Shown one piece after another: positions 1-64,000 of a stretch of DNA of 64,000 bases. The notes below the pieces were generated by a model, which saw only the letters and a program-made list of their open reading frames with translations, was not told where the DNA came from and made no database searches. The stretch is from positions 1 through 64,000 of the forward strand of contig NZ_AOPZ01000228.1 of NCBI RefSeq assembly GCF_000414115.1. Reading direction: 5' to 3'. This stretch comes from Streptomyces aurantiacus JA 4570. GTDB taxonomy: Bacteria; Actinomycetota; Actinomycetes; Streptomycetales; Streptomycetaceae. Both the position numbers and the translations under genes were made by a program. Within the stretch, counting starts at the first letter, position 1, and every line of letters starts with the position of its first letter.

Positions 1-182
1 CCGCGTACGGCTACCCGCCGGAGCCGCCCCGCTATCCCGCGCCGCAGCCCGCCTACGGCTATCCGCAGCCCGCGCCCACCCAGCCCCCGGTGCCGGCGTA
101 CGGCTACCCGCACCCGGTCGCGCCCGTGCCCGACCCGAACTTCCGGCTGCCTCCGCAGGGGCCGCAGTTCCTGCCCCGCTGA
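1..182 (+). CDS. C-terminal end of a Pro/Tyr/Gly-rich protein (5' truncated)
   Basis: The frame is open from base 3 and ends at TGA 180-182. The visible 59 residues are low-complexity, with three AYGYP motifs spaced by proline-rich stretches, and end in FRLPPQGPQFLPR. Such tails are usually disordered. The gene runs convergent to the Ter block and is separated from it by a strong inverted repeat. The catalytic or binding part lies outside the window, so I do not assign a function. A Ter-associated protein is possible from the neighbourhood only. Confidence 0.75.
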   Translation, partial: AYGYPPEPPRYPAPQPAYGYPQPAPTQPPVPAYGYPHPVAPVPDPNFRLPPQGPQFLPR

Positions 183-194
183 GCGGGACGCGCG

Positions 195-231
195 GGGCGG
201 TCACCGGCCGGGCCCCGGCCGGTGACCGCCC
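195..231. terminator. bidirectional hairpin terminator between convergent genes
   Basis: There is a perfect 17-bp inverted repeat, arms 195-211 and 215-231, with a 3-nt loop. It sits between the stop of the Pro/Tyr-rich gene (182) and the stop of the TerA-like gene (244). It has no T-tract, as is usual in Streptomyces. Confidence 0.7.
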
Positions 232-243
232 GCCCGGCGCGGC

Positions 244-990
244 TCAGCTGCCGCCCACCTTGGTCTTGTAGCCGCGGCCCCACTGCAGCCCCCAGCCGTA
301 CAGTCGGTCGAGCTCGGCCTGGAAGCCGTACACGTACCGCACCTCGCGGCGCACGATCAGCTCGTCCTTGACGTTCTCGATCGTGAGGACCGCGCAGGAG
401 CGGGCCTGCGGGGCGCGTTCCTCCAGGTCGATCTCGACGCGCGGGCCGTTGCTGGGGTACAGCGTCACCTTGGCGTGGGTGCGGTCGAACGCGGGCGTCT
501 GGTCGTAGATGTAGACGAACACGAGGAGTCGCTTGATCGACTCGCGGTGGTCGAGGTTGACGTAGAGCGTCTCGCCGGAGCCCGAGCCGAACCTGTCGTC
601 GCCGCTGCCCTTCACATACGGCGGGGAGTTGAGGCTCCCGAAGAAGTTGCCGAGGGGCTGCACCACGCCCTTGCTGCCGTCCATCAGCTCGTACAGGCAG
701 CCCAGGTCCAGGTCCACGTTGACCATGCTCTGGGTGTGGGCCTGCACCGGCTCGGGCTGGAACAGCTTCAGCGGGTGCCGCAGCAGGCTGACGCCCCCGC
801 GCTTCTTGCCGACCAGGTCGGACGTCCGCATCTGCCAGGTCAGGGTGACGCGGAGATTGCCGGTGGCCGCGCCCTGTTTGGTCAGGGAGACCGTCGGATG
901 CCGTTTGGTCAGCTCGATGGAGTTGGTCGCGGCGCTGCCCGATGCGAAGTCCATCGAACGCCCCGGCCGCAGACCGTCCCAGAAGGACAT
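244..990 (-). CDS. TerA-like tellurium-resistance family protein
   Basis: This is a 248-aa cytosolic protein with no signal peptide or membrane segment. It resembles the TerA branch of the TerD/TerA superfamily: a beta-rich domain with acidic loops, a DLDLGCLYELMDG stretch near residue 95, and a later V-Y-I-Y-D core. Family members bind Ca2+ and occur in stress complexes with TerC-type membrane proteins; direct tellurite chemistry is not established for Streptomyces copies. The ATG at 990 is preceded by a G-rich Shine-Dalgarno (GGGGGTG). It is the last of four Ter genes on this strand, downstream of the DUF475 gene, which is separated from it by a terminator. Confidence 0.8.
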   Translation of the reverse strand: MSFWDGLRPGRSMDFASGSAATNSIELTKRHPTVSLTKQGAATGNLRVTLTWQMRTSDLVGKKRGGVSLLRHPLKLFQPEPVQAHTQSMVNVDLDLGCLYELMDGSKGVVQPLGNFFGSLNSPPYVKGSGDDRFGSGSGETLYVNLDHRESIKRLLVFVYIYDQTPAFDRTHAKVTLYPSNGPRVEIDLEERAPQARSCAVLTIENVKDELIVRREVRYVYGFQAELDRLYGWGLQWGRGYKTKVGGS

Positions 991-1153
991 GCCACCCCCA
1001 GAAGAAATGCCCCGTGTTCCTGTGCGTACGTCACGGGGCGGCCCGCGGGCCTCGCCTCAACTTCCGCCCCGCACAAGAGCGTTCCTCACCGAAGCGGGCC
1101 CCACACGTCCGGATCCCGAAGTCGGCTCACCGTACGACATCGTGGGTACGCCG

Positions 1154-1186
1154 ATGGCGGCGCCCCCGGGTCGGGGACGCCGCCAT
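1154..1186 (-). terminator. hairpin after the DUF475 gene
   Basis: Fourteen-base arms, 1154-1167 and 1173-1186, pair with one mismatch around a 5-nt loop. The hairpin lies 40 nt past the stop of the DUF475 gene (1227) in its reading direction and upstream of the TerA-like gene. Confidence 0.6.
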
Positions 1187-1226
1187 CGCGGTGTTCGAGT
1201 CGGCGGCCGCCCGGCCGCCCCGGCGC

Positions 1227-2369
1227 CTAGACGCCGGACGAGACCTCGGCCTTGTCGCCCGAGTCCGCGCCTTCCTCGGCCGCGAGCCGCTTGTTGCGGC
1301 GCACGGAGGACCAGAAGGAGGCACCGATGAGGAGGACACCGATCGAGCCGGTGATGAACTCGTTGATCTCGTACTGGATGGTGACCAGCAGGATCGCGGC
1401 GAGGGCGCCGATGGCGTAGTGCGCGCCGTGCTCCAGGTAGACGTAGTCGTCGAGGGTGCCCTCGCGGACCAGATAGACCGTGAGGGACCGGACGTACATC
1501 GCGCCGATGCCGAGGCCGAGTGCCATCAGGACGATGTCGTTGGTGATGGCGAAGGCGCCGATGACACCGTCGAAGGAGAAGGACGCGTCCAGGACCTCGA
1601 GGTAGAGGAACATGAAGAACGCGGCCTTGCCCGAGAGCGCGATGGCCGAGACGGGCTTGCCGGCCTTCTTGGCCTTCTCCTCCTCCTCGTGCTCACGCTC
1701 CTCCTCTTCCTCGAGTTTGTCCTCGAAGAAGCCGGAGAGACCGCCCACGATGAGATAGGTGATCAGGCCCGCGAGTCCTGAGATGAGGACTGTCTCCGCC
1801 TTGTCGGCATGGACGCCGCCGTGCTGGTGCGCGTGCTTGGCGAAGGTCATCGAGGAGGCGAGCAGCACGATGAGCGCGATGCACACCGAGAGCATGTCGA
1901 CCTTGCCGAGCTTGGCGAGGGGGCGCTCCAGCCAGCCGAGCCACTTGATGTCCCGGTCCTCGAAGATGAAGTCCAGGAAGATCATCAGCAGGAACATGCC
2001 ACCGAAGGCGGCGATCGACGGGTGTGCGTCGGTGACCAGCTGCTGGTACTTGTCCTTGTCGTTGAGCGCGAGCCTGACCGCTTCGATCGGGCCCATCTTG
2101 GCGCTGACAGCGACGATCACGACCGGGAAGACGAGGCGCATGCCGAAGACGGCGATGACGATGCCGATGGTGAGGAAGATCTTCTGCCAGAAGGCATTCA
2201 TCTTCTTCAGGATTCCGGCGTTGACCACCGCGTTGTCGAAGGACAGCGAGATCTCCATGATGGAGAGGATCGCCACGAGTCCGAGCGCCGCCCACCCCCC
2301 GAAGAGCACCGCTGCGACCAGGCCGAGCGCAGTGACTGCGAACGACCAGCCGAAGGTTTTCAGTACCAC
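1227..2369 (-). CDS. DUF475 / TerC-like integral membrane protein
   Basis: This 380-aa polytopic protein has about nine to ten hydrophobic segments and belongs to the DUF475 branch of the TerC/LysE-like superfamily. A cytosolic loop near residues 205-230 is extremely charged (runs of Glu, then Lys), and a short His-rich motif (HAHQHGG) lies near residue 180. Members are proposed metal or ion exporters that anchor Ter complexes at the membrane. The substrate is unknown. The start is GTG 2369; the Shine-Dalgarno is weak. It lies between the TerA-like and TerD genes on the same strand, which supports a functional Ter unit. Confidence 0.85.
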   Translation of the reverse strand: MVLKTFGWSFAVTALGLVAAVLFGGWAALGLVAILSIMEISLSFDNAVVNAGILKKMNAFWQKIFLTIGIVIAVFGMRLVFPVVIVAVSAKMGPIEAVRLALNDKDKYQQLVTDAHPSIAAFGGMFLLMIFLDFIFEDRDIKWLGWLERPLAKLGKVDMLSVCIALIVLLASSMTFAKHAHQHGGVHADKAETVLISGLAGLITYLIVGGLSGFFEDKLEEEEEREHEEEEKAKKAGKPVSAIALSGKAAFFMFLYLEVLDASFSFDGVIGAFAITNDIVLMALGLGIGAMYVRSLTVYLVREGTLDDYVYLEHGAHYAIGALAAILLVTIQYEINEFITGSIGVLLIGASFWSSVRRNKRLAAEEGADSGDKAEVSSGV

Positions 2370-2427
2370 TGGCTACCCAATCGTATGTGTACGGGTCTCC
2401 CCCGCGCCGTCCCCGGTGATACGGCCT

Positions 2428-2444
2428 CCGGGGGACGCCCCCGG
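2428..2444 (-). terminator. short GC hairpin after the first TerD gene
   Basis: There is a 7-bp perfect stem (CCGGGGG / CCCCCGG) with a 3-nt loop. It lies about 60 nt beyond the TerD stop at 2505 and before the DUF475 start. It is short, so it could be incidental. Confidence 0.35.
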
Positions 2445-2504
2445 CCTTCCCAGTCGGCTGCCGGGCAAACCCGTCAGCCGTTTGGGGAACCCGGGGAGAG
2501 TCCT

Positions 2505-3080
2505 TTAGGAAACATTGACTCCGAAGTCTAGAGCGATGCCCCGCAGGCCGGACGCGTACCCCTGGCCCACGGCGCGGAACTTCCACTCGCCGCCGTAGCG
2601 ATAGACCTCGCCGAAGATCATCGCGGTCTCCGTGGAGGCGTCCTCACTGAGGTCGTAGCGTGCGAGTTCCTGGCCGTCGGCCTGGTTCACCACGCGGATG
2701 AAGGCATTGCTGACCTGGCCGAACGTCTGCCCCCGGTTGTCCGCCTCATGGATGGACACGGGGAAGACGATCTTGTCGCAGTGGGCCGGGACCTGGGAGA
2801 GGTCGATGATCAGCGACTCGTCGTCGCCGTCGCCCTCGCCGGTCAGGTTGTCGCCGGTGTGCTCGACGGAGCCGTCCGGGCTGGTCAGATTGTTGTAGAA
2901 CACGAACCATTCGTCACCGAGGACCCGGCCGGACTGGCACATCAGGGCACTGGCGTCGAGATCGAACGGGGCTCCGGTGGTGGAGCGAGCGTCCCAGCCG
3001 AGGCCGACCATCACCTTCGTGAGATCGGGTGCGGCCTTGGACAGGGAGACATTGCCTCCCTTGGCGAGCGTGACGCCCAT
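2505..3080 (-). CDS. terD: TerD family protein (copy 1)
   Basis: This is a 191-aa TerD-domain protein. The family start [15 protein letters not shown] begins at ATG 3080; the frame is open further upstream, but those residues are not family-like. Ca2+-ligand motifs are visible: FDLDASA near residue 38 and the acidic [13 protein letters not shown] loop near residue 73. It ends with the conserved [16 protein letters not shown]. It has the same length as the neighbouring copy (3238-3813) and a near-identical C-terminal half, so the two are a tandem duplication. The products are cytosolic stress proteins that bind Ca2+ and act with TerC-type membrane proteins. Confidence 0.92.
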
Positions 3081-3171
3081 GATGCTGGTCCTCCCCGAGG
3101 TGCTGGAGCGTTGGGCTGCCGCCGGGTCCCGGCGCGGCGGGCGGGGCACGGCGGCCATGCGGTGCCTAGCG

Positions 3172-3207
3172 CGTCCGGCGCCGCACTGTCGTGTGCGGCG
3201 CCGGACG
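3172..3207 (-). terminator. hairpin between the two terD copies
   Basis: A perfect 15-bp inverted repeat has arms 3172-3186 and 3193-3207 and a 6-nt loop. It lies just downstream of the second TerD stop (3238) in the minus direction, so the tandem copies are probably separate transcripts or a partly attenuated operon. Confidence 0.65.
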
Positions 3208-3237
3208 ACCCAGGCGATGGGGTGGTGCTGACTCGGC

Positions 3238-3813
3238 TCAGACGTTGACGCCGAAGTCCTGCGCGATGCCGCGCAGACCTGAGGCATACCCCTGGCCGAC
3301 GGCGCGGAACTTCCACTCCGCGCCGTGGCGGTACAGCTCGCCGAAGACCATGGCCGTCTCCGTGGAGGCGTCCTCGGAGAGGTCGTAGCGGGCGAGCTCG
3401 GCCTCGCCGGCCTGGTTCACCACGCGGATGAAGGCGTTGCGGACCTGGCCGAAGGACTGCTGGCGGTTCTCCGCGTCGTAGATCGAGACGGGGAAGACGA
3501 TCTTCTCGATGTCCGCCGGGACCGCCGCGAGGTTGACCTTGATCTGCTCGTCGTCGCCCTCGCCCTCACCGGTGATGTTGTCGCCGGTGTGCTCCACGGA
3601 GCCGTCCGGGCTCTTCAGGTTGTTGAAGAACACGAAGTTGGCGTCACTGCTGACCTTGCCCTCCGCGTTCGTCAGGATGGCGCTGGCGTCCAGGTCGAAG
3701 TCCGTCCCGGTGGTGGTACGGACGTCCCAGCCGAGGCCGACCGTGACGGCGGTCAGGCCAGGCGCCTCCTTGCTCAGCGATACGTTGCCGCCCTTGCTGA
3801 GGCTGACTCCCAC
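3238..3813 (-). CDS. terD: TerD family protein (copy 2)
   Basis: This 191-aa TerD-domain protein starts at GTG 3813 ([15 protein letters not shown]), seven nt after a clear GGGAGGA Shine-Dalgarno. The open frame extends to 3918, but the extra residues are not family-like. It has the same acidic Ca2+ motifs as copy 1 ([20 protein letters not shown]) and the same C-terminal [14 protein letters not shown] block. It follows the peroxiredoxin gene on the same strand. A paralogous pair next to DUF475 is the usual Streptomyces Ter layout. Confidence 0.92.
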
Positions 3814-3928
3814 GAGTCCTCCCAATTGGTGTCCAGGGGCGGGGAGCCCCAGTCGTGCTTGCCATCGGATCAACGTGTGGATCCTAGTGACCGGTTCCCG
3901 GTGGCCACAGGCTTCCACACGGGTGTTC

Positions 3929-4387
3929 TCAGAGGTTCTCGATCGCCTTCACGTAGTCGTTCAGGTCCCGCGCGTCGGGCAGGCCGTTGATCACGGTCCA
4001 GCGCACCACGCCGTCCTTGTCGATGATGAAGGTCCCGCGCACCGCGCAGCCCTTGTCCTCGTCGAGGACGCCGTACGCGCGCGAGGTCTCGCCGTGCGGC
4101 CAGAAGTCCGAAAGAAGCGGGTACTCCAGGCCCTCCTGCTCGGCGAAGACGCGCAGGGTGTGGATGGAGTCGTTCGAGACGGCGAGGAGCTGGGTGTCGT
4201 CGTTGACGAACTTCGGCAGCTCGTCGCGCAGGGCGCAGAGCTCGCCCGTGCACACCCCGGTGAACGCGAACGGGTAGAAGAGCAGCACCACGTTCTTGTG
4301 TCCCCGGAAATCCGCGAGCCGCACGGTGCGCCCGTGGTTGTCCTTCAGCTCGAACTCAGGGGCCTTCTCGCCCACCTCGAGAGCCAC
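3929..4387 (-). CDS. peroxiredoxin, AhpC/TSA superfamily, PrxQ-like
   Basis: This 152-aa thioredoxin-fold peroxidase reduces H2O2 or organic hydroperoxides. The active-site segment [15 protein letters not shown] carries the peroxidatic Cys46 and a second Cys51 four residues apart, the spacing of PrxQ/Bcp enzymes. The rest resembles AhpE (FTGVC...LRDELPKF), which is one-Cys in mycobacteria. The start is GTG 4387 after an AGGGAAG-type ribosome-binding site. It sits between Ter genes and the DUF3052 gene on the same strand, consistent with an oxidative-stress theme. Confidence 0.88.
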
Positions 4388-4476
4388 GGATACCCACTTC
4401 CCTTCGCATCGGCCATTGGGGTGCCCCTCAGCGTACGGGTGGCCCCCGAGCCGCCGCGGGGCGCCCCGGCCTTGCC

Positions 4477-4542
4477 CTCAAACGCCGGACGGGCTGAAGA
4501 GAAGAGGCCGACGGGTGGGAAAAAGCCCGTCCGGCGTTTGAG
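4477..4542. repeat. long inverted repeat of a Streptomyces intergenic palindrome
   Basis: Perfect 19-bp arms (CTCAAACGCCGGACGGGCT) lie at 4477-4495 and 4524-4542 around a 28-nt loop. From memory, the CAAACGCCGGACGGGC unit recurs between genes in many Streptomyces genomes. Here it lies between the DUF3052 stop and the peroxiredoxin start, together with a second hairpin. It could act as terminator, mRNA stabiliser or REP-like repeat. Confidence 0.7.
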
Positions 4543-4584
4543 GACGAGCGCGCCAGCGCGACAAAAAGGCCCGCCCCCACGCAC

Positions 4585-4622
4585 GTGAGGCCCCCGACGA
4601 ACCCAATCGTCGGGGGCCTCAC
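4585..4622 (-). terminator. hairpin terminator after the DUF3052 gene
   Basis: A perfect 16-bp stem has arms 4585-4600 and 4607-4622 with a 6-nt loop. It starts 27 nt past the DUF3052 stop in the minus direction. Confidence 0.75.
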
Positions 4623-4649
4623 GGACAACTGCGGAGGGCCTACGGCCAG

Positions 4650-5081
4650 CTAGCGCTTCTTGGCGGCACCCTTCGGCGTGAGCAGTCGCGAGCCGTTCCA
4701 GTCCTTGCCCGCGTTGATGCTCTTGGTCTGGGACAGGCCCGCCGTGGTGGCGGCCTCCCCGATCTCGCTGGGCTCGACGTACCCGTCCCGCCCTGTCTTG
4801 GGTGTGAGGAGGAGGATCGAACCGCCTTCTTCCATGTACGCGATGGCATCCACCAGCGCGTCGGTCAGGTCCCCGTCTTCCTCACGGAACCAGAGCACCA
4901 CGGCATCAGCCACGTCGTCGTAGTCCTCGTCGACGAGCTCCGTGCCGGTGGTCTGCTCGATGGCCTCGCGGAGCTCCTGGTCGACGTCGTCGTCGTAGCC
5001 GATCTCCTGGACCACCATGTCGGGCTGGAAACCCAGCCTTACGGCAAGGTTCGTCTCCGCGTGGTCCGCGGTCGCGCTCAC
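4650..5081 (-). CDS. DUF3052 domain-containing protein
   Basis: This is a 143-aa acidic cytosolic protein with the DUF3052 core (LGFQPDMVVQEIGYDDDVD near residues 17-35, and VLWFREEDGDLTDALVDA further on). It ends in a basic tail with KGAAKKR. The start is GTG 5081, chosen because AGGAGG lies eight nt upstream; upstream in-frame codons are not family-like. The gene diverges from aceE, a conserved actinobacterial neighbourhood. The family has no proven biochemical role. Confidence 0.85.
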   Translation of the reverse strand: MSATADHAETNLAVRLGFQPDMVVQEIGYDDDVDQELREAIEQTTGTELVDEDYDDVADAVVLWFREEDGDLTDALVDAIAYMEEGGSILLLTPKTGRDGYVEPSEIGEAATTAGLSQTKSINAGKDWNGSRLLTPKGAAKKR

Positions 5082-5576
5082 GGATTGCCTCCTGATCGTG
5101 TTCTTGGGAATGCCTTCAGCCACGCGCGTGCGCGGGGCATTGGCCGTAGTCCACACGGGCGGGACGGATCGCGCAAGTACCCGGCCGTCGAGACCGCCGA
5201 AACGGTGACGTTCCCGACCGTGTCGCCGCAACTGTCGCCACATCCGGAAGGGGCCGGACGGCTCCACGGAGCCGCTGGGCAGGATGGGCGTATCGTTGCG
5301 ATTTGGCCGAGCCTACCCCAGGGACGGCGGCCGTCGTCCCGGTTACCTGGAGGTAGAGATGACGTATCCACTGCCGGGGTAGACGATGGTGAGCGTCGTA
5401 CGCACCGGTACGTCCGGACACCGTACGGGCAGGAAACGGCACCCGTGCCGGCACCGACGACAGAGTCCTGAGCAGACCCCAGGGACCCCAGAGTCCCCAG
5501 ACAGTACAGAGCAGCGCCCAGCCAGAGCACGAATCCGCTCGCGCCGCACCGCGCGACAACACAGCGAAGGAACAGC
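5082..5576. promoter_or_regulatory. divergent aceE / DUF3052 intergenic region (495 bp)
   Basis: I see no long coding frame here that fits Streptomyces codon use. The region must hold the promoters for the divergent DUF3052 gene and aceE. A good Shine-Dalgarno (GGAGG, 5348-5352) precedes a seven-codon frame, ATG 5359 to TAG 5382 (MTYPLPG), in the aceE leader. The 100 nt before aceE are A/C-rich and G-poor, with no obvious hairpin. I cannot place a confident -35/-10 pair. Confidence 0.5.
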
Positions 5577-8324
<2,748 letters not shown>

Positions 8325-8354
8325 CGCCTGGCTCTGGCTCATAACACCTCCGTC

Positions 8355-8396
8355 CGGTGAGGGGCGGCGGGCCACCGGGCTCGCCGCCCCTCACCG
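8355..8396 (+). terminator. aceE terminator
   Basis: A perfect 15-bp stem has arms 8355-8369 and 8382-8396 and a 12-nt loop, followed by TTTCCTTA. It starts 31 nt after the aceE stop. It is the most canonical intrinsic terminator of the window. The following -10-like hexamer of the K+ channel gene lies directly behind it. Confidence 0.8.
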
Positions 8397-8414
8397 TTTC
8401 CTTACGATGCGGGC

Positions 8415-9263
8415 ATGAGGGATGAGACGGCACAGCCGACAGAGCAGGAGCGGTCGGCGCCGGAGCGGTCGGCGCAGGCCCGCTGGGAACGGCGCACCCA
8501 GCGTCCGCTGCTCGCGCTCGCCGTGGCGTTCGCCGTCGCCTACGCCGTGCCCATAGTGCGGCCCGAGGCGGGCGCGCCGGTGACGCGGGCGTGCACCGCG
8601 GTGGAGTGGTTCGTCTGGGGCGCGTTCGCCGCGGACTATGTGGTGCGGCTCGCGCTCGCCGAGCGCCGTGCGCGATTCGTCCGCACGCACTGGCTCGATC
8701 TGTGCGCCGTGGTGCTGCCGATGATCCAGCCGCTGCGGCTGCTGCGGCTGGTCTCGACGCTGTTGCTCGTCGGGCGGCGCGCCCGCATGGCGTCGCAGAT
8801 CAAGCTGACGACGTATGTGGTGGGCGCCGTGGTGGGGCTGCTGATGTTCGGCTCGCTGGCCGTGCTCTCGGTGGAACGGGAGTCGCCGGACGGCAACATC
8901 AAGACGCTGGGCGACGCCGTGTGGTGGTCGTTCACCACGATGACGACCGTGGGCTACGGCGACCACGCACCGACGACCGGGCTCGGCCGGGTCCTCGCGG
9001 TCGGCCTGATGCTGTCGGGCATCGCGCTGCTCGGTGTCGTCACCGCCAACATCGCGGCGTGGTTCATCGCCCGCTTCGAGAAGGACGACGCCGAGGAGCG
9101 CCGCCAGACCGCCGCGATCGAGGCCCTCACCGCGGAGATCACGGCCCTGCGCGCGCAGGTGAGCGCGCTGTCCGGCGGTGCCGTGACCGCCACCGTGCCG
9201 CGTCAGCCGTCCGGTCAGGACGCCGTCGGCGGCGCCTCCTCCGTCAACGCTCCCAGATCTTGA
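8415..9263 (+). CDS. voltage-gated-type potassium channel protein
   Basis: This 282-aa membrane protein has the Kv-like topology: a hydrophilic N-terminus, about four hydrophobic segments between residues 30 and 120 including an Arg-containing S4-like stretch (LRLLRLVSTLLL), a pore loop with the K+ selectivity filter TVGYGD (178-183), and an inner helix. A coiled coil follows (about 212-255, EKDDAEERRQTAAIEALTAEI). There is no ribosome-binding site; TACGAT (8403-8408) ends six nt before ATG 8415, suggesting a leaderless mRNA. The 3' end overlaps the convergent I36 gene by 20 bp. Confidence 0.9.
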   Translation: MRDETAQPTEQERSAPERSAQARWERRTQRPLLALAVAFAVAYAVPIVRPEAGAPVTRACTAVEWFVWGAFAADYVVRLALAERRARFVRTHWLDLCAVVLPMIQPLRLLRLVSTLLLVGRRARMASQIKLTTYVVGAVVGLLMFGSLAVLSVERESPDGNIKTLGDAVWWSFTTMTTVGYGDHAPTTGLGRVLAVGLMLSGIALLGVVTANIAAWFIARFEKDDAEERRQTAAIEALTAEITALRAQVSALSGGAVTATVPRQPSGQDAVGGASSVNAPRS

Positions 9264-9645
9264 ACGCCCGCACCCGATACGGCGACTCGGGTGCCCAAGT
9301 GCCGTTGCCGGGATAGGTGTTGAACTCCGCCGTCTCGTCGCACTCGGCGGACTGATACGTGGTGACGGGCCGGCCGGTGCGGTTGGCGAGGGCCGCCGCG
9401 CTGTCCCCCTCCGGCAGCGCGACGCAGCTCTCGATGTCCGTACCGGCCAGCTCGTACGTATGCCGCTGGCCCTTGAACTCCGCCTTCTCCCAGAGGCAGA
9501 GCTCGCCCGGGCCGCAGCCGCGGAGCCGTGGTGGTCCGGCGGCTCCGGCGTGCGTCGGCGTCAGGACCGCGGCGGCCAGGGCGGCCGCGGTCAGGGCCAG
9601 GACGGCCGCGGTGCCGGGCATGGCGGAACGCATGGTCGTACGCAT
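9244..9645 (-). CDS. secreted peptidase inhibitor family I36 (SMPI-like) protein
   Basis: The precursor has 133 aa. It has a Sec signal peptide (Arg-rich start, hydrophobic core to about residue 33, cleavage likely after THAGA). The mature part of about 98 residues resembles the Streptomyces metalloproteinase inhibitor/I36 fold: CGPGELCLWEKAEFKGQ near the N-terminus, then two further cysteines (ESCVAL, SAECDE) for two disulfides, with a beta/gamma-crystallin-like pattern. ATG 9645 is preferred over the TTG three codons upstream because the GGGGG ribosome-binding site is better spaced. The target protease is unknown. Confidence 0.85.
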   Translation of the reverse strand: MRTTMRSAMPGTAAVLALTAAALAAAVLTPTHAGAAGPPRLRGCGPGELCLWEKAEFKGQRHTYELAGTDIESCVALPEGDSAAALANRTGRPVTTYQSAECDETAEFNTYPGNGTWAPESPYRVRAFKIWER

Positions 9646-9991
9646 ATGGATCAACCCCCGTGTCGCGAAAGCTCACTTGCCGCCACTCTCAGCCGTGGGA
9701 CACGGAGGCGGGAAGGGGTTTTCGGGCGCCTCACCCTGATAGGCGAAAGCCCCCCGAGCGGACCCGGAGGGCTTTCCCTTGGACGGCTTCACTTGGCGGC
9801 GGGGTTCCCCCCTAGGGGTGGCGCCACCGACCTGACCGCGGCCGGACACGCCGGACGACTAAGCGCTCCGCTGGATGTGCCACACCATGCCGTCGCGAGC
9901 CCGCGGGTGCGTCGTGGCGCGGCGGAGCCGCATGTGTCAGGGCCCCGCGCCCCCTCAGGGCGCCACCGAACCGCGGCTTCACCGGGACCGC
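9646..9991. other. 346-bp intergenic region: I36 promoter side and MFS 3' side
   Basis: I find no credible gene. It contains the hairpin at 9745-9776 and GC-rich sequence between the exporter stop (9992) and the I36 start (9645). No strong -35/-10 pair for the I36 gene is visible. Confidence 0.5.
9745..9776 (-). terminator. GAAAGCCC...GGGCTTTC hairpin downstream of the exporter gene
   Basis: Eight-bp arms, 9745-9752 and 9769-9776, have further imperfect pairing inside. Pyrimidines follow on the + side (TTTCCCTT). It lies 216 nt past the MFS stop, so the assignment is tentative. Confidence 0.45.
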
Positions 9992-11608
9992 TCAGATGTG
10001 TGCCGCGCCCGCACCCGCCTCCGCGTTCGCCCCGCGCTTGGTGAGCGTCGCGACGACCGCCGCGATCACGCCGACGACGCCCGCGACGGTGAAGGCCACG
10101 CCCATGCCCGACATGAAGGTGTCGTGCACGACGTCCGAGATCTTGGCGAAGACGCCCTGGTCGACGCCGGGTGCCTGGGCGACCTGCTCCGGCACGGACC
10201 CGGTCGCGGCGGCCTTGTCGAGGCCGGGCGGCGGGGTGCCGGGCAGGCCCGCGTCCTGCCAGTTGCCCTTGAGGTCGGAGTCGACGGTGTTGGACATCAC
10301 CGCACCGAGCACCGCCGTGCCGAGGCTGCCGCCGACCTGCATGCCCGCCTGCTGGAGGCCGCCCGCGACACCGGAGAGCTCCAACGGGGCGTTGCCCACG
10401 ATGACTTCGGTCGCGCCGACCATGACGGGCGCGAGGCCGAGACCGAGGAGCGCGAACCAGACGGACATGGGCAGCGTGCCGGTCCCCGTCGTCATGGTGG
10501 TCATGCCGAACATCGCGACCGCCGTGCAGACCATGCCGCCCACCAGCGGGATCCGCGGTCCGAACTTGGTGATCAGGGCCCCGGCCAGCGGCGAGGAGAC
10601 GATCATCATGGCCGTCAGCGGAAGCAGGTGCAGACCGCTGTCTACGGGGCTCATGCCGTGCACGTTCTGCAGATAGAAGGTGACGAAGAACAGGCCGCCC
10701 ATGAAGGCGAAGGCCATCAGGACCATCAGGGCGGTGCCCGCGGACAGCGGCACCGAGCGGAACAGGCCGAGCGGGATCAGCGGCTCCGCGACCCGCTTCT
10801 CCCACAGCGCGAACAGCACGAAGCACACGACCGACGCCCCCAGGAACGCCCAGGTCTTGCCGCTGCCCCAGCCCCATGGGTCGCCCGCCTTGATGAGCGC
10901 CCAGATCAGGGCGAACATCGCGGCCGACAGCAGCACGATGCCCGGGATGTCGAAGGAGCGCGGCGCCTTCTCGGCCCGGTGGTCCAGGAGGATCAGTAGG
11001 CCGAGGAGCAGCGCGAGAGCGCCGACCGGCACGTTGATGAAGAACACCGACTGCCAGTTGACGTGCTCGACCAGGACGCCGCCGAGGATGGGACCGCCCG
11101 CCGTGGAGGCGCCGATGACCATGCCCCAGATGCCGATGGCCATGTTCAGCTTCTCGGCCGGGAAGGTGGCCCGCAGCAGGCCGAGCGCGGCCGGCATCAG
11201 CAGGGCGCCGAACAGCCCCTGGAGCACGCGGAAGGCGATGACCAGGGAGACGCTGCCGGACAGGCCGATGGCGCCGGAGGCCAGGGCGAAGCCGACGACA
11301 CCGATGAGGAAGGTCTGCCGGTGGCCGAAGCGGTCCCCGAGCTTTCCGGCCGTGATGAGGGCGACGGCGAGCGCCAGGAGATAGCCGTTGGTGATCCATT
11401 GGACGTCCGCGAGGGAGGCGCCCAGGTCCTTGGTGATGGCGGGGTTGGCGACCGCGACGATCGTGCCGTCCAGGGCCACCATCATCACGCCGATCGCGAC
11501 GGAGAACAGCGTGAGCCATGGATGACCGCGAAGTCCCTTGACCGGGGCCGGAGTCGGCACGGGCTCCGGCGCTCTGTCCGCCTTGTCGACGGTGGTCTGG
11601 CTTGTCAT
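9992..11608 (-). CDS. MFS transporter, DHA2 (EmrB/QacA) family
   Basis: This 538-aa proton-driven multidrug exporter has about 14 membrane helices. Motif A (GKLGDRFGHR, near residue 107) and the DHA2 start pattern (WLTLFSVAIGVMMVALDGTIVAVANPAI) are clear. A large extracytoplasmic loop lies before the last helix. It is divergent from a TetR gene whose putative operator sits inside its promoter, so induction by drug-like ligands is likely. The ATG at 11608 has no Shine-Dalgarno and lies six nt after the -10 hexamer TAACCT, indicating a leaderless transcript. The substrate cannot be read from the sequence. Confidence 0.93.
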   Translation of the reverse strand: MTSQTTVDKADRAPEPVPTPAPVKGLRGHPWLTLFSVAIGVMMVALDGTIVAVANPAITKDLGASLADVQWITNGYLLALAVALITAGKLGDRFGHRQTFLIGVVGFALASGAIGLSGSVSLVIAFRVLQGLFGALLMPAALGLLRATFPAEKLNMAIGIWGMVIGASTAGGPILGGVLVEHVNWQSVFFINVPVGALALLLGLLILLDHRAEKAPRSFDIPGIVLLSAAMFALIWALIKAGDPWGWGSGKTWAFLGASVVCFVLFALWEKRVAEPLIPLGLFRSVPLSAGTALMVLMAFAFMGGLFFVTFYLQNVHGMSPVDSGLHLLPLTAMMIVSSPLAGALITKFGPRIPLVGGMVCTAVAMFGMTTMTTGTGTLPMSVWFALLGLGLAPVMVGATEVIVGNAPLELSGVAGGLQQAGMQVGGSLGTAVLGAVMSNTVDSDLKGNWQDAGLPGTPPPGLDKAAATGSVPEQVAQAPGVDQGVFAKISDVVHDTFMSGMGVAFTVAGVVGVIAAVVATLTKRGANAEAGAGAAHI

Positions 11609-11614
11609 GCGTCG

Positions 11615-11644
11615 AGGTTAGAGTCAGTCGCTGACACTTGACAA
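11615..11644 (-). promoter_or_regulatory. MFS exporter promoter with an operator-like inverted repeat
   Basis: Read on the minus strand, -35 TTGTCA (11644-11639), an 18-bp spacer and -10 TAACCT (11620-11615) end six nt before the ATG. The spacer contains GTCAG-CGA-CTGAC (11623-11635), a perfect 5-bp inverted repeat. It is a plausible TetR operator that would occlude RNA polymerase. Confidence 0.6.
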
Positions 11645-11749
11645 AGAATCTCAGAAGTCGGCCGCTGTCATTTAGCTCACAGGTACGCCGCCACAGGTAG
11701 GGTGAGCCGGCAAAACGGGTGGGAAATCGGGAGAAACGGGGTACACGGC

Positions 11750-12382
11750 GTGACCGGTCCGGGCTTGCGCGAACGCAAGAAGCAGCGCACGCGGGACGCG
11801 TTGCTGCGGGCGGCGCTCGAACTGTTCACCACCAAGGGGTACGAGGAGACGACGGTCGACGAGATCGTCGAGGCCGTCGACGTCTCCCAGCGCACCTTCT
11901 TCCGGCACTTCGCGGGCAAGCAGGAGGCCGCCTTCGCCATGCAGGAGATGGTGGAGGCGCGGTTCATGCGGGCGCTGCGCGAACGCCCCGCCGGCGAGGG
12001 CCCGTTGGCGGCGCTGCGCGGAGCCGTGCTCGGCTCCTGGGACGCGGTGGGCGAGTCCATCGAGGCGATCGTCCCGGTCGAACTCCACATGCGGACCTAC
12101 CAGATGATCGAGTCGACCCCCTCCCTGCTCGCCGTCCACATGCGCCGCTCCATCGAGATGGAGGAGCAGATCGCGGGCGTGATCGCCGAGCGCGAGGGCG
12201 TCGACCTCGCCACCGACTCGCGCCCGCGCGTGGCGGTCGCCGCGTTCAGCGGGGTCATGCGGGTCACCGGGCGGATGTGGGGCGCGGGCGAGGACATCAG
12301 CGTCGCGTCGATCCGCGCGATCACAGAGACGTACCTCGACCACCTGGGCCCGGCCCTCGCGGAGGACTGGCGCGAGCACTGA
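11750..12382 (+). CDS. TetR family transcriptional regulator
   Basis: This 210-aa regulator has an N-terminal helix-turn-helix (ELFTTKGYEETTVDEIVEAVDVSQRTFFRHF, quoted in parts: helix 2 around TTVDEIVEAV, recognition helix around SQRTFFRHF). The C-terminal ligand domain is all-helical. I chose GTG 11750 (VTGPGLRERKKQRT). The GTG at 11702 is in frame, but a TAGGGT hexamer overlaps it, so a transcript from there would begin downstream. It is divergent from the DHA2 exporter and most likely represses it. Confidence 0.9.
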   Translation: MTGPGLRERKKQRTRDALLRAALELFTTKGYEETTVDEIVEAVDVSQRTFFRHFAGKQEAAFAMQEMVEARFMRALRERPAGEGPLAALRGAVLGSWDAVGESIEAIVPVELHMRTYQMIESTPSLLAVHMRRSIEMEEQIAGVIAEREGVDLATDSRPRVAVAAFSGVMRVTGRMWGAGEDISVASIRAITETYLDHLGPALAEDWREH

Positions 12383-12636
12383 CAGCGCCGCACGTGCGCC
12401 GACGACGCCCCGGTGCACCCCCCGACCACAACACCCTGATTCCACTCGTACGTTGAGTGGCCACGGGCGCACTCCGCGTCACCGCGCGCCGCACGCGCAC
12501 CACGTACACGCCCCGCCTACACACCGTGACGAACACGCCCGCGAAGTGTCCGGTTCACCACAATTACCCCTCCGGAAACGTGATCTGCCTCACCCCGCGC
12601 ACGGAGGGCAGCGCGCTTCTCCTAGGGTGTCCCGCA

Positions 12637-13848
12637 GTGACTTCCTTCGACTCCTCCCCTCAACTCGGCGTTTGGCGCGCTCTGCTCGCACTCACCGTGG
12701 TCTTCGTCATGCTCGCGACCACCGGCTGGACCGCGGTGCGCCAGCACAGAGGCGCCGCCTCGCCCCTCGAAGCCGCGGTCTCCGCCTGGGAGCGGGGACG
12801 CATCGACGGCCGGGACCTCCCCGACGCCGGCGCCCCGGCCGCCAGGCTCACGCACTTCTTCGCCTCCCTCACGGCCCGCCAGCGCGACCGGCTCGCCGCC
12901 CGCTACCCCCTCGCGGTCGGCAACATGAACGGCGCCCCCGTGGAGCTGCGTTATCAGGCGAACCGCATCGCCCTGCGCGAGGCGCGCGCGATCGAACGCG
13001 AACGCATGCACGACGACCGCCTGTCACCCGTCGGGAAACAGGAGGCGGAACGCCGGATGAAGCGGTTCGGCGTGATGATGCGCCAGGACCGCCAAGTGCT
13101 CGCCTTCGACCCGATGGGCTCGGGACGCATGGCCGAGGTCTTCGGAGACCTCGACCGGGCCGCCCGCGTGTCGGTCGTGGTGCCCGGAGTCGACACGAAC
13201 GTCCTCACCTTCGAACGCACCCAGCGCAAGTACGCGGCCCCCGTCGGCATGGCGAAGTCCCTGTACCGCGCGGAGCGCAGCGCGAACCCCCGCACGCGTA
13301 CCGCCGTGATCGCCTGGGCCGACTACACCGCGCCCGTCGGCCTCGGCGTGGACGCGGCCACCTCCATGCGCGCCGACGACGGGGCGGTGCGCCTCGACTC
13401 GATGGTGCGCGCGCTGCCCGGCCGGACCGGGGTGGCGCTGTACTGCCACAGCTACGGCTCCGTGGTCTGCGGAGTCGCGGCCCGCCGGCTGCCGCCGCGG
13501 GTCACCGACATCGCGGTCGCGGGCAGCCCCGGCATGCGCGCCGACAGCGCCGCAGGGCTCGGCTCGGGCGCGCGGATCTGGGCCGCACGGGACAGCGACG
13601 ACTGGATCCAGGATGTGCCGCACATGGAAGTCGGCGGGCTCGGCCACGGCGCCGACCCCGTCTCGGCGGGCTTCGGCGCGCGCGTGGTGTCCGCCGACCG
13701 GGCCCGCGGTCACACCGGCTACTTCGTGCCGGGCACGGACAGCCTCCGCAACTTCGCCGAGATCGGCGTCGGCGCGTACGACGCGGTGCGCTGCGCCGGC
13801 GCGGACGGAGCCTGCCGGGAAGGTATTTCCGGTACGGCGACGGCCTGA
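12637..13848 (+). CDS. membrane-anchored alpha/beta hydrolase, DUF1023 family
   Basis: The protein has 403 aa. An N-terminal hydrophobic segment (residues about 13-31, LLALTVVFVMLATTG) is an uncleaved anchor or signal. The DUF1023 hydrolase domain follows, with nucleophile Ser272 in LYCHSYGS. The acid and His lie further on (GHGADPVSAGFGA; RGHTGYF). GTG 12637 is chosen because the protein starts just before the anchor; a TAGGGT hexamer ends eight nt upstream and there is no Shine-Dalgarno. An open frame extends to 12457 without family-like residues. The substrate is unknown; an extracytoplasmic esterase is likely. Confidence 0.82.
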   Translation: MTSFDSSPQLGVWRALLALTVVFVMLATTGWTAVRQHRGAASPLEAAVSAWERGRIDGRDLPDAGAPAARLTHFFASLTARQRDRLAARYPLAVGNMNGAPVELRYQANRIALREARAIERERMHDDRLSPVGKQEAERRMKRFGVMMRQDRQVLAFDPMGSGRMAEVFGDLDRAARVSVVVPGVDTNVLTFERTQRKYAAPVGMAKSLYRAERSANPRTRTAVIAWADYTAPVGLGVDAATSMRADDGAVRLDSMVRALPGRTGVALYCHSYGSVVCGVAARRLPPRVTDIAVAGSPGMRADSAAGLGSGARIWAARDSDDWIQDVPHMEVGGLGHGADPVSAGFGARVVSADRARGHTGYFVPGTDSLRNFAEIGVGAYDAVRCAGADGACREGISGTATA

Positions 13849-13902
13849 CGCGCGTAGAAATCGATGAAACAGCGGCCCGCCGCAGGAGAGACGGAGAAGC
13901 GC

Positions 13903-14790
13903 GTGCCGCATACGATGAGCCGCATGGGTGATGTACTGGCCGGATTTCACGCCGCCTGGGAGTTCGAGTCCGACTCCGTGCTCATCCGCTTCGAACGGGG
14001 GATCCGTACGCCGAAGCTGTTCCAGGCTCTCGGTGAGCGCCGCATCCCTCATGAGGCGATCGCGGCGGTGACGCTCACACCGGGCAAACGCGGGACGACC
14101 GTCCTGCACGCCGTCCCGAGACCGGGCGCCGACCCGCTCATGGAGGCGGCGGCGGGACAGCTCAAGGACGGCTCGGATCCGTACCGCCTGGTGCTGCCGG
14201 CGGAGCGCGAGACGCTCGCCGAGTACTACGCGGACGAACTGCGCGCCGCGCTCCCCACGGCCGACCCCGGCCCGGCGGACCGCCATCTGGTGGCCGTGCC
14301 CGAGGCGCCGCTGCAGTTCAAGGCGTACGACGGCAAGGCGTCCTTCGACGGCAAGTCGGTGGCCTTCCGCTGGTTCTGGACGGGGGCCTCGTCGGCGAAG
14401 TGGAAGGCCGGTGACCAGAGTTTCCCGGTCACCGACCTGAGCGGGGTCGAGTGGCGCTCGCCGGAGGTCTTCGAGGGCCATCTGCGGCTGCTGCGTCGCG
14501 AGGCGCAGCCCGCGCAGCCGTCGCAGGCCGACCAGGATCCGGCGGCCGTCGTGTTCGGCCTCGGCTACGGGCCGGTGCACGAGTCGCTGCCGTTCGCCGC
14601 GGCCGTGCTTGCCGCGGTGCGCTCGTCGGGGCCCGCGCCCGCCGTCGTCCCTGCCGCCGCGCCCGCCGTTCGGCGTGATCCTGCCGATATCGCCGAGCGG
14701 ATCCGGCATCTCGGGGAGTTGCATCAGGCTGGTCTGCTGACCGATGACGAGTTCACGGCCAAGAAGGCCGAGCTGCTGGCCGAGCTTTAG
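13903..14790 (+). CDS. DUF4429 protein with C-terminal SHOCT domain
   Basis: This is a 295-aa cytosolic protein. Two DUF4429 modules (starting near GFHAAWEFESDSVLIRF and LQFKAYDGKASFDGKSVAF) have PH-like beta folds. A short C-terminal SHOCT motif (IRHLGELHQAGLLTDDEFTAKKAELL) is typical of oligomerisation or membrane-proximal tails. GTG 13903 is chosen because GGAG lies six nt upstream; ATG 13915 and 13924 are later alternatives without a ribosome-binding site. The role is unknown. Confidence 0.8.
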   Translation: MPHTMSRMGDVLAGFHAAWEFESDSVLIRFERGIRTPKLFQALGERRIPHEAIAAVTLTPGKRGTTVLHAVPRPGADPLMEAAAGQLKDGSDPYRLVLPAERETLAEYYADELRAALPTADPGPADRHLVAVPEAPLQFKAYDGKASFDGKSVAFRWFWTGASSAKWKAGDQSFPVTDLSGVEWRSPEVFEGHLRLLRREAQPAQPSQADQDPAAVVFGLGYGPVHESLPFAAAVLAAVRSSGPAPAVVPAAAPAVRRDPADIAERIRHLGELHQAGLLTDDEFTAKKAELLAEL

Positions 14791-14834
14791 CTGGCCCCTG
14801 GGCCCTGGGTAGCCCACCGGGGTGGGGGGGCTTT

Positions 14835-14890
14835 CTTGTTCGGCGGCCGCGGGTGCTTTGTGGCTGGGCGCGCAGTTCCCCGCGCCCCTT
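14835..14890. repeat. Streptomyces-type dispersed intergenic repeat
   Basis: The segment contains GCGCAGTTCCCCGCGCCCCT, preceded by a GGCCGCGGGTGCTTTGTGGC block. From memory, this string is among the most frequent intergenic repeats of Streptomyces chromosomes. It sits between the convergent DUF4429 and aldo/keto reductase genes. Function is unknown; it may be transcribed as a 3' UTR. Confidence 0.6.
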
Positions 14891-14915
14891 AAGGGCGCCT
14901 CCTGCGGGCGCCCTT
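14891..14915 (-). terminator. hairpin after the aldo/keto reductase gene
   Basis: Nine-bp arms AAGGGCGCC / GGCGCCCTT (14891-14899, 14907-14915) have a 7-nt loop. The hairpin is 11 nt past the reductase stop. Confidence 0.6.
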
Positions 14916-14926
14916 ACCGGTCCCGG

Positions 14927-15937
14927 CTACTGTTCCCGGCCCGCCGACGTGAACGTCATGTCCGCGTAGCGGTCGCCCGCCACCTGGGCTGCGATCGGGT
15001 CCAGGAGGGCGAGTTCGGTGGGCGTCAGCTCGATCCTCGTGGCCGCCGTGTTCTCCTCCAGGCGGGTGCGCTTGCGGGTGCCGGGGATCGGTACGACCGG
15101 CAGGCCGTGGACCTCGGCGCGCTGCTGCACCCAGGCCAGGGCGATCTGGGCCGGGGTCGCGCCGTGCGCGGCGGCGACCGTGCGCACCGGCTCCAGGAGC
15201 GCCGCGTTGGCGGCGGCGTTGGCGCCGGTGAAGCGGGGCTGCTGCCGGCGGAAGTCGTCCTCGCCGAGCTCCTTGTCGGCGCTGACGAAGGCGCCGGTGA
15301 GGAAGCCGCGGCCGAGCGGGGAGTACGGCACGAGGGTCACGCCGAGCTCGGCGGCGGCCGGGACGACACCGCGCTCGATGTCCCGGCTGAACAGCGACCA
15401 CTCCGACTGCAGGGCCGCGATGGGGTGCACGGCGTGGGCGGCACGCAGCTCGTCGCCGGTGACCTCGCTGAGCCCGAGGTGCTTGACCTTGCCGGCGGCG
15501 ACCAGCTCGGCCATCACGCCGACCGTCTCCTCGATCGGCACGTTCGGGTCCCTGCGGTGCATGTAGTAGAGGTCGATGGTGTCCACGCCGAGGCGGCGCA
15601 GGCTGGCGTCGACGCAGGCCCGGATGTAGTCCGGGGAGTTGTTGATGATGCGCTTCGTCGGCTCGTCCGGGTCCATGGCCAGGGCGAACTTGGTGGCGAT
15701 GACGACGTCGTCGCGGTGCGCCTTGACGAAGGGGGCGAGGAACTCCTCGTTCTCCCCGCCGGCGTACGCGTCGGCGGTGTCGTAGAGCGTGACGCCCAGC
15801 TCCAGGGCCCGTTCCAGGGTGGCCCGTGCCTCATCGGCGTCCGTGGGGCCGTACGCGAAGCTCATGCCCATGCAGCCGAGGCCCTGGGCGCCTACCTCGG
15901 GGCCGTCCGTGCCGAGCCGTGCGGTGGTGATGCTCAC
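14927..15937 (-). CDS. aldo/keto reductase
   Basis: This 336-aa NADPH-dependent TIM-barrel oxidoreductase carries the AKR catalytic tetrad: Asp53, Tyr58 (DTADAYAGGENE), Lys83 (IATKF) and His127 (YYMHRRDP). The C-terminal IPGTRKRTRLEEN block binds the NADP phosphate. The sequence is closest to the AKR13/YakC-like general aldehyde reductases. GTG 15937 lies five nt after the MerR stop (15943), so the two genes form an operon transcribed from the MerR promoter. The physiological aldehyde is unknown, but the MerR partner suggests induction by an electrophile or redox cue. Confidence 0.93.
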   Translation of the reverse strand: MSITTARLGTDGPEVGAQGLGCMGMSFAYGPTDADEARATLERALELGVTLYDTADAYAGGENEEFLAPFVKAHRDDVVIATKFALAMDPDEPTKRIINNSPDYIRACVDASLRRLGVDTIDLYYMHRRDPNVPIEETVGVMAELVAAGKVKHLGLSEVTGDELRAAHAVHPIAALQSEWSLFSRDIERGVVPAAAELGVTLVPYSPLGRGFLTGAFVSADKELGEDDFRRQQPRFTGANAAANAALLEPVRTVAAAHGATPAQIALAWVQQRAEVHGLPVVPIPGTRKRTRLEENTAATRIELTPTELALLDPIAAQVAGDRYADMTFTSAGREQ

Positions 15938-15942
15938 TGTGG

Positions 15943-16410
15943 TCAGTGCCTCCGGTCGGAGTAGATGTCGATCTTGTGGTCGAGGACGGCGAGTGTGTCC
16001 TGGAGCTCGGCGATGCGGGCCCGCACGTCGTGGCGGGTCTGTTCGAGGAGGTCGCGGCGCTGCGCGAAGGTGTGGTCGCCCTCGCGCACCAGCTCGGCGT
16101 AGCGCACCATGTCCGCGACCGGCATGCCGGTCAGGCGCAGCTTGCCGACGAGGTTCAGCCAGTCCAGGTCGCGGTTGCGGTAGCGGCGCTGGCCGGTGTG
16201 GGAGCGGTCGATGTGCGGCATCAGGCCGATCCGCTCGTACCAGCGCAGGGTGTGCGCGGTCAGTCCGGTCACCGCGACGACCTCGCTGATCGTGTAGTGG
16301 TCCCGGCCCTCCGGACGCGGGTGCGGGGGCGGGGGCGTGGCGCAGACCTCGGGCGCGGTCCGGTCTGCCCGGCTCCGGGTGGGGGCGGGGGTGGTCTCCA
16401 TCACCGTCAT
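15943..16410 (-). CDS. MerR family transcriptional regulator
   Basis: This 155-aa regulator has a Pro-rich N-terminal extension of about 35 residues, a winged HTH (HYTISEVVAVTGLTAHTLRWYE) and a long dimerisation helix (about 95-150). It has no Cys pair in the C-terminal region, so it is not a simple metal or SoxR-type sensor. ATG 16410 is chosen because the -10 hexamer TAGCGT (16423-16418) ends seven nt upstream; the in-frame GTG at 16419 would overlap the promoter. It is the first gene of an operon with an aldo/keto reductase and probably autoregulated. Confidence 0.9.
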   Translation of the reverse strand: MTVMETTPAPTRSRADRTAPEVCATPPPPHPRPEGRDHYTISEVVAVTGLTAHTLRWYERIGLMPHIDRSHTGQRRYRNRDLDWLNLVGKLRLTGMPVADMVRYAELVREGDHTFAQRRDLLEQTRHDVRARIAELQDTLAVLDHKIDIYSDRRH

Positions 16411-16417
16411 GACCCCC

Positions 16418-16448
16418 ACGCTAAAACCTTCGAGTGCACTCCAAGCAA
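16418..16448 (-). promoter_or_regulatory. MerR-type promoter: 19-bp spacer over an 18-bp dyad
   Basis: On the minus strand, -35 TTGCTT (16448-16443) and -10 TAGCGT (16423-16418) are separated by 19 bp. The dyad CTTGGAGTGCACTCGAAG (16445-16428) pairs at 8 of 9 positions. Long spacer plus centred dyad is the hallmark of promoters that MerR proteins activate by DNA distortion. The ATG follows seven nt after the -10. Confidence 0.75.
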
Positions 16449-16496
16449 GGGGAAATCCGCGGGACGGCGCCGGGGTGCGCTGACTACCGTGCCGCC

Positions 16497-16985
16497 ATGA
16501 GTCTTGTACGCCGCGCCGCCGCCGCGGACGCCGAGGAAGTCATACGCCTGCGCCAGGTCATGATCGACTCGGTGTTCACGCTGGACGGCACCGTCCCCAG
16601 CACGTCCGCCACCGACTGGCAGGACGAGTCCCTGCCCACCGTGCGCGCGCACCTCGCCGACCCCGAAGGGAACTTCGCCGCGTTCGTCGTCGACCACCCC
16701 GAGCGGCCCGGCGCCCTCGCCGCGCTCGCCGTGGGCACCCTGGAGTACCGCATCGGGCGCGCGGGCAATCCGCACGGCGTCGCGGGCTACCTCTTCAGCG
16801 TCGCCACCGACCCCGGCATGCGCCGCCGGGGCTTCTCCCGCGCCTGCGTGGAGGCGCTGCTCGACTGGTTCCGCGAGCGGGGCGCCGGACAGGTGGACCT
16901 CACCGCGTCCCCCGACGCCGAGCCGCTGTACGCCTCGCTCGGCTTCGTCCGCAAGCCCGACCCCTACATGCAGCTCAAGTTGTAG
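16497..16985 (+). CDS. GNAT family N-acetyltransferase
   Basis: This 162-aa single-domain acetyltransferase has acetyl-CoA motif A, VATDPGMRRRGFSRACVEALL (the R/Q-x-x-G-x-G/A pattern is R-R-R-G-F-S). The C-terminal LGFVRKPDPYMQLKL is typical of this subgroup. ATG 16497 lacks a Shine-Dalgarno; TACCGT (16485-16490) ends six nt upstream, with GGGACG 18 bp before it. It is divergent from the MerR gene and followed 19 nt later by a beta-lactamase-fold gene. The acceptor amine is unknown. Confidence 0.9.
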   Translation: MSLVRRAAAADAEEVIRLRQVMIDSVFTLDGTVPSTSATDWQDESLPTVRAHLADPEGNFAAFVVDHPERPGALAALAVGTLEYRIGRAGNPHGVAGYLFSVATDPGMRRRGFSRACVEALLDWFRERGAGQVDLTASPDAEPLYASLGFVRKPDPYMQLKL

Positions 16986-17004
16986 GGCGCTTAGGCTTCT
17001 GCGC

Positions 17005-17820
17005 ATGCAGAGCCTGGCACTGATCGAGAACTGGCCGGTCCCGACCGCTGCCGCCGCCGTAGTCCGCGCGGACGGCACGGTGGCCGGGACCCACGGGCCC
17101 ACCGAGCGCAGCTTCGCGCTCGCCTCGGTCACCAAACCCCTCGCGGCGTACGCGGTCCTCGTCGCGTACGAGGAGGGGGCGATCGAGCTGGACGAGCCCG
17201 CCGGACCCGAGGGGGCGACCGTGCGGCACCTGCTCGCGCACACCAGTGGGCTCGCCTTCGACGAGCACGAGGTGGTGGCGGCGCCGGGGACGCGGCGGCT
17301 GTACTCCAACGCCGGGTTCGAGGTGCTCGGCGAGCACATCGCCAAGGCGACCGAGATTCCCTTCGCCGACTATCTGCGGCAGGCCGTGCTCGAGCCGCTC
17401 GGGATGTCCTCGACGTACCTCGACGGCGGGGCTTCGCCCGCGAAGGACGGGGTGTCGACGGTGGACGACCTCGTGCGGTTCGCGGCCGAGGTGCAGCTGC
17501 CGCGGCTGCTCGATCCGCGGACCGTCGCGGCCGCGATGTCCGTGACCTACCCCGGGCTCAAGGGCGTACTGCCGGGGTACGGGCATCAGAACCCCAACGA
17601 CTGGGGGCTCGGGTTCGAGATCCGGGACGGGAAGTCGCCGCACTGGACGGGCAGTTCGTCCTCGCCGCGGACCTTCGGTCACTTCGGACAGGCCGGAACG
17701 TTCCTGTGGATCGACCCCGACGCGGGAGCGGCGTGCGTGGCCCTGGCGGACCGGGCCTTCGGGCCGTGGGCCGTGGAGGTCTGGCCCCCGTTCACCGACG
17801 CGGTGCTGGCCGAGCTGTAG
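17005..17820 (+). CDS. serine hydrolase, beta-lactamase (class C/esterase) fold
   Basis: This 271-aa enzyme has the catalytic Ser41-x-x-Lys44 (SVTK) and Tyr100-Ser-Asn102 (YSN) motifs of class C-like serine hydrolases. The third motif is near GHFGQAGTFLWIDP. No signal peptide is present, and the protein is shorter than secreted class C enzymes (about 360 aa), so a cytosolic esterase or amidase is more likely than antibiotic resistance. TAGGCT (16992-16997) ends seven nt before the ATG, giving a possible own leaderless promoter despite the close GNAT gene upstream. Confidence 0.88.
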   Translation: MQSLALIENWPVPTAAAAVVRADGTVAGTHGPTERSFALASVTKPLAAYAVLVAYEEGAIELDEPAGPEGATVRHLLAHTSGLAFDEHEVVAAPGTRRLYSNAGFEVLGEHIAKATEIPFADYLRQAVLEPLGMSSTYLDGGASPAKDGVSTVDDLVRFAAEVQLPRLLDPRTVAAAMSVTYPGLKGVLPGYGHQNPNDWGLGFEIRDGKSPHWTGSSSSPRTFGHFGQAGTFLWIDPDAGAACVALADRAFGPWAVEVWPPFTDAVLAEL

Positions 17821-17833
17821 GCCCGCCGCGGAC

Positions 17834-18490
17834 CTAGCTCATCTCCCACACCAGCAGCTCCGCCCGCCCCCCGTACGACACCACGTCCAACCCCGACTCC
17901 CCCGTCACCCGCGCCGAGTCCCCCGGGCCCAACTCCTCCTCCGCCAGGGCCACTTCGCCGTGGACCACGTGGACGTAGAGCGCGGGGGCGTCCGGGAGGG
18001 CCGTGCGTTCGCCGGGGGTGAGGCGGCGTACGTGGAGGAGGGCGCCCGCCGCGGGGACGGCGTAGGGGGTGGAGTCGGCGATGCCGCGGACGATGCCGTA
18101 GGACGGGGTGCCGCCGGGCTCCAGGGGGGCCAGCCACATCTGGAGGAAGGCCAGCGGCTCCGGGCCCGCGTTGCGCTCGACGTGCCGGACGCCGGCGCCC
18201 GCGCTGAGGTGCTGGACGTCGCCGGGGCGGATCACCGATTCGTGGCCCGCGGAGTCGCGGTGGGTGAGCTCGCCCGTGACCACCCAGGTGACGATCTCGG
18301 TGTGGCTGTGCGGGTGTTCGTCGAAGCCGGCGCCCGGCGCCAGATGCTCCTCGTTGCAGGCGAGCAGCGCGCCGAAGCGGAGGTTGTGGGGCTCGTAGTA
18401 GGGCCCGAAGGAGAAGGCGTGGAAGGAGTCGATCCCCGCCATGGGGTCACCCCCGGGATAGCGCTCGCCGGAGCGCCGTACATCAATCAC
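17834..18490 (-). CDS. pirin family protein
   Basis: This 218-aa bicupin resembles YhhW/quercetinase-type pirins. The metal ligands of the N-terminal cupin are His59, His61 (DEHPHSHTEIVTWV), His103 and Glu105 (VRHVER). The C-terminal cupin is degenerate. It could be an Fe-dependent dioxygenase or redox sensor. GTG 18490 follows TAACGT (18502-18497) by six nt, without a ribosome-binding site, hence probably leaderless. It is convergent with the serine hydrolase (stops 14 nt apart) and divergent from fasR. Confidence 0.9.
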   Translation of the reverse strand: MIDVRRSGERYPGGDPMAGIDSFHAFSFGPYYEPHNLRFGALLACNEEHLAPGAGFDEHPHSHTEIVTWVVTGELTHRDSAGHESVIRPGDVQHLSAGAGVRHVERNAGPEPLAFLQMWLAPLEPGGTPSYGIVRGIADSTPYAVPAAGALLHVRRLTPGERTALPDAPALYVHVVHGEVALAEEELGPGDSARVTGESGLDVVSYGGRAELLVWEMS

Positions 18491-18548
18491 GTCCCCACGT
18501 TAGACCCGGCACCGCACGCCGCCGTCCCGATAAGGCAGTCTTGTCCCC

Positions 18549-19775
18549 GTGCCCGAACCCTCAGCGAACGAAGCCCACCAGGACGCCGGCCACGACGCCC
18601 GGCGCGGCCACCGCGCCCACGCGCACGCCGCGACCCTGAAGCGCCTGGAGAAGTCGTCCGGCAGCCTCGCGGCGCAGGCGATCGCGCGCATGGACGAGAC
18701 GCTGTCCTGGTACCGGGCGATGCCACCGGAGAACCGCTCCTGGATCGGTCTGGTCGCGCAGGCCGGTATCGCCGCGTTCACGGAGTGGTTCCGGCATCCG
18801 GACGCCCCGCAGGCGATCTCCACGGACGTCTTCGGGACCGCGCCGCGCGAGCTGACCCGGGCGATCACGCTGCGCCAGACCGTGGAAATGGTGCGGACCA
18901 CCATCGAGGTGATGGAGTCCGCCATCGACGAGGTGGCGGCGCCCGGCGACGAGGGCGTGCTGCGCGAGGCGCTGCTCGTCTACGCCCGCGAGATCGCCTT
19001 CGCCACCGCGCAGGTGTACGCACAGGCCGCCGAGGCACGCGGTGCCTGGGACGCGCGCCTGGAGTCGCTCGTGGTGAACGCGGTCCTCTCCGGGGAGGCC
19101 GATGAAGGGGCCGTCTCGCGTGCCGCGGCCCTTGGCTGGAATTCGCCGGAACATGTGTGTGTGGTGCTCGGCACCGCGCCCGACGGTGACAGCGAGCTCA
19201 CCGTCGAGGCCATCCGCCGGGCCGCGCGGCACGCGAAGCTCCAGGTCCTCACCGGTGTGCTCGGCGCCCGTCTGGTCGTCATCGCGGGCGGCAACGACAA
19301 CCCCCTGGCCGTGGCCAAGGCCCTGATCGGCCCGTACGCGGCCGGTCCCGTCGTGGCCGGCCCCATCGTGCCGGACCTGCTCGCCGCCACCCGCTCCGCG
19401 CAGGCCGCCGCCGCGGGCCTGAAGGCGTGCGGTGCCTGGCAGGACGCCCCGCGCCCGGTGCTCGCGGACGATCTGCTGCCCGAGCGGGCGATGGCGGGCG
19501 ATCCGGCGGCGCGCGAACAACTGGTGGAGGAGATCTACAGACCGCTCGAAGAGGCCGGTTCCGCGCTCCTGGAGACCCTCAGCGTCTATCTGGAACAGGC
19601 GAGCAGCCTGGAGGGCGCCGCCCGGATGCTGTTCGTGCATCCCAACACCGTGCGCTACCGGCTTCGACGTGTGACTGACGTCACCGGCTGGTCCCCCTCG
19701 GATGTGCGCTCGGCGTTCACGCTGCGCATCGCGCTGATCCTGGGACGTCTCGCCGACGGTGATCCCCAGAGCTGA
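18549..19775 (+). CDS. fasR: PucR-type regulator of fatty-acid synthesis FasR
   Basis: This 408-aa protein ends in the PucR-type HTH (LEGAARMLFVHPNTVRYRLRRV). The middle region has a GGDEF-like/CdaR fold. Its place directly before fabD-fabH-acpP-fabF matches S. coelicolor FasR (SCO2386), reported to activate this operon. It should sense the state of acyl precursors. The start is GTG 18549; no Shine-Dalgarno is visible. The gene is 83 bp upstream of fabD on the same strand. Confidence 0.9.
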   Translation: MPEPSANEAHQDAGHDARRGHRAHAHAATLKRLEKSSGSLAAQAIARMDETLSWYRAMPPENRSWIGLVAQAGIAAFTEWFRHPDAPQAISTDVFGTAPRELTRAITLRQTVEMVRTTIEVMESAIDEVAAPGDEGVLREALLVYAREIAFATAQVYAQAAEARGAWDARLESLVVNAVLSGEADEGAVSRAAALGWNSPEHVCVVLGTAPDGDSELTVEAIRRAARHAKLQVLTGVLGARLVVIAGGNDNPLAVAKALIGPYAAGPVVAGPIVPDLLAATRSAQAAAAGLKACGAWQDAPRPVLADDLLPERAMAGDPAAREQLVEEIYRPLEEAGSALLETLSVYLEQASSLEGAARMLFVHPNTVRYRLRRVTDVTGWSPSDVRSAFTLRIALILGRLADGDPQS

Positions 19776-19858
19776 GTCTTTGTCGGGGCCCTACAATTCC
19801 CTCAGCCGTTCTTCGTCCCTGTCCCCACGGGCGGTTCGTACTGTCCACAAGAGAGAGT
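19776..19858 (+). promoter_or_regulatory. fabD promoter region (probable FasR target)
   Basis: The hexamer TACAAT (19792-19797) is a good -10, 62 bp before the fabD start. No -35 of quality lies 17-18 bp upstream, which fits a promoter that needs an activator. In S. coelicolor, FasR acts at the equivalent promoter; I cannot identify its box by eye. Confidence 0.5.
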
Positions 19859-20824
19859 GTGAGAGTGCTCGTACTCGTCGCTCCCGGCCAAGGCGCTCAG
19901 ACGCCCGGCTTCCTGACCCCCTGGCTCGACCTCCCCGGCGCCGCCGACCGCCTCGCCGCCTGGTCGGACGCCATCGGGCTCGACCTCGCCCACTACGGCA
20001 CGCAGGCGGACGCGGACGCGATCCGTGACACCGCCGTGGCGCAGCCGCTCCTTGTGGCCGCCGGCCTGCTCTCCGCCGCGGCACTGGGTGACAGCGGACC
20101 CGTCTCGCCGGGCGCCGTCGCGGGTCACAGCGTGGGTGAGATCACCGCCGCCGCGTACGCGGGGGTGCTGTCGGAGGACGCCGCGCTGCGCTTCGTACGC
20201 AAGCGGGGTCTGGCCATGGCCGACGCCGCGGCCGTGACGGAGACCGGCATGGCGGCGCTGCTCGGCGGCGACCCCGAGGTCACCCTGGCGCACCTGGAGA
20301 AGCTCGGCCTGACCCCGGCGAACGTGAACGGCGCGGGCCAGATCGTGGCCGCCGGCACCGCCGAACAGCTGGCCGCGCTCGCCGAGGACAAGCCCGAGGG
20401 CGTCCGCAAGGTCGTGCCCCTGAAGGTCGCGGGCGCGTTCCACACGCACCACATGGCGCCCGCGGTCGCCGCGCTCGAGGAGGCCGCCAAGGACCTCGAC
20501 GTCGCGGACCCGAAGCTGACGTACCTCTCGAACCGCGACGGCAAGGCCGTCACCCAGGGCTCCGACGTCGTGGCCCGTCTGGTCGGCCAGGTCGCCAATC
20601 CGGTGCGCTGGGACCTGTGCATGGACACGTTCCGGGAGCTGGGGGTCACGGCGCTGATCGAGGTGTGCCCCGGCGGCACCCTGACCGGTCTCGCCAAGCG
20701 CGCCCTCAAGGGCGTGCGGACCCTGGCCGTGAAGACGCCCGACGACCTCGACGCCGCCCGCGCGCTCATCGCCGAGACCGCCGAGATCACAGCGGCCGAC
20801 GCCGCGGCCGCGACGGACGCCTGA
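19859..20824 (+). CDS. fabD: malonyl-CoA:ACP transacylase
   Basis: This 321-aa enzyme moves malonyl groups from CoA to ACP, supplying type II fatty-acid synthase. In Streptomyces it can also serve polyketide pathways. The nucleophile is Ser91 in GHSVGE, the N-terminal motif is APGQGAQ, and the catalytic His is in FHTHHM near residue 200. The start is GTG 19859; GTG 19865 is two codons later and equally possible. It is first in the fabD-fabH-acpP-fabF operon. Confidence 0.97.
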   Translation: MRVLVLVAPGQGAQTPGFLTPWLDLPGAADRLAAWSDAIGLDLAHYGTQADADAIRDTAVAQPLLVAAGLLSAAALGDSGPVSPGAVAGHSVGEITAAAYAGVLSEDAALRFVRKRGLAMADAAAVTETGMAALLGGDPEVTLAHLEKLGLTPANVNGAGQIVAAGTAEQLAALAEDKPEGVRKVVPLKVAGAFHTHHMAPAVAALEEAAKDLDVADPKLTYLSNRDGKAVTQGSDVVARLVGQVANPVRWDLCMDTFRELGVTALIEVCPGGTLTGLAKRALKGVRTLAVKTPDDLDAARALIAETAEITAADAAAATDA

Positions 20825-20840
20825 GAAGGAGCTGGAGAGC

Positions 20841-21842
20841 ATGGCGAAGATCAAGCCCAGTCGGGGCGCCGCGCACGCGCGCATCATGGGCGTCGGCGGC
20901 TACCGCCCGACCCGTGTGGTGCCCAACGAGGTGATCCTCGAGAAGATCGACTCGTCCGACGAGTGGATCCGCTCCCGCTCCGGCATCGCGACCCGCCACT
21001 GGGCCTCCGAGGAGGAGACCGTGTCGGCGATGTCCGTCGAGGCGGCCGGCAAGGCGATCGCCGACGCGGGCATCCGGCCCGAGCAGATCGGCGCCGTGGT
21101 CGTCTCCACGGTGTCGCACTTCAAGCAGACCCCGGCCATCGCCACCGAGATCGCGGACAAGCTCGGCACGGGCCGGCCCGCCGCGTTCGACATCTCCGCT
21201 GGCTGCGCCGGCTTCGGCTACGGCCTGACCCTCGCCAAGGGCATGGTCGTCGACGGCTCCGCGGAGTACGCGCTGGTCATCGGCGTGGAGCGGCTCAGCG
21301 ACCTGACCGACCTGGAGGACCGCTCGACGGCCTTCCTGTTCGGTGACGGTGCCGGCGCCGTCGTCGTCGGCCCCGCCAAGGAGCCGGCCATCGGCCCCAC
21401 GGTGTGGGGTTCGGAGGGCGACAAGTCCGAGACCATCAAGCAGACCGAGTCCTGGGAGGCGTACCGCACGGGCGCGCCCACCAAGTTCCCTGCCATTACG
21501 CAGGAGGGCCAGGCGGTGTTCCGCTGGGCCGTGTTCGAGATGGCGAAGGTCGCCCAGCAGGCGCTGGACGCGGCCGGAATCACCGCGAACGACCTGGACG
21601 TCTTCATTCCGCACCAGGCCAACATGCGGATCATCGACTCGATGGTGAAGACTTTGAAGCTGCCGGAGCACGTCACGGTCGCCCGTGACGTGGAGACCAC
21701 CGGCAACACCTCGGCCGCCTCGATCCCGCTCGCGATGGAGCGGCTCCTGGCGACCGGTGAGGCGAAGAGCGGCGACACCGCGCTCGTCATCGGCTTCGGG
21801 GCGGGTCTCGTGTACGCCGCCACGGTCGTTACCCTCCCCTAG
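20841..21842 (+). CDS. fabH: beta-ketoacyl-ACP synthase III
   Basis: This 333-aa thiolase-fold enzyme condenses a starter acyl-CoA with malonyl-ACP. The catalytic triad is Cys122 (DISAGCAGFGYG), His258 (IPHQANMRI) and Asn289 (GNTSAAS). Streptomyces FabH accepts branched starters such as isobutyryl-CoA, giving iso/anteiso fatty acids. The start ATG 20841 follows GAAGGAGCTGGAGAGC, 16 nt after the fabD stop. Confidence 0.97.
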   Translation: MAKIKPSRGAAHARIMGVGGYRPTRVVPNEVILEKIDSSDEWIRSRSGIATRHWASEEETVSAMSVEAAGKAIADAGIRPEQIGAVVVSTVSHFKQTPAIATEIADKLGTGRPAAFDISAGCAGFGYGLTLAKGMVVDGSAEYALVIGVERLSDLTDLEDRSTAFLFGDGAGAVVVGPAKEPAIGPTVWGSEGDKSETIKQTESWEAYRTGAPTKFPAITQEGQAVFRWAVFEMAKVAQQALDAAGITANDLDVFIPHQANMRIIDSMVKTLKLPEHVTVARDVETTGNTSAASIPLAMERLLATGEAKSGDTALVIGFGAGLVYAATVVTLP

Positions 21843-21914
21843 GCACCCGCTGCGGATCTTCGGATCCACGCGGATGCCTTCACACCCTCTGGATACATAC
21901 GAAGGAGCGCCAAC

Positions 21915-22163
21915 ATGGCCGCCACTCAGGAAGAGATCGTCGCCGGTCTCGCCGAGATCGTGAACGAGATCGCCGGCATCCCGGTCGAGGACGTCCAGCT
22001 GGACAAGTCCTTCACCGACGACCTGGACGTCGACTCGCTGTCCATGGTCGAGGTCGTCGTCGCCGCCGAAGAGCGCTTCGACGTGAAGATCCCGGACGAC
22101 GACGTCAAGAACCTCAAGACCGTCGGCGACGCCACCAAGTACATCCTCGAGCACCAGGGCTGA
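21915..22163 (+). CDS. acpP: acyl carrier protein of fatty-acid synthase
   Basis: This is an 82-aa acidic four-helix protein. The phosphopantetheine attachment site is Ser41 in DVDSLSMVEVV. The start follows GAAGGAGCG. It lies 72 nt after fabH and 116 nt before fabF. It carries the growing acyl chain for the whole operon. Confidence 0.97.
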   Translation: MAATQEEIVAGLAEIVNEIAGIPVEDVQLDKSFTDDLDVDSLSMVEVVVAAEERFDVKIPDDDVKNLKTVGDATKYILEHQG

Positions 22164-22279
22164 CATCAGCCCGGGCCTGACGACCGCAGGCTCGTGCCGG
22201 CCGGGGCTCATGCCAGCCGCCACCCGGCGGTGGCGCCGCCGCATCCGCATCTGAACCAAATCGTGGAGAGAGAAATCCA

Positions 22280-23551
22280 GTGAACTCGACCAATCGCACC
22301 GTGGTCGTCACCGGTATCGGCGCAACCACACCGCTGGGTGGCGACGCGGCCTCGACCTGGGAGGGCCTGCTCGCCGGCCGTTCCGGGATCAGCCTCATCG
22401 ACGAGGACTGGGCGGCCGAGCTGCCGGTCCGCATCGCCGGCCGCATCGCCGTCGAGCCGACGGAGACCATCCCGCGCCCGCAGGCCCGCAAGCTCGACCG
22501 CTCGGCGCAGTTCGCGCTGGTCGCTGCCCAGGAAGCCTGGAAGGACGCGGGCTTCACCGGCAGGGCCGGCGAGGCCGCCGAGGGCCCGGACGTCGACCCC
22601 GACCGCCTGGGCGCCGTCGTCGCCTCCGGCATCGGCGGCGTGACGACGCTCCTCGAGCAGTACGACGTGCTGAAGGAGAAGGGCGTACGCCGCGTCTCCC
22701 CGCACACGGTCCCGATGCTGATGCCCAACTCGCCCGCGGCGAACGTCGGCATCGCCCTGAACGCCCGCGCCGGGGTGCACACCCCGGTCTCGGCCTGCGC
22801 GTCCGGCGCGGAGGCCATCGGCTACGCGATCGAGATGATCCGCACCGGCCGCGCCGACATCGTGGTCGCCGGCGGCACCGAGGCGGCCATCCACCCGCTG
22901 CCGATCGTCGCGTTCGGCAACATGATGGCGATGTCGAAGAACAACGACGACCCGCAGGGCGCGTCCCGCCCCTACGACCGCGACCGCAACGGCTTCGTGC
23001 TCGGCGAGGGCGCGGGCGTGGTGGTCCTGGAGTCCGAGGAGCACGCCAAGGCCCGCGGCGCCAAGATCTACGTGGAGGCGGTCGGCCAGGGCATCTCGGC
23101 GGACGCGCACCACATCACGCAGCCCGAGCCGTCCGGCAACGGCATCGCGAAGGCGCTGCAGAACCTGGTCGACAACACCGGCCTGAAGCCGACCGAGATC
23201 GCGCACATCAACGCGCACGCGACCTCGACGCCGCAGGGCGACGTCGGTGAGATCAAGGCACTGCGCCAGGCGTTCGGCGACGACGTCGACCACATGGCGA
23301 TCGCCTCGACGAAGTCGATGACCGGTCATCTGCTCGGTGGCGCGGGCGGCGTGGAGACCGTCGCGACGGTCCTCGCGCTCAAGCACCGCATCGCCCCGCC
23401 GACGATCAACGTCGACAACCTCGACCCCGAGGTCGACGCGGACGTCATCCGCGGCGAGGCCCGCCCGCTGCCCGAGGGCACGATCGCGGCCCTCAACGAC
23501 TCGTTCGGCTTCGGCGGCCACAACGTGGTGCTCGCCTTCCGGACGGTCTGA
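22280..23551 (+). CDS. fabF: beta-ketoacyl-ACP synthase II
   Basis: This 423-aa condensing enzyme elongates acyl-ACPs. The nucleophile is Cys173 (SACASGAEAIGYAI). The two histidines are in NAHATSTPQGD and KSMTGHLLGGAGG. The C-terminal SFGFGGHN is intact. The start is GTG 22280 after GGAGAGAG. It is last in the operon and followed by a strong terminator. Confidence 0.97.
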   Translation: MNSTNRTVVVTGIGATTPLGGDAASTWEGLLAGRSGISLIDEDWAAELPVRIAGRIAVEPTETIPRPQARKLDRSAQFALVAAQEAWKDAGFTGRAGEAAEGPDVDPDRLGAVVASGIGGVTTLLEQYDVLKEKGVRRVSPHTVPMLMPNSPAANVGIALNARAGVHTPVSACASGAEAIGYAIEMIRTGRADIVVAGGTEAAIHPLPIVAFGNMMAMSKNNDDPQGASRPYDRDRNGFVLGEGAGVVVLESEEHAKARGAKIYVEAVGQGISADAHHITQPEPSGNGIAKALQNLVDNTGLKPTEIAHINAHATSTPQGDVGEIKALRQAFGDDVDHMAIASTKSMTGHLLGGAGGVETVATVLALKHRIAPPTINVDNLDPEVDADVIRGEARPLPEGTIAALNDSFGFGGHNVVLAFRTV

Positions 23552-23565
23552 CGGCCGCTCACGGT

Positions 23566-23616
23566 ACGTACGACGAGGGCCCACCCGGTCTGACCGGGTG
23601 GGCCCTCGTCGTACGT
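23566..23616. terminator. 24-bp perfect hairpin between fabF and the DUF3145 gene
   Basis: Arms 23566-23589 and 23593-23616 pair perfectly around a 3-nt loop, the longest perfect inverted repeat I found here. It begins 14 nt after the fabF stop and ends four nt before the convergent DUF3145 stop, so it serves both genes. Confidence 0.85.
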
Positions 23617-23620
23617 GCGC

Positions 23621-24115
23621 TCACACGACCTGGTGCAGCCAGCGCACCGGCGCGCCCTCGCCCGCGTAGCGGAACGGCTCCAGTTCGTCGTCCCAGGGCT
23701 TGCCGAGGAGCCTCGCCACCTCGGCCTCCAGGTCGCTCTCGCCGCTCTGGGAGCGGGCGAGGGCGGCGCGCAGCCGGTCCTCCGGGATCAGGATGTCGCC
23801 GTGGATGCCGGTGACGGCGTGGAAGATGCCGAGCCGGGGCGTCGCGCTGTACCGCTCGCCCTCGACCGCCCCGGACGGCTCGGCCGTGACCTCGAAGCGC
23901 AGCAGGTCCCAGCCGCGCAGCGCGGAGGCGAGCTTGGAGGCGGTGCCGGCCGAGCCCTGCCAGGAGAACTCGGATCTCCAGGTGCCGGGTGCCGCGGGCT
24001 GTCGGATCCAGTCGAGGCTGACGCGTGCGCCGAGCACGCCCGCGACGGCCCACTCGACGTGCGGGCACAGCGCGCGCGGTGCGGAGTGCACGTACAGAAC
24101 TCCACGTGTCGTCAC
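23621..24115 (-). CDS. DUF3145 domain-containing protein
   Basis: This 164-aa protein belongs to the actinobacterial DUF3145 family (start MTTRGVLYVHSAPRALCPHVEWAV). It is compact, with no signal or membrane segment, and contains a WRSEFSWQG motif and a conserved PWDDELEPFRYAGEG near the C-terminus. GTG 24115 follows GGAGG by five nt. It sits next to the fab operon, as in other Streptomyces. Function is unknown; the C-terminal WLHQVV is unremarkable. Confidence 0.88.
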   Translation of the reverse strand: MTTRGVLYVHSAPRALCPHVEWAVAGVLGARVSLDWIRQPAAPGTWRSEFSWQGSAGTASKLASALRGWDLLRFEVTAEPSGAVEGERYSATPRLGIFHAVTGIHGDILIPEDRLRAALARSQSGESDLEAEVARLLGKPWDDELEPFRYAGEGAPVRWLHQVV

Positions 24116-24488
24116 CGGGACCTCCAGTGTGGGACGAGGTACGCCTTCCCCAGCGGCCTCGCGCCCGTGCCGAGCGATATTCCCCGAATTCCGCGAAAAC
24201 GGAGAAAGTCAAGAAAAGGGGACAGATGTGACGTGATGTAATTTAGCGGAACCGAGAAAAGCGGGTGCCACTGGGTGGCGAGGCTACCGTGCGGCGAGGC
24301 AAGGAGTGTGACGTACCGTCGGTCCGCATGCCGGGAAACTCCCAGGTTTCACTCGCTGGGAGGCGCGGAAACCCCCGGCTGGGTGCCCGGGCGCACCCGA
24401 GCGGGGACGGACGGGGCATATCAACACTCAGCAGGACGCAACCCGAAGGGCCCGTACGACGTCACGTTGGACGACAGAGGGGACGAGG
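24116..24488. promoter_or_regulatory. divergent DUF3145 / SGNH intergenic region with structured leader
   Basis: This 373-bp stretch has no gene. Its first 150 bp (24170-24250) are unusually A-rich. The rest, upstream of the SGNH lipoprotein gene, holds several potential stems: CTCCCAG / CTGGGAG (24339-24345, 24356-24362) and an imperfect GCTGGGTGC / GCACCCGAGC near 24379-24402. This could be a regulated 5' UTR. I could not match it to a known riboswitch consensus. Confidence 0.4.
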
Positions 24489-25400
24489 ATGCGGAATTCA
24501 AGGCACCGCAAGCGGGCCGCCGTCGCCCTCGCGACGGCGGCTCTCACCGGCTTCGCCACGCTCACCGCGTGTGACGCGTCCGGCGGCGACGCCACGGCGC
24601 CGAACGGGCCGTCCGCCCAGGACAGAGCGGCCCCCGAGCCGGCGCCCGTCTGGGACACCGGCCCGCGCTCCCTCGCCGCCGTCGGCGACTCCATCACGCG
24701 CGGCTTCGACGCCTGCTCGGTCCTCTCCGACTGCCCGGAGGCGTCCTGGGCGACCGGCAGCGACGACGGGGTGCGCAGCCTCGCGCAGCGGCTGCTCGGC
24801 AAGCAGCGGGCGGCGACGCACAGTTGGAACCACGCGAAGACCGGCGCGCGGATGGCCGATCTGCCGGAGCAGATGACGCGGGCCGCGGCGCACGAACCCG
24901 AGCTGGTGACGGTGATGGCCGGCGCCAATGACGCCTGCCGCCCGTCGGTCGACCGGATGACCTCCGTGGCGGACTTCCGGGCCGATTTCCAGGAGTCCCT
25001 GCGGACGCTGCGGCGCGAGGCGCCCAAGGCGCAGGTGTACGTCATGAGCGTGCCCGACCTCAAGCGGCTCTGGTCGACGGGGCGCACCAACCAGCTCGGC
25101 AAGCAGGTGTGGAAGCTCGGGATCTGCGCCTCGATGCTCGCCGACGCCGACTCCATGAACCGCGCCGCCACCGACCGCCGCGCGTCCGTGCAGGCACGGG
25201 TGGTGGCGTACAACAAGGTGCTCAAGGACGTCTGCGCGAAGGACCGGCGCTGCCGGTACGACGACGGCGCCGTCTTCGACTTCCGCTTCGACGGGGACCA
25301 GTTGAGCCACTGGGACTGGTTCCACCCGAGCAAGGAAGGGCAGTCGCGGCTCGCGGAGATGGCGTTCCGGGGGGTCACGGCCTCCCGGTCGCAGGGGTAG
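24489..25400 (+). CDS. secreted SGNH/GDSL hydrolase lipoprotein
   Basis: This 303-aa precursor has a lipoprotein signal with lipobox LTAC (Cys28 lipidated). The SGNH hydrolase blocks are all present: block I AAVGDSITRG (nucleophile Ser68), the Gly/Asn block MAGANDACRP, and block V DWFHPSKEG (catalytic Asp/His). It should be an extracytoplasmic esterase or lipase tethered to the membrane. ATG 24489 follows GGGGACGAGG. It is convergent with the NmrA-like gene (stops 15 nt apart). Confidence 0.9.
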   Translation: MRNSRHRKRAAVALATAALTGFATLTACDASGGDATAPNGPSAQDRAAPEPAPVWDTGPRSLAAVGDSITRGFDACSVLSDCPEASWATGSDDGVRSLAQRLLGKQRAATHSWNHAKTGARMADLPEQMTRAAAHEPELVTVMAGANDACRPSVDRMTSVADFRADFQESLRTLRREAPKAQVYVMSVPDLKRLWSTGRTNQLGKQVWKLGICASMLADADSMNRAATDRRASVQARVVAYNKVLKDVCAKDRRCRYDDGAVFDFRFDGDQLSHWDWFHPSKEGQSRLAEMAFRGVTASRSQG

Positions 25401-25415
25401 CGCCGCCTCCTGGGG

Positions 25416-26297
25416 CTACGCCCGCCCGAAGGACGCGGCGTGCTCGCGCGCCCACTGGGCGAACGTGCGGGCCGGGCGGCCGGTGAGGCGCGGGACGGTG
25501 TCGGTCACCGTGCGACCCACGGGCGGGGTGTTCTTGTAGACGTCGAGGAGCCAGGCGATGGTCGCGTCGTCGTGCCCCTGGGCCCGCATCCCGGCCGCCG
25601 CCTCCTCCTCCGTCAGCTCGACCAGCGCGATCTCCGAGCCCCGCGCCTCGGCCAGGGCCGCCACCTTCTCGCGGACCGTGAGAGCCTGCGGTCCGGTCAC
25701 GACGTACTCCTGCCCGGCGTGTCCCTCCTCGGTGAGCGCGACCGCGATCACCGCGCCGATGTCGCCCTCGTGCACCAGCGCGCTGAGCCGGTCGGCGAAC
25801 GGGGCCCGCACCTCGCCCTCGGCCCGCACCGCCTCCGCCCACTCCAGGGAGTTCGCCATGAACTCCACCGGCATGACCACCGTCCAGTCCAGCTCGCCCG
25901 CGCACACCGCGGCCTGCAGCGGAGTCTGGTCACCGCCGTGGAGTACGGTGATCCGCCGCACCCCGGCCTCGCGGGCCAGCGCGAGGATCTCGGGGCCGGT
26001 CTCCAGGGGCTCGTAGCCGCCGGTGAAGGTGATCAGGTGCAGGCCGGTGACACCCTGAAGGGCGGCCTTGAGCGTCGCGGGATCCGCGAGGTCGCCCCGC
26101 ACGGTCTCGACGCCCTCCGGGAAGTCCGCCTTCGCCGGGTCGCGGGTCAGCGCGCGCACCGCCTGCCCGCGCTCCAGGAGTTCGCGGACGACCTCGCGGC
26201 CGACGGTTCCGGTGGCTCCGGCGACGAGGTACGTGTTCTTGGTCGTCCGGGTGTTCTGGGTGTTCTGGGTGTTCTGGGTGTGCTGCGTTTTCGTCAT
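25416..26297 (-). CDS. NmrA-like NAD(P)-binding oxidoreductase (atypical SDR)
   Basis: This 293-aa protein has the Rossmann motif VAGATGTVGREVV near residues 25-37, and resembles NmrA/QOR2-type quinone or nitrogen-sensing proteins (PVEFMANSLEWA block). The N-terminus carries a QNT tandem repeat encoded by a 9-bp DNA repeat. ATG 26297 has no Shine-Dalgarno; TACGTT (26309-26304) ends six nt upstream, so it may have its own leaderless promoter inside the end of the preceding RidA gene. It is third in the minus-strand unit 27650-25416. Confidence 0.88.
   Translation of the reverse strand: MTKTQHTQNTQNTQNTRTTKNTYLVAGATGTVGREVVRELLERGQAVRALTRDPAKADFPEGVETVRGDLADPATLKAALQGVTGLHLITFTGGYEPLETGPEILALAREAGVRRITVLHGGDQTPLQAAVCAGELDWTVVMPVEFMANSLEWAEAVRAEGEVRAPFADRLSALVHEGDIGAVIAVALTEEGHAGQEYVVTGPQALTVREKVAALAEARGSEIALVELTEEEAAAGMRAQGHDDATIAWLLDVYKNTPPVGRTVTDTVPRLTGRPARTFAQWAREHAASFGRA
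26251..26286. repeat. 9-bp tandem repeat inside the NmrA-like gene start
   Basis: Three exact copies of GTGTTCTGG (26251-26277) are followed by one diverged copy, GTGTGCTGC. On the coding strand they specify Gln-Asn-Thr repeats just after the start codon. Copy number may vary by slippage without breaking the frame. Confidence 0.75.
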
Positions 26298-26322
26298 GCC
26301 ATGAACGTAGAAGGACTTGCGG

Positions 26323-26718
26323 TCAGCTACGGTCCTCGATTGCCGGGAGTGCCGCGACCACGTCCACCTCGATCAGCGCTTCCGGCCTGAAGAGGCGGGG
26401 CACCGCCACGGTGGTGCTCGTGGGAGGTGTGCCGGTGAGATACGTGCGGCGTACGGCGGCGTAGCCGGGGAGGTCGTCCATGTCCGTCAGGAACGTGCGG
26501 ATGTTGATGATGTCGGCGAGGGCCGCGCCGTGGGCCTCCAGGAGGGCGGTCAGGGTGGCGAAGATTCCGTGGCTCTGCGCGGTGATGTCCGCGCCGTCGG
26601 CGATCTGCCCGGAGAGGTACAACAGGGCACTGCCGTCCGCGAGTTGGACGCGGGCGACCTGGGAGTAGGGGCCCAGGGGCCGGGGCGCGGTGGCGGGGTT
26701 GTCGAGGGTGATGTGCAT
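26323..26718 (-). CDS. RidA family protein (YjgF/YER057c/UK114)
   Basis: This 131-aa protein is likely an enamine/imine deaminase, though several subfamilies lack the activity. Features include LGPYSQ near the N-terminus, LYLSGQIADG, and the C-terminal EVDVVAALP; the Arg of IRTFLTDMDDLP may match the family's substrate-binding Arg. I chose ATG 26718; the frame is open upstream into the tandem-repeat region, but family homology begins here. It lies between the NmrA-like and dehydrogenase genes. Confidence 0.87.
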   Translation of the reverse strand: MHITLDNPATAPRPLGPYSQVARVQLADGSALLYLSGQIADGADITAQSHGIFATLTALLEAHGAALADIINIRTFLTDMDDLPGYAAVRRTYLTGTPPTSTTVAVPRLFRPEALIEVDVVAALPAIEDRS

Positions 26719-26746
26719 GGGGGCGGTGTTCCGCCTTTCTGTTTTC

Positions 26747-26806
26747 TCTGAGGTCAGGGTCTTCTGAGGTGAGGGTCTTCTGAGGTCGGGACTTTCTGAG
26801 GTCACG
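26747..26806. repeat. 16-bp tandem repeat (3.7 copies) between the RidA and dehydrogenase genes
   Basis: The unit TCTGAGGTCAGGGTCT is at 26747-26762, with diverged copies at 26763-26778 and 26779-26794 and a partial copy at 26795-26806. The last copy contains the dehydrogenase stop codon. It forms most of the 83-bp gap between two genes of one unit and may be a slippage product of the 3' end. Confidence 0.75.
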
Positions 26807-27650
26807 CCGTACGGGCGCGGATGTGGGGGACGGCCCGGGCGATGTCCTCGTGGGCCACGGCAGGGTCCGCCACCGCGGCCTCGTAGTGGGCGCGGACCGC
26901 CTCCGTCGCGGGCAGCCGCGCCGCGCTCGTGGCCAGCGCGACGTCCTTCGCCGCGAGGTCGTTGCCGAAGTGCACGTCGTCGGCGAAGGCACGGGCGACC
27001 GCGCCCGCGAGCGGACCGCGGGCCAGGGCGCCGCGCGCCACCTCCTCGTCCAGGCCCAGCGCGTCGGCCAGGGCCATCGCCTCCGCGACCAGGGCGACCC
27101 CGCCGAGCACGGCGGTGTTCACGACGACCTTGAGCGCGGCGCCGGAGCCGAGCGGACCGGTGCGGGTCACGGTGCCGAGGGCGGCGAGCAAGGACTCGAC
27201 GGCGGCGGCGTCCCCGCCCGCGAGGATGCCGAGCTCCCCCGTCGCGGCCTTGTCCGTGCTGCCCATGACGGGCGCGTCGACGAGCGTGACGCCGTCCGGC
27301 ACACGCTCCCCCAACTCCCTTACCGCGTCCGGTCCGACGGTCGACATCTCCACCCAGTGGACGCCCTCCCGCAGCACCGGCACGATCTCGTCGGCGACCG
27401 AACGCAGCGCCTCGGGTCCCGCCAGCATCGTGAGGACCACGTCGGCGTCGCGCACCGCGTCCGCGGGCGTGGCGGCGAGCCGCGCGCCCGCGGCGACGAG
27501 GGGTTCCGCCTTGGCGGCGGTGCGGTTCCAGACGGTCAGCGGATGCCCGGCGGCCCGGAGGCGGGCGGCCATCGGGGCACCCATGTGCCCTAGCCCGAGA
27601 AACGCGACGTGCTGTCGGCCCTGAGGGTGTTCCGTGGTGCGTTCGTCCAT
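26802..27650 (-). CDS. NAD(P)-dependent beta-hydroxyacid dehydrogenase family oxidoreductase
   Basis: This 282-aa protein of the 6-phosphogluconate / 3-hydroxyisobutyrate dehydrogenase superfamily has the Rossmann motif VAFLGLGHMGAPMA near residue 15 and a substrate motif DAPVMGSTDKAATGEL. The catalytic Lys position is within GSGAALKVVVN. The subgroup resembles imine-reductase-like and glyoxylate/succinic-semialdehyde reductase proteins. ATG 27650 is supported by TAGCGT (27663-27658) ending seven nt upstream and TTGTCG 17 bp further. It is the first gene of the unit with RidA and the NmrA-like gene, divergent from LysR. Confidence 0.88.
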   Translation of the reverse strand: MDERTTEHPQGRQHVAFLGLGHMGAPMAARLRAAGHPLTVWNRTAAKAEPLVAAGARLAATPADAVRDADVVLTMLAGPEALRSVADEIVPVLREGVHWVEMSTVGPDAVRELGERVPDGVTLVDAPVMGSTDKAATGELGILAGGDAAAVESLLAALGTVTRTGPLGSGAALKVVVNTAVLGGVALVAEAMALADALGLDEEVARGALARGPLAGAVARAFADDVHFGNDLAAKDVALATSAARLPATEAVRAHYEAAVADPAVAHEDIARAVPHIRARTA

Positions 27651-27708
27651 GGGTACGACGCTAGGTCCGGGCAAATGATGCGACAAGCGAATGTCTAGCA
27701 TGTCAGCC
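27651..27708. promoter_or_regulatory. back-to-back leaderless promoters and LysR-type box
   Basis: Minus strand: -35 TTGTCG (27686-27681), 17-bp spacer, -10 TAGCGT (27663-27658), 7 nt, ATG. Plus strand: -10 TAGCAT (27696-27701), 7 nt, ATG 27709. Between them GACA-N6-TGTC (27682-27695) is a possible regulator half-site pair overlapping the minus -35. Confidence 0.55.
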
Positions 27709-28653
27709 ATGCGGGATCAGCATGAGTCAAGTGATGGGTCGAGTGATGTGTCCACCGTCTGGCTGCGCGCTTTCCTAGAAGTGGCCCGGCACGGCTCCTT
27801 CACCGTGGCCGCGCGCCGCCTGGGCTGGACGCAGTCCGCCGTGTCCCGTCAGATCGCCGCCCTGGAGACCGCGTTCGGCGGCGCGCCCCTCTTCGACCGG
27901 CTGCCGCGCGGCGTACGCCTCACCGCGCACGGCCGGTCCGCGCTGCCGCACACGGAGGCGGCGCTCGCCCAACTGGCGCGGATGCGGCGGGAGTTGGCGG
28001 ACCTGGACGGCGCTGCGGGCGGGCTCCTTCGGTTCGGGGCGTTCGCGACGGCGGACGCGGCGCTGGTGCCGCGGGCACTCGCGCTGTTCCGCGAGCGGCA
28101 CCCCGGAGTGACCCTCGCCCGCGAGGAGGGCTTCACGCGGCCGCTGCTCGGGCGCCTCACGGAGGGCGACCTCGACCTGGCGGTGGTGTCGACGACGGGC
28201 GGCCCGCTGCCCGAGGACGTCTTCGAGCTGCACCATCTCCTCGACGAGACGCTGTACGTCGCGGTGCCCGCCGACCACCCCCTGGCGGGCGAGCCCCTCG
28301 TCGACCTGGACCGGTTCGCCGACGACGACTGGGTGTCCGGCAGCGCCGAGCCGGCCGGCTCCCTCCTCGACGCGGCGCTGCGCCACGGCTTCCGGCCCCG
28401 GGTCGCCCACGTGGTGGGCGAGTGGACCGCCAAGCAGGGGTACGTGGCCGCGGGTCTGGGCGTGACGCTGGTCCCGGCGCTCGCGGCGCAGGGGGTGCGG
28501 CCGGACATCGCCCTGGTGCCGGTGCGGGACGCGGGCGCGCCCGCGCGGGCGGTGTACGCGGCGACGGCTCGGGGGCGGTCGCGGGTGCCGAGCGCGGAGC
28601 CGTTCGTCGCCGCACTGCGGGACGCGGCGCGGCTTGTGACCCGGAACCCGTAG
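27709..28653 (+). CDS. LysR family transcriptional regulator
   Basis: This 314-aa LysR protein has an N-terminal winged HTH (AARRLGWTQSAVSRQIAALE, residues about 32-51) and a periplasmic-binding-like effector domain. ATG 27709 is preferred over 27691 and 27700 because TAGCAT ends seven nt upstream and no Shine-Dalgarno is present. It is divergent from the three-gene oxidoreductase/RidA unit, which it likely controls. The effector is unknown. Confidence 0.92.
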   Translation: MRDQHESSDGSSDVSTVWLRAFLEVARHGSFTVAARRLGWTQSAVSRQIAALETAFGGAPLFDRLPRGVRLTAHGRSALPHTEAALAQLARMRRELADLDGAAGGLLRFGAFATADAALVPRALALFRERHPGVTLAREEGFTRPLLGRLTEGDLDLAVVSTTGGPLPEDVFELHHLLDETLYVAVPADHPLAGEPLVDLDRFADDDWVSGSAEPAGSLLDAALRHGFRPRVAHVVGEWTAKQGYVAAGLGVTLVPALAAQGVRPDIALVPVRDAGAPARAVYAATARGRSRVPSAEPFVAALRDAARLVTRNP

Positions 28654-28712
28654 CGCTCACCTCCCCCGTCCCGCGATACTTCCGCCACCTCACCTGCAAC
28701 GGAAGGACTCAC

Positions 28713-30002
28713 GTGGCTTCGTCCCTCACCCCCGGTCCCACCCCCGGGATACTCGGGCGGCGGCTCGGCGTGCTGGGTGTCGCGCTGCTGCTCGGCGTCT
28801 CCGCGTCGCCCGCCACGGCCGACTCCGCCAACACCTCGGCCAACGCCTCCGATTCGCCCACCGTCGAGGAGCAGCGGCTCGACCGGGCCGTGCCCCAGGA
28901 GATCCTGCGGCGCAGCGGGTTCGACGGCGTGGCGCCCGGCTTCGCGCGGGACCTCGGCCGGGTCCGCTCCTACCAGGCGGCCGAGCGTCTCGTCGCACGC
29001 CAGGGGCAGTCGCTGTGGCGGCGGGCGGTGGAGCGGGCGCAGGGGCGCGGTCCCGTGACCGGCGATCTCAGCAAGGACGACGACCGGCCGCTGTACTGGG
29101 CGCGGCTCGGGATGACGCGGGCGCTGCGGGCGTGGGAGCCGCGCGGGTTCGAGCTCGGGGACGCGCGCAGGCAGCGGCTGCTCGGGTCGCTGGAGACGAC
29201 GTCCCGGGGCCAGGACACGATCCGCTACCCCAAGGGGCACCGGATCAAGCGGGTACTCGTCACCGGCTTCGACCCCTTCACGCTCGACCGGGACACCCGC
29301 ATCAGCAACCCGTCCGGTGCCACCGCCCTCGCCCTCGACGGCACCGTCGTACGGACCGCCGCCGGGCCCGTGCGCATCGAGACCGCCGTGTTCCCGGTGC
29401 GCTGGACGGACTTCGCCGAGGGGGAGGTGGAGCGGACGCTGCGGCGGCAGTTGCCGCGCGTCGACCTGTTCACGACCGTCAGCCAGGGCCGGGTCGGCAA
29501 GTTCGACATCGAGCGCACCAACGGGGCCTGGCGCGGCGGCTTCGGGGACAACGAGAACCTGTCGAGCACCGGCCTGGTCCCGGTCGCCGACCCCGCGTCG
29601 CAGCCGCAGTGGACGACGACCACGCTGCCGTACAAGGACATCGTCGCGGCGGACACCGGACGGTTCCCCGTGTACGACAACACGGCCGTGACCGAGATCC
29701 CGGCGGGCGGCACCGCACCCGTCCAGCGGCCGGACGGGCCGACTCCGGGCTCGACGGCCCGTGCGGGTGGCGGTGGTGACTATCTGTCCAACGAGATCGC
29801 CTATCGGGCGACGCTGCTGCGCGATCGGCTCGGGCTGCACGACAGGCTGCCCGGTGGGCATGTGCACACGCCGGTGCTGCAGTTCGGGGCGGGGAACACC
29901 GATCCGGCGACCGGGGAGGTCACGGACGCCGAGTTCGTACGCAACCGGGTCGACATCATCGCGCAGGTGCGGCGGATCGTGGTGACGGCGGTGGAGCGCT
30001 AG
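28713..30002 (+). CDS. secreted pyroglutamyl-peptidase I-like protein without the catalytic Cys
   Basis: The precursor has 429 aa: a Sec signal peptide (hydrophobic core LGVLGVALLLGVSASPATA), a helical N-terminal region of about 150 residues, then a C15 pyroglutamyl-peptidase fold (VLVTGFDPFTLD...ISNPSG). In classical enzymes the nucleophile is the Cys of a Y-x-C-N-x-x-x-Y-like segment; here the aligned segment is GDYLSNEIAYR, so Ser replaces Cys, and I find no Cys in the whole protein. The His region (GGHVHTPV) remains. GTG 28713 follows GGAAGGA. Confidence 0.8.
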   Translation: MASSLTPGPTPGILGRRLGVLGVALLLGVSASPATADSANTSANASDSPTVEEQRLDRAVPQEILRRSGFDGVAPGFARDLGRVRSYQAAERLVARQGQSLWRRAVERAQGRGPVTGDLSKDDDRPLYWARLGMTRALRAWEPRGFELGDARRQRLLGSLETTSRGQDTIRYPKGHRIKRVLVTGFDPFTLDRDTRISNPSGATALALDGTVVRTAAGPVRIETAVFPVRWTDFAEGEVERTLRRQLPRVDLFTTVSQGRVGKFDIERTNGAWRGGFGDNENLSSTGLVPVADPASQPQWTTTTLPYKDIVAADTGRFPVYDNTAVTEIPAGGTAPVQRPDGPTPGSTARAGGGGDYLSNEIAYRATLLRDRLGLHDRLPGGHVHTPVLQFGAGNTDPATGEVTDAEFVRNRVDIIAQVRRIVVTAVER

Positions 30003-30019
30003 CGCTGGGGCCTCGCGGG

Positions 30020-30043
30020 GGCGCCCCAGTCCCGCCCCTTCCC
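30020..30043. repeat. 24-nt intergenic element, also present near 59.7 kb
   Basis: This 24-nt string (core CCCCAGTCCCGCCCCTTCCC) occurs exactly, in inverted orientation, at 59699-59722. Both copies lie just downstream of gene ends. It sits between the convergent peptidase-like and EI24 genes. Confidence 0.65.
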
Positions 30044-30064
30044 GTAACTGGAGGACGAGGCCGT

Positions 30065-30865
30065 TCAGGCCGATACGGGGGCCCGGGGGTCAGCGGCGCC
30101 GTCGTCCGTGTCATCCGCGCCGGAGGCGTCCTCGCCCATCAGGTCCCGTGCCATCAGCGTCGCCCCGGCCACCGCCCCCGGCATCAGGAACACGGCGACG
30201 AACGGCACCAGGAACGCCACCGCGAGGGGCGCGCCGAAGCCCCACGCCAGGGTCTTGCGGGACCTGAGCAGGGCCAGGCGGTCGCGCAGCCGCACCCCGC
30301 GGCGTCCGAGCGCGACCGCCGTCAGCTCCTCGACCAGGAAGAAGCCGGTGACGAAGATGCCGATGACGGGGATCACGGTCTGGCCGACGACGGGCACGAA
30401 GCCGAGGCCGAAGAGCAGCACGCCCCACAGCGCGGCCCGCACGACGACGCGCAGGCTGTCGCGTACGGAGATCAGCAGTTCGCGCCAGAGCGGCAGGCCC
30501 GACTCGGGGGCGAAGCCGGCCACGGAGATGTCGACCTGCTCGGAGAGCGACTCGTAGAAGGGCTCGCCGATCACGAGCGTCACCGCGGTGAAGGTCACCA
30601 CGGACAGGAGCAGCGCCAGGGCGAAGAGCAGCACCGTCAGGAAGCCGCGGAACAGGCCCGGCCACGGGTCGGACCAGTCGTCGGCGAACGGCGTCGCCCA
30701 GGACACCAGGTCGGTGCCCCACAGGGCGAGCGAGACGAGCGCCGCCGCGTACAGCACGAGGGTGATGAGTCCCGGCAGCAGCCCCCACCCGTACTGCTTG
30801 CCGTGCTGGGCGACCCAGCGCTGTCCCTTCACCAGATAGCCGAAGCCCTGACCCAGTTCACGCAT
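30065..30865 (-). CDS. EI24 domain-containing membrane protein
   Basis: This 266-aa polytopic protein has about five to six hydrophobic segments and the EI24/CysZ family pattern (LGQGFGYLVKGQRW start; VVGQTVIPVIGIFVTGFFLVEEL). CysZ members take up sulfate; the actinobacterial EI24 branch is uncharacterised. ATG 30865 follows TAAGGT (30878-30873) by seven nt, without a ribosome-binding site, so a leaderless transcript is likely. The C-terminal tail is acidic. It is divergent from the M14 peptidase gene. Confidence 0.85.
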   Translation of the reverse strand: MRELGQGFGYLVKGQRWVAQHGKQYGWGLLPGLITLVLYAAALVSLALWGTDLVSWATPFADDWSDPWPGLFRGFLTVLLFALALLLSVVTFTAVTLVIGEPFYESLSEQVDISVAGFAPESGLPLWRELLISVRDSLRVVVRAALWGVLLFGLGFVPVVGQTVIPVIGIFVTGFFLVEELTAVALGRRGVRLRDRLALLRSRKTLAWGFGAPLAVAFLVPFVAVFLMPGAVAGATLMARDLMGEDASGADDTDDGAADPRAPVSA

Positions 30866-31020
30866 GCGGCACACCTTATCCGGCCAGGCGCGGTGCCCCG
30901 GACCTGGTGCGCGGGAGGTGAACGTTCCGCGAATACCCCCTTGTTGTAGGCGGATTCAGCCTGTAGACCTCCCGTACTGATCTCTCGGGTCGGCGCACGA
31001 CCCATGTTCCGGAGGTACGT

Positions 31021-33594
31021 ATGGGCATATCCCGGCCATCCAGACCCGTTCTCCTCACCGCGTCGGCCGCCGCGGGCACACTGCTGTTCACGGTGCTCAC
31101 CCCGGCCGGCGCGAGCGCCGATCCCGCGCCGCGCCCGGTGATCCGCGACGAGGCCCCGCTCGACTCGCCCGACCGGGCCGCGCGGACGCCGGAGGGCGCC
31201 GCGGCCCGCGCCCTGGACGGCGCCGCCGCACCCGGCCGGGACACCGGCAAGGGCCGCGGCTACCCGCGCGAACAGCGCCTGGACGCGGTCCCGAAGAACC
31301 CGGCCGACAAGTCCATCAAGCTGGGCCTCACCCCGTACCACGCCATCGCCCCCAGGCTGAACAAGGTCCAGGGCGTCGGCGACCGGGTGAGCGTGGAGAT
31401 CGCCGGGCGTTCGGCGGGCGGACACGACCTGTATCTGGTGACGGTCACGGCGCCCGAGTCGGCGCGCGAGGCCGCCCGGCAGGAGAAGATGCGCGAGCGC
31501 ATCGAGAACGCGCCCGGGGCCGCCGCCAAGGACAAGGCCCTCAAGTCCGCGTACAAGACACCGGTGTTCATCAACAACAACATCCACGGCAACGAGTGGG
31601 AGGGCACCGACGCGGCCCTGAAGCTCATCGAGAAGCTCGCGAAGGCCAAGGACGGCAAGACCCGCGACCTGCTCGCGCACCACCGCCTCTACTTCAACGT
31701 CACGATGAACCCCGACGGGCGCATCGCGGGCACCCGCGAGAACGCCAACGGCTTCGACCTGAACCGCGACTTCATCACCGCGACGCAGCCCGAGGCGCGC
31801 GCGGTGCGGCAGATCGCGATCGACAAGCAGCCCGCCGTGATGATCGACCTGCACGGGTACGTGAACGGCACGCTGATCGAGCCGACCACACCGCCGCACG
31901 GCGAGAACTACGAGTACGACCTGTTCCTGAAGAACAGCTACGCCAACGCCCTCGGCATGGAGAAGGCCGTCAACGGCCTCGGCTACACCGAGGCGAAGGA
32001 CGGCGTGCAGCCCGCGATCATCCCCTTCCGCGACCAGGAGGAGGGCTGGGACGACTGGCCGCCGATCTTCACCCCGCAGTACATGCCGTTCCACGGCACG
32101 GTCGCGGCGCACACCATCGAGTTCCCGATGCAGGTCAACAACGAGGAGTACGACTCCCGGCCCACCGCCGAGCTGCGCCGCCGCTCCGCCATCAACACGG
32201 ACATCGCGGGCGCGGCCATGACGGCCACCCTCGACTACGCGCGCGAGCACCGGCGTTCGCTGATCGACGACCAGATCGAGGTGTTCCGGCGCGGGGCCGC
32301 GGGCGCGCAGCAGGTGGAGGTCTCCGAGGAGACCGTGCCGGGCGTGCCCGGCATCGGCCCGGAGGACGTCTACACGGCCGACTTCCCGCGCGCGTACGTG
32401 ATCCCGGCGGGCGAGCGGCAGCGCTCCGGCGCCGCCGCTTCCCGTCTCGTCGACCACCTCCTCGCCAACGACGTCCGAGTCCGGCGCGCCACCCGGGACT
32501 TCCGCCTCGGCGGAGCCTCGTACGAGAAGGGGTCGTACGTCGTCGACATGCGCCAGCCCAAGCGGGGCATCGCGAACGTGATCCTCGCGGACGGGCGTGA
32601 CATCAGCGACAAGGTGTCGGCCATGTACGACATCTCGGGCTGGAGCCTGGGCCGGTTGTGGGGCGCGTCCGTGGTGTCCGCGAAGAAGGGGAGCCCGGCG
32701 GCCGTTCCGTCGCGGGCGGTGGACTCCGCCGCGCGGGTCGGGTACGTGGCGCCGCGCGGGGACCTGCGGCTGCGGCTCGACGACCCGCGGGAAGTGGCAG
32801 CTCTCAACTCCCTTGTCCGGGAGGGTATTTCGGTGCGCCGCTCGCGTGACGGCGGGGGCGTGATCGTGCCGGGGGCGGCGCGGCGGGCCGCGTGGGACGC
32901 GGCGAAGAAGTACGACGTGGAGTTCTCCGCCACCAAGGCGCGGGGCGGGGACCCGGTGCGGCGCACGCGGGTCGCCGCGGCCGTGACGCCCGGGGAGCTG
33001 CTCGCGCTGCGGGAGATGAACTTCGACGTGGTGCCGGTCTCCACGGCCGTCCTCAACGACGGCTTCGACTGGCGCGGGGCCGATGTGCTCTTCGTGTCGT
33101 CCGGGCTCGCCTACGGAAAGTTGAAGGCGCCCGCGCGCAAGCGGCTCGACGCGTTCCTCGCCGGGGGCGGGGGGCTTGTCGGCCGGGGCGCCGGGGGTGC
33201 CGCGCTGAACTCGGCCGCGGATCTGCTGTCCGTGACGGCCGTCGAGGGCAACGGGGATGCCAACGGGGTGGTGCGGGTGCGCAACGCCGGTGGCCCCGTG
33301 GCCGGTTCGGGCTCCGGGTACAGCTTCGTCTACGCGCCCATGTGGTTCACCGGGCTCGGGGACGGGGTGCGGGTGGAGCAGGCGTACGCCGGCGGGAAGC
33401 CCCTGGTCTCCGGGCACTGGCGGGCCGACGGCTCCGGTGCGGGCGGTCCCGCCGACGCTGCCGGGGAGGCGTCCGTGGTGAGCGGGGCGCACGGCTCGAC
33501 GCGGGTGGTTCTCTTCGGCACGGAGCCGTTGTTCCGGGGGCATCCGAAGGGGGTGTTCGCCCAGGTGGGGCGGGCGCTGTTCGCTGTGCGGTAG
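31021..33594 (+). CDS. secreted M14 family zinc carboxypeptidase
   Basis: This 857-aa precursor has a Sec signal (cleavage likely after GASA near residue 36). The M14 catalytic domain has zinc ligands His and Glu in NNIHGNEWEG (about residues 187-193) and a second His in MIDLHGYVNG; the catalytic Glu is in AHTIEFPMQ. A long C-terminal part has a jelly-roll/amidotransferase-like region (VLFVSSGLAYGKL...). It should trim peptides outside the cell. ATG 31021 follows GGAGGTACGT. It is convergent with a LuxR gene beyond a strong terminator. Confidence 0.93.
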   Translation: MGISRPSRPVLLTASAAAGTLLFTVLTPAGASADPAPRPVIRDEAPLDSPDRAARTPEGAAARALDGAAAPGRDTGKGRGYPREQRLDAVPKNPADKSIKLGLTPYHAIAPRLNKVQGVGDRVSVEIAGRSAGGHDLYLVTVTAPESAREAARQEKMRERIENAPGAAAKDKALKSAYKTPVFINNNIHGNEWEGTDAALKLIEKLAKAKDGKTRDLLAHHRLYFNVTMNPDGRIAGTRENANGFDLNRDFITATQPEARAVRQIAIDKQPAVMIDLHGYVNGTLIEPTTPPHGENYEYDLFLKNSYANALGMEKAVNGLGYTEAKDGVQPAIIPFRDQEEGWDDWPPIFTPQYMPFHGTVAAHTIEFPMQVNNEEYDSRPTAELRRRSAINTDIAGAAMTATLDYAREHRRSLIDDQIEVFRRGAAGAQQVEVSEETVPGVPGIGPEDVYTADFPRAYVIPAGERQRSGAAASRLVDHLLANDVRVRRATRDFRLGGASYEKGSYVVDMRQPKRGIANVILADGRDISDKVSAMYDISGWSLGRLWGASVVSAKKGSPAAVPSRAVDSAARVGYVAPRGDLRLRLDDPREVAALNSLVREGISVRRSRDGGGVIVPGAARRAAWDAAKKYDVEFSATKARGGDPVRRTRVAAAVTPGELLALREMNFDVVPVSTAVLNDGFDWRGADVLFVSSGLAYGKLKAPARKRLDAFLAGGGGLVGRGAGGAALNSAADLLSVTAVEGNGDANGVVRVRNAGGPVAGSGSGYSFVYAPMWFTGLGDGVRVEQAYAGGKPLVSGHWRADGSGAGGPADAAGEASVVSGAHGSTRVVLFGTEPLFRGHPKGVFAQVGRALFAVR

Positions 33595-33647
33595 CCGAGC
33601 CGCGAGCGGTCGAACCCGGCGCCGAGGGCGGGACGGTGAACCGTTCG

Positions 33648-33682
33648 GTTCAAAGGCAGGCTCTCCGAGCCTGCCTTTGAAC
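33648..33682. terminator. bidirectional terminator between the M14 and LuxR genes
   Basis: A perfect 16-bp inverted repeat (GTTCAAAGGCAGGCTC arms, 33648-33663 and 33667-33682) has a 3-nt loop. It is AT-richer than other hairpins in this window. It serves both convergent genes. Confidence 0.8.
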
Positions 33683-33694
33683 TCCCGCCTGCTC

Positions 33695-34735
33695 TCAGTG
33701 CGTCAGGATCGTGATGAGCTCGTCCCGGCTGTGCACGCCGACCTTGCGGTAGACGGCCCGGAAGTAGTCGTTCACCGTGTGGGGTGACAGATCCAGGTGG
33801 CGTGCGATCTGTTTGACCTGCATTCCTTCCAGGGCGTGCTGGATGACCAGGTGTTCCTTGGGCGTCATGCCGTGCCAGGCGGACACGGCGGTCAGCAGGT
33901 GGTCGGCGGGGGCCGCCTGGATGGTGACGGCCACCTGTCCGTCCAGGCGGCCGTCCAGCGGCTGTGCGGTGATGACGATCCAGCCGCCGGCCGTGGGGAC
34001 GCAGGTGGTGGCGCCCCGGTCCCCGCGCCGGGCGGCGACCAGCGGCCCCCACATCGGGGTGATGGCGTGGTCGCCGCCGCCGGTGTGCAGGGGGTCCGCG
34101 GCCAGGCTCCGCAGCCACGCCCGCCCGTCCGGGGTGGCGGAGCTGGTCCCGTAGTACTCATCGATGATCAGCGTTCCGGGGCCGGGGCCGCCGCGCGCGG
34201 GCCCCAGCCGTCCCGTCCTGTTGACGAAGCTCCGTACGGCGGCGGCCAGGAGGGGGCCGAGCCGGACCGCGCGGTCGGCGTCCTCCGCGGCGAACGGCCG
34301 CACCCCCGACCCACGCACCAGCACGAATCCGCCCCAGGCACGGCCGCGCAGAGTGAGCGCCACACGCAGTTCACAGGCGACCCCCTCGGCGGCCATCACC
34401 TCGTGCCAGGGGGCCGTGACGTCGTTCTTGGGCGAGCCGGTGCCGAAGACGCAGACTCGGCGGGGACCACGGATGAGCTCCCCGAACGGGTTGAGGTCGC
34501 GGCCGGCGCGGTGGCCGATCCCCAGGTTGAAGCACGCGTACGGGCTGTATCCGTGGCGCCGGGCGGCGAAGGCGGGCGCGCCCGCGACCGGGTCCATGCC
34601 CATCAGGCAGAATCCGTCGTGCGGCAGGACATGCCCGACCAGACGTGAGATCTCGACGGCCAGGTCATCCAGGTCCGACGACTCGGACGCCGCACCCTGC
34701 ACGCACCGGGTCACTTCCTCGACACTCCAGGCCAC
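33695..34735 (-). CDS. LuxR family transcriptional regulator
   Basis: This 346-aa protein has a GAF-like N-terminal sensor region and a C-terminal LuxR/NarL HTH (VKQIARHLDLSPHTVNDYFR, residues about 305-324). It lacks a receiver domain and ATP-binding motif, so it is a stand-alone, probably ligand-sensing regulator. The start is uncertain: GTG 34735 is chosen; CATACT ends six nt upstream, resembling a leaderless -10 with one mismatch. The frame stays open to 34822. No neighbour is clearly its target. Confidence 0.82.
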   Translation of the reverse strand: MAWSVEEVTRCVQGAASESSDLDDLAVEISRLVGHVLPHDGFCLMGMDPVAGAPAFAARRHGYSPYACFNLGIGHRAGRDLNPFGELIRGPRRVCVFGTGSPKNDVTAPWHEVMAAEGVACELRVALTLRGRAWGGFVLVRGSGVRPFAAEDADRAVRLGPLLAAAVRSFVNRTGRLGPARGGPGPGTLIIDEYYGTSSATPDGRAWLRSLAADPLHTGGGDHAITPMWGPLVAARRGDRGATTCVPTAGGWIVITAQPLDGRLDGQVAVTIQAAPADHLLTAVSAWHGMTPKEHLVIQHALEGMQVKQIARHLDLSPHTVNDYFRAVYRKVGVHSRDELITILTH

Positions 34736-34791
34736 TTCGCCAGTATGCCCCCGGTGGAGGGCGACATCGTGAGCAACGGAAGAACGGAAAA

Positions 34792-34836
34792 GGGGCGGGA
34801 CCGGGGCGCCCCTTGAGGGCACCGCGGTCCCGCCCC
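34792..34836 (-). terminator. hairpin downstream of the Ohr gene
   Basis: An 11-bp stem, GGGGCGGGACC / GGTCCCGCCCC (34792-34802, 34826-34836), has further partial pairing inside. It starts 15 nt past the Ohr stop. Confidence 0.65.
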
Positions 34837-34850
34837 AGACGCTTCGCGCG

Positions 34851-35279
34851 TCAGGCGACCTTCAGGTCCACCTTGATGTTGCCGCGGGTGGCGTTGGAGT
34901 AGGGGCAGACCTCGTGGGCCTTCTCCACGAGAGACTGGGCCGTCGCGGCGTCCACGTTGGGGATGGAGGCGACGAGCTCGACCTCCAGGCCGAAGCCGCC
35001 GGACCCGTTGGCGCCGATGCCGACCTTCGCGGTCACCGTGGAGCCGGAGATGTCGGCCTTCTCGCGACGCGCGACCACACCGAGCGCCCCCTGGAAGCAG
35101 GCGCTGAAGCCGGCCGCGAAGAGCTGCTCGGGGTTGGTGCCCGCGCCGCTGCCGCCCATCTCCTTCGGCGGGTTCACGACGACGTCGAGGTTGCCGTCGT
35201 CGCTGGCGACACGGCCGTCACGGCCGTTCTCGGCGGTGGCCACGGCGGTGTACTTGACGTCTATCTGCTGGATGGACAT
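34851..35279 (-). CDS. ohr: organic hydroperoxide resistance protein (Ohr, OsmC superfamily)
   Basis: This 142-aa thiol peroxidase reduces organic and fatty-acid hydroperoxides. The two catalytic cysteines are Cys61 (FSACFQGAL) and Cys125 (HEVCPYSNATRGN); the C-terminal VDLKV is typical. ATG 35279 follows AGGAGGA. Ohr is usually paired with a Cys-based MarR regulator (OhrR), but the nearby MarR gene lacks the N-terminal sensor Cys and faces the MDR gene, so control of ohr is unclear. Confidence 0.94.
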   Translation of the reverse strand: MSIQQIDVKYTAVATAENGRDGRVASDDGNLDVVVNPPKEMGGSGAGTNPEQLFAAGFSACFQGALGVVARREKADISGSTVTAKVGIGANGSGGFGLEVELVASIPNVDAATAQSLVEKAHEVCPYSNATRGNIKVDLKVA

Positions 35280-35384
35280 AACTGCCGATTCCTCCTGGGA
35301 TGTGCCGCGTCGCGCGCCCGCCGACCCGGCAATAGTGGAATTACTTTATCGGATACCGGAATACTGGAATACCCAGCCAGCGGC

Positions 35385-36419
35385 TCACGCGTCGAGGGAG
35401 ACGATCATCTTTCCGGTGTTCTCGCCGCGCAGCATGCCGAGGAACGCCTCGACGCCGCTGTCGATCCCGTGCGAGACGGTCTCGTTGTACTTGAGCTCAC
35501 CGGAGCGCACCCAGGCCCCGACCTCGCGCACGAACTCCGGCTGGAGGTCCTGGTGGTCCTGGACGAGCATGCCCTGCACCCGCAGCCGCTTGCCGATGAT
35601 CATGGCCATGTTGCGCGGGCCCGGCGTCGGCTCGGTGTCGTTGTAGCCCGCGATCATGCCGCAGATGGTGATGCGGCCGTGGACGTTGAGGCGGCTGATG
35701 GCGGCCTCCAGGTGCTCACCGCCGACGTTGTCGAAGTAGACGTCGATGCCGTCGGGGGCGGCCTCCTTCAGCTGCTCGGCGACCGGGCGCTCGTCGCGGT
35801 AGTTGAAGGCCGCGTTGAAGCCGTACTCCTCGGTGAGGAGCTTGACCTTTTCGTCCGATCCGGCCGAGCCGATGACGCGCGAGGCGCCCTTGAGCCGGGC
35901 GATCTGGCCGACCTCGCTGCCGACGGCACCGGCGGCGCCGGAGACGAAGACGGCGTCGCCCTCCTTGAAGGACGCGACCTCGAGCAGGCCCGCGTACGCC
36001 GTCAGGCCCGTCATGCCGAGCACGCCCAGATACGCCGACAGGGGCGCGGCCTCGGGGTCCACCTTCGTCGCGTGCTGCGCGGGCACCGACGCGTACTCCC
36101 GCCAGCCCGCGAAGTGCAGGACGTGATCGCCCGCCGCGAAGCCGTCCGCGTTCGACGCCACGACGACGCCGACCGCGCCGCCCTCCATGGGCTGGTCGAG
36201 CTGGAACGGCGGGATGTACGACTTCACGTCGTTCATGCGGCCGCGCATGTACGGATCGACCGAGAAGTGCAGGTTCCGGACCAGGACGCGGCCCTCCGCC
36301 GGGGCCTCGACCGGGACCTCGCGGAGCGCGAAGTCCTCCGGGACGGGCCAGCCGTGCGGGCGGCGCACGAGGTGCCAGGCGCGACTGGTGGCCGGGAGCT
36401 GCTCGGGGGTGACGGACAT
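35385..36419 (-). CDS. NADP-dependent MDR-family reductase (CurA/leukotriene B4 dehydrogenase-like)
   Basis: This 344-aa zinc-free medium-chain reductase has a Rossmann motif VSGAAGAVGSEVGQIARLKG (residues about 158-177) and start and C-terminal blocks typical of NADPH-dependent curcumin/alkenal reductases (SVDPYMRGRM; MIIGKRLRVQGM). It probably reduces alpha,beta-unsaturated carbonyls. ATG 36419 follows GAGGAGG. It is divergent from MarR across a 79-97 bp region with an inverted repeat, so MarR control is likely. Confidence 0.93.
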   Translation of the reverse strand: MSVTPEQLPATSRAWHLVRRPHGWPVPEDFALREVPVEAPAEGRVLVRNLHFSVDPYMRGRMNDVKSYIPPFQLDQPMEGGAVGVVVASNADGFAAGDHVLHFAGWREYASVPAQHATKVDPEAAPLSAYLGVLGMTGLTAYAGLLEVASFKEGDAVFVSGAAGAVGSEVGQIARLKGASRVIGSAGSDEKVKLLTEEYGFNAAFNYRDERPVAEQLKEAAPDGIDVYFDNVGGEHLEAAISRLNVHGRITICGMIAGYNDTEPTPGPRNMAMIIGKRLRVQGMLVQDHQDLQPEFVREVGAWVRSGELKYNETVSHGIDSGVEAFLGMLRGENTGKMIVSLDA

Positions 36420-36458
36420 GCGGGGCGTCCTCCTCAGGCTCAGAATGCTTCAGGTTCT

Positions 36459-36494
36459 GAAATAAGCATGCGCTTCGATATTTCATGTTGTCAA
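36459..36494. promoter_or_regulatory. MarR/MDR divergent control region
   Basis: GAAATA-N14-TATTTC (36459-36484) is an AT-rich inverted repeat in an otherwise GC-rich window. On the minus strand TTGACA (36494-36489) is a perfect -35, with CATGCT about 18 bp downstream. The repeat covers that spacer, so a MarR dimer there could block the MDR promoter. Confidence 0.55.
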
Positions 36495-36516
36495 GTAAAT
36501 GGGTAACCTGGTGGGC

Positions 36517-36984
36517 ATGGTCACCCAGAAGCCCGGCACGCCCGCCCCCCGGATCGATCCGCTGACGCTCGAGGTCGTCGAGCTGATCGGCGACGTCGTG
36601 GCGCGCTACTACGAGGAGTACGAGGTCGCCGCGGGCAAGCACGCGCTGACCGGCGCGCAGGCGCGGGTGCTCGGGCTGCTCTCCATCGAGCCCCTGCCGA
36701 TGCGGCGCATCGCGCAGAAGCTGAAGTGCGAGCCGTCGAACGTCACCGGCATCGTGGACCGCCTGGAGGCACGCGGCCTCGTCGAGCGGCGGCCCGACCC
36801 GGCCGACCGGCGCGTGAAGCTGGCGGCGCCGACCGAGGAGGGGCTCGGCACCGCGCGCAGTCTGCGGGAGTCCCTGGACTTCGCCCGCGAACCGCTGGCC
36901 GAACTCTCGCGGGAGGAGCGGCTTTCGCTGCGTGGGCTGCTGCGGCGGATGCTCGGCGAGAAGCGCGCGGCCGACGGGAAGTAG
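36517..36984 (+). CDS. MarR family transcriptional regulator
   Basis: This 155-aa winged-helix regulator has recognition region MRRIAQKLKCEPSNVTGIVDRLEARG and wing RRPDPADRRVKLAAPTEEG. ATG 36517 is preferred: TAACCT (36504-36509) ends seven nt upstream and there is no Shine-Dalgarno. ATG 36499 is in frame as well. Its one Cys (K-C-E in the HTH) is not at the OhrR sensor position. It is divergent from the MDR reductase, its probable target. Confidence 0.9.
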   Translation: MVTQKPGTPAPRIDPLTLEVVELIGDVVARYYEEYEVAAGKHALTGAQARVLGLLSIEPLPMRRIAQKLKCEPSNVTGIVDRLEARGLVERRPDPADRRVKLAAPTEEGLGTARSLRESLDFAREPLAELSREERLSLRGLLRRMLGEKRAADGK

Positions 36985-37053
36985 GAGGCGGCCGGGGCTG
37001 GTTCGCCGGTCAGTGTCGGCGCGGCGGCCACTCCGTCACGTACACCACCTACG

Positions 37054-37809
37054 TCACGTACACCACCACAGGAACCGGTCGCACGTCTCCGACGGGCTCG
37101 GGCTCGGGTCCTGCGGGTCGCTCGGCGGCTTCGTCGTGGAGGGGTCCGGGTCGGGGCCGGGATGCTGCGGGCGGCTCGTCGTGGGGGTGCCGGACGTGGG
37201 CCGGGGATCCGCCCCGCCGGAGGTTCCGCTTCCGCCGGTCGCTCCCTCGGTGGTGCCGTCGCCCGGCTGGCCCTCGCCTGCCGGGCTCGCCCCGTCCGTG
37301 CCGACCCTGTCGCCCTTCTCCTTCTTCCGCTTCTTCTTCTCCGCCGCGGACTTCGACGCCGAGGGCGACTCGGACGACGACACCGGCTCGGCGGACGCGC
37401 CCGCCGCGTCCGCCGCCCCTTCGGCGTTCCCGGAACCGTTCGCCGTGCCGTCCGACGACTCGTCGCGGTCCGGTGCGGACGCCGTCCGCTGCTCGTCCGA
37501 CGCGGACTCGGTGCCGAGTTCGGCGAGGCTCAGGCCGCCCGCGGCCAGCGCGACGCCGGCGGTGATCAGCAGCAGGCCGCGGCGCCTGCGGCGGTGCTGG
37601 GCCGCCTTGCGGCCGCGTTCCCTGCGGCGGCCGCGGCCGCGGACCCCGCCGCCCGGCTCCTGCTCGTCGGCCGCCTCGTCGAGGATCTCGGGCTCGTCCT
37701 GGACGGAGAGCGCCTCCGCGTACTCACGACAGGCTTCGGCCGGAGTGCCGCACCCCGGGCAGGCGAGGGCGCCGTTGAGGTGCCTGTGGCACGCGTGGCA
37801 GTAGTCCAT
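37054..37809 (-). CDS. SCO2400-like zinc-ribbon membrane protein
   Basis: This 251-aa protein has an N-terminal zinc ribbon (two CxxC knuckles in CHACHRHLNGALACPGC), a basic stretch, one transmembrane helix (about residues 76-96) and a long disordered extracytoplasmic Ser/Pro/Asp/Gly-rich tail ending in CDRFLWWCT. It matches what databases call the SCO2400 family. A 16-bp direct repeat spans its stop codon. The function is unknown; a membrane-tethered sensor or scaffold is possible. Confidence 0.8.
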   Translation of the reverse strand: MDYCHACHRHLNGALACPGCGTPAEACREYAEALSVQDEPEILDEAADEQEPGGGVRGRGRRRERGRKAAQHRRRRRGLLLITAGVALAAGGLSLAELGTESASDEQRTASAPDRDESSDGTANGSGNAEGAADAAGASAEPVSSSESPSASKSAAEKKKRKKEKGDRVGTDGASPAGEGQPGDGTTEGATGGSGTSGGADPRPTSGTPTTSRPQHPGPDPDPSTTKPPSDPQDPSPSPSETCDRFLWWCT

Positions 37810-37938
37810 GAGGCTTGGAGGCTAGGTCCCGGGCCGGTACGGAGGAAGCCGAAGCTGTGAATGTTGTGTGCGGAACCCAACCGTCCGGCGTGTCTTCGCG
37901 TCCGGGCGGCGACATGTGTGCCCGGTACGCCGGGTCCG

Positions 37939-39282
37939 TCAGGTCCGGCCCAGTTCGCCCCGCAGCCTGCGGGCCCGCAGCACCAGTTCCAGCTCGAAGC
38001 GGCGGTCGGGGTCGTCCACCTCGTCGCCCCACAGCTCCCTGATCTGGCGCAGCCGGTAGCGCACCGTCTGCGGGTGCACGCCGAGCCGGGCGGCCACCTC
38101 GGGGGCGCCGCCGCGCGTCTCCAGCCAGGCGAGCAGGGTCTGGGCGAGGCGGCGGCCGTGGGCGGGTCCGCAGTGGTCCAGGGGTGCGAGGCAGCGCCGC
38201 GAGAGGTCCTCGATGAGCTCCTCGGGCTGGAGCAGGACGAGGGCCTCGGTGTGCTCGGTGCAGTACAGGACCTCGCCGGCGGGCAGCAGTCCGCGCTCCA
38301 TCAGGCCGACCGCCGCCTGGGCCCAGCGCAGCGACTTGGCGGCGTCGGCGAGCGGCACGGGCGGGCCGATGGCGCCCGACCAGCCGGTCATGGCGCGGCG
38401 CAGGAGTTCGGGGCGGCCGGCCGCATCCGGGTCGGGCACGACCATGCGGGGCTGCTCGGCCTCCATGTCGAGCAGCACGCCCTCGCCGACGGCGGGCGCG
38501 ACGGCCTCGCGGGCGGGGCGCAGGAGCACGCCGACGGCGACGCGTTCGGGCAGTTGCCAGCCGACGCGGGCGGCGCGCTCGTCCAGGCCGTTCTCGGCGC
38601 CGAGCGCGGAGGCGGCGGACACGTCGGGCCGCCGCTCGGAGAGCAGCAGTTCCATGAGTTTGCGCTGCAGGCGCAGGCGCTCGCCGGCCTGCCGGGCGGC
38701 GGCCTCCGCGTAGCCGCGTACCGACTGGTCGACCAGGCCGTCGAGGTACTCGAAGCCGGATTCGGCGAGCTCGTACATGGCCGGGGGCGGGATCTCGGTC
38801 TGCTGGCCGATCTCGGCGAGGCGGCGCCAGGCGAGCCGGACGCCGAGGCGGTAGATCGCCTGGAGCGAGTCGAGGCTGCGGCCGTGCAGGCCCTCGCCGC
38901 GGCCGAATTCCTGGAAGACCTCCGGGTGGTAGCGCGGCCGGCCCTCCCGGGTGGCGAGCTGCTGGACGAAGCCCTCCAGGGCGCGGCGGATGCCGACGAG
39001 CGCCATGGGCTCGCCGGAGTCGTCGAGGACGACGGGCAGGCCGGGGTACTCGGCGCGGATCTCGCGCAGGATGTCCTGGGCGAGGACCGGCACCTCCTCC
39101 AGGGCGAGCGCGGCGAACCGGCGCACCTGGAGGGGCGGCACATCGCGCCAGGCGGAGCGTGACGATCCGGGGGCCGGACTCTCGGGGGCGTTCCCGACGT
39201 CATTCTCTGCGGCGCCTGCCTCGGCGGCGCCTTCGGAGATGTTTTCGGACACGCTTCTCGGGCCGGCGGCCACGTCGGTCAC
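37939..39282 (-). CDS. PucR/CdaR-type transcriptional regulator
   Basis: This 447-aa protein has a C-terminal PucR HTH (APEVAARLGVHPQTVRYRLR, residues about 405-424), a middle GGDEF-like region and an N-terminal helical domain. It is distantly similar to the FasR type. GTG 39282 overlaps the stop of the 50-codon upstream ORF in a GTGA junction, so it is translationally coupled. Its targets are unknown; the divergent DUF3068 gene across a 9-bp inverted repeat is a candidate. Confidence 0.87.
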   Translation of the reverse strand: MTDVAAGPRSVSENISEGAAEAGAAENDVGNAPESPAPGSSRSAWRDVPPLQVRRFAALALEEVPVLAQDILREIRAEYPGLPVVLDDSGEPMALVGIRRALEGFVQQLATREGRPRYHPEVFQEFGRGEGLHGRSLDSLQAIYRLGVRLAWRRLAEIGQQTEIPPPAMYELAESGFEYLDGLVDQSVRGYAEAAARQAGERLRLQRKLMELLLSERRPDVSAASALGAENGLDERAARVGWQLPERVAVGVLLRPAREAVAPAVGEGVLLDMEAEQPRMVVPDPDAAGRPELLRRAMTGWSGAIGPPVPLADAAKSLRWAQAAVGLMERGLLPAGEVLYCTEHTEALVLLQPEELIEDLSRRCLAPLDHCGPAHGRRLAQTLLAWLETRGGAPEVAARLGVHPQTVRYRLRQIRELWGDEVDDPDRRFELELVLRARRLRGELGRT

Positions 39283-39431
39283 TGATCCCGCTCGGGGGTC
39301 TCGTAGTGCACGAGCGGCCGGTTCGGCTGGTCGGGCGTGGCGTTCAGGAGCGCGACGATGCCGAGCGCGGCGCCCACGGCAAGGGCCGCGGCGACCACGA
39401 CGGTCAGCGTGGCGGCGAACAATCGGTGCAT
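39279..39431 (-). CDS. small single-pass membrane protein (50 aa)
   Basis: The frame runs from ATG 39431 to TGA 39281-39279. Residues 4-28 form one hydrophobic helix (LFAATLTVVVAAALAVGAAL then GIVALL), followed by a short polar tail, HYETPERDQ. Almost all third codon positions are G or C, as in real Streptomyces genes. The stop overlaps the PucR start. A GAGAGG lies ten nt upstream of the ATG. It could be a membrane partner or a coupling leader for the regulator. Confidence 0.72.
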   Translation of the reverse strand: MHRLFAATLTVVVAAALAVGAALGIVALLNATPDQPNRPLVHYETPERDQ

Positions 39432-39484
39432 ACAGGGTCAGCCTCTCTGCATGGAGGTCGTCCCCACCCCGCTCCGCAGGTGCC

Positions 39485-39530
39485 CAGTGTCAACAACGCA
39501 TTGACACTGCGTCAAGGGTCCGCCTAGCGT
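39485..39530 (+). promoter_or_regulatory. DUF3068 promoter with TTGACA inside a 25-bp inverted repeat
   Basis: CAGTGTCAA-N7-TTGACACTG (39485-39509) is a perfect 9-bp inverted repeat. Its right arm supplies a consensus -35 TTGACA (39501-39506); TAGCGT (39525-39530) follows after 18 bp. The left arm supplies TTGACA for the minus strand, without a good -10. A regulator bound here would see the -35. Confidence 0.65.
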
Positions 39531-39696
39531 TCGCGACCCATACGGGTCAGTAACCCCGTGGAAACACTGCCGCAGCATTTCGGACATTCCGGCGGCAACA
39601 GCACCGCAGAAGACCCCCAACCCGTGGGTAATCCATCACAGTTGGCCGGTCCTCCCCTGTTCGTCCCCTGTTCGTTCTCATGGCAGGAGCGCCCGG

Positions 39697-40731
39697 ATGA
39701 CGCGCCGCACAGCCTCGCCCTTGTCCCTGGTCCTGCTCGGCCTGGGCGCCTTTCTGCTCGTCCTGGCGCCGATGCTGGCCTGGTACGTCGAACCGCGCGC
39801 CAAGCGCACGCCGACCGATATCGACCAGATCACCGTCTTCCGGGGCACAGGCAGCTATTTCGACACCAAGAAGATCAAGACCGTCCACGACCAGCGCCTG
39901 ACCATCACCCGGCAGGTGCGCGGCGACGTCGCCGACAGCGAGAAGTCGGGCCGGGCAGTCTGGGACGTATCGACCTCGATCGACCCCGACAGCTCGCTGC
40001 CCGCGGCCGATCCGCATGACTCTCTGCAGTGGACGCTCGAACGCTGGGTGACCGATCGTAAGACCAACAAGCCCGTGCACTGCTGCGACGAGAAGCCCTA
40101 TTTCGAGGGCGAGGCGTACCTGAAGTTCCCCTTCGACGTCGAGAAGCGCACCTACCTGTGGTGGGACCCCACCCTCGGCGACACCGTGCCGCTGACCTAC
40201 CGCGGCAAGAAGAAGATCCAGGGGTACGAGGGCCTCCGCTTCACCGGCACCGTGAAGGCCGCCAAGACCGGCACCCGGCAGGTGCCCGGGCGGATGGTCG
40301 GCCTGCCCAAGCGCAGCCAGGTCATGGCCGAGGAGTGGTACGCCAATCACGGCGTCGAGCTGGTCGCCGACCAGCGCACGGGCCGGATCATCTACGCCGC
40401 GCTCGGACCCCGCAAGACATTGCGGGCACCCGGGGGCAAGAAGGACGTCACGGTGCTGCTCGACAGTGAGCGCATCGCCTTCACCACGAAGACCCAGAAG
40501 GCGCAGGTGGAGCTGGCGGACGACGACAGCTCGCGCCTGAAGCTGGTGGGCGAGACGCTTCCGCTGCTGTCCGTGGTCCTGGGCGGCGCCCTGGCGCTGC
40601 TCGGCGGCGCCCTCGTCGTACGTGGCCGGGAATCGGGGTCGAACGGGACGCGAAGGGACGGTGAAGGACCGGATGCGAGCGGTCCACATTCCGAAACGTC
40701 CCCAAATTCCCTGCAACCCACCACGATGTGA
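39697..40731 (+). CDS. DUF3068 (PorA-like) membrane-anchored protein
   Basis: This 344-aa protein has an N-terminal signal anchor (about residues 8-29), a large extracytoplasmic beta-rich domain with DUF3068 features (YFEGEAYLKFPFDVEKRTY; WWDPTLGDTVPLTYRG) and a second helix near residue 290, followed by a hydrophilic tail. Databases group the family with PorA-like proteins, but pore function is not shown for Streptomyces. ATG 39697 follows AGGAG at seven nt. The 5' UTR would be about 160 nt. Confidence 0.85.
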   Translation: MTRRTASPLSLVLLGLGAFLLVLAPMLAWYVEPRAKRTPTDIDQITVFRGTGSYFDTKKIKTVHDQRLTITRQVRGDVADSEKSGRAVWDVSTSIDPDSSLPAADPHDSLQWTLERWVTDRKTNKPVHCCDEKPYFEGEAYLKFPFDVEKRTYLWWDPTLGDTVPLTYRGKKKIQGYEGLRFTGTVKAAKTGTRQVPGRMVGLPKRSQVMAEEWYANHGVELVADQRTGRIIYAALGPRKTLRAPGGKKDVTVLLDSERIAFTTKTQKAQVELADDDSSRLKLVGETLPLLSVVLGGALALLGGALVVRGRESGSNGTRRDGEGPDASGPHSETSPNSLQPTTM

Positions 40732-41030
40732 TGAGACGTCAGGTCTAAGAAGGGCCGAAATTGTCACCTCGGTGAGTAGCCCCGCCGTTCCTTGCGGCGA
40801 AAACTATCCACTCCACCCAGACACAGTCCCCGCACAGTCCCAGCACAACGGCCGCGCAGATCGATCATCCGCAGTCCCCGAGTCCCACCCCGCGCGCACC
40901 GCCCCAGGCCCCGCCCCGCAGCACACAGCACGTACCCCTCAGCACGGAACCACCAGCACCACCGGGCCCCACCCCGGGAGCCACCCGTAAGCCCCCACAG
41001 TTCCGCACCCCGAGACGAGTTGGAGCACCG
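40732..41030 (+). promoter_or_regulatory. C-rich, G-poor leader upstream of the glycan operon
   Basis: This 299-bp gap holds no gene. From about 40800 to 41020 the + strand is strongly C-rich and G-poor and appears unstructured, unlike other intergenic DNA here. Such sequence is what Rho loading (rut) sites look like. The first 70 bp are the AT-richest part and may hold the promoter. A GGAG lies six nt before the GT4 start. Confidence 0.4.
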
Positions 41031-42206
41031 ATGCCCCAGCACGTGCCGTCGTCGCTGCGCCCGGTCGCAACGCGGCCCGCGCGACGCCTTCCGGCGCTTC
41101 CCCCACAGCCCCGCCGGATCGCCTTTCTTGCCCGCCGCGACCTGGCCAACCCGGCCGCAGGCGGCTCCGAACTCCTCGTCGACCGCCTGGCCGACGGACT
41201 GACCGCCCACGGTCACCAGGTCACCCTGCTCTGCGGCGGCCCGGCCGCCTACCGCGACTACCGCGTGGTGTCGGCGGGCGGCGACCTCGGCCACTACCTG
41301 CGCGCCCGGTCTGCGTTCACCCGCCAGATCGGCGACTGCGACCTGCTGGTCGAGGTGTGCAACGGCATGCCCTACCTCGCCCCGCTCTGGCACCGCGGCC
41401 CCACCCTCTGCCTGGTCAACCACGTCCACACCGAGCTGTGGTCGATGCGCTTCCAGGGCCCCCTCGCCCCGGCCGCGCGCCTCGGGCGGCGCCTGGAGCA
41501 CTGGTCGCTCTCGGGCGCGCAGCGCGGCAACCTGCTGGTGGCGGTCTCGCCGTCGACGGCGACGGCCCTGGTGGACCTCGGTGTCGAGCGTGACCGCATC
41601 CGCGTCGTGCACAACGGCGTCGAGGAGCCGGGGCCGCTGCACGAGCGCTCCGACGAACCTCTCTTCCTGGCCATGGGCCGGCTCGTCGAGTACAAGCGCG
41701 TCGATCTGCTCCTTCGGCTGTGGGAGCGGGTCCGCCCGGTCACCGGCGGCCGCCTGGTGATCGTCGGCGAGGGGCCCGAGCGGGAGCGGCTCGAACGGCT
41801 CGCGGGCCCCGGCGTGCAGTTCACCGGCCATGTCTCGGAGGCCGAGAAGCACCGGCTGCTCTGCGAGGCGTGGATGCTCCTGCACCCGTCGGCCGTCGAG
41901 GGCTGGGGCCTGGTCGTCACCGAGGCCGCGGTGCGCGCGACGCCCGCGATCGGCTTCGACGTACCCGGCGTACGCGACTCCATAGAGGACGGTGTGACCG
42001 GGCTGCTCGCGCACGGCGAGAGCTCGTTCGCCGCCGCCTGGTGCACGCTCGCGCTCAGTGCGGAGCGGCGCCGGTCCTTCGGCAAGGCCGCCGCGGAACG
42101 CGCCGCGCGCTTCCGCTGGGCGAACACGGTGCGCCAGTTCCGCGCGGTGGCCGCGGAGGCCGTCGCCGCGCACGAGGCACCGCGGAAGGCCAAGGGATCT
42201 GTGTGA
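41031..42206 (+). CDS. GT4 family glycosyltransferase
   Basis: This 391-aa cytosolic GT-B enzyme is a retaining, nucleotide-sugar dependent glycosyltransferase. The N-terminal domain has AAGGSELLVDRLADGL. The C-terminal donor domain shows MGRLVEYKRVDLLLRL, VGEGPERERL and the GT4 EX7E-type motif in HPSAVEGWGLVVTEAAV (two Glu eight apart). ATG 41031 follows GGAG at six nt. The stop overlaps the next start (GTGA). It is the first gene of the nine-gene unit to 52457; the sugar is unknown. Confidence 0.92.
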   Translation: MPQHVPSSLRPVATRPARRLPALPPQPRRIAFLARRDLANPAAGGSELLVDRLADGLTAHGHQVTLLCGGPAAYRDYRVVSAGGDLGHYLRARSAFTRQIGDCDLLVEVCNGMPYLAPLWHRGPTLCLVNHVHTELWSMRFQGPLAPAARLGRRLEHWSLSGAQRGNLLVAVSPSTATALVDLGVERDRIRVVHNGVEEPGPLHERSDEPLFLAMGRLVEYKRVDLLLRLWERVRPVTGGRLVIVGEGPERERLERLAGPGVQFTGHVSEAEKHRLLCEAWMLLHPSAVEGWGLVVTEAAVRATPAIGFDVPGVRDSIEDGVTGLLAHGESSFAAAWCTLALSAERRRSFGKAAAERAARFRWANTVRQFRAVAAEAVAAHEAPRKAKGSV

Positions 42207-42922
42207 AGGACCCGTCGCTGCGCCGCTCCGTGACCCTGTTCCGGGCCTTCCTGCGGGAGCAGCAGGACCCCGAGCGGTGCTACGCGCTGCTCGCCCGGGA
42301 CGCCGCCGACCAGGTCGAACGGCATCTCCCTGTCAAGGACCGGGTGGTCGTCGACGTGGGCGGCGGAGGCGGTTACTTCACCGAGGAGTTCCGCAGGCGC
42401 GGCGCGCAGGCATACCTCTTCGAGCCGGACCTGACGGAGCTCGGGGCGAAGCCGCCCGAGGGCTCCGTCGTCGCCGACGGCTATCTGCTGCCGCTGGCCT
42501 CCGGCGTCGCCGACGTCACGTTCTCCTCGAACGTCCTGGAGCACGTCGACGACCCCCAGACCTTCCTCAGCGAGATGGTGCGCGTCACCCGCCCCGGCGG
42601 ACTGATCTATGTGGCGTTCACCAACTGGTACTCCCCCTGGGGCGGCCACGAGTGGGCGCCCTGGCACTACTTCGGCGCCGAGCGGGCCCGCGCCCGCTAC
42701 GAGCGCCGCACCGGCAGAACCGCCAAGCACAAGCTCGGCGAGAACCTCTTCGCGCACCACGTCGGACCCACGCTCAGACAGGTGCGGGCCCGCGACGATG
42801 TCACCGTCGTCTCGGCCCGCTCCCGGTACTGGCCGTTCTGGGCCGAAACGGTGGCGAAGGTACCGGGCGTGCGCGAAGTCGCCACCTGGAACCTCCTCCT
42901 CATCCTCAGGCGGTGTCCATGA
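42203..42922 (+). CDS. class I SAM-dependent methyltransferase (glycan unit, copy 1)
   Basis: The protein has 239 aa. The SAM motif I is VVVDVGGGGGYFTEEF; the acidic residue of motif II is in YLFEPDL. Motif LEHVDDPQTFLSEMVRVTRPGG is typical of Methyltransf_11 proteins on small molecules or sugars. GTG 42203 lies in the GTGA overlap with the GT4 gene, and the stop overlaps the next start (ATGA). The likely target is a glycan or lipid-linked sugar, inferred from context. Confidence 0.9.
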   Translation: MKDPSLRRSVTLFRAFLREQQDPERCYALLARDAADQVERHLPVKDRVVVDVGGGGGYFTEEFRRRGAQAYLFEPDLTELGAKPPEGSVVADGYLLPLASGVADVTFSSNVLEHVDDPQTFLSEMVRVTRPGGLIYVAFTNWYSPWGGHEWAPWHYFGAERARARYERRTGRTAKHKLGENLFAHHVGPTLRQVRARDDVTVVSARSRYWPFWAETVAKVPGVREVATWNLLLILRRCP

Positions 42923-45900
42923 CCACCACGGTCCAGTCCCCACCCCCGGCGGCCCTGAAGCCGACGGCGCCCGCGCCCGAACCCGGGCGCGGGCCGCGCT
43001 CACGGCGCTGGCTCGCCGGGTTCTGGGCCGTGGTGCTCGTGTGCTTCCTCGCCGTGCAACCGGGGCGGATGACGTTCGACACCAAGCTCGGTGTCGCCGT
43101 CGATCCCTGGCAGTTCCTGTCCGACCTCGGCCAGCTGTGGCACGACCGGGGCGGCTTCGGCGGCATCCAGGACCAGTACATCGGCTACGCCTTCCCGATG
43201 CTGCCGTTCTACGCCCTGGCCGACCTCGTGCAGCTCCCGGTGTGGCTGGCCGAGCGGCTGTGGCTCTCGCTGATCGTCGCCACCGCCTTCTGGGGCGCGC
43301 TGCGGCTCGCGGAGCGGCTGAACATCGGCAGCCACGGCTCGCGACTCCTCGGCGCGGTGGTGTACGCGCTGTGGCCGACGTTCACCGTCGTGGTCGGGTC
43401 GACGTCGGCGGCGGCGCTGCCCGGCGCGTTCCTGCCGTGGGTGCTCATCCCGCTCACCAACCACCGTGTCACCGCGCGGATCGCGGCGTTCCGCTCCGCC
43501 CTGTTCATCCCCTTCATGGGCGGCGTGAACGCGGCGTCGACGCTGGCGTCACTGCTGCCCGTGGGCCTGTATCTGCTGTCGCGGCCGAACGGCCCGCGCA
43601 AGCGCAAGCTGATCACCTGGTGGGTGCCGGGGGTCATCCTGGCCACCGCCTGGTGGGTGGTGCCCTTGCTGCTGCTCGGCATCTACGGCGAGAACTTCCT
43701 TCCGTACGTGGAGAACTCGGCGACCACGACCGGCACCATGTCGGCCACCGAGACGCTGCGCGGCGCCGGCAACTGGGTGGCGTATCTGCACTTCGGCGAC
43801 GCCTGGCTGCCCGCCGGGTGGACCGTCGCGACGGCCGTGGTCACCATCGTCGGCTCGGCGCTCGCCGCGGCCCTCGGCCTCGCCGGCCTGGCCCGGCGTG
43901 ATCTGCCGGAGCGGCGCTGGCTGGTGCTCACCGTCGCCTCCGTCGCCCTGGTCACCCTCGCCGGGTACGGCGGCGCGTTCGGCGCGCCCTTCCACGGCAC
44001 CGTGCAGGACTGGCTGAACGGCTGGCTGGTGCCGTTCCGCAACATCTACAAGTTCCAGACCGGGCTCGCCCTCGCCCTCGCCTTCGGCCTGGCGCATCTG
44101 GCGGGCGTGGCGGTGCGGGCGCGCGGGGCGCGGCCGGTGCGGGGGCGGCGGTACGCCCCGCTGGTGGCGGCCGTCCTGGTGCTTCCGGGGCTCGCCTGGC
44201 CGTACCTCAACGGCTCGATCCTGCAGCCCGGTTCGTTCCAGAAGCTGCCCAACTACTGGGACGCGACGGCGGACTGGCTGGACAAGTACTCCCCGGACTC
44301 GCGCGCCCTGGTCGTGCCAGCGACCGCGCACGGCATCTACACCTGGGGCTCGCCCATCGACCAGCCCCTCGACGTGCTCGCCGACTCCCGCTGGGCGCAG
44401 CGCGACTACGTGCCGTTCGGCACCAAGGGCAACCGGCGCGCCATGGACGCCGTCGAGCAGGCACTGATGACCGGCGGCCAAGTCCCGGGATTGCAGGACT
44501 ACTTGGGGCGCGCGGGCCTGCACTACGTGGTCGTACGCAACGACCTCGACCCCGACCAGATCGGCCAGGTGCCGACGGCGACCGTCAAGCGCACCCTGGA
44601 GGAGTCCGGGTTCTCGCGGGTCACCGGGTTCGGGCCGCAGGAGACCGGCGGGCGGATCGCCGACGACACACCGGTGCAGGTGGAGGGCCTCTACCCGCGC
44701 CAGCGTGCGGTGGAGATCTACGCGCCGGGCAAGGACGCCGCGCGTCCCGGCCAGGCGGGCCTGAAGCCGGTGTCCAACACGGCCGTCGTCAGCGGCGGCC
44801 CCGAGGCGCTCCTTCCGCTGTCCGCCGACCCGGAGATGAAGAACCGGCCGGTCGTCCTGACCGGCGACAACCACCCCGGACTCGGCTCACCGCCCGGCCT
44901 CCAGGCCGTCGGTGACGGGCTGCGGCGCGCGGACACCCGCTTCGGCCTGGTCAACACCAACACGTCGTACACGTACACCAAGGACGAGAAGAACGCGCCG
45001 GACGCGCTCCAGGACGGCGGCGAGAAGCCACGGCAGATCCTGCCGACCACGGGCGTCGAGCACCAGACGACGGCCGAGCTGCGCGGCGCCAAGTCCGTGA
45101 CGGCCTCCTCCTACGGCAACTGGCTGTTCCACCTGCCGCAGTACGACCCCGTGAACGCCTTCGACGGCAACCCGGACACCGCCTGGACCGAGGGCAACCC
45201 GGGCAACCCGGACGGCGAGTGGATCAAGGCGGAGTTCCGGAAGAAGACGGCCGTGCCGTCGTCGTTCAAGGTGACGCCGCTGCCGCAGCAGGGCGTGCGG
45301 TCCGCGCCGACGAAGGTGCGGGTGGAGACCGAACAGGGCAGCGCCACCACGTACTTGCAGGCCGACGGCTCGACGCAGCGCGTCAAGGCCAAGGCGGGCG
45401 ACACGAGTTGGGTGAAGCTGACCATCGAGGACGCGCAGGTCGCCCACAAGGGTCTGACCGGCGCCGGGTTCGCGGAGATCAGCATCCCGGGCGTGCAGGT
45501 CACCAAGCTCCTGAAGATGCCCGCCGACACCGTGGGCCGGGAGGGTGCCGACGCCGAGGCCGACGCCACGACGTACTCCATGCACCGCTCGGCCGACCCC
45601 AGCGGCCTGTCGCCGGTGACCGCCGAGGCCGGACTGCACCGCCGCTTCACCACCACGGGCGACGGTGACTACAAGGTGAAGGCGAGCGCGGTCTCCGTGC
45701 CGGGCTCCGCGTTCGACGAGCTCCTGTACAAGGTGGCGCCCGAGCAGCGCCGGAAGATCATCGCCAGCGCGGACTCGACGTCCGACCTGGGCACGCTCTC
45801 CCCCCGCAACCTCACCGACGGCGACCTGACGACGGCGTGGATCGCCGGTGACCGGCCGGTCATCCATCTGCGCTGGCCGGGCAAGGTGAGCGTCGGCGAG

Positions 45901-47646
45901 ATCGTGCTGCCGCCGGCGGGCGGCCTGTCCACCCGCGCGGAGAAGATCGAGATCAGCTCGCCCGACGGCGCGGCGACCGCCGGCGTCGACGAGAACGGCG
46001 TGGCCCGCTTCACGCCGATCAACACCGACCGCCTCGACATCACGATCACGAAGACGGCGCCGCTCACCCTGCACAACCCGGTGGCTGACGACAAGCTGCA
46101 ACTGCCCGTCGGCCTCACCGAGGCGTACATCCCGGCGCTGGACGAGTTCCGCGTCAAGCAGCCGTCCCCGAACCGCACGTTCAAGCTCTCCTGCGGCGAG
46201 GGCCCGGCGGTGAAGGTCGACGACAAGGTGTACGCGACGAGCGCCAAGGGCACCGTGCGGGACCTGATGGACCGGCGGCCCGTCGAGCTGACGCTGTGCG
46301 ACGACGGCGAGAAGCAGACCTCGGTGCCCCTCACCGCGGGCGAGCACCAGGTGGAGGCCGGTGACGGGGGCCCGCTCGCCGTCACCGACGTCACGCTGAC
46401 GCGCGGCACACCGGGCCGCGTCGACACCACGTCGCGCGAGCTGAAGATCAACGACTGGCTGGGCGACAAGCGCGAGGTGACCGTCGGCGACGGCGCCGCC
46501 TCGTACCTGACGACGTACGAGAACGCCAACGACGGCTGGAAGGCCACCCTGAACGGCAAGGAGCTGCGCTCGGTGCGGCTCGACGGCTGGCAGCAGGGCT
46601 GGCTGGTGCCGGCCGGCGAGGGCGGCAAGCTGAAGCTCGTCTACGAGCCGTCCACGGCGTACGAGGCCGGGCTCATCGGCGGCGGTGTGGGCGTCCTGGC
46701 CCTGGTGGCCCTGGTGTTCGTGCGGCGCCGCGAACCGAACCCGGACGGGCCCGACGTGGCGCCGCCCGCGCCCGGCCCGGTGCTCGGCACGGTGGTGCTC
46801 ACGCTGGTCGGCGTGGCCGTCGCGGGCTGGTTCGCGCTGCTCGTGCCCGCGCTCGCGCTGGTCGCCTGGCGCTGGCACCGGCTGCTCGTGCCGGTGGCGT
46901 TCCTGGCGATGGCCGGGGCCGGCATCGCGGCCGCGACCGGCGCGGGCGAGGCCGTCGCGGCGGACGAGGGCGCCTTCGGGCACGCGGCTCAGCTCCTGGC
47001 GTTCATCGCCCTGTTCGCGGCTCTGGTGAGTGTGCGGGAGCCGGTGCGGGGTGGGGCGGCTGTTCCTGTGGGGGCGGCTGGGCTTGGGTCCGGTGGGTCT
47101 GGTGGTCCGGGTGGGCCTGGTGGTCCGGCCGGTGCCGGTGGTCCTGGCGGACCGGCTGGTCCTGGCGGGTCCGGTGGCCCCGGCGGCCCTGGTGGTACCC
47201 CGCCCGTTCCGCCGCGGCCGGGCGCCTCCCCCGACGCGACCACGATGCCGCTCGGCCCCGACCGGGACCTGGGCGCGCCGACGGTCCCGCCGCCGCTGCC
47301 GCACCGCAAGCGCGGCGAGGACGAGTCGGGTGCCGACCACGCTTCGGGTGAAGCCCCCGCCTCCGGCCGGGACTTCGGCCGGGGCGGCGCGGACGGCACC
47401 GCGCAGCCCCCGTCCGGCGCCGCCGCACCCGGCACGTCCGGCACCGACCCGACACAGCCCCTGCCTCCGTACGCCGCCGGGCCGACCCTCTCGGCCCGCG
47501 GCCCCGACCCCCTGCGCAAGGACGACCCCGCCGCCGTGGAGGACTCCCGCCCGGGAGAGGACACCCCCACGGGTGAGGGCGACCACCCCGGAAGGGGCAC
47601 CCGCTCGGGCGAGGATCCCCGCCCGGGAGAGGACACCGCACCATGA
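42919..47646 (+). CDS. AftD-like (DUF3367) GT-C membrane glycosyltransferase
   Basis: At 1575 aa it is the largest product of the unit. It matches the alpha-(1->3)-arabinofuranosyltransferase/DUF3367 family: a membrane domain of about 10-12 helices (residues about 30-410), with acidic loop motif MTFDTKLGVAVDPWQFL after the first helix (GT-C catalytic Asp type) and GIQDQYIGYAFPM. A periplasmic part holds two discoidin/F5-8C-like carbohydrate-binding domains (about 720-850 and 945-1040). C-terminal helices lie from about 1250 to 1380. A 190-aa disordered tail follows, with a collagen-like GGPGGPGG stretch (about 1387-1434). Donors in the family are polyprenyl-phosphate sugars. ATGA overlaps occur at both ends. 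Substrate is unknown in Streptomyces, which lacks mycobacterial arabinogalactan. Confidence 0.88.
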   Translation: MTTTVQSPPPAALKPTAPAPEPGRGPRSRRWLAGFWAVVLVCFLAVQPGRMTFDTKLGVAVDPWQFLSDLGQLWHDRGGFGGIQDQYIGYAFPMLPFYALADLVQLPVWLAERLWLSLIVATAFWGALRLAERLNIGSHGSRLLGAVVYALWPTFTVVVGSTSAAALPGAFLPWVLIPLTNHRVTARIAAFRSALFIPFMGGVNAASTLASLLPVGLYLLSRPNGPRKRKLITWWVPGVILATAWWVVPLLLLGIYGENFLPYVENSATTTGTMSATETLRGAGNWVAYLHFGDAWLPAGWTVATAVVTIVGSALAAALGLAGLARRDLPERRWLVLTVASVALVTLAGYGGAFGAPFHGTVQDWLNGWLVPFRNIYKFQTGLALALAFGLAHLAGVAVRARGARPVRGRRYAPLVAAVLVLPGLAWPYLNGSILQPGSFQKLPNYWDATADWLDKYSPDSRALVVPATAHGIYTWGSPIDQPLDVLADSRWAQRDYVPFGTKGNRRAMDAVEQALMTGGQVPGLQDYLGRAGLHYVVVRNDLDPDQIGQVPTATVKRTLEESGFSRVTGFGPQETGGRIADDTPVQVEGLYPRQRAVEIYAPGKDAARPGQAGLKPVSNTAVVSGGPEALLPLSADPEMKNRPVVLTGDNHPGLGSPPGLQAVGDGLRRADTRFGLVNTNTSYTYTKDEKNAPDALQDGGEKPRQILPTTGVEHQTTAELRGAKSVTASSYGNWLFHLPQYDPVNAFDGNPDTAWTEGNPGNPDGEWIKAEFRKKTAVPSSFKVTPLPQQGVRSAPTKVRVETEQGSATTYLQADGSTQRVKAKAGDTSWVKLTIEDAQVAHKGLTGAGFAEISIPGVQVTKLLKMPADTVGREGADAEADATTYSMHRSADPSGLSPVTAEAGLHRRFTTTGDGDYKVKASAVSVPGSAFDELLYKVAPEQRRKIIASADSTSDLGTLSPRNLTDGDLTTAWIAGDRPVIHLRWPGKVSVGEIVLPPAGGLSTRAEKIEISSPDGAATAGVDENGVARFTPINTDRLDITITKTAPLTLHNPVADDKLQLPVGLTEAYIPALDEFRVKQPSPNRTFKLSCGEGPAVKVDDKVYATSAKGTVRDLMDRRPVELTLCDDGEKQTSVPLTAGEHQVEAGDGGPLAVTDVTLTRGTPGRVDTTSRELKINDWLGDKREVTVGDGAASYLTTYENANDGWKATLNGKELRSVRLDGWQQGWLVPAGEGGKLKLVYEPSTAYEAGLIGGGVGVLALVALVFVRRREPNPDGPDVAPPAPGPVLGTVVLTLVGVAVAGWFALLVPALALVAWRWHRLLVPVAFLAMAGAGIAAATGAGEAVAADEGAFGHAAQLLAFIALFAALVSVREPVRGGAAVPVGAAGLGSGGSGGPGGPGGPAGAGGPGGPAGPGGSGGPGGPGGTPPVPPRPGASPDATTMPLGPDRDLGAPTVPPPLPHRKRGEDESGADHASGEAPASGRDFGRGGADGTAQPPSGAAAPGTSGTDPTQPLPPYAAGPTLSARGPDPLRKDDPAAVEDSRPGEDTPTGEGDHPGRGTRSGEDPRPGEDTAP

Positions 47647-49040
47647 CCGCCCTGGAACACCCGGCCCGGCGTGCGGACGGCTCCGGCCGGCCGCCGCGCC
47701 GGGTGCCGTTCCCCGTCGTCGACGAGGTCGCCCGGCACTGCCTGCAGGAGCAGGAGCCGGAGACCGTGCACATCGAGGTGCACCTGCCGGGCACGCCCGA
47801 TCCGGCGCGGCTGAGGACGGCGTTCGGCGAGGCCCTGCGGCGCCACCCGCGCATCCTCATGCGGGAGGCGCGCGGGCCCTGGTACCGGCGCCGCTACGAG
47901 TGGGAGCTCACCGAGGCGCCGGACGTGGAGGTGGTGACGTTCCCGGCGGCCGAGCGGGACGCCCTGAAGCGGGCCCGCGAGCGCGCCCTGTGCGACGCGC
48001 CGCCGCTCACCGCCTCGCCGCCGATCCGCCTCGAGGTCGTCGCCGACCCGGAGGCGGGCGGCGACTCCAGCGTCCTGTTCCTGACCATCAACCACACCGC
48101 CCTGGACGGCCCCGCCTGCCTGCGCGTCCTCGCCACCGCGGCCGAGCTGTACGGCGGCCGGGACAACGCGCCCGCGGCGCCGCCGACGCGTACTCCCGTG
48201 TCCGCCGACGCGTCCGCCGCCGACACCGAGGCCCCGGCCGGGCTGCCCTCCCCCTGGGCCGCCCCCGCGCGCGTCGCCCACGGCGCCCCCGAACCCTCCC
48301 CGGGCAACGGCATGCTCGTCGCCGACCTGCCGGTGCCGCGCCGCCCCAAGGGCGCGCCGTACACCGTCAACGACCAGCTGATGGTCGCGACGGCGCTGAT
48401 GATCGCGCACTGGAACCGTGAACACGGCTCCAGGCCACGCCCGTTGCGCATCACCATGCCCGTCGACGACCGGCCGCGCGACATGACGATGCCCATCGGC
48501 AACGGCACCCGGCTCGTGGAAGTGCCGTTCGGCGCGGGCGAGTTGGTGCCGGGGGGCGACACCGGCCGGCCGGGGCCCGGCGACCTGGGCCCGGAGGACA
48601 TCCATGCCCTGCTGCGCCGCACCTCCGACCGCACCCGCGCCCTCAAGGCCCTGTCGCGCCCGCAGCTCGGCCACGGTGCCGCGCTGCTCACCGCGCCCGT
48701 CCTTCCGGTGACGATGCGCGCCGCCCTCACCCGCGGGCTGCGCCGGGCCGCCGCGCCGTGGACCTCGACGACGCTGCTCAGCAACATCGGCCGGGTGCCG
48801 TACGCCCTGGACTTCGGGGACGCCGGGGCCGCGTACGCCGTGTGGTTCTCCGCGCCCGCCCGGATGCCGCGCGGCCTGACCGTGACCACCGCGTCCACCG
48901 CGGGCCGCCTGCACCTGGCCCTGCGCTGGTCCCGGACGCTGCTCGGCCACGGCGACGGCGCCCACCTGCGCGACCTCTTCGAGCACTATCTGCACGCCAC
49001 GCAGAACCTCCACCCGACCCCGGAGGACAGCGGCTCATGA
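47643..49040 (+). CDS. condensation-fold / PapA-like acyltransferase
   Basis: This 465-aa protein is of the CAT/condensation superfamily. The catalytic HxxxDG motif is His151-TAL-Asp155-Gly156 (NHTALDG). The structural DFG motif is present as YALDFGDAG. It lacks carrier-protein domains and stands alone, like mycobacterial PapA acyltransferases that acylate sugars and lipids. Here it probably O-acylates the glycan or its precursor. It has ATGA overlaps with both neighbours. Confidence 0.82.
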   Translation: MTALEHPARRADGSGRPPRRVPFPVVDEVARHCLQEQEPETVHIEVHLPGTPDPARLRTAFGEALRRHPRILMREARGPWYRRRYEWELTEAPDVEVVTFPAAERDALKRARERALCDAPPLTASPPIRLEVVADPEAGGDSSVLFLTINHTALDGPACLRVLATAAELYGGRDNAPAAPPTRTPVSADASAADTEAPAGLPSPWAAPARVAHGAPEPSPGNGMLVADLPVPRRPKGAPYTVNDQLMVATALMIAHWNREHGSRPRPLRITMPVDDRPRDMTMPIGNGTRLVEVPFGAGELVPGGDTGRPGPGDLGPEDIHALLRRTSDRTRALKALSRPQLGHGAALLTAPVLPVTMRAALTRGLRRAAAPWTSTTLLSNIGRVPYALDFGDAGAAYAVWFSAPARMPRGLTVTTASTAGRLHLALRWSRTLLGHGDGAHLRDLFEHYLHATQNLHPTPEDSGS

Positions 49041-49795
49041 CGACGACCAGCGCCACACCACGTACAAAAGAGTCCCAACGCCCGCGCGAGCTGCGGGACT
49101 TCTACGAGAACCCGGACGTGCCCGTCGCGTCCGGCGACGCCCGCAGCCTGCGCCAGGCCCGGATGCTCGCCGCCGCGCTCGGCCCGGCGACCTCCGGCCA
49201 GGGTGTCGTCCTCGACATCGGCTGCGGCGACGGCAGCGCGGCCCGGGTCGCCGCGCCGCTGCTCGCCGGGCACCGCGTCATCGGCGTCGACTGGTCCCAG
49301 GACGCGCTGCGCCGCGCCAGCGGCCACCTGCCGCACGTCGTACGCGGCGAACTCACCGACGGCGGACTGCCGTTCGCGGACGGCTCCGCGGACGCCGTGC
49401 TGTTCAGCGAGGTCATCGAGCACCTCGTCGACCCCGACAGCGCGCTCGACGAGCTGCGCCGGGTGCTGCGGCCCGGCGGCCACCTGATGCTGTCCACGCC
49501 CAATCTCGCCGCCTGGTACAACCGCGGGCTGCTGCTCGCGGGCGTGCAGCCGGTGTTCTCCGAGGTGAGCCTGCGCGGCATCCACGGCCGCCCGGGCCGC
49601 GAGGTCGTCGGTCATCTGCGGCTCTACACCGCCCGCGCGCTGCGGGAGTTCGTGGCCGCGTCGGGCTTCGACGTCGTACGGCTCGCGGGCGCGCCCTTCC
49701 ACGGCGTGCCACGGCCGCTGCGTGCCCTGGACAGACTGGCCTGCGCCGTGCCGGGCGCCGCCTCGATCCTGCTGCTGCACGCCCGAAGGGCATAG
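49037..49795 (+). CDS. class I SAM-dependent methyltransferase (glycan unit, copy 2)
   Basis: The protein has 252 aa. Motif I is VVLDIGCGDGSAA; motif II is VIGVDWSQ; motif III is EVIEHLVDPDSALDELRRVLRPGG. The C-terminal part resembles O-methyltransferases of cell-envelope clusters. The start overlaps the acyltransferase stop by four bases; the next gene begins two nt after its TAG. The target is inferred to be a sugar hydroxyl. Confidence 0.9.
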   Translation: MTTTSATPRTKESQRPRELRDFYENPDVPVASGDARSLRQARMLAAALGPATSGQGVVLDIGCGDGSAARVAAPLLAGHRVIGVDWSQDALRRASGHLPHVVRGELTDGGLPFADGSADAVLFSEVIEHLVDPDSALDELRRVLRPGGHLMLSTPNLAAWYNRGLLLAGVQPVFSEVSLRGIHGRPGREVVGHLRLYTARALREFVAASGFDVVRLAGAPFHGVPRPLRALDRLACAVPGAASILLLHARRA

Positions 49796-49797
49796 CC

Positions 49798-50727
49798 ATG
49801 TGGTGGGGTGTGGCCGCGGCGCTCCTCGCGAACCTGCTCTACAGCACCGGTTTCGTCCTGGAGAAGCGGGCCCTGACCGCGATGCCGTCGGTCAGCGTCC
49901 GCAAACCGGCCCGGCTGCTGCGCCAGGTGGTCTCCAGCCCGCTGTGGATCGGCGGTTCGCTCGCGCTCGCGGCGGGCTTCGGCGCGCAGCTCATCGTCTA
50001 CCGGACGCTGCCGATCGCGGCGGCGCAGGGCATCTTCGTCTCCGGCCTGGTGCTGCTCCTGCTCCTGTCGGCGGCGCTGCTCGGCGAGCGCACGTCCGGC
50101 CGCGAGCGGTACGCGGTCGGCGCGATCCTCGTGGCGCTCCTGATGGTCGTGCTGTCCCTGAAGGAAGGCACGGACACGGTGGGCCGCGACGCGCCCGCGC
50201 CGCTCGTCCTCACCGTCTGCCTGCCCTCGCTCGCGCTCGGCCTGTGGCTGTACGGATCGGCCGAGCGCCGCACGCGCAGCAAGCACCGGCAGCCGACGAC
50301 GGGCGTGGAGTACGGCGTCGCCGTGGGCCTGCTGTACGGCGTGAGCTCGCTCGCCATCAAGGGCGTGTCCAGCCATCTGACCTCGGACGGGCTCGGCGGC
50401 GCCCTGGTCGACCTGCTGCGCTCCCCGTACCCCTATCTCCTGCTCTTCACCGGCGCGTTCGGCCTGATCATGTCGCAGGCGGCGCTCCAGAAGTGCCGCG
50501 CCTCGCTGATCGTCCCGGTGTGTACGACGGTGACGTCACTGTTCACCGCGGTGCTCGGGACGCTCGCGTTCGGCGAGGCGCTGCCCGACGACCCGGTGCG
50601 GCTCGCGCTGCGGGTCACGGGGACGGTGCTGGCGGTGGCGGTGCTCCTGATGATGCCCAAGCACGACCCGCCGCCACCGGCCCCCGACACCGAACCGACC
50701 TTGCCTCCCAAGGAGTTGATGCCCTGA
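49798..50727 (+). CDS. EamA/DMT superfamily transporter
   Basis: This 309-aa protein has ten hydrophobic segments in two EamA repeats (WWGVAAALLANLLYSTGFV near the start; YGVAVGLLYGVSSLAIKG in the middle). Family members move metabolites; the SMR/EamA relatives ArnE/F flip lipid-linked aminoarabinose. In this unit a role in flipping a polyprenyl-phosphate sugar for the AftD-like enzyme is a reasonable inference, not proven. It has a TGATG overlap with the next gene. Confidence 0.88.
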   Translation: MWWGVAAALLANLLYSTGFVLEKRALTAMPSVSVRKPARLLRQVVSSPLWIGGSLALAAGFGAQLIVYRTLPIAAAQGIFVSGLVLLLLLSAALLGERTSGRERYAVGAILVALLMVVLSLKEGTDTVGRDAPAPLVLTVCLPSLALGLWLYGSAERRTRSKHRQPTTGVEYGVAVGLLYGVSSLAIKGVSSHLTSDGLGGALVDLLRSPYPYLLLFTGAFGLIMSQAALQKCRASLIVPVCTTVTSLFTAVLGTLAFGEALPDDPVRLALRVTGTVLAVAVLLMMPKHDPPPPAPDTEPTLPPKELMP

Positions 50728-51011
50728 TGAACCCCGACGACCCGCTGCTGAAGATCCTCGCCTGCCCCCTGGACAAGGGTCCGCTGGTCCTCCTGGAACC
50801 CGAGGAACCCCCACTCGGCGAAGCCCCCGACGCGGGCGGCGCGGCCGAGGTGTCCGGGGACCCGATACCCGTGCCCGAGCAGGCCCTCTACAACCCGCGC
50901 CTGCACCGCCGTTACCCCATCGTCGACGGCATCCCCCAGCTCCTTCCGTCCTCCGGTGAGCAGGTCGCGGAGGACGAGCACGAGCGCCTGCTGAAGCGGA
51001 TCTCGCCGTGA
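50727..51011 (+). CDS. Trm112-like (YcaR family) small protein
   Basis: This 94-aa protein has the Trm112/YcaR pattern LLKILACPLDKGPLVLL and RRYPIVDGIPQLLP. The zinc knuckle is incomplete (ACPLD instead of CPxC), which I recall as common in actinobacterial members. In other systems Trm112 binds and stabilises methyltransferases. Three methyltransferases lie in this unit, so it may be their activator. ATG 50727 overlaps the previous stop; its own stop overlaps the next start (GTGA). Confidence 0.85.
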   Translation: MNPDDPLLKILACPLDKGPLVLLEPEEPPLGEAPDAGGAAEVSGDPIPVPEQALYNPRLHRRYPIVDGIPQLLPSSGEQVAEDEHERLLKRISP

Positions 51012-51832
51012 CGGCAGCCGCCAAGAAGACCCTCGCCGCCCGGATCGCGCCCCGGCTGCCCACCCGGGCCGTGGCCGCCCTGGCCCGCCTCGTCTATCCC
51101 CGCTTCGAGCCCGAGCTGGCCCGCCTCGGCGATCTCTGCCCGCGCGACTGCGGCACCGCCGTGGACGTCGGCGGCTGGTACGGGCCCTGGTCGCGCCGCC
51201 TCGCCGGGCGCGCGCGGCGCGTGGTCACCGTCGAGCCGGTGCCGCACCTGGCGCGGCTGCTCGCGACCGCCACGCCCGGCAACGTCCGGGTGATCCAGGC
51301 CGCGGCCGGCGACCGCGAAGGCACCGCGCGGCTGTGGCTGCCGCGGGACGACCGGGGTGACCGGGGCGTGTCCTCCCTCGTACGCAGGGACGGCGTGCAC
51401 GCCACCGCCCTGGACGTGCCGTGCGTCACGCTCGACGGGCTCGGCCTGCGCGACGTGCACTTCATCAAGATCGACGTGGACGGCAACGAACTGCCCGTCC
51501 TGCGCGGCGCCCACGAGCTCCTCGACCGGGACCGGCCCGCGCTCTTCGTCGAGCTGGAGTCCCGCATCCAGCCCATCACGCCGGTCGTCGACCACCTCGC
51601 CCACGCGCACGGCTACCGCGGCTGGGTGCTGCCGGGACACACCTGGGTGCCCCTCGACTCCTTCGACCTGGAGGCGCACCAGCGCGCCACCTCGTACGTC
51701 GTGACGCAGGGCCTGCTGCGACGGGTGCTGACACCCCGGCGGCCGCGGTATGTGAACTCGGTCCTCTTCCTGCCCGAAGGGCGGAGTCCGGGCGGGCACG
51801 CCGTGCGGGACCATGGGGCGTATGTCCGCTAG
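51008..51832 (+). CDS. FkbM family methyltransferase
   Basis: The protein has 274 aa. Motif I is AVDVGGWYGPWSRRL; FkbM signature IKIDVDGNELPVLRGA near residues 155-170. FkbM enzymes O-methylate sugars and polyketides. GTG 51008 sits in a GTGA overlap with the Trm112-like gene. It is the third methyltransferase in the unit. Confidence 0.9.
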   Translation: MTAAAKKTLAARIAPRLPTRAVAALARLVYPRFEPELARLGDLCPRDCGTAVDVGGWYGPWSRRLAGRARRVVTVEPVPHLARLLATATPGNVRVIQAAAGDREGTARLWLPRDDRGDRGVSSLVRRDGVHATALDVPCVTLDGLGLRDVHFIKIDVDGNELPVLRGAHELLDRDRPALFVELESRIQPITPVVDHLAHAHGYRGWVLPGHTWVPLDSFDLEAHQRATSYVVTQGLLRRVLTPRRPRYVNSVLFLPEGRSPGGHAVRDHGAYVR

Positions 51833-52457
51833 CTCCGCCGCCGGGCCCGGCTCCGGCTCGTCCCGTCCGCCAGGGCCGCCGTCGCGGCCGTTCACACCGC
51901 TCGACTTCCAGCTGGTCCTGCTGCGCCGCATGGCCGACCACAATCCGGACCTCGTCGAGGACGCCCGGCGCGAACTCGGCGTCTCCATCGCCGACATGCG
52001 CGAGGCCAACCGCCGCTGGCAGGCGATGCTGCACGCGCGCAAGGGGCGCGCTGCGGTCTCCCGCTACCGCTCGGTGCTCGGAAAGCCCGAGGCGACGGCC
52101 CCCCGGAAGATCGGCGACCTGGAGTGCGAGGCGCTGCTCTGGCCGGTGCCGCTCTGGCCCGGCCTGCGCTTCGAGGTGCTGCTGGGGCCGAACGCCGCGG
52201 TGTGGAACGAGTGGCTGATCCGCGCTCCCGGCGCCCCGGGCCCCGCCCTGCGCACCCTCGCGGACCTCACCCCCTGGTCCTGCACGGTCGACGAGGCCGC
52301 CCGCGCCTTCGCGCCCGCACGCCCGATGGAGGGCACGGCGCCGACCCGCTGGCGGCTGGCCTTCTCCGCGCCGGACGGGGAGACGGGGGAACGGCGGCGG
52401 TGCGTGGCGGAGTTCACGTGGGGGCTGCTGCAGCGGGTGTCGTTCCCTGAGGGGTGA
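51822..52457 (+). CDS. protein of unknown function at the end of the glycan unit
   Basis: The protein has 211 aa. The N-terminus is Ser/Pro/Gly-rich (about 30 residues), followed by a helical region (LVEDARRELGVSIADMREANRRWQAM) and a beta-rich C-terminal half. I do not recognise a family. It overlaps the FkbM gene by 11 bases; ATG 51813 is an alternative. No signal or membrane segment. The overlap suggests it belongs to the unit. Confidence 0.65.
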   Translation: MSASSAAGPGSGSSRPPGPPSRPFTPLDFQLVLLRRMADHNPDLVEDARRELGVSIADMREANRRWQAMLHARKGRAAVSRYRSVLGKPEATAPRKIGDLECEALLWPVPLWPGLRFEVLLGPNAAVWNEWLIRAPGAPGPALRTLADLTPWSCTVDEAARAFAPARPMEGTAPTRWRLAFSAPDGETGERRRCVAEFTWGLLQRVSFPEG

Positions 52458-52520
52458 CGTACGCGGTGCGGGTGGAAGCCCAAGGCCCGGGTGGCTCACG
52501 GGAGTTCGTATGATGCGCCC

Positions 52521-54214
52521 ATGGCAAGCACGGGGGAACTGGTCGCCGGACGCTACCGCATCGAGACGCGGCTCGGCCGGGGCGGCATGGGCACGGTGTG
52601 GCGGGCGCGGGACGAGCTGCTCGGGCGGGCCGTCGCGGTCAAGGAGCTGCATGTCGACGCCGCGCTGACGGCGGACGACGCGGAGCGGCAGCAGGAGCGG
52701 ACGCTGCGCGAGGCGCGGTCGGTGGCGCAGCTGAAGCATCCGGGCATCCTCGTGCTGCACGACGTGGTGCAGCACCCCGAAGCGTCCGCGCGGCCCTGGC
52801 TGGTGATGGAGCTGGTCGAGGGCTGGTCGCTGGCCGACCGGATGGCGGCCGAGGGTCCGCTGCCGCCCGCCGAGGCGGGCCGGGTGGGCCTGGCGCTGCT
52901 CGCCGCGCTGCGGGCCGCGCATACGGCCGGGGTGCTGCACCGCGACCTGAAGCCCGCGAACGTGCTCCTGGAGGCGGAGACGGGCCGCGTCGTCCTGTCC
53001 GACTTCGGCATCGCGCAGGTCGCGGGGCAGACGACGCTGACGCAGACCGGGGCGTTCGTGGGTTCGCCCGAGTACACCGCGCCGGAGCGGATGTCGGGGC
53101 GGCGGTCGGGCCCGGAGTCCGACCTGTGGTCGCTCGGGGTGCTGCTGTGCGCGGCGGTGGCGGGCACGTCGCCGTTCCACCGGGACTCGGTGGCCGGGGT
53201 GCTGCACGCGGTGGTCCTGGACGAGATCCGGCTCCCCGACGAGCTGGGCCCGCTGCTGCCCGTGGCCCGGGGCCTGCTGGAACGCGATCCGGAGCACCGC
53301 CTCACCACGTCCGGCGCGGAACAGGCCCTCCGTACCGCGCTGAACGAGCCCGCGCCACCCGCGCCCCACGCCCCGGCCACGACCGCGACCCCGGGCGCCC
53401 CGGCCACCACCCCCGCCCACGCGCACCCCGACCCCACCCCGGCCCGCACCGTCCCCGAGCCCCTGCCGCCCGCCCGGCGCGGTGCGCGCTCCCGCCCCCG
53501 TTCGCGCACCGCGGTCCTGGCCGGCGCCCTGGTCGCGGTCCTGGCCGCGGGAGGTATATCCGCGGGGATATGGCTGGCGGGGACGAGGCGGGCGCGGGCG
53601 GCGGCGGGAGGACGACGGAGGCCGCGGACAAGAAGGACCTGGAGCCCACCGCGAAGAAGTCCCCGAAAGGCCCGGCCGAGCCGCGCGAGACCCCTCGGCC
53701 CGGCACATCGGCCGACGGCTCCCAGCGCACCGGCAAGCCCGCGAAGACGCCCCCGCCGAAGGGCGCCGAGCCCCCCGCCGGCTACCGCGCGGTCACCGAC
53801 CCGGCCGGTTTCGCCCTCACCGTCCCCGAGGGCTTCACCCGCTCCCCCGAGCCGCCCCGCGTCTACTACTACTCGCCGGGCAAGAGGTTCCGCATCGGCG
53901 TCCACCCCCAGCCCAAGAGCCCGGCGGGCCCCCTGTCGACGATGCGGAAGGCCCACGCGGACGGCCCCTCGGACTACCCCGGCTACCGCGCCGGTTCGGT
54001 CACCCGCACCACCCACAACGGCCACGCCGCCGCCCTGTGGACGTTCACCTGGAACGGCACCGCCAAGGACGGCGGCCCTCGGGTCACCTACGACCTGAGC
54101 TGGAACGAGAACGGCAAGATGTACGACCTGTGGGTCTCGGCCCCGGCGGCCAGCGGGCCCGAGGGCAAGCGGTACTTCGACCGCGCCCTGCGGTCCTTCA
54201 GGCGGACCTCCTGA
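52521..54214 (+). CDS. Ser/Thr protein kinase with extracytoplasmic domain, frame broken at 53579-53582
   Basis: The kinase domain is intact: glycine loop LGRGGMGTVW (18-27), Lys41 (AVAVKEL), HRDLKPAN (140-147), DFG 161-163, APE (YTAPER). A Pro/Thr-rich linker and one transmembrane helix follow (about 333-351). At the G-run 53579-53582 the coding phase shifts by -1: the frame reading the helix continues as Arg/Pro-rich shadow sequence to 54098, while the -1 frame encodes a sensible extracytoplasmic domain (RTTEAADKKDLEPT...FDRALRSFRRTS) ending at 54214. One missing G explains it. The start is ATG 52521; TATGAT (52509-52514) ends six nt upstream, so the mRNA is probably leaderless. Confidence 0.8.
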
Positions 54215-55496
54215 CACCGTCGCTGTCGGGATAGAACTCGCGGCGCGCGCCCCGCGCGTCCCGCGCCTTCCCGAGCAGCCCCGCCGGGTACTCGATCAGC
54301 CAGTAGCTGACCGTCCCCGCCGCGGCCGCGACCGCGACGACGATCAACGTACCGGCGGCGAAGCCGAGTTGACCGCGCGGCAGCAGCCCCCACTTGTCCA
54401 GCTCCAGCATCACCGGCTCGTGCCAGATGTAGAGGCTGTAGCTGATGAGGCCGACGCCGGTCACCCAGCGCGCCCGCAGCAGCCCGTGCCACCGCACCCG
54501 GCGCCCGTCCCGCTCCCGCAGGTGCAGCGTCGCGAAGAGCAGCACGAACCACAGCAGTGCGGCCAGCGGGTGGTAGTAGGTGTGCGGGACGTTCTCCGGG
54601 TCGGCGGTGTACGACAGCGCGAGCAGGCCGCCGAGCGCGGCGAGGGACAGCGGCGTCGCGACCCGCGCGTCCACCCGCCCCCGCTCCCCCAGCGCCACGA
54701 GCAGCACGGCGAGCGCCATGCCCGCCGCGAACCCGCCGAAGCGGGCCTGCGGGCCGAAGTACACGGGCCAGTCGGTGTACGGGACCTCCATGACGTAGTG
54801 CGCGTAGCTGATCCACAGCACCGGCACCGCGAACAGCGCCGCGCACCCCGACAGACACAGCGCCACCCGCGCCCGCCGCGTCGCGAGGCGCCGACAGGCC
54901 CGGATCGCGAGCGGCCCGATGGCCACCAGGGCCAGATAGAAGGCCACTTCGAGGGACAGCGACCAGGTGGGGCCGAGCGTGTAGAAGATCCGGTCCCGGT
55001 CGAAGACGTGCGTGAAGGTGAGGTGGCCGACCAGGTCGCGCCAGTCGCCGGGCAGTGTCGGGTTGCGGCTCGACCAGACGACGAGCACCGCGAGGAAGTA
55101 CAGCGGCAGGATGCGGATGGCGCGCCGGAAGAGGAAGTCACGGCCGGACCGCACGCCGCTCCCGCCCGCCGCGGGCCCGTCTATCGCGGCCCTGGCGTAC
55201 GACAGCGTCAGCAGGTACGCCGACATCACGAAGAACAGGTCGATGACCTCCAGGGAGATCACCGCGCCGAGGTACGGGTTGTCGACCGGCGGGTGCGCCC
55301 CGGCGGCGTCGTACGTGTAGTACTGCTGCCACACGTGGAAGACGACGGTGCTCAGGGCGGCGAGGCCGCGGAAGCCCTGGAGTTCGACGGCGCGGGCGCG
55401 GGCGGGCTTGTTCGTACGGGGCGAGGGGACCGGCTCGGCGGGGAGCGGGGTCTCCTTGGCGAGCGTGACCGCGGGGGCGGTGGTGGCCGTGCTCAC
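54198..55496 (-). CDS. acyltransferase 3 family (OafA/NodX-like) membrane protein
   Basis: This 432-aa protein has about ten hydrophobic helices and the family motif ELQGFRGLAALSTVVFHVW (family Arg and His), plus RRAIRILPLYFLAVL. It transfers acyl groups to extracytoplasmic sugars. GTG 55496 overlaps the stop of the GT2 gene (GTGA), so the two are co-translated. The 3' end overlaps the convergent kinase gene by 17 bp. Confidence 0.9.
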   Translation of the reverse strand: MSTATTAPAVTLAKETPLPAEPVPSPRTNKPARARAVELQGFRGLAALSTVVFHVWQQYYTYDAAGAHPPVDNPYLGAVISLEVIDLFFVMSAYLLTLSYARAAIDGPAAGGSGVRSGRDFLFRRAIRILPLYFLAVLVVWSSRNPTLPGDWRDLVGHLTFTHVFDRDRIFYTLGPTWSLSLEVAFYLALVAIGPLAIRACRRLATRRARVALCLSGCAALFAVPVLWISYAHYVMEVPYTDWPVYFGPQARFGGFAAGMALAVLLVALGERGRVDARVATPLSLAALGGLLALSYTADPENVPHTYYHPLAALLWFVLLFATLHLRERDGRRVRWHGLLRARWVTGVGLISYSLYIWHEPVMLELDKWGLLPRGQLGFAAGTLIVVAVAAAAGTVSYWLIEYPAGLLGKARDARGARREFYPDSDGVRRSA

Positions 55497-57886
55497 GATG
55501 CCTCCGCGTCCGCCGTCGCGGCGCGCGGGGTGACCCGCCACTGCCGCTCGCCCAGCGCCTCCTTGAGGTGCGCCTGCCGGGCCACGAGGTTCTTGAAGTG
55601 GGTGTAGAAGACCGTGGTCACCAGGAGATAGCGCCAGAACCACACCTTCCTGCGCCGCAGTTCGGGCACCGCGAGCCGCCACGCGAAGGCGGCCTGCACC
55701 ACCCCGGCGGACATCGTCACGGCCGCGGCCATCAGGCACACCGGCACCGCCCAGTCCAGCTTGTCCGCGCCGCCCGCGCGCCACGCGGCGTGCAGCAGCA
55801 CCGGCAGGATCTGGAGCGTGAGCCAGGGCTGCACCTCGCGCCAGCCCAACAGCACGAACAGGCCCGTCTTCTGACGGCGTGTGAACCGCTCCGACCGCAG
55901 GGCCGCGCCCAGGTGCCGCAGGGAGACCTGGAGCCAGCCCTGTGCCCAGCGCGAGCGCTGGTTCCACAGCGGCCGCAGCATCGTCGGCGCCAGCTCGCGC
56001 GAGATGAGGGTGCGGTCCATGGCGATGCGCGCGCCCTCGCCGAGGGCCCGCATCGTGGAGTCGATGTCCTCGGTCAGCATGGAGCCGTGCATCCGGGTCC
56101 GGGCCAGGACGTCCGTGCGCCAGAAGCCGTTGGAGCCCCCGAACACCCCGAAGCCGTACAGCCGCGTACGGCCCGGGTGACTGACCGCGTAGATCGCCTC
56201 GAACTCGACCGCCACCATCCGCGCGACCCACGAGCTGTCGCCGTTGCGCACCACGCAGTGCCCCTGGACGACGTCGTAGCCGTGGGACAGCCAGTCCCAG
56301 GCGTGCCGGAACGCGCCCGGCGCCGGGTGGTGGTCGGCGTCGAAGACGCCCACGAACTCGCCGCGCACCCGCGTCACGGCGGCGTTCAGGTTCTGCGCCT
56401 TGGACGTGGAGCCCGCGACGGGCAGCAGCACCAGGCGCGGATCACGGCGCGCGACCTCGCGCAGGGTGTCCTCCACCGGCAGCGGGTGCGGGGTGTTGTA
56501 GGCGAGGACGATCTCCAGCTCGCCCGGGTACTCCAGGCGCAGGAAGGACTCGACGGTGTCGACGATCGTCGCCGCCTCGTTCGGCAGATACGCCGCGATG
56601 ACGGCGCTCGCGGGCGGGTACGGCTGCGCGGGCGCGGCCGGACGCGGCTCGGCGTCGAGCGAGAACAGGCACTCCAGGACGATGAGCAGCGCGGACGCCA
56701 CGAGTCCCGCGACGACGACCCAGTAGGCGTACGCTGCCACGTCCCAGTCGAGCCGGTCGTACGCCTGCTGGTACAGCAGGAACGGCACGCCCACGCCGAG
56801 GAGCAGCATGAGCACGGGCGACAGGAGCGGGGTGAGCGCGGAGCGCACGGTGTGCAGGCCGAAGCGGGCGCGGGCGTGCCGGGGCCCTTCGGCCGCCCTG
56901 GCCCGCATCCACGGCTCCCAGCGCACCGGGCGCAGATCGCGGTGGCGCAGCGCCTCGTCGGTGGCCTCGCGGGCGCGGAGGGCGGCTTCCTCGTGGCCGG
57001 GGGCGGGAGCCCGCGTCGGCGTCGCCGCCTGCGCCGCGGAACTCTCGTACGCGTCGAGCGGGGTGAAGCCGATCGCGGGCGTCAGGCGTACGTTCTCGTC
57101 CGCGACGACGAAGCGGGTGCCCGCGACGGACGCGGCGAACGAGGCGAGGCCGCGCGTGGCGGTCTCCTCGTCCACGCCCGGCATCAGCACGAGCAGATGC
57201 CCGTCGTCGTCCCAGCCGAGCCGGTCGCAGACGCTGCCCAGCCTCTCGGCCACCTGGGCGAGGCGCTCCGCGACCTCCCGGTGCACGCGCGGCCCGAGCC
57301 GCTTCTCCAGGGCCGGCATCTCGGCGACGCCGACCACGGCGAGGACGCCGCCGCGCCGCGCGGCCGGGGGCCGGCGCAGCTCGCGGTCGAGCTCGTCCAT
57401 GAAGTGGGGCCCCGAGTAGAGCCCGGTGCGGGGGTCGCGGAGGAGCTGGTCCACCGGTACGGGGACGCGGTGCAGCTTGGCCGCGATGCGCGCCGACAGT
57501 TCGACGGGCGCGCAGCCGCTGGGCAGGCAGTCGTCGGCGCCGCGGCGCAGCAGGTCGGCGACCGCGGCGGGCTCGCGGGCCGCCGTGCCGACCACCACCA
57601 GCGGCAGCGCCTGCCCGGCCGGTTCGGAGCGGACCTCGGTGATGACGTCGCCCCCGCAGCGACGCCCTCCGGGCCCGTCGTCGAGCGCGACGATCGCGTC
57701 CGGCGGGGCCTGGCGTATGTGGGGGTGTATGTCGCCGGGGACGGCGTGCTCGACTTCGTATCCCGTGGATTCGAGGGCTCTGGTGAGCTGTTCGCGGTCG
57801 GGGCCCGGGGCGCCTATGGCGAGGACGCGGCCTATGGATGAGGATGGCGAAGCCGATGACGAGGGTGAAAGGTGCGAGGTGAGCAA
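55493..57886 (-). CDS. processive GT2 glycosyltransferase fused to receiver-like and GGDEF-like domains
   Basis: The protein has 797 aa. Residues about 18-140 form a receiver-like domain (Asp near DAIVALDDGPGG). Residues 150-275 resemble GGDEF (DPRTGLYSGPHF; GWDDDGHLLVL in place of the GGDEF signature, so inactive). Two helices follow (about 345-410). The GT2 domain has DAD 516-518, TED 605-607 and QRSRW 643-647, the D,D,D,QxxRW set of processive beta-glycosyltransferases. C-terminal helices are present. The only upstream start is TTG 57886, unusual; the real start may differ. It is followed by the coupled acyltransferase gene. Confidence 0.87.
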   Translation of the reverse strand: MLTSHLSPSSSASPSSSIGRVLAIGAPGPDREQLTRALESTGYEVEHAVPGDIHPHIRQAPPDAIVALDDGPGGRRCGGDVITEVRSEPAGQALPLVVVGTAAREPAAVADLLRRGADDCLPSGCAPVELSARIAAKLHRVPVPVDQLLRDPRTGLYSGPHFMDELDRELRRPPAARRGGVLAVVGVAEMPALEKRLGPRVHREVAERLAQVAERLGSVCDRLGWDDDGHLLVLMPGVDEETATRGLASFAASVAGTRFVVADENVRLTPAIGFTPLDAYESSAAQAATPTRAPAPGHEEAALRAREATDEALRHRDLRPVRWEPWMRARAAEGPRHARARFGLHTVRSALTPLLSPVLMLLLGVGVPFLLYQQAYDRLDWDVAAYAYWVVVAGLVASALLIVLECLFSLDAEPRPAAPAQPYPPASAVIAAYLPNEAATIVDTVESFLRLEYPGELEIVLAYNTPHPLPVEDTLREVARRDPRLVLLPVAGSTSKAQNLNAAVTRVRGEFVGVFDADHHPAPGAFRHAWDWLSHGYDVVQGHCVVRNGDSSWVARMVAVEFEAIYAVSHPGRTRLYGFGVFGGSNGFWRTDVLARTRMHGSMLTEDIDSTMRALGEGARIAMDRTLISRELAPTMLRPLWNQRSRWAQGWLQVSLRHLGAALRSERFTRRQKTGLFVLLGWREVQPWLTLQILPVLLHAAWRAGGADKLDWAVPVCLMAAAVTMSAGVVQAAFAWRLAVPELRRRKVWFWRYLLVTTVFYTHFKNLVARQAHLKEALGERQWRVTPRAATADAEAS

Positions 57887-58161
57887 GTGTTGGTCCCATC
57901 CTGTTCGGACTGTGGGGGGAGGACCGGATGAACTGTTCCGTGACTGGCTGTTCTGCTGTTGGCCGTCCTGTTACTGACTGTTTCGCTACTGACTGTCGGT
58001 TACTGGCTGTCGGTTATGGGCTGTTGACTTGTTGATCACCGAACAACCCCTGAAATCAGGGACAAACGGCCACTTCAGCCTCAACGATCACTGTGACACA
58101 GCACCTTCAGCGGCGTAACGCTTGTATTAAGTCGCCGTGCACACACTGAGGAGTACGACCC
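57887..58161. promoter_or_regulatory. divergent GT2 / matB intergenic region
   Basis: This 275-bp gap holds the repeats at 57940-58027 and an AT-richer part, with a possible TATTAA near 58125. A clear GAGGAG lies 12 nt before the matB GTG. I see no gene. Confidence 0.45.
57940..58027. repeat. degenerate 14-15 bp tandem repeats
   Basis: TTACTGACTGTTTCG (57971-57985), CTACTGACTGTCGG (57986-57999), TTACTGGCTGTCGG (58000-58013) and TTATGGGCTGTTGA (58014-58027) are successive copies. Weaker copies extend upstream to 57940. They lie just upstream of the GT2 gene and could be regulator boxes or slippage remnants. Confidence 0.65.
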
Positions 58162-59637
58162 GTGGAATCCGAGCCTCTCTTCCCCGCCCTGGCCGAGCCC
58201 GGCCCCGCCCCCGCCCTGCAGTTCGACGACCGCGTGGTCACGTACGCGGAACTGGCCGCGGCGGCGGGCGCGCTGGCGTCCCGCCTCACCGCGGCGGGCG
58301 CGACGCGCGTGGCCGTCTGGTCGACGCCGACGCTGGAGACGGCGGTGGGCGTGGTGGCGGCGCTGGTCGCCGGTGTACCCGCGGTGCCGCTCAACCCGAA
58401 GTCGGGCGAGGGTGAGCTGGGCCACATCGTGGCGGACAGCGAGCCGTCGCTGGTGCTCGCGGGGGCGGGAGAGCGGTTGCCCGACGCGCTGGAGGACCTG
58501 GAGCGGTGGGACGCGGGGGTGGACACCACGGGCGGTGTGAGCCCGGCCGCCGCGCTCCCCACCCGGGCCCTCGACCCCTCCTCCCCCGCCCTCATCGTCT
58601 ACACCTCCGGCACCACCGGCCCGCCCAAGGGCGTCGTGCTGCCCCGCCGGGCGATCGCCGCGACCCTGGACGCCCTCGCGGACGCCTGGCAGTGGACCGA
58701 GGACGACGTCCTGGTGCACGGCCTCCCCCTGTTCCACGTGCACGGCCTGATCCTCGGCGTCCTGGGCCCGCTGCGGCGCGGCGGCGCGGTGCGGCACCTG
58801 GGCAGGTTCAGCACGCGGGGCGTGGCGCGGGAGCTGGCCACGGGCGGGACGATGCTGTTCGGGGTGCCGACGATGTACCACCGGATCGCGGAGGCGCTGC
58901 CCGACGAGCCGGAGCTGGTGAAGGCCCTTGCGGGCGCGCGGCTCCTGGTGTCGGGCTCGGCGGCGCTTCCCGTCCACGACCACGAGCGGATCGCGTCCGC
59001 GACGGGACGGCGGGTCGTCGAGCGGTACGGCATGACGGAGACCCTGATGAACACCAGCGTCCGCGCGGACGGCGAACCGCGCGCGGGCACGGTCGGGGTG
59101 CCGCTGCCCGGGGTCGAACTCCGCCTGGTCGACGAGGCGGAGGGTGAGATCGCGCCGGACGCGGGGCCGGAGGCGGTCGGCGAGATCCAGGTCCGCGGCC
59201 CGAACCTCTTCACCTCCTACCTCAACCGCCCCGACGCGACGGAGGCCGCCTTCGCCGACGGCGGGTGGTTCCGCACCGGCGACATGGCGGTGCGCGACGC
59301 CGACGGCTACGTACGCATCGTCGGCCGCAAGGCGACCGACCTCATCAAGAGCGGCGGCTACAAGATCGGCGCCGGCGAGATCGAGAACGCGCTCCTGGAG
59401 CACCCCGCCGTCCGCGAGGCCGCGGTCACCGGCGAACCCGACCCCGACCTCGGCGAACGCGTCGTCGCCTGGATCGCCCCCGCCGACCCGGCCCTCCCCC
59501 CGACCCTCGACGACCTCGCCACCCACGTCGCGACCCGCCTCTCCCCGCACAAACGCCCCCGCGCCCTGCACCTCGTGGACGCGCTGCCGCGCAATGACAT
59601 GGGGAAGGTGCTGAAGCGGGCGCTGGGCGGGGGGTGA
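58162..59637 (+). CDS. matB: malonyl-CoA synthetase
   Basis: This 491-aa member of the ANL superfamily activates malonate (and methylmalonate) with ATP and CoA. P-loop YTSGTTGPPKG near residue 155; YGMTETLMNTSVRADGEPRAG; C-terminal Lys in NDMGKVLKRAL. From memory the sequence aligns closely with S. coelicolor MatB (SCO2444), including LNPKSG and LPLFHVHGL. GTG 58162 follows GAGGAG. It supplies extender units for fatty-acid and polyketide synthesis. It is convergent with the S8 protease gene. Confidence 0.92.
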   Translation: MESEPLFPALAEPGPAPALQFDDRVVTYAELAAAAGALASRLTAAGATRVAVWSTPTLETAVGVVAALVAGVPAVPLNPKSGEGELGHIVADSEPSLVLAGAGERLPDALEDLERWDAGVDTTGGVSPAAALPTRALDPSSPALIVYTSGTTGPPKGVVLPRRAIAATLDALADAWQWTEDDVLVHGLPLFHVHGLILGVLGPLRRGGAVRHLGRFSTRGVARELATGGTMLFGVPTMYHRIAEALPDEPELVKALAGARLLVSGSAALPVHDHERIASATGRRVVERYGMTETLMNTSVRADGEPRAGTVGVPLPGVELRLVDEAEGEIAPDAGPEAVGEIQVRGPNLFTSYLNRPDATEAAFADGGWFRTGDMAVRDADGYVRIVGRKATDLIKSGGYKIGAGEIENALLEHPAVREAAVTGEPDPDLGERVVAWIAPADPALPPTLDDLATHVATRLSPHKRPRALHLVDALPRNDMGKVLKRALGGG

Positions 59638-59660
59638 GGGCGGGGCCCTGCCGGGGGCTT

Positions 59661-59722
59661 CCCCAGTCCCGCCCCTTCCCGGGGCGGAGCCCCAGTTCGG
59701 GAAGGGGCGGGACTGGGGCGCC
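59661..59722. terminator. 20-bp hairpin between matB and the S8 protease gene
   Basis: Perfect 20-bp arms, 59661-59680 and 59699-59718, enclose a loop that can itself pair (GGGGC...GCCCC). The right arm is part of a 24-nt element also present at 30020-30043. It serves the two convergent genes. Confidence 0.8.
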
Positions 59723-59733
59723 ACCCGCGAGGG

Positions 59734-62700
59734 CTACCGCACCCCCACCCCCCGCACGATCTCCTGCGTGACCGACCCGCCCCGGTCGTCCCGCACCGAC
59801 GCCCGCAGCGAGACGGCCTCCGCGCCTCGCGGCACCCTCAACTCCCCCCGCCAGGCGGCGGGTCCGGAGGAGGAGCCCCGCTTCAACCGCACCGGCGACC
59901 ACGTCGTGCCGTCGTCGTACGACACCTCCAGGCGGGCGGAGCCGATCGTGCCGGTGCCGGTGGCGCCCTCGATGTAGGAGGCGGAGAGGCCGAGCGGCAG
60001 GCGCTGCCCGGCGCGGACCTCGCCGGAGAGGTCGGTGTCGACGTCGAAGCCCAGGTTCAGCATGGGCAGGAACGTCTTGCGGTCCTCGGGTGTGCGGGCC
60101 GAGCGGACGGTCCACTCGGAGTGGGCCTCGGTGGCCAGGCGCCAGCGGTCGGCGTCGAGGGTGGTGTCGGTGGTGACCCTGTAGGTGCGCTCCCCGGGGT
60201 CCGCGCCGGTGACGTACGCGCCGGAGCCCTCGCGGCGGTCGACGAGCTTCCCGTCGGCGTACACGGCCGTCTCCTGGGTCATCGACTCGTCGTTCCAGAC
60301 GTTGCCGAAGCCGGTGTGGTCGGGTCCGGAGTCGCCCCAGCCCGGCACGTTGAAGTCCAGGTTGTCGCCGCTGCGCTGCTGCCCCCAGCCGAGGCCGGTG
60401 CCGAGCCAGGGGTGCCAGACGGGCCGGAACCAGTCGAGCGGGGTGCGCTTGCCTCCGCGGTAGTCGACGAGGCCGCTGCGCTGTTCGAGGGAGTCTGGGC
60501 CGTAGTGCACCGACTCGTGCCAGTGCCGGCCCTTGCCCGCGGCGACGTAGTCGGTCCGCTTCGCGGGGTACGCGATCCGCTCCGGGAAGCCGAGGCCGAT
60601 GGTGAAGGTGTCGGTGAGGGAGTAGCGGAACTCGCCGCCCGGTTCCGTGCGGCGGCCCGTCGGCGCGTGGAACTTCGTGTCCACGACGGCCAGTTCGCGG
60701 TTGCCCGGCGCGTACGTCAGGTCGCGCGACGGAATCGCGCCCGCGTGGCCGTCCTCCAGGTCGTACACGTACGGCGTGTAGGGCGTGGCCTCCGTCTCCA
60801 CCGAGCGGCCGCGCCGCGCGTCCTCGCGCAGCCGCGCCCCGTCCGCCGCGTTCACCGTCGCGATCCGCAGCGGCCGGTCCGCGTTGTCGTCCGTGCCGAA
60901 CCACGCGTTCAGGCGGCCGGGTATGTCGTCGGTGACGAACAGGGCCTTCGCGCCCGCGTCCTGGGCGGTCTGGGCGAGCTGCCCGGGCGTCGGCTGTTCC
61001 GCCGCGCCCGTGCGGCGTACGACGACCGCCTTGCCGCGGACGTCCTTTCCTTCGTACGCGGCCGGGGAGCCGTCGCCCGCGTCCACCAGCCTCAGCCGGG
61101 AGCGCCCTTCCCCGACCGTGCCGCCGGGCTGCGCGACGGCCTCGCCGACGCCCTTGACGTCCAGGACCGGTTTGCCGAGCCGCCACACTGTGCGGTACTC
61201 GAAGCGGCCCTCGCGCACCTCGGCGGTGGGCGCCGCGAACACGCTGTCGTACTTCACCGGCACCTGCGCGGCCCCCTGGTAGGCGGAGCCGTTCGCGGTG
61301 CGGTCGAACTCCATCACGAGCTGCCGGGTCTCGGCGGCGCGCGGCACCTCGGCGGTGACCTCCCGCAACTTGCGTGCGTCCAGAACCACTTCACGGTCCC
61401 GGTCCAGCGTGATCTCGGGTGCCGCGAGGAAGCCGAGGCCCAGCGAGTCCTTGCCGTGGCTGCCGCGCACGTCGAGGAAGGAGGAGAGGGCGTAGGAGCC
61501 CGGCTTGAGGCGCAGCTTCAGCTCGCCGGAGGCGCCGACGGCCGCCGGGTAGGCGTCCGTGCCCTTCGTCAGCGGCTGCACCACCAGGTCGGCGGGGCTC
61601 GCGGCGCCGTCGCGGTCCTTGACCTTGACGGTGAGCGTGTACCGCTCCTCCTCCTTGACCAGTCCGAACGTGGTCCGCGCGACCTCCTTTCCGTCCGCGC
61701 TCGCCACGATCGCGCCGCTGGTCGCGCCGACGGGCGCCTTCGCGCCGTCACCGGTGACGGTAGTGGACGCGGTGCCGTGCGCGGGGACGGTCAGCTTCGT
61801 GTCGGCGAGGGCGACCACACCATCGGCCGCACCGCGTGCCGAGAGGGTCAACTCCACCGGTTCGGCAGAGGAGTTGGTGTACGTCACCGTCCGAGTCACG
61901 GGCTTGTTGTCGCCGTAGGGCCAGCGGTAGAAGCCGAAGTCGGCGGCGCCCGTCGCGGTGACGCGGGCGTCGATCGCGGACGGCACGTCCACGCGTCCGG
62001 CGCCCAGCGCGTACGCGGACGCGTCCAGCGCGCGGGAGCTGGACATCAGGGCGTCCTTGAGCTGCCGCCCGCTCCAGCCGGGGTGCCGTTCGGCGAGCAG
62101 CGCGGCGGCACCCGCGATGTGCGGGGTCGCCATCGACGTACCGCTCATGGAGGTGTAGTGGCCCTGCCCGGGGGCGAGTTGGGAGCGGGCGGCGAGGATG
62201 TCGACGCCGGGGGCGGACAGGTCGGGCTTGAGGGCGTTGTCGCCGAAGCGGGGGCCCTGGCTGGTGAAGTACGCGGCCTCGTCGGCGGAGTCGACGGCGC
62301 CGACGGTCAGCGCGGCGTCGGCGGCGGCCGGTGAACCGATGGACGAGGGCGCCCCGGTGTTGCCCGCCGCGACGACGAACAGCGCGCCCGTCTCCTTGGA
62401 CAGCGCGTTCACGGCGGCGGCCATCGGGTCGGTGCCGTCGCTCGCCTCGCTCGAACCGAGGCTCATCGACACGATCTTGGCGTGCACGTCCTTCGCGGCC
62501 CACTCCATGCCCGCGATGATCCCCGACTCGCTGCCGAAGCCCTCGTCGCTGAGCACCTTGCCGACGGCGAGCTCGGCGCCCGGCGCGACCCCCTTCTCCT
62601 TGCCGCCGGACGCCGCGCCGCTGCCGCCGACGGTGGAGGCGACATGGGTGCCGTGGCCGTCGCGGTCGGCGACCTCCTGCCCCGGTATGAAGCTCTTCGT

Positions 62701-63486
62701 CGCCCCGGTCCGGCCCTTGAGATCGGGGTGGCTGAGATCGGCACCGGTGTCGAGGACGGCGACCTTCACGCCCTTGCCGGTCAGCCCGGCCTCCCACGCC
62801 TTGGGGGTGCCGATCTGGGCGTTGCTCTCGGCCATGTCCGCCTCGACGCGCCCGTCGAGCCACACCTTGCCGATGCCGTCCACGAAGCGCGCGCCTCCGG
62901 GCGCGGTGATGTCCCGCCAGAACGCGGTGCCCTTCTCCGCCTTGAGCGCGGCGCCGCGCACGCTCGGCAGCGAGCGGACCCGGTCCGTGCCGCGCGGGGT
63001 GCGGGCGTCCCCTCCGGCGCGGGTCCTGTCGTACGTGACGATCAGCGGCGTGGTCGCCCCGGCACCGCGCCCCGCGCCCTGGCGCAGCAGCTCCGTCACG
63101 TCGAAGAGCCGCTCGTCCAGGGCTCCAGCGCGCAGGTACGGGCGTGCCTCGTCCGGTACGACGGTGACGCGGCCGTCGGCCACGGAGGTGCGCACGGCTC
63201 CGCTCGCGCCGGGCGGGCGTGCCACGGAGACGGTCTGCCTGCCGCGGCCGAGCGGGGTGACGGTGACCTTGTCGCCGGTGATGAGGGTGACGCTTCCGGG
63301 GGCGGGCCGGGCGTCCCCGCCTGTGGACTGCCTTGCCCCCGTGGCCTGTTGGGGCGGGGCTTCGGCGGGGGCGGCGGCCGTGGCCGTCGCGGCGAGTCCG
63401 GCCGGTAGCAGGGCCAGGGCGAGCCCGGCCGGCAGGATTCTTAGTCGGGCTCCGCGGCGTCGGGGGGCGCTTCGGGGTCTCGGCAT
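59734..63486 (-). CDS. secreted S8 family serine peptidase (subtilisin-like), multidomain
   Basis: This 1250-aa precursor has a Sec signal (cleavage near ATA-AAPA, residue about 38), a propeptide-like region to about 230, and the S8 catalytic domain: Asp246 (VAVLDTGADL), His278 (DGHGTHVAS), Ser451 (GTSMATPHIAG). A PA domain follows in the C-terminal half (DVRGKAVVVRRTG...AKALFVTDD). The large C-terminal part is beta-rich. ATG 63486 follows GAGAGG. The neighbour matB-S8 arrangement is conserved, from memory. It should degrade external protein. Confidence 0.94.
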   Translation of the reverse strand: MPRPRSAPRRRGARLRILPAGLALALLPAGLAATATAAAPAEAPPQQATGARQSTGGDARPAPGSVTLITGDKVTVTPLGRGRQTVSVARPPGASGAVRTSVADGRVTVVPDEARPYLRAGALDERLFDVTELLRQGAGRGAGATTPLIVTYDRTRAGGDARTPRGTDRVRSLPSVRGAALKAEKGTAFWRDITAPGGARFVDGIGKVWLDGRVEADMAESNAQIGTPKAWEAGLTGKGVKVAVLDTGADLSHPDLKGRTGATKSFIPGQEVADRDGHGTHVASTVGGSGAASGGKEKGVAPGAELAVGKVLSDEGFGSESGIIAGMEWAAKDVHAKIVSMSLGSSEASDGTDPMAAAVNALSKETGALFVVAAGNTGAPSSIGSPAAADAALTVGAVDSADEAAYFTSQGPRFGDNALKPDLSAPGVDILAARSQLAPGQGHYTSMSGTSMATPHIAGAAALLAERHPGWSGRQLKDALMSSSRALDASAYALGAGRVDVPSAIDARVTATGAADFGFYRWPYGDNKPVTRTVTYTNSSAEPVELTLSARGAADGVVALADTKLTVPAHGTASTTVTGDGAKAPVGATSGAIVASADGKEVARTTFGLVKEEERYTLTVKVKDRDGAASPADLVVQPLTKGTDAYPAAVGASGELKLRLKPGSYALSSFLDVRGSHGKDSLGLGFLAAPEITLDRDREVVLDARKLREVTAEVPRAAETRQLVMEFDRTANGSAYQGAAQVPVKYDSVFAAPTAEVREGRFEYRTVWRLGKPVLDVKGVGEAVAQPGGTVGEGRSRLRLVDAGDGSPAAYEGKDVRGKAVVVRRTGAAEQPTPGQLAQTAQDAGAKALFVTDDIPGRLNAWFGTDDNADRPLRIATVNAADGARLREDARRGRSVETEATPYTPYVYDLEDGHAGAIPSRDLTYAPGNRELAVVDTKFHAPTGRRTEPGGEFRYSLTDTFTIGLGFPERIAYPAKRTDYVAAGKGRHWHESVHYGPDSLEQRSGLVDYRGGKRTPLDWFRPVWHPWLGTGLGWGQQRSGDNLDFNVPGWGDSGPDHTGFGNVWNDESMTQETAVYADGKLVDRREGSGAYVTGADPGERTYRVTTDTTLDADRWRLATEAHSEWTVRSARTPEDRKTFLPMLNLGFDVDTDLSGEVRAGQRLPLGLSASYIEGATGTGTIGSARLEVSYDDGTTWSPVRLKRGSSSGPAAWRGELRVPRGAEAVSLRASVRDDRGGSVTQEIVRGVGVR

Positions 63487-63676
63487 CAACGCGGCCTCTC
63501 TTCGTCGGCTCCGGGTGGGGGGTGGTCCCGGGTGCTGCGAAGAAGTGTCGGGCGCGGTGTGTTGCGGGAGAGTTGCCAGGGACTGGCGGGAAGCTGCCAG
63601 GGCGGCTTTCCGCCAGGTCGGGTGTCGGCGAGAATGTCGGCGGCCCAGTTTGAACGCGGTTTCCCACGGGGGCGTG

Positions 63677-64000
63677 ATGGACGGTCTGGTGCAGTTCACG
63701 ACGGAAGACGGCGCGCGGGTGGTCGTCGACGACGCCGACGACGCCTCGGGGTCACGACTCGTCGCACGCGACGACGGGCTCGCGCAGGCCGCCCGCACCT
63801 TCGAGTCGGCTCTGGACGGCGCCCGGGCGGCCGCCGAGTCGGCCCTGCGCGTCTTCCGCGGCGGCAGCCTCGAACCGGACTCCGTGGAGATCGAGTTCGG
63901 GGTACGGATGACGGCTGAGGCCGGCGCCGTCCTGGTGAAGGGCTCGGCGGAGGGGCATCTGCTGGTACGGCTCTCGTGGTCCCCGGAGCGGGAGTCCGGC
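63677..64000 (+). CDS. trypsin-co-occurring domain (Trypco1/CU044_2847-like) protein, 3' truncated
   Basis: The frame is open from ATG 63677 to the window end: 108 codons with GC-rich third positions. It starts MDGLVQFTTEDGARVVVDD, then PDSVEIEFGVRMTAEAGAVL and LLVRLSWSPERES. This matches the Trypco1 pattern (EIEFGLKLSAEAGA...), which usually sits next to trypsin-like protease genes. The rest lies outside the window. It is divergent from the S8 protease gene. Confidence 0.75.
   Translation, partial: MDGLVQFTTEDGARVVVDDADDASGSRLVARDDGLAQAARTFESALDGARAAAESALRVFRGGSLEPDSVEIEFGVRMTAEAGAVLVKGSAEGHLLVRLSWSPERESG

Follow-up and report, generated by a model that had tools for sequence, protein, structure and literature searches.

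A probable Streptomyces form of the Corynebacterineae AftD/LmcA/GT4/MtrP locus

A published locus of the Corynebacterineae brings together aftD, tmaT, lmcA, mmpA and mtrP, and excerpts of two papers give its C. glutamicum genes as NCgl2757-2764 (PMC8698533, PMC6034362). In the same excerpts, C. glutamicum AftD was assayed as an alpha(1-5) arabinosyltransferase (PMC6034362), MtrP is reported to be necessary for the synthesis and transport of acetylated trehalose-corynomycolate, and MmpA is described as an AftD-like membrane protein of this locus without a recognised catalytic domain (both PMC8698533). Excerpts from other sources tie LmcA/PgfA of M. smegmatis to lipid trafficking and polar growth (PMC9678360) and record contact between mycobacterial Rv0227c and AftD in a two-hybrid test (PMC6656915). 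The debate over what LmcA/PgfA, AftD and MtrP do is framed around mycolates and LAM (PMC8972800, PMC9678360, PMC8698533).

We describe here what is probably a Streptomyces form of this locus. The window, the whole 64,000-nt stretch of S. aurantiacus JA 4570 DNA that was analysed, carries nine open reading frames at 41031-52457, all on the + strand, as an earlier sequence-only reading had claimed for a nine-gene unit. Direct reading of the sequence also confirmed the eight junctions claimed for it. The GT4 glycosyltransferase gene (g1, 41031-42206; PF00534, 94.5 bits) shares GTGA at 42203-42206 with the gene for a SAM methyltransferase that occupies the MtrP place (g2, 42203-42922; PF08241, Methyltransf_11, 60.9 bits), and ATGA at 42919-42922 leads into the gene for the 1575-aa AftD homologue (g3, 42919-47646). 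Further ATGA junctions, at 47643-47646 and 49037-49040, connect a putative condensation/BAHD-fold protein (g4, 47643-49040) and a second SAM methyltransferase (g5, 49037-49795; PF08241, 80.7 bits). After a 2-nt gap (TAG-CC-ATG, 49793-49800) comes a DMT-like multi-pass membrane protein (g6, 49798-50727), joined through TGATG at 50725-50729 to a 94-aa Trm112-like protein (g7, 50727-51011; PF03966, 42.6 bits, cut-off 22), and GTGA at 51008-51011 links the latter to an FkbM-type methyltransferase absent from some relatives (g8, 51008-51832; PF05050, 63.9 bits, cut-off 22.7). The last gene, g9 (51813-52457, or from the ATG at 51822), overlaps g8 by 11 nt with that ATG and by 20 nt with the alternative start at 51813. 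The GT4, Methyltransf_11 (g2 and g5), Trm112p and FkbM assignments all exceed their Pfam cut-offs, in agreement with the names first given. A scan of 39400-53000, of a kind that covers Streptomyces promoters poorly, returned no promoter-like and two terminator-like matches, not above shuffles.

A tenth gene, missing from the first list, precedes the GT4 gene by 299 nt and has the same orientation. This gene, lmcA (39697-40731), encodes an LmcA/PgfA homologue (DUF3068, PF11271, 255.8 bits, cut-off 29.5) with a short match to PDB LmcA 7n3v (residues 136-187, E 2.2e-4). Among 61 genomes of the genus, an LmcA gene lies about 3 kb upstream of AftD on the same strand in 23 of 25 AftD matches. Across the class, 67 of 89 AftD-bearing genomes have it no more than 20 kb away from AftD, and on the same strand in 66, a count that takes the best AftD match per genome and leaves out G127, where DUF3068 is under cut-off; class searches scored only part of the first-look candidates in each genome. 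None of the 14 AftD-bearing genomes of family f18 has a linked LmcA, a point against the explanation given below. AftD and LmcA are a class-wide pair.

The central protein was read as AftD-like from the start, and profile and structure matches agree. Its GT-C_AftD domain (PF11847) scores 751.8 bits against a cut-off of 26, its carbohydrate-binding modules are retained (PF24607, 44.9 bits), and residues 27-1377 match PDB 6w98, which we take to be M. abscessus AftD, at E 3.1e-142. On account of this match to an AftD-type structure of full length, binding modules included, we rejected its identification as MmpA. Streptomyces AftD proteins show only about 30% identity with their counterparts in the other families and sit on a long stem branch of the AftD tree, so their specificity may differ. 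The tree follows families, each family with at least two rows forming one side of a branch, which led us to reject recent transfer of AftD between families.

The claim of a tightly coupled unit around AftD is borne out by overlaps and gene order conserved in Streptomyces loci. All ten genes, ordered as in the window, occur in 66 of 80 loci. These loci are the best 80 among 328 g4 relatives, a choice that favours near relatives. With starts set by script, overlaps of exactly 4 nt recur in this set between AftD and condensation genes (66 of 78 loci), condensation and methyltransferase genes (73 of 80), DMT and Trm112 genes (57 of 78), Trm112 and FkbM genes (64 of 74), and GT4 and methyltransferase genes (40 of 76). 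The first eight genes are present in 16 of 20 genus loci found via AftD, 3 loci being cut by contig ends and L037 giving no DMT match; FkbM occurs in 13 of the 20 and g9 in 11. L031 gave no AftD by tblastn, yet holds a 1,496-aa AftD frame at the contig end. A2 took in 10 of these 20 loci, and A3 and A4 took 33 and 31 of the 80. Additionally, we hand-picked 20 class loci from the 89 AftD genomes, most of them placed so as to take in LmcA, so that the LmcA count there is uninformative. A GT4 relative adjoins AftD in 17 of them, a g2-type methyltransferase relative scores above 100 bits in 13, and AftD, LmcA, GT4 and the g2-type methyltransferase occur together in 12. Relatives of g1 and g2 adjoin each other in L043, a Mycobacteriales-like locus.

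Two of the names first given, PapA and EamA, are weak. For g4, called PapA/condensation, no family exceeds a Pfam or NCBIfam cut-off, and the best hit of a profile search against PDB sequences has an E of 0.31. Its motif NHxxxDG is invariant in 34 rows (NHTALDG in the window), and its structural model, of low confidence (pLDDT 63), resembles the folds of NRPS condensation domains and BAHD enzymes (Foldseek 7c1k, E 1.7e-13, TM about 0.5). With PapA, BAHD and NRPS condensation acyltransferases g4 has in common this tentative fold match and, within HxxxDG, both the His and the Asp-Gly. It differs from them in its family scores and in the first His of the PapA-type HHxxxDG, which is Asn in the window and His in L038 and L034. 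We regard it as a probable acyltransferase. For g6, called EamA, PF00892 reaches 16.6 bits against a cut-off of 28.2; NIPA (18.3 against 26.2) and NCBIfam DMT_1 (40.4 against 50) also fall short, and the place of the gene is conserved. For g9 there was no match in Pfam or NCBIfam, and a fold search with its model (pLDDT 83.8) gave 3d4e as best PDB match at an unconvincing TM of 0.26.

We consider it probable that the cluster is an AftD-LmcA locus acting on an envelope glycoconjugate. Our best explanation overall, held tentatively, is that this locus yields an Emb-independent, acylated, O-methylated and arabinofuranosylated envelope glycolipid or lipoglycan. Judging from protein families, the GT4 enzyme and SAM methyltransferases would together make an O-methylated, lipid-linked glycan at the cytosolic face, acylation would be the task of the condensation-fold protein, and the DMT-like protein might conceivably help the intermediate outward. 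Outside the membrane AftD would add a sugar to the acceptor, with LmcA perhaps holding or presenting that lipid acceptor, as gene linkage and the published contact between mycobacterial homologues suggest. The donor in this genome would be polyprenyl-phosphoryl-arabinofuranose, formed by a DPPR synthase, a DprE1 and a DprE2 that are encoded away from the cluster, and the predicted product would be an arabinose-bearing, acylated and methylated glycolipid or lipoglycan made without EmbABC. As the locus has a known counterpart in mycobacteria and corynebacteria and the donor genes lie in the same genome, the strain may build such an arabinose-bearing surface glycolipid. The sequence-only reading had left the product open; an extracytoplasmic glycan remains likely, and the kind of product can be narrowed to some extent, since the unit matches the AftD/LmcA/GT4/MtrP locus. 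The heavily decorated polymer it proposed stays conjectural, as C. glutamicum MtrP, in the excerpt cited, serves acetylated trehalose-corynomycolate, which is no polymer (PMC8698533).

The donor step is the weakest part of this explanation, and we give the transfer of arabinofuranose by AftD somewhat less than an even chance. An outside source of the donor, as first expected, agrees with the gene content: in the same genome, on other contigs than the cluster, NCBIfam equivalogs are matched by DPPR synthase (416.8 bits, cut-off 207), DprE1 (683.6, cut-off 500) and DprE2 (386.5, cut-off 250). One paper states, in the excerpt cited, that Streptomyces lack DprE1 (PMC4608729). In our genus set DprE1 is commoner with AftD (20 of 23 genomes against 14 of 38 AftD-negative ones, p 1.6e-4, a statistic that ignores phylogeny), and this association, together with the three DPA genes of the strain itself, argues against the strongest alternative. 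In that alternative the locus and its envelope role are the same, AftD transfers another polyprenyl-phosphate sugar, such as mannose from Ppm1, and the DPA genes serve another pathway, their association with AftD reflecting shared ancestry. We judge this unlikely, if a serious contender: S. coelicolor Ppm1 makes polyprenol-phosphate mannose, according to an excerpt (PMC5882110), Streptomyces AftD is strongly diverged, and those 14 AftD-negative genomes carry DprE1. Further, AftD-bearing Streptomyces without DprE1 over cut-off include the near-complete genomes G030 and G047, G050 at 82% completeness, and G240 at 100%, the third near-complete case, which slightly lowered our estimate for arabinofuranose transfer; DPPR synthase exceeds its cut-off in only 14 of the 23. 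Class-wide, DprE1 exceeds its cut-off in only 38 of 89 AftD-bearing genomes (0 of 14 in f18, 0 of 12 in f19), so we rejected the idea that AftD always implies DPA; outside families f1, f4 and f17, 48 of 55 lack it. It is these 48 genomes, with G030, G047 and G240, that make the donor step the weakest.

We find it improbable that the main role of AftD and LmcA is that of a scaffold or a complex for lipid transport, with glycosyltransferase activity secondary or lost and the remaining genes modifying a transported glycolipid. The lipid-trafficking and polar-growth role of LmcA/PgfA and the non-catalytic appearance of MmpA, both from the excerpts cited (PMC9678360, PMC8698533), would suit such a complex; the carbohydrate-binding modules and the candidate acidic residues kept in the aligned Streptomyces AftD rows (Asp or Glu at position 54, E265 invariant in 22 rows) argue against it. 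Least probable is a secreted specialised metabolite or glycolipid with no structural envelope part: the spread of AftD through the genus is uneven (23 of 61 genomes), and methyltransferases, FkbM and condensation-fold enzymes are common in specialised-metabolite clusters, but AftD-LmcA linkage is class-wide, the AftD tree follows families and the ten genes include no PKS or NRPS module.

Streptomyces is, to our knowledge, a genus without mycolates, and its homologues would let the basic functions of LmcA/PgfA, AftD and MtrP be separated from mycolate effects in harmless strains; non-pathogenic carriers of the locus include S. coeruleorubidus ATCC 13740 (L147) and S. lincolnensis L4 (L136). The arabinofuranosylated-glycolipid explanation predicts a surface component absent, among the matches listed, from the literature searched, and gives DprE1 a possible purpose in Streptomyces. 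A broader proposal, which we regard as possible but doubtful, is that many Streptomyces make such an Emb-independent, acylated, O-methylated and arabinofuranose-bearing envelope glycolipid, the AftD-LmcA-GT4-MtrP locus being an ancient envelope system of the whole class whose link with mycolates and arabinogalactan arose only later, in the Corynebacterineae. Among the matches listed, excerpts of the openly licensed PMC literature gave no description of the cluster in Streptomyces; the one mention of Streptomyces aftD among them is an entry in a list of recombining genes of S. rimosus (PMC6437091).

Compared with the mycobacterial arabinogalactan/LAM system, AftD-bearing Streptomyces differ in having no EmbABC (PF04602 in 0 of 23, against three copies in the positive control G187); GT87, with seven matches in the strain's own genome, is unspecific and was not used as evidence. 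The mycobacterial DPA pathway (the DPPR synthase UbiA, DprE1 and DprE2) is matched by all three of the strain's genes over equivalog cut-offs. It differs in that these genes lie on contigs apart from the cluster, and in an Ala aligned with the ICVD cysteine of mycobacterial DprE1, presumably Cys387. The Corynebacterineae locus, found also at M. tuberculosis Rv0224c-Rv0236c, where we take Rv0225 to be the GT4 and Rv0224c to be MtrP, likewise holds AftD, LmcA, GT4 and an MtrP-like methyltransferase together. In contrast to it, none of 100 Streptomyces loci has an mmpA-like gene by a model of four MmpA-like proteins, which matches 16 of the 20 class loci (four of these having built it), and a family search at the locus found no TmaT-type acyltransferase among the window's ten genes. 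Extra in the Streptomyces form are the condensation-fold protein, a second methyltransferase, the DMT-like protein and Trm112, frequently joined by FkbM and g9.

The window carries a conserved gene set that is kin to the AftD-LmcA locus of other actinobacteria, and genes for an arabinose donor lie in the same genome. Read from the sequence, all nine ORFs of the forward-strand unit (41031-52457) and all eight junctions agree with the sequence-only reading, and family scans confirmed GT4, two Methyltransf_11 proteins, AftD (751.8 bits against a cut-off of 26, with CBM_AftD and F5/8 type C domains), Trm112 and FkbM. Assignments of the condensation protein and the 'EamA' protein held at fold level or weakly only, and for the last gene, g9, the family scan gave no family and a fold search no convincing match. 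The nine-gene list is real but omitted a DUF3068 gene immediately upstream, lmcA (39697-40731, same strand; PF11271, 255.8 bits), which ends 299 nt before GT4 and whose product matches solved LmcA 7n3v over a 52-residue stretch (E 2.2e-4).

The association of AftD with LmcA is general. Among 61 Streptomyces genomes, this one included, AftD occurs in 23 and DUF3068 in 47, and comparison of coordinates showed that 23 of 25 AftD matches are preceded, within a few kilobases and in the same orientation, by a DUF3068 gene; the two unlinked matches lie at a contig end (G032) and in an assembly of 1,770 contigs with DUF3068 on a different contig (G050). Across the class, AftD was found in 89 and DUF3068 in 87 of 197 genomes. 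In 67 of the 89, lmcA is no more than 20 kb away from AftD (on the same strand in 66); families f18 (0/14) and f14 (0/3) are exceptions. Of 14 named control genomes, Corynebacterium glutamicum alone matched both. A GT4 relative is present in 17 of 20 hand-chosen class loci and a relative of the g2 methyltransferase scoring above 100 bits in 13; the complete core of four genes occurs in 12 of the 20. DUF3068 genes also occur away from AftD, as in 24 of 38 AftD-negative Streptomyces and in a second copy in this genome (L069 754-1749, contig C64). One f26 genome has three consecutive AftD-model matches (L057 1224-15245), a weak one of 130 bits flanked by two of 543 and 629 bits.

Genes of the DPA pathway, which makes polyprenyl-phosphoryl-arabinofuranose, track AftD more loosely. 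Uncorrected for phylogeny, DprE1 occurs in 20/23 Streptomyces with AftD versus 14/38 without (p 1.6e-4), and DPPR synthase in 14/23 versus 10/38 (p 0.014). Class-wide, DprE1 exceeded its cut-off in 38 of 89 AftD genomes, 31 of them in families f1, f4 and f17, and in 21 of 108 genomes lacking AftD. DprE1 does not exceed the cut-off in the AftD-bearing genomes G050 (82% complete) and the near-complete G030, G047 and G240. Because many AftD genomes are without DprE1, we conclude that AftD is tightly partnered by LmcA, and by the less fully sampled GT4 and methyltransferase, rather than by the DPA pathway. None of the 23 AftD-bearing Streptomyces yielded EmbABC (PF04602), of which G187 has three copies. 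Across 22 aligned AftD rows, E265 is invariant, and the first conserved stretch always has an acidic residue at position 54 (Glu in L036, L038, L039 and L049, otherwise Asp); both may be catalytic. Three Streptomyces rows have Glu at 54, two without DprE1 (G030, G047) and one with it (G057).

The Streptomyces form of the locus is conserved. Among the best 80 of 328 condensation-protein relatives, a sample that favours near relatives, all are labelled Streptomyces (nearest S. aureoverticillatus, 96%), and 66 loci keep ten genes in a single order and strand; FkbM is the sole missing gene in four, contig ends cut seven, and three (L103, L140, L158) have the cluster with no lmcA upstream of GT4. 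When genus loci were located by AftD instead, 16 of 20 held the first eight genes, three were cut and one had no DMT match; FkbM was present in 13 and g9 in 11. The 4-nt overlaps are kept in relatives; the methyltransferase-AftD distance there is mostly -13, a figure that depends on the script-chosen start, and the window junction is ATGA. In 72 loci the lmcA-GT4 gap always exceeded 10 nt (median 225 nt), so a separate promoter for lmcA is possible. In a quick 40-row AftD tree, the 20 Streptomyces rows share a single long branch whose closest neighbour is f18. In one f18 genome AftD is directly followed by a protein weakly related to the condensation protein (L051 14097-15689; 96 bits), and in L022 about 1.4 kb of additional DNA (12112-13498), with no long frame in the direction of the cluster, separates methyltransferase from AftD.

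In this genome (567 contigs, 96.26% complete), DPPR synthase, DprE1 and DprE2 all exceed their NCBIfam equivalog cut-offs; the DPPR synthase gene sits close to the end of contig C65 and dprE1-dprE2 close to the beginning of C331. Five other Streptomyces stretches (L071, L072, L075-L077) have DPPR synthase and DprE1 side by side in divergent orientation, together with PAP2 and GtrA genes, Pfam-checked in one locus each. L073, L078 and L079 have DprE1-DprE2 without DPPR synthase; their genomes (G007, G057, G021) have no DPPR synthase over the cut-off, although it normally precedes the pair. The gene listings of stretches L074 and L080 contain no DprE1. DprE1 of this genome (L065 331-1689, P0011) has Ala at the position aligned with the ICVD cysteine of solved DprE1, which we take to be the benzothiazinone-reactive Cys387; this would predict insensitivity to covalent benzothiazinones. 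An S. somaliensis study describes the role of this cysteine and states that DprE1 is absent from Streptomyces (PMC4608729), whereas 34 of 61 Streptomyces here have DprE1 over the cut-off, G005 barely (500.9 against 500).

We infer that the cluster makes an extracytoplasmic glycolipid or lipoglycan, acylated, methylated and perhaps arabinofuranosylated. Arabinose transfer by its AftD is predicted tentatively: our estimate was lowered from an even chance to slightly below it because G240 has AftD without DprE1. Published reports describe PIMs from Streptomyces, with LM or LAM not known there (PMC5882110), and lipoteichoic acid from S. hygroscopicus and S. coelicolor (PMC3196553); thus a PIM-type acceptor is possible.

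In Corynebacteriales, LmcA/PgfA is Rv0227c, MSMEG_0317 or NCgl2760. It is reported to be needed for LM/LAM to mature in C. glutamicum and, in M. smegmatis, to be linked with polar growth and lipid trafficking (PMC8972800, PMC9678360), and Rv0227c contacts mycobacterial AftD in a two-hybrid test (PMC6656915). Other papers place C. glutamicum lmcA in one locus with tmaT, mmpA and mtrP (PMC8698533) and report the region of aftD (NCgl2757) as syntenic across all Corynebacteriales (PMC6034362). Membrane proteins positioned like MmpA, compared across four class loci (L043 14878-16623, L049 1659-3194, L054 3226-5037 and L056 18140-19816), share 31-43% identity for most pairs. Their position and likeness to the protein of L043, by gene content probably a Mycobacteriales locus, suggest that they are MmpA. 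A model of the four matched 16 of 20 class loci, its source loci counted, and none of 100 Streptomyces loci, some of them cut short. Whereas the MmpA paper reports no homology beyond corynebacteria and mycobacteria (PMC8698533), MmpA-like proteins occur here in AftD loci of several families.
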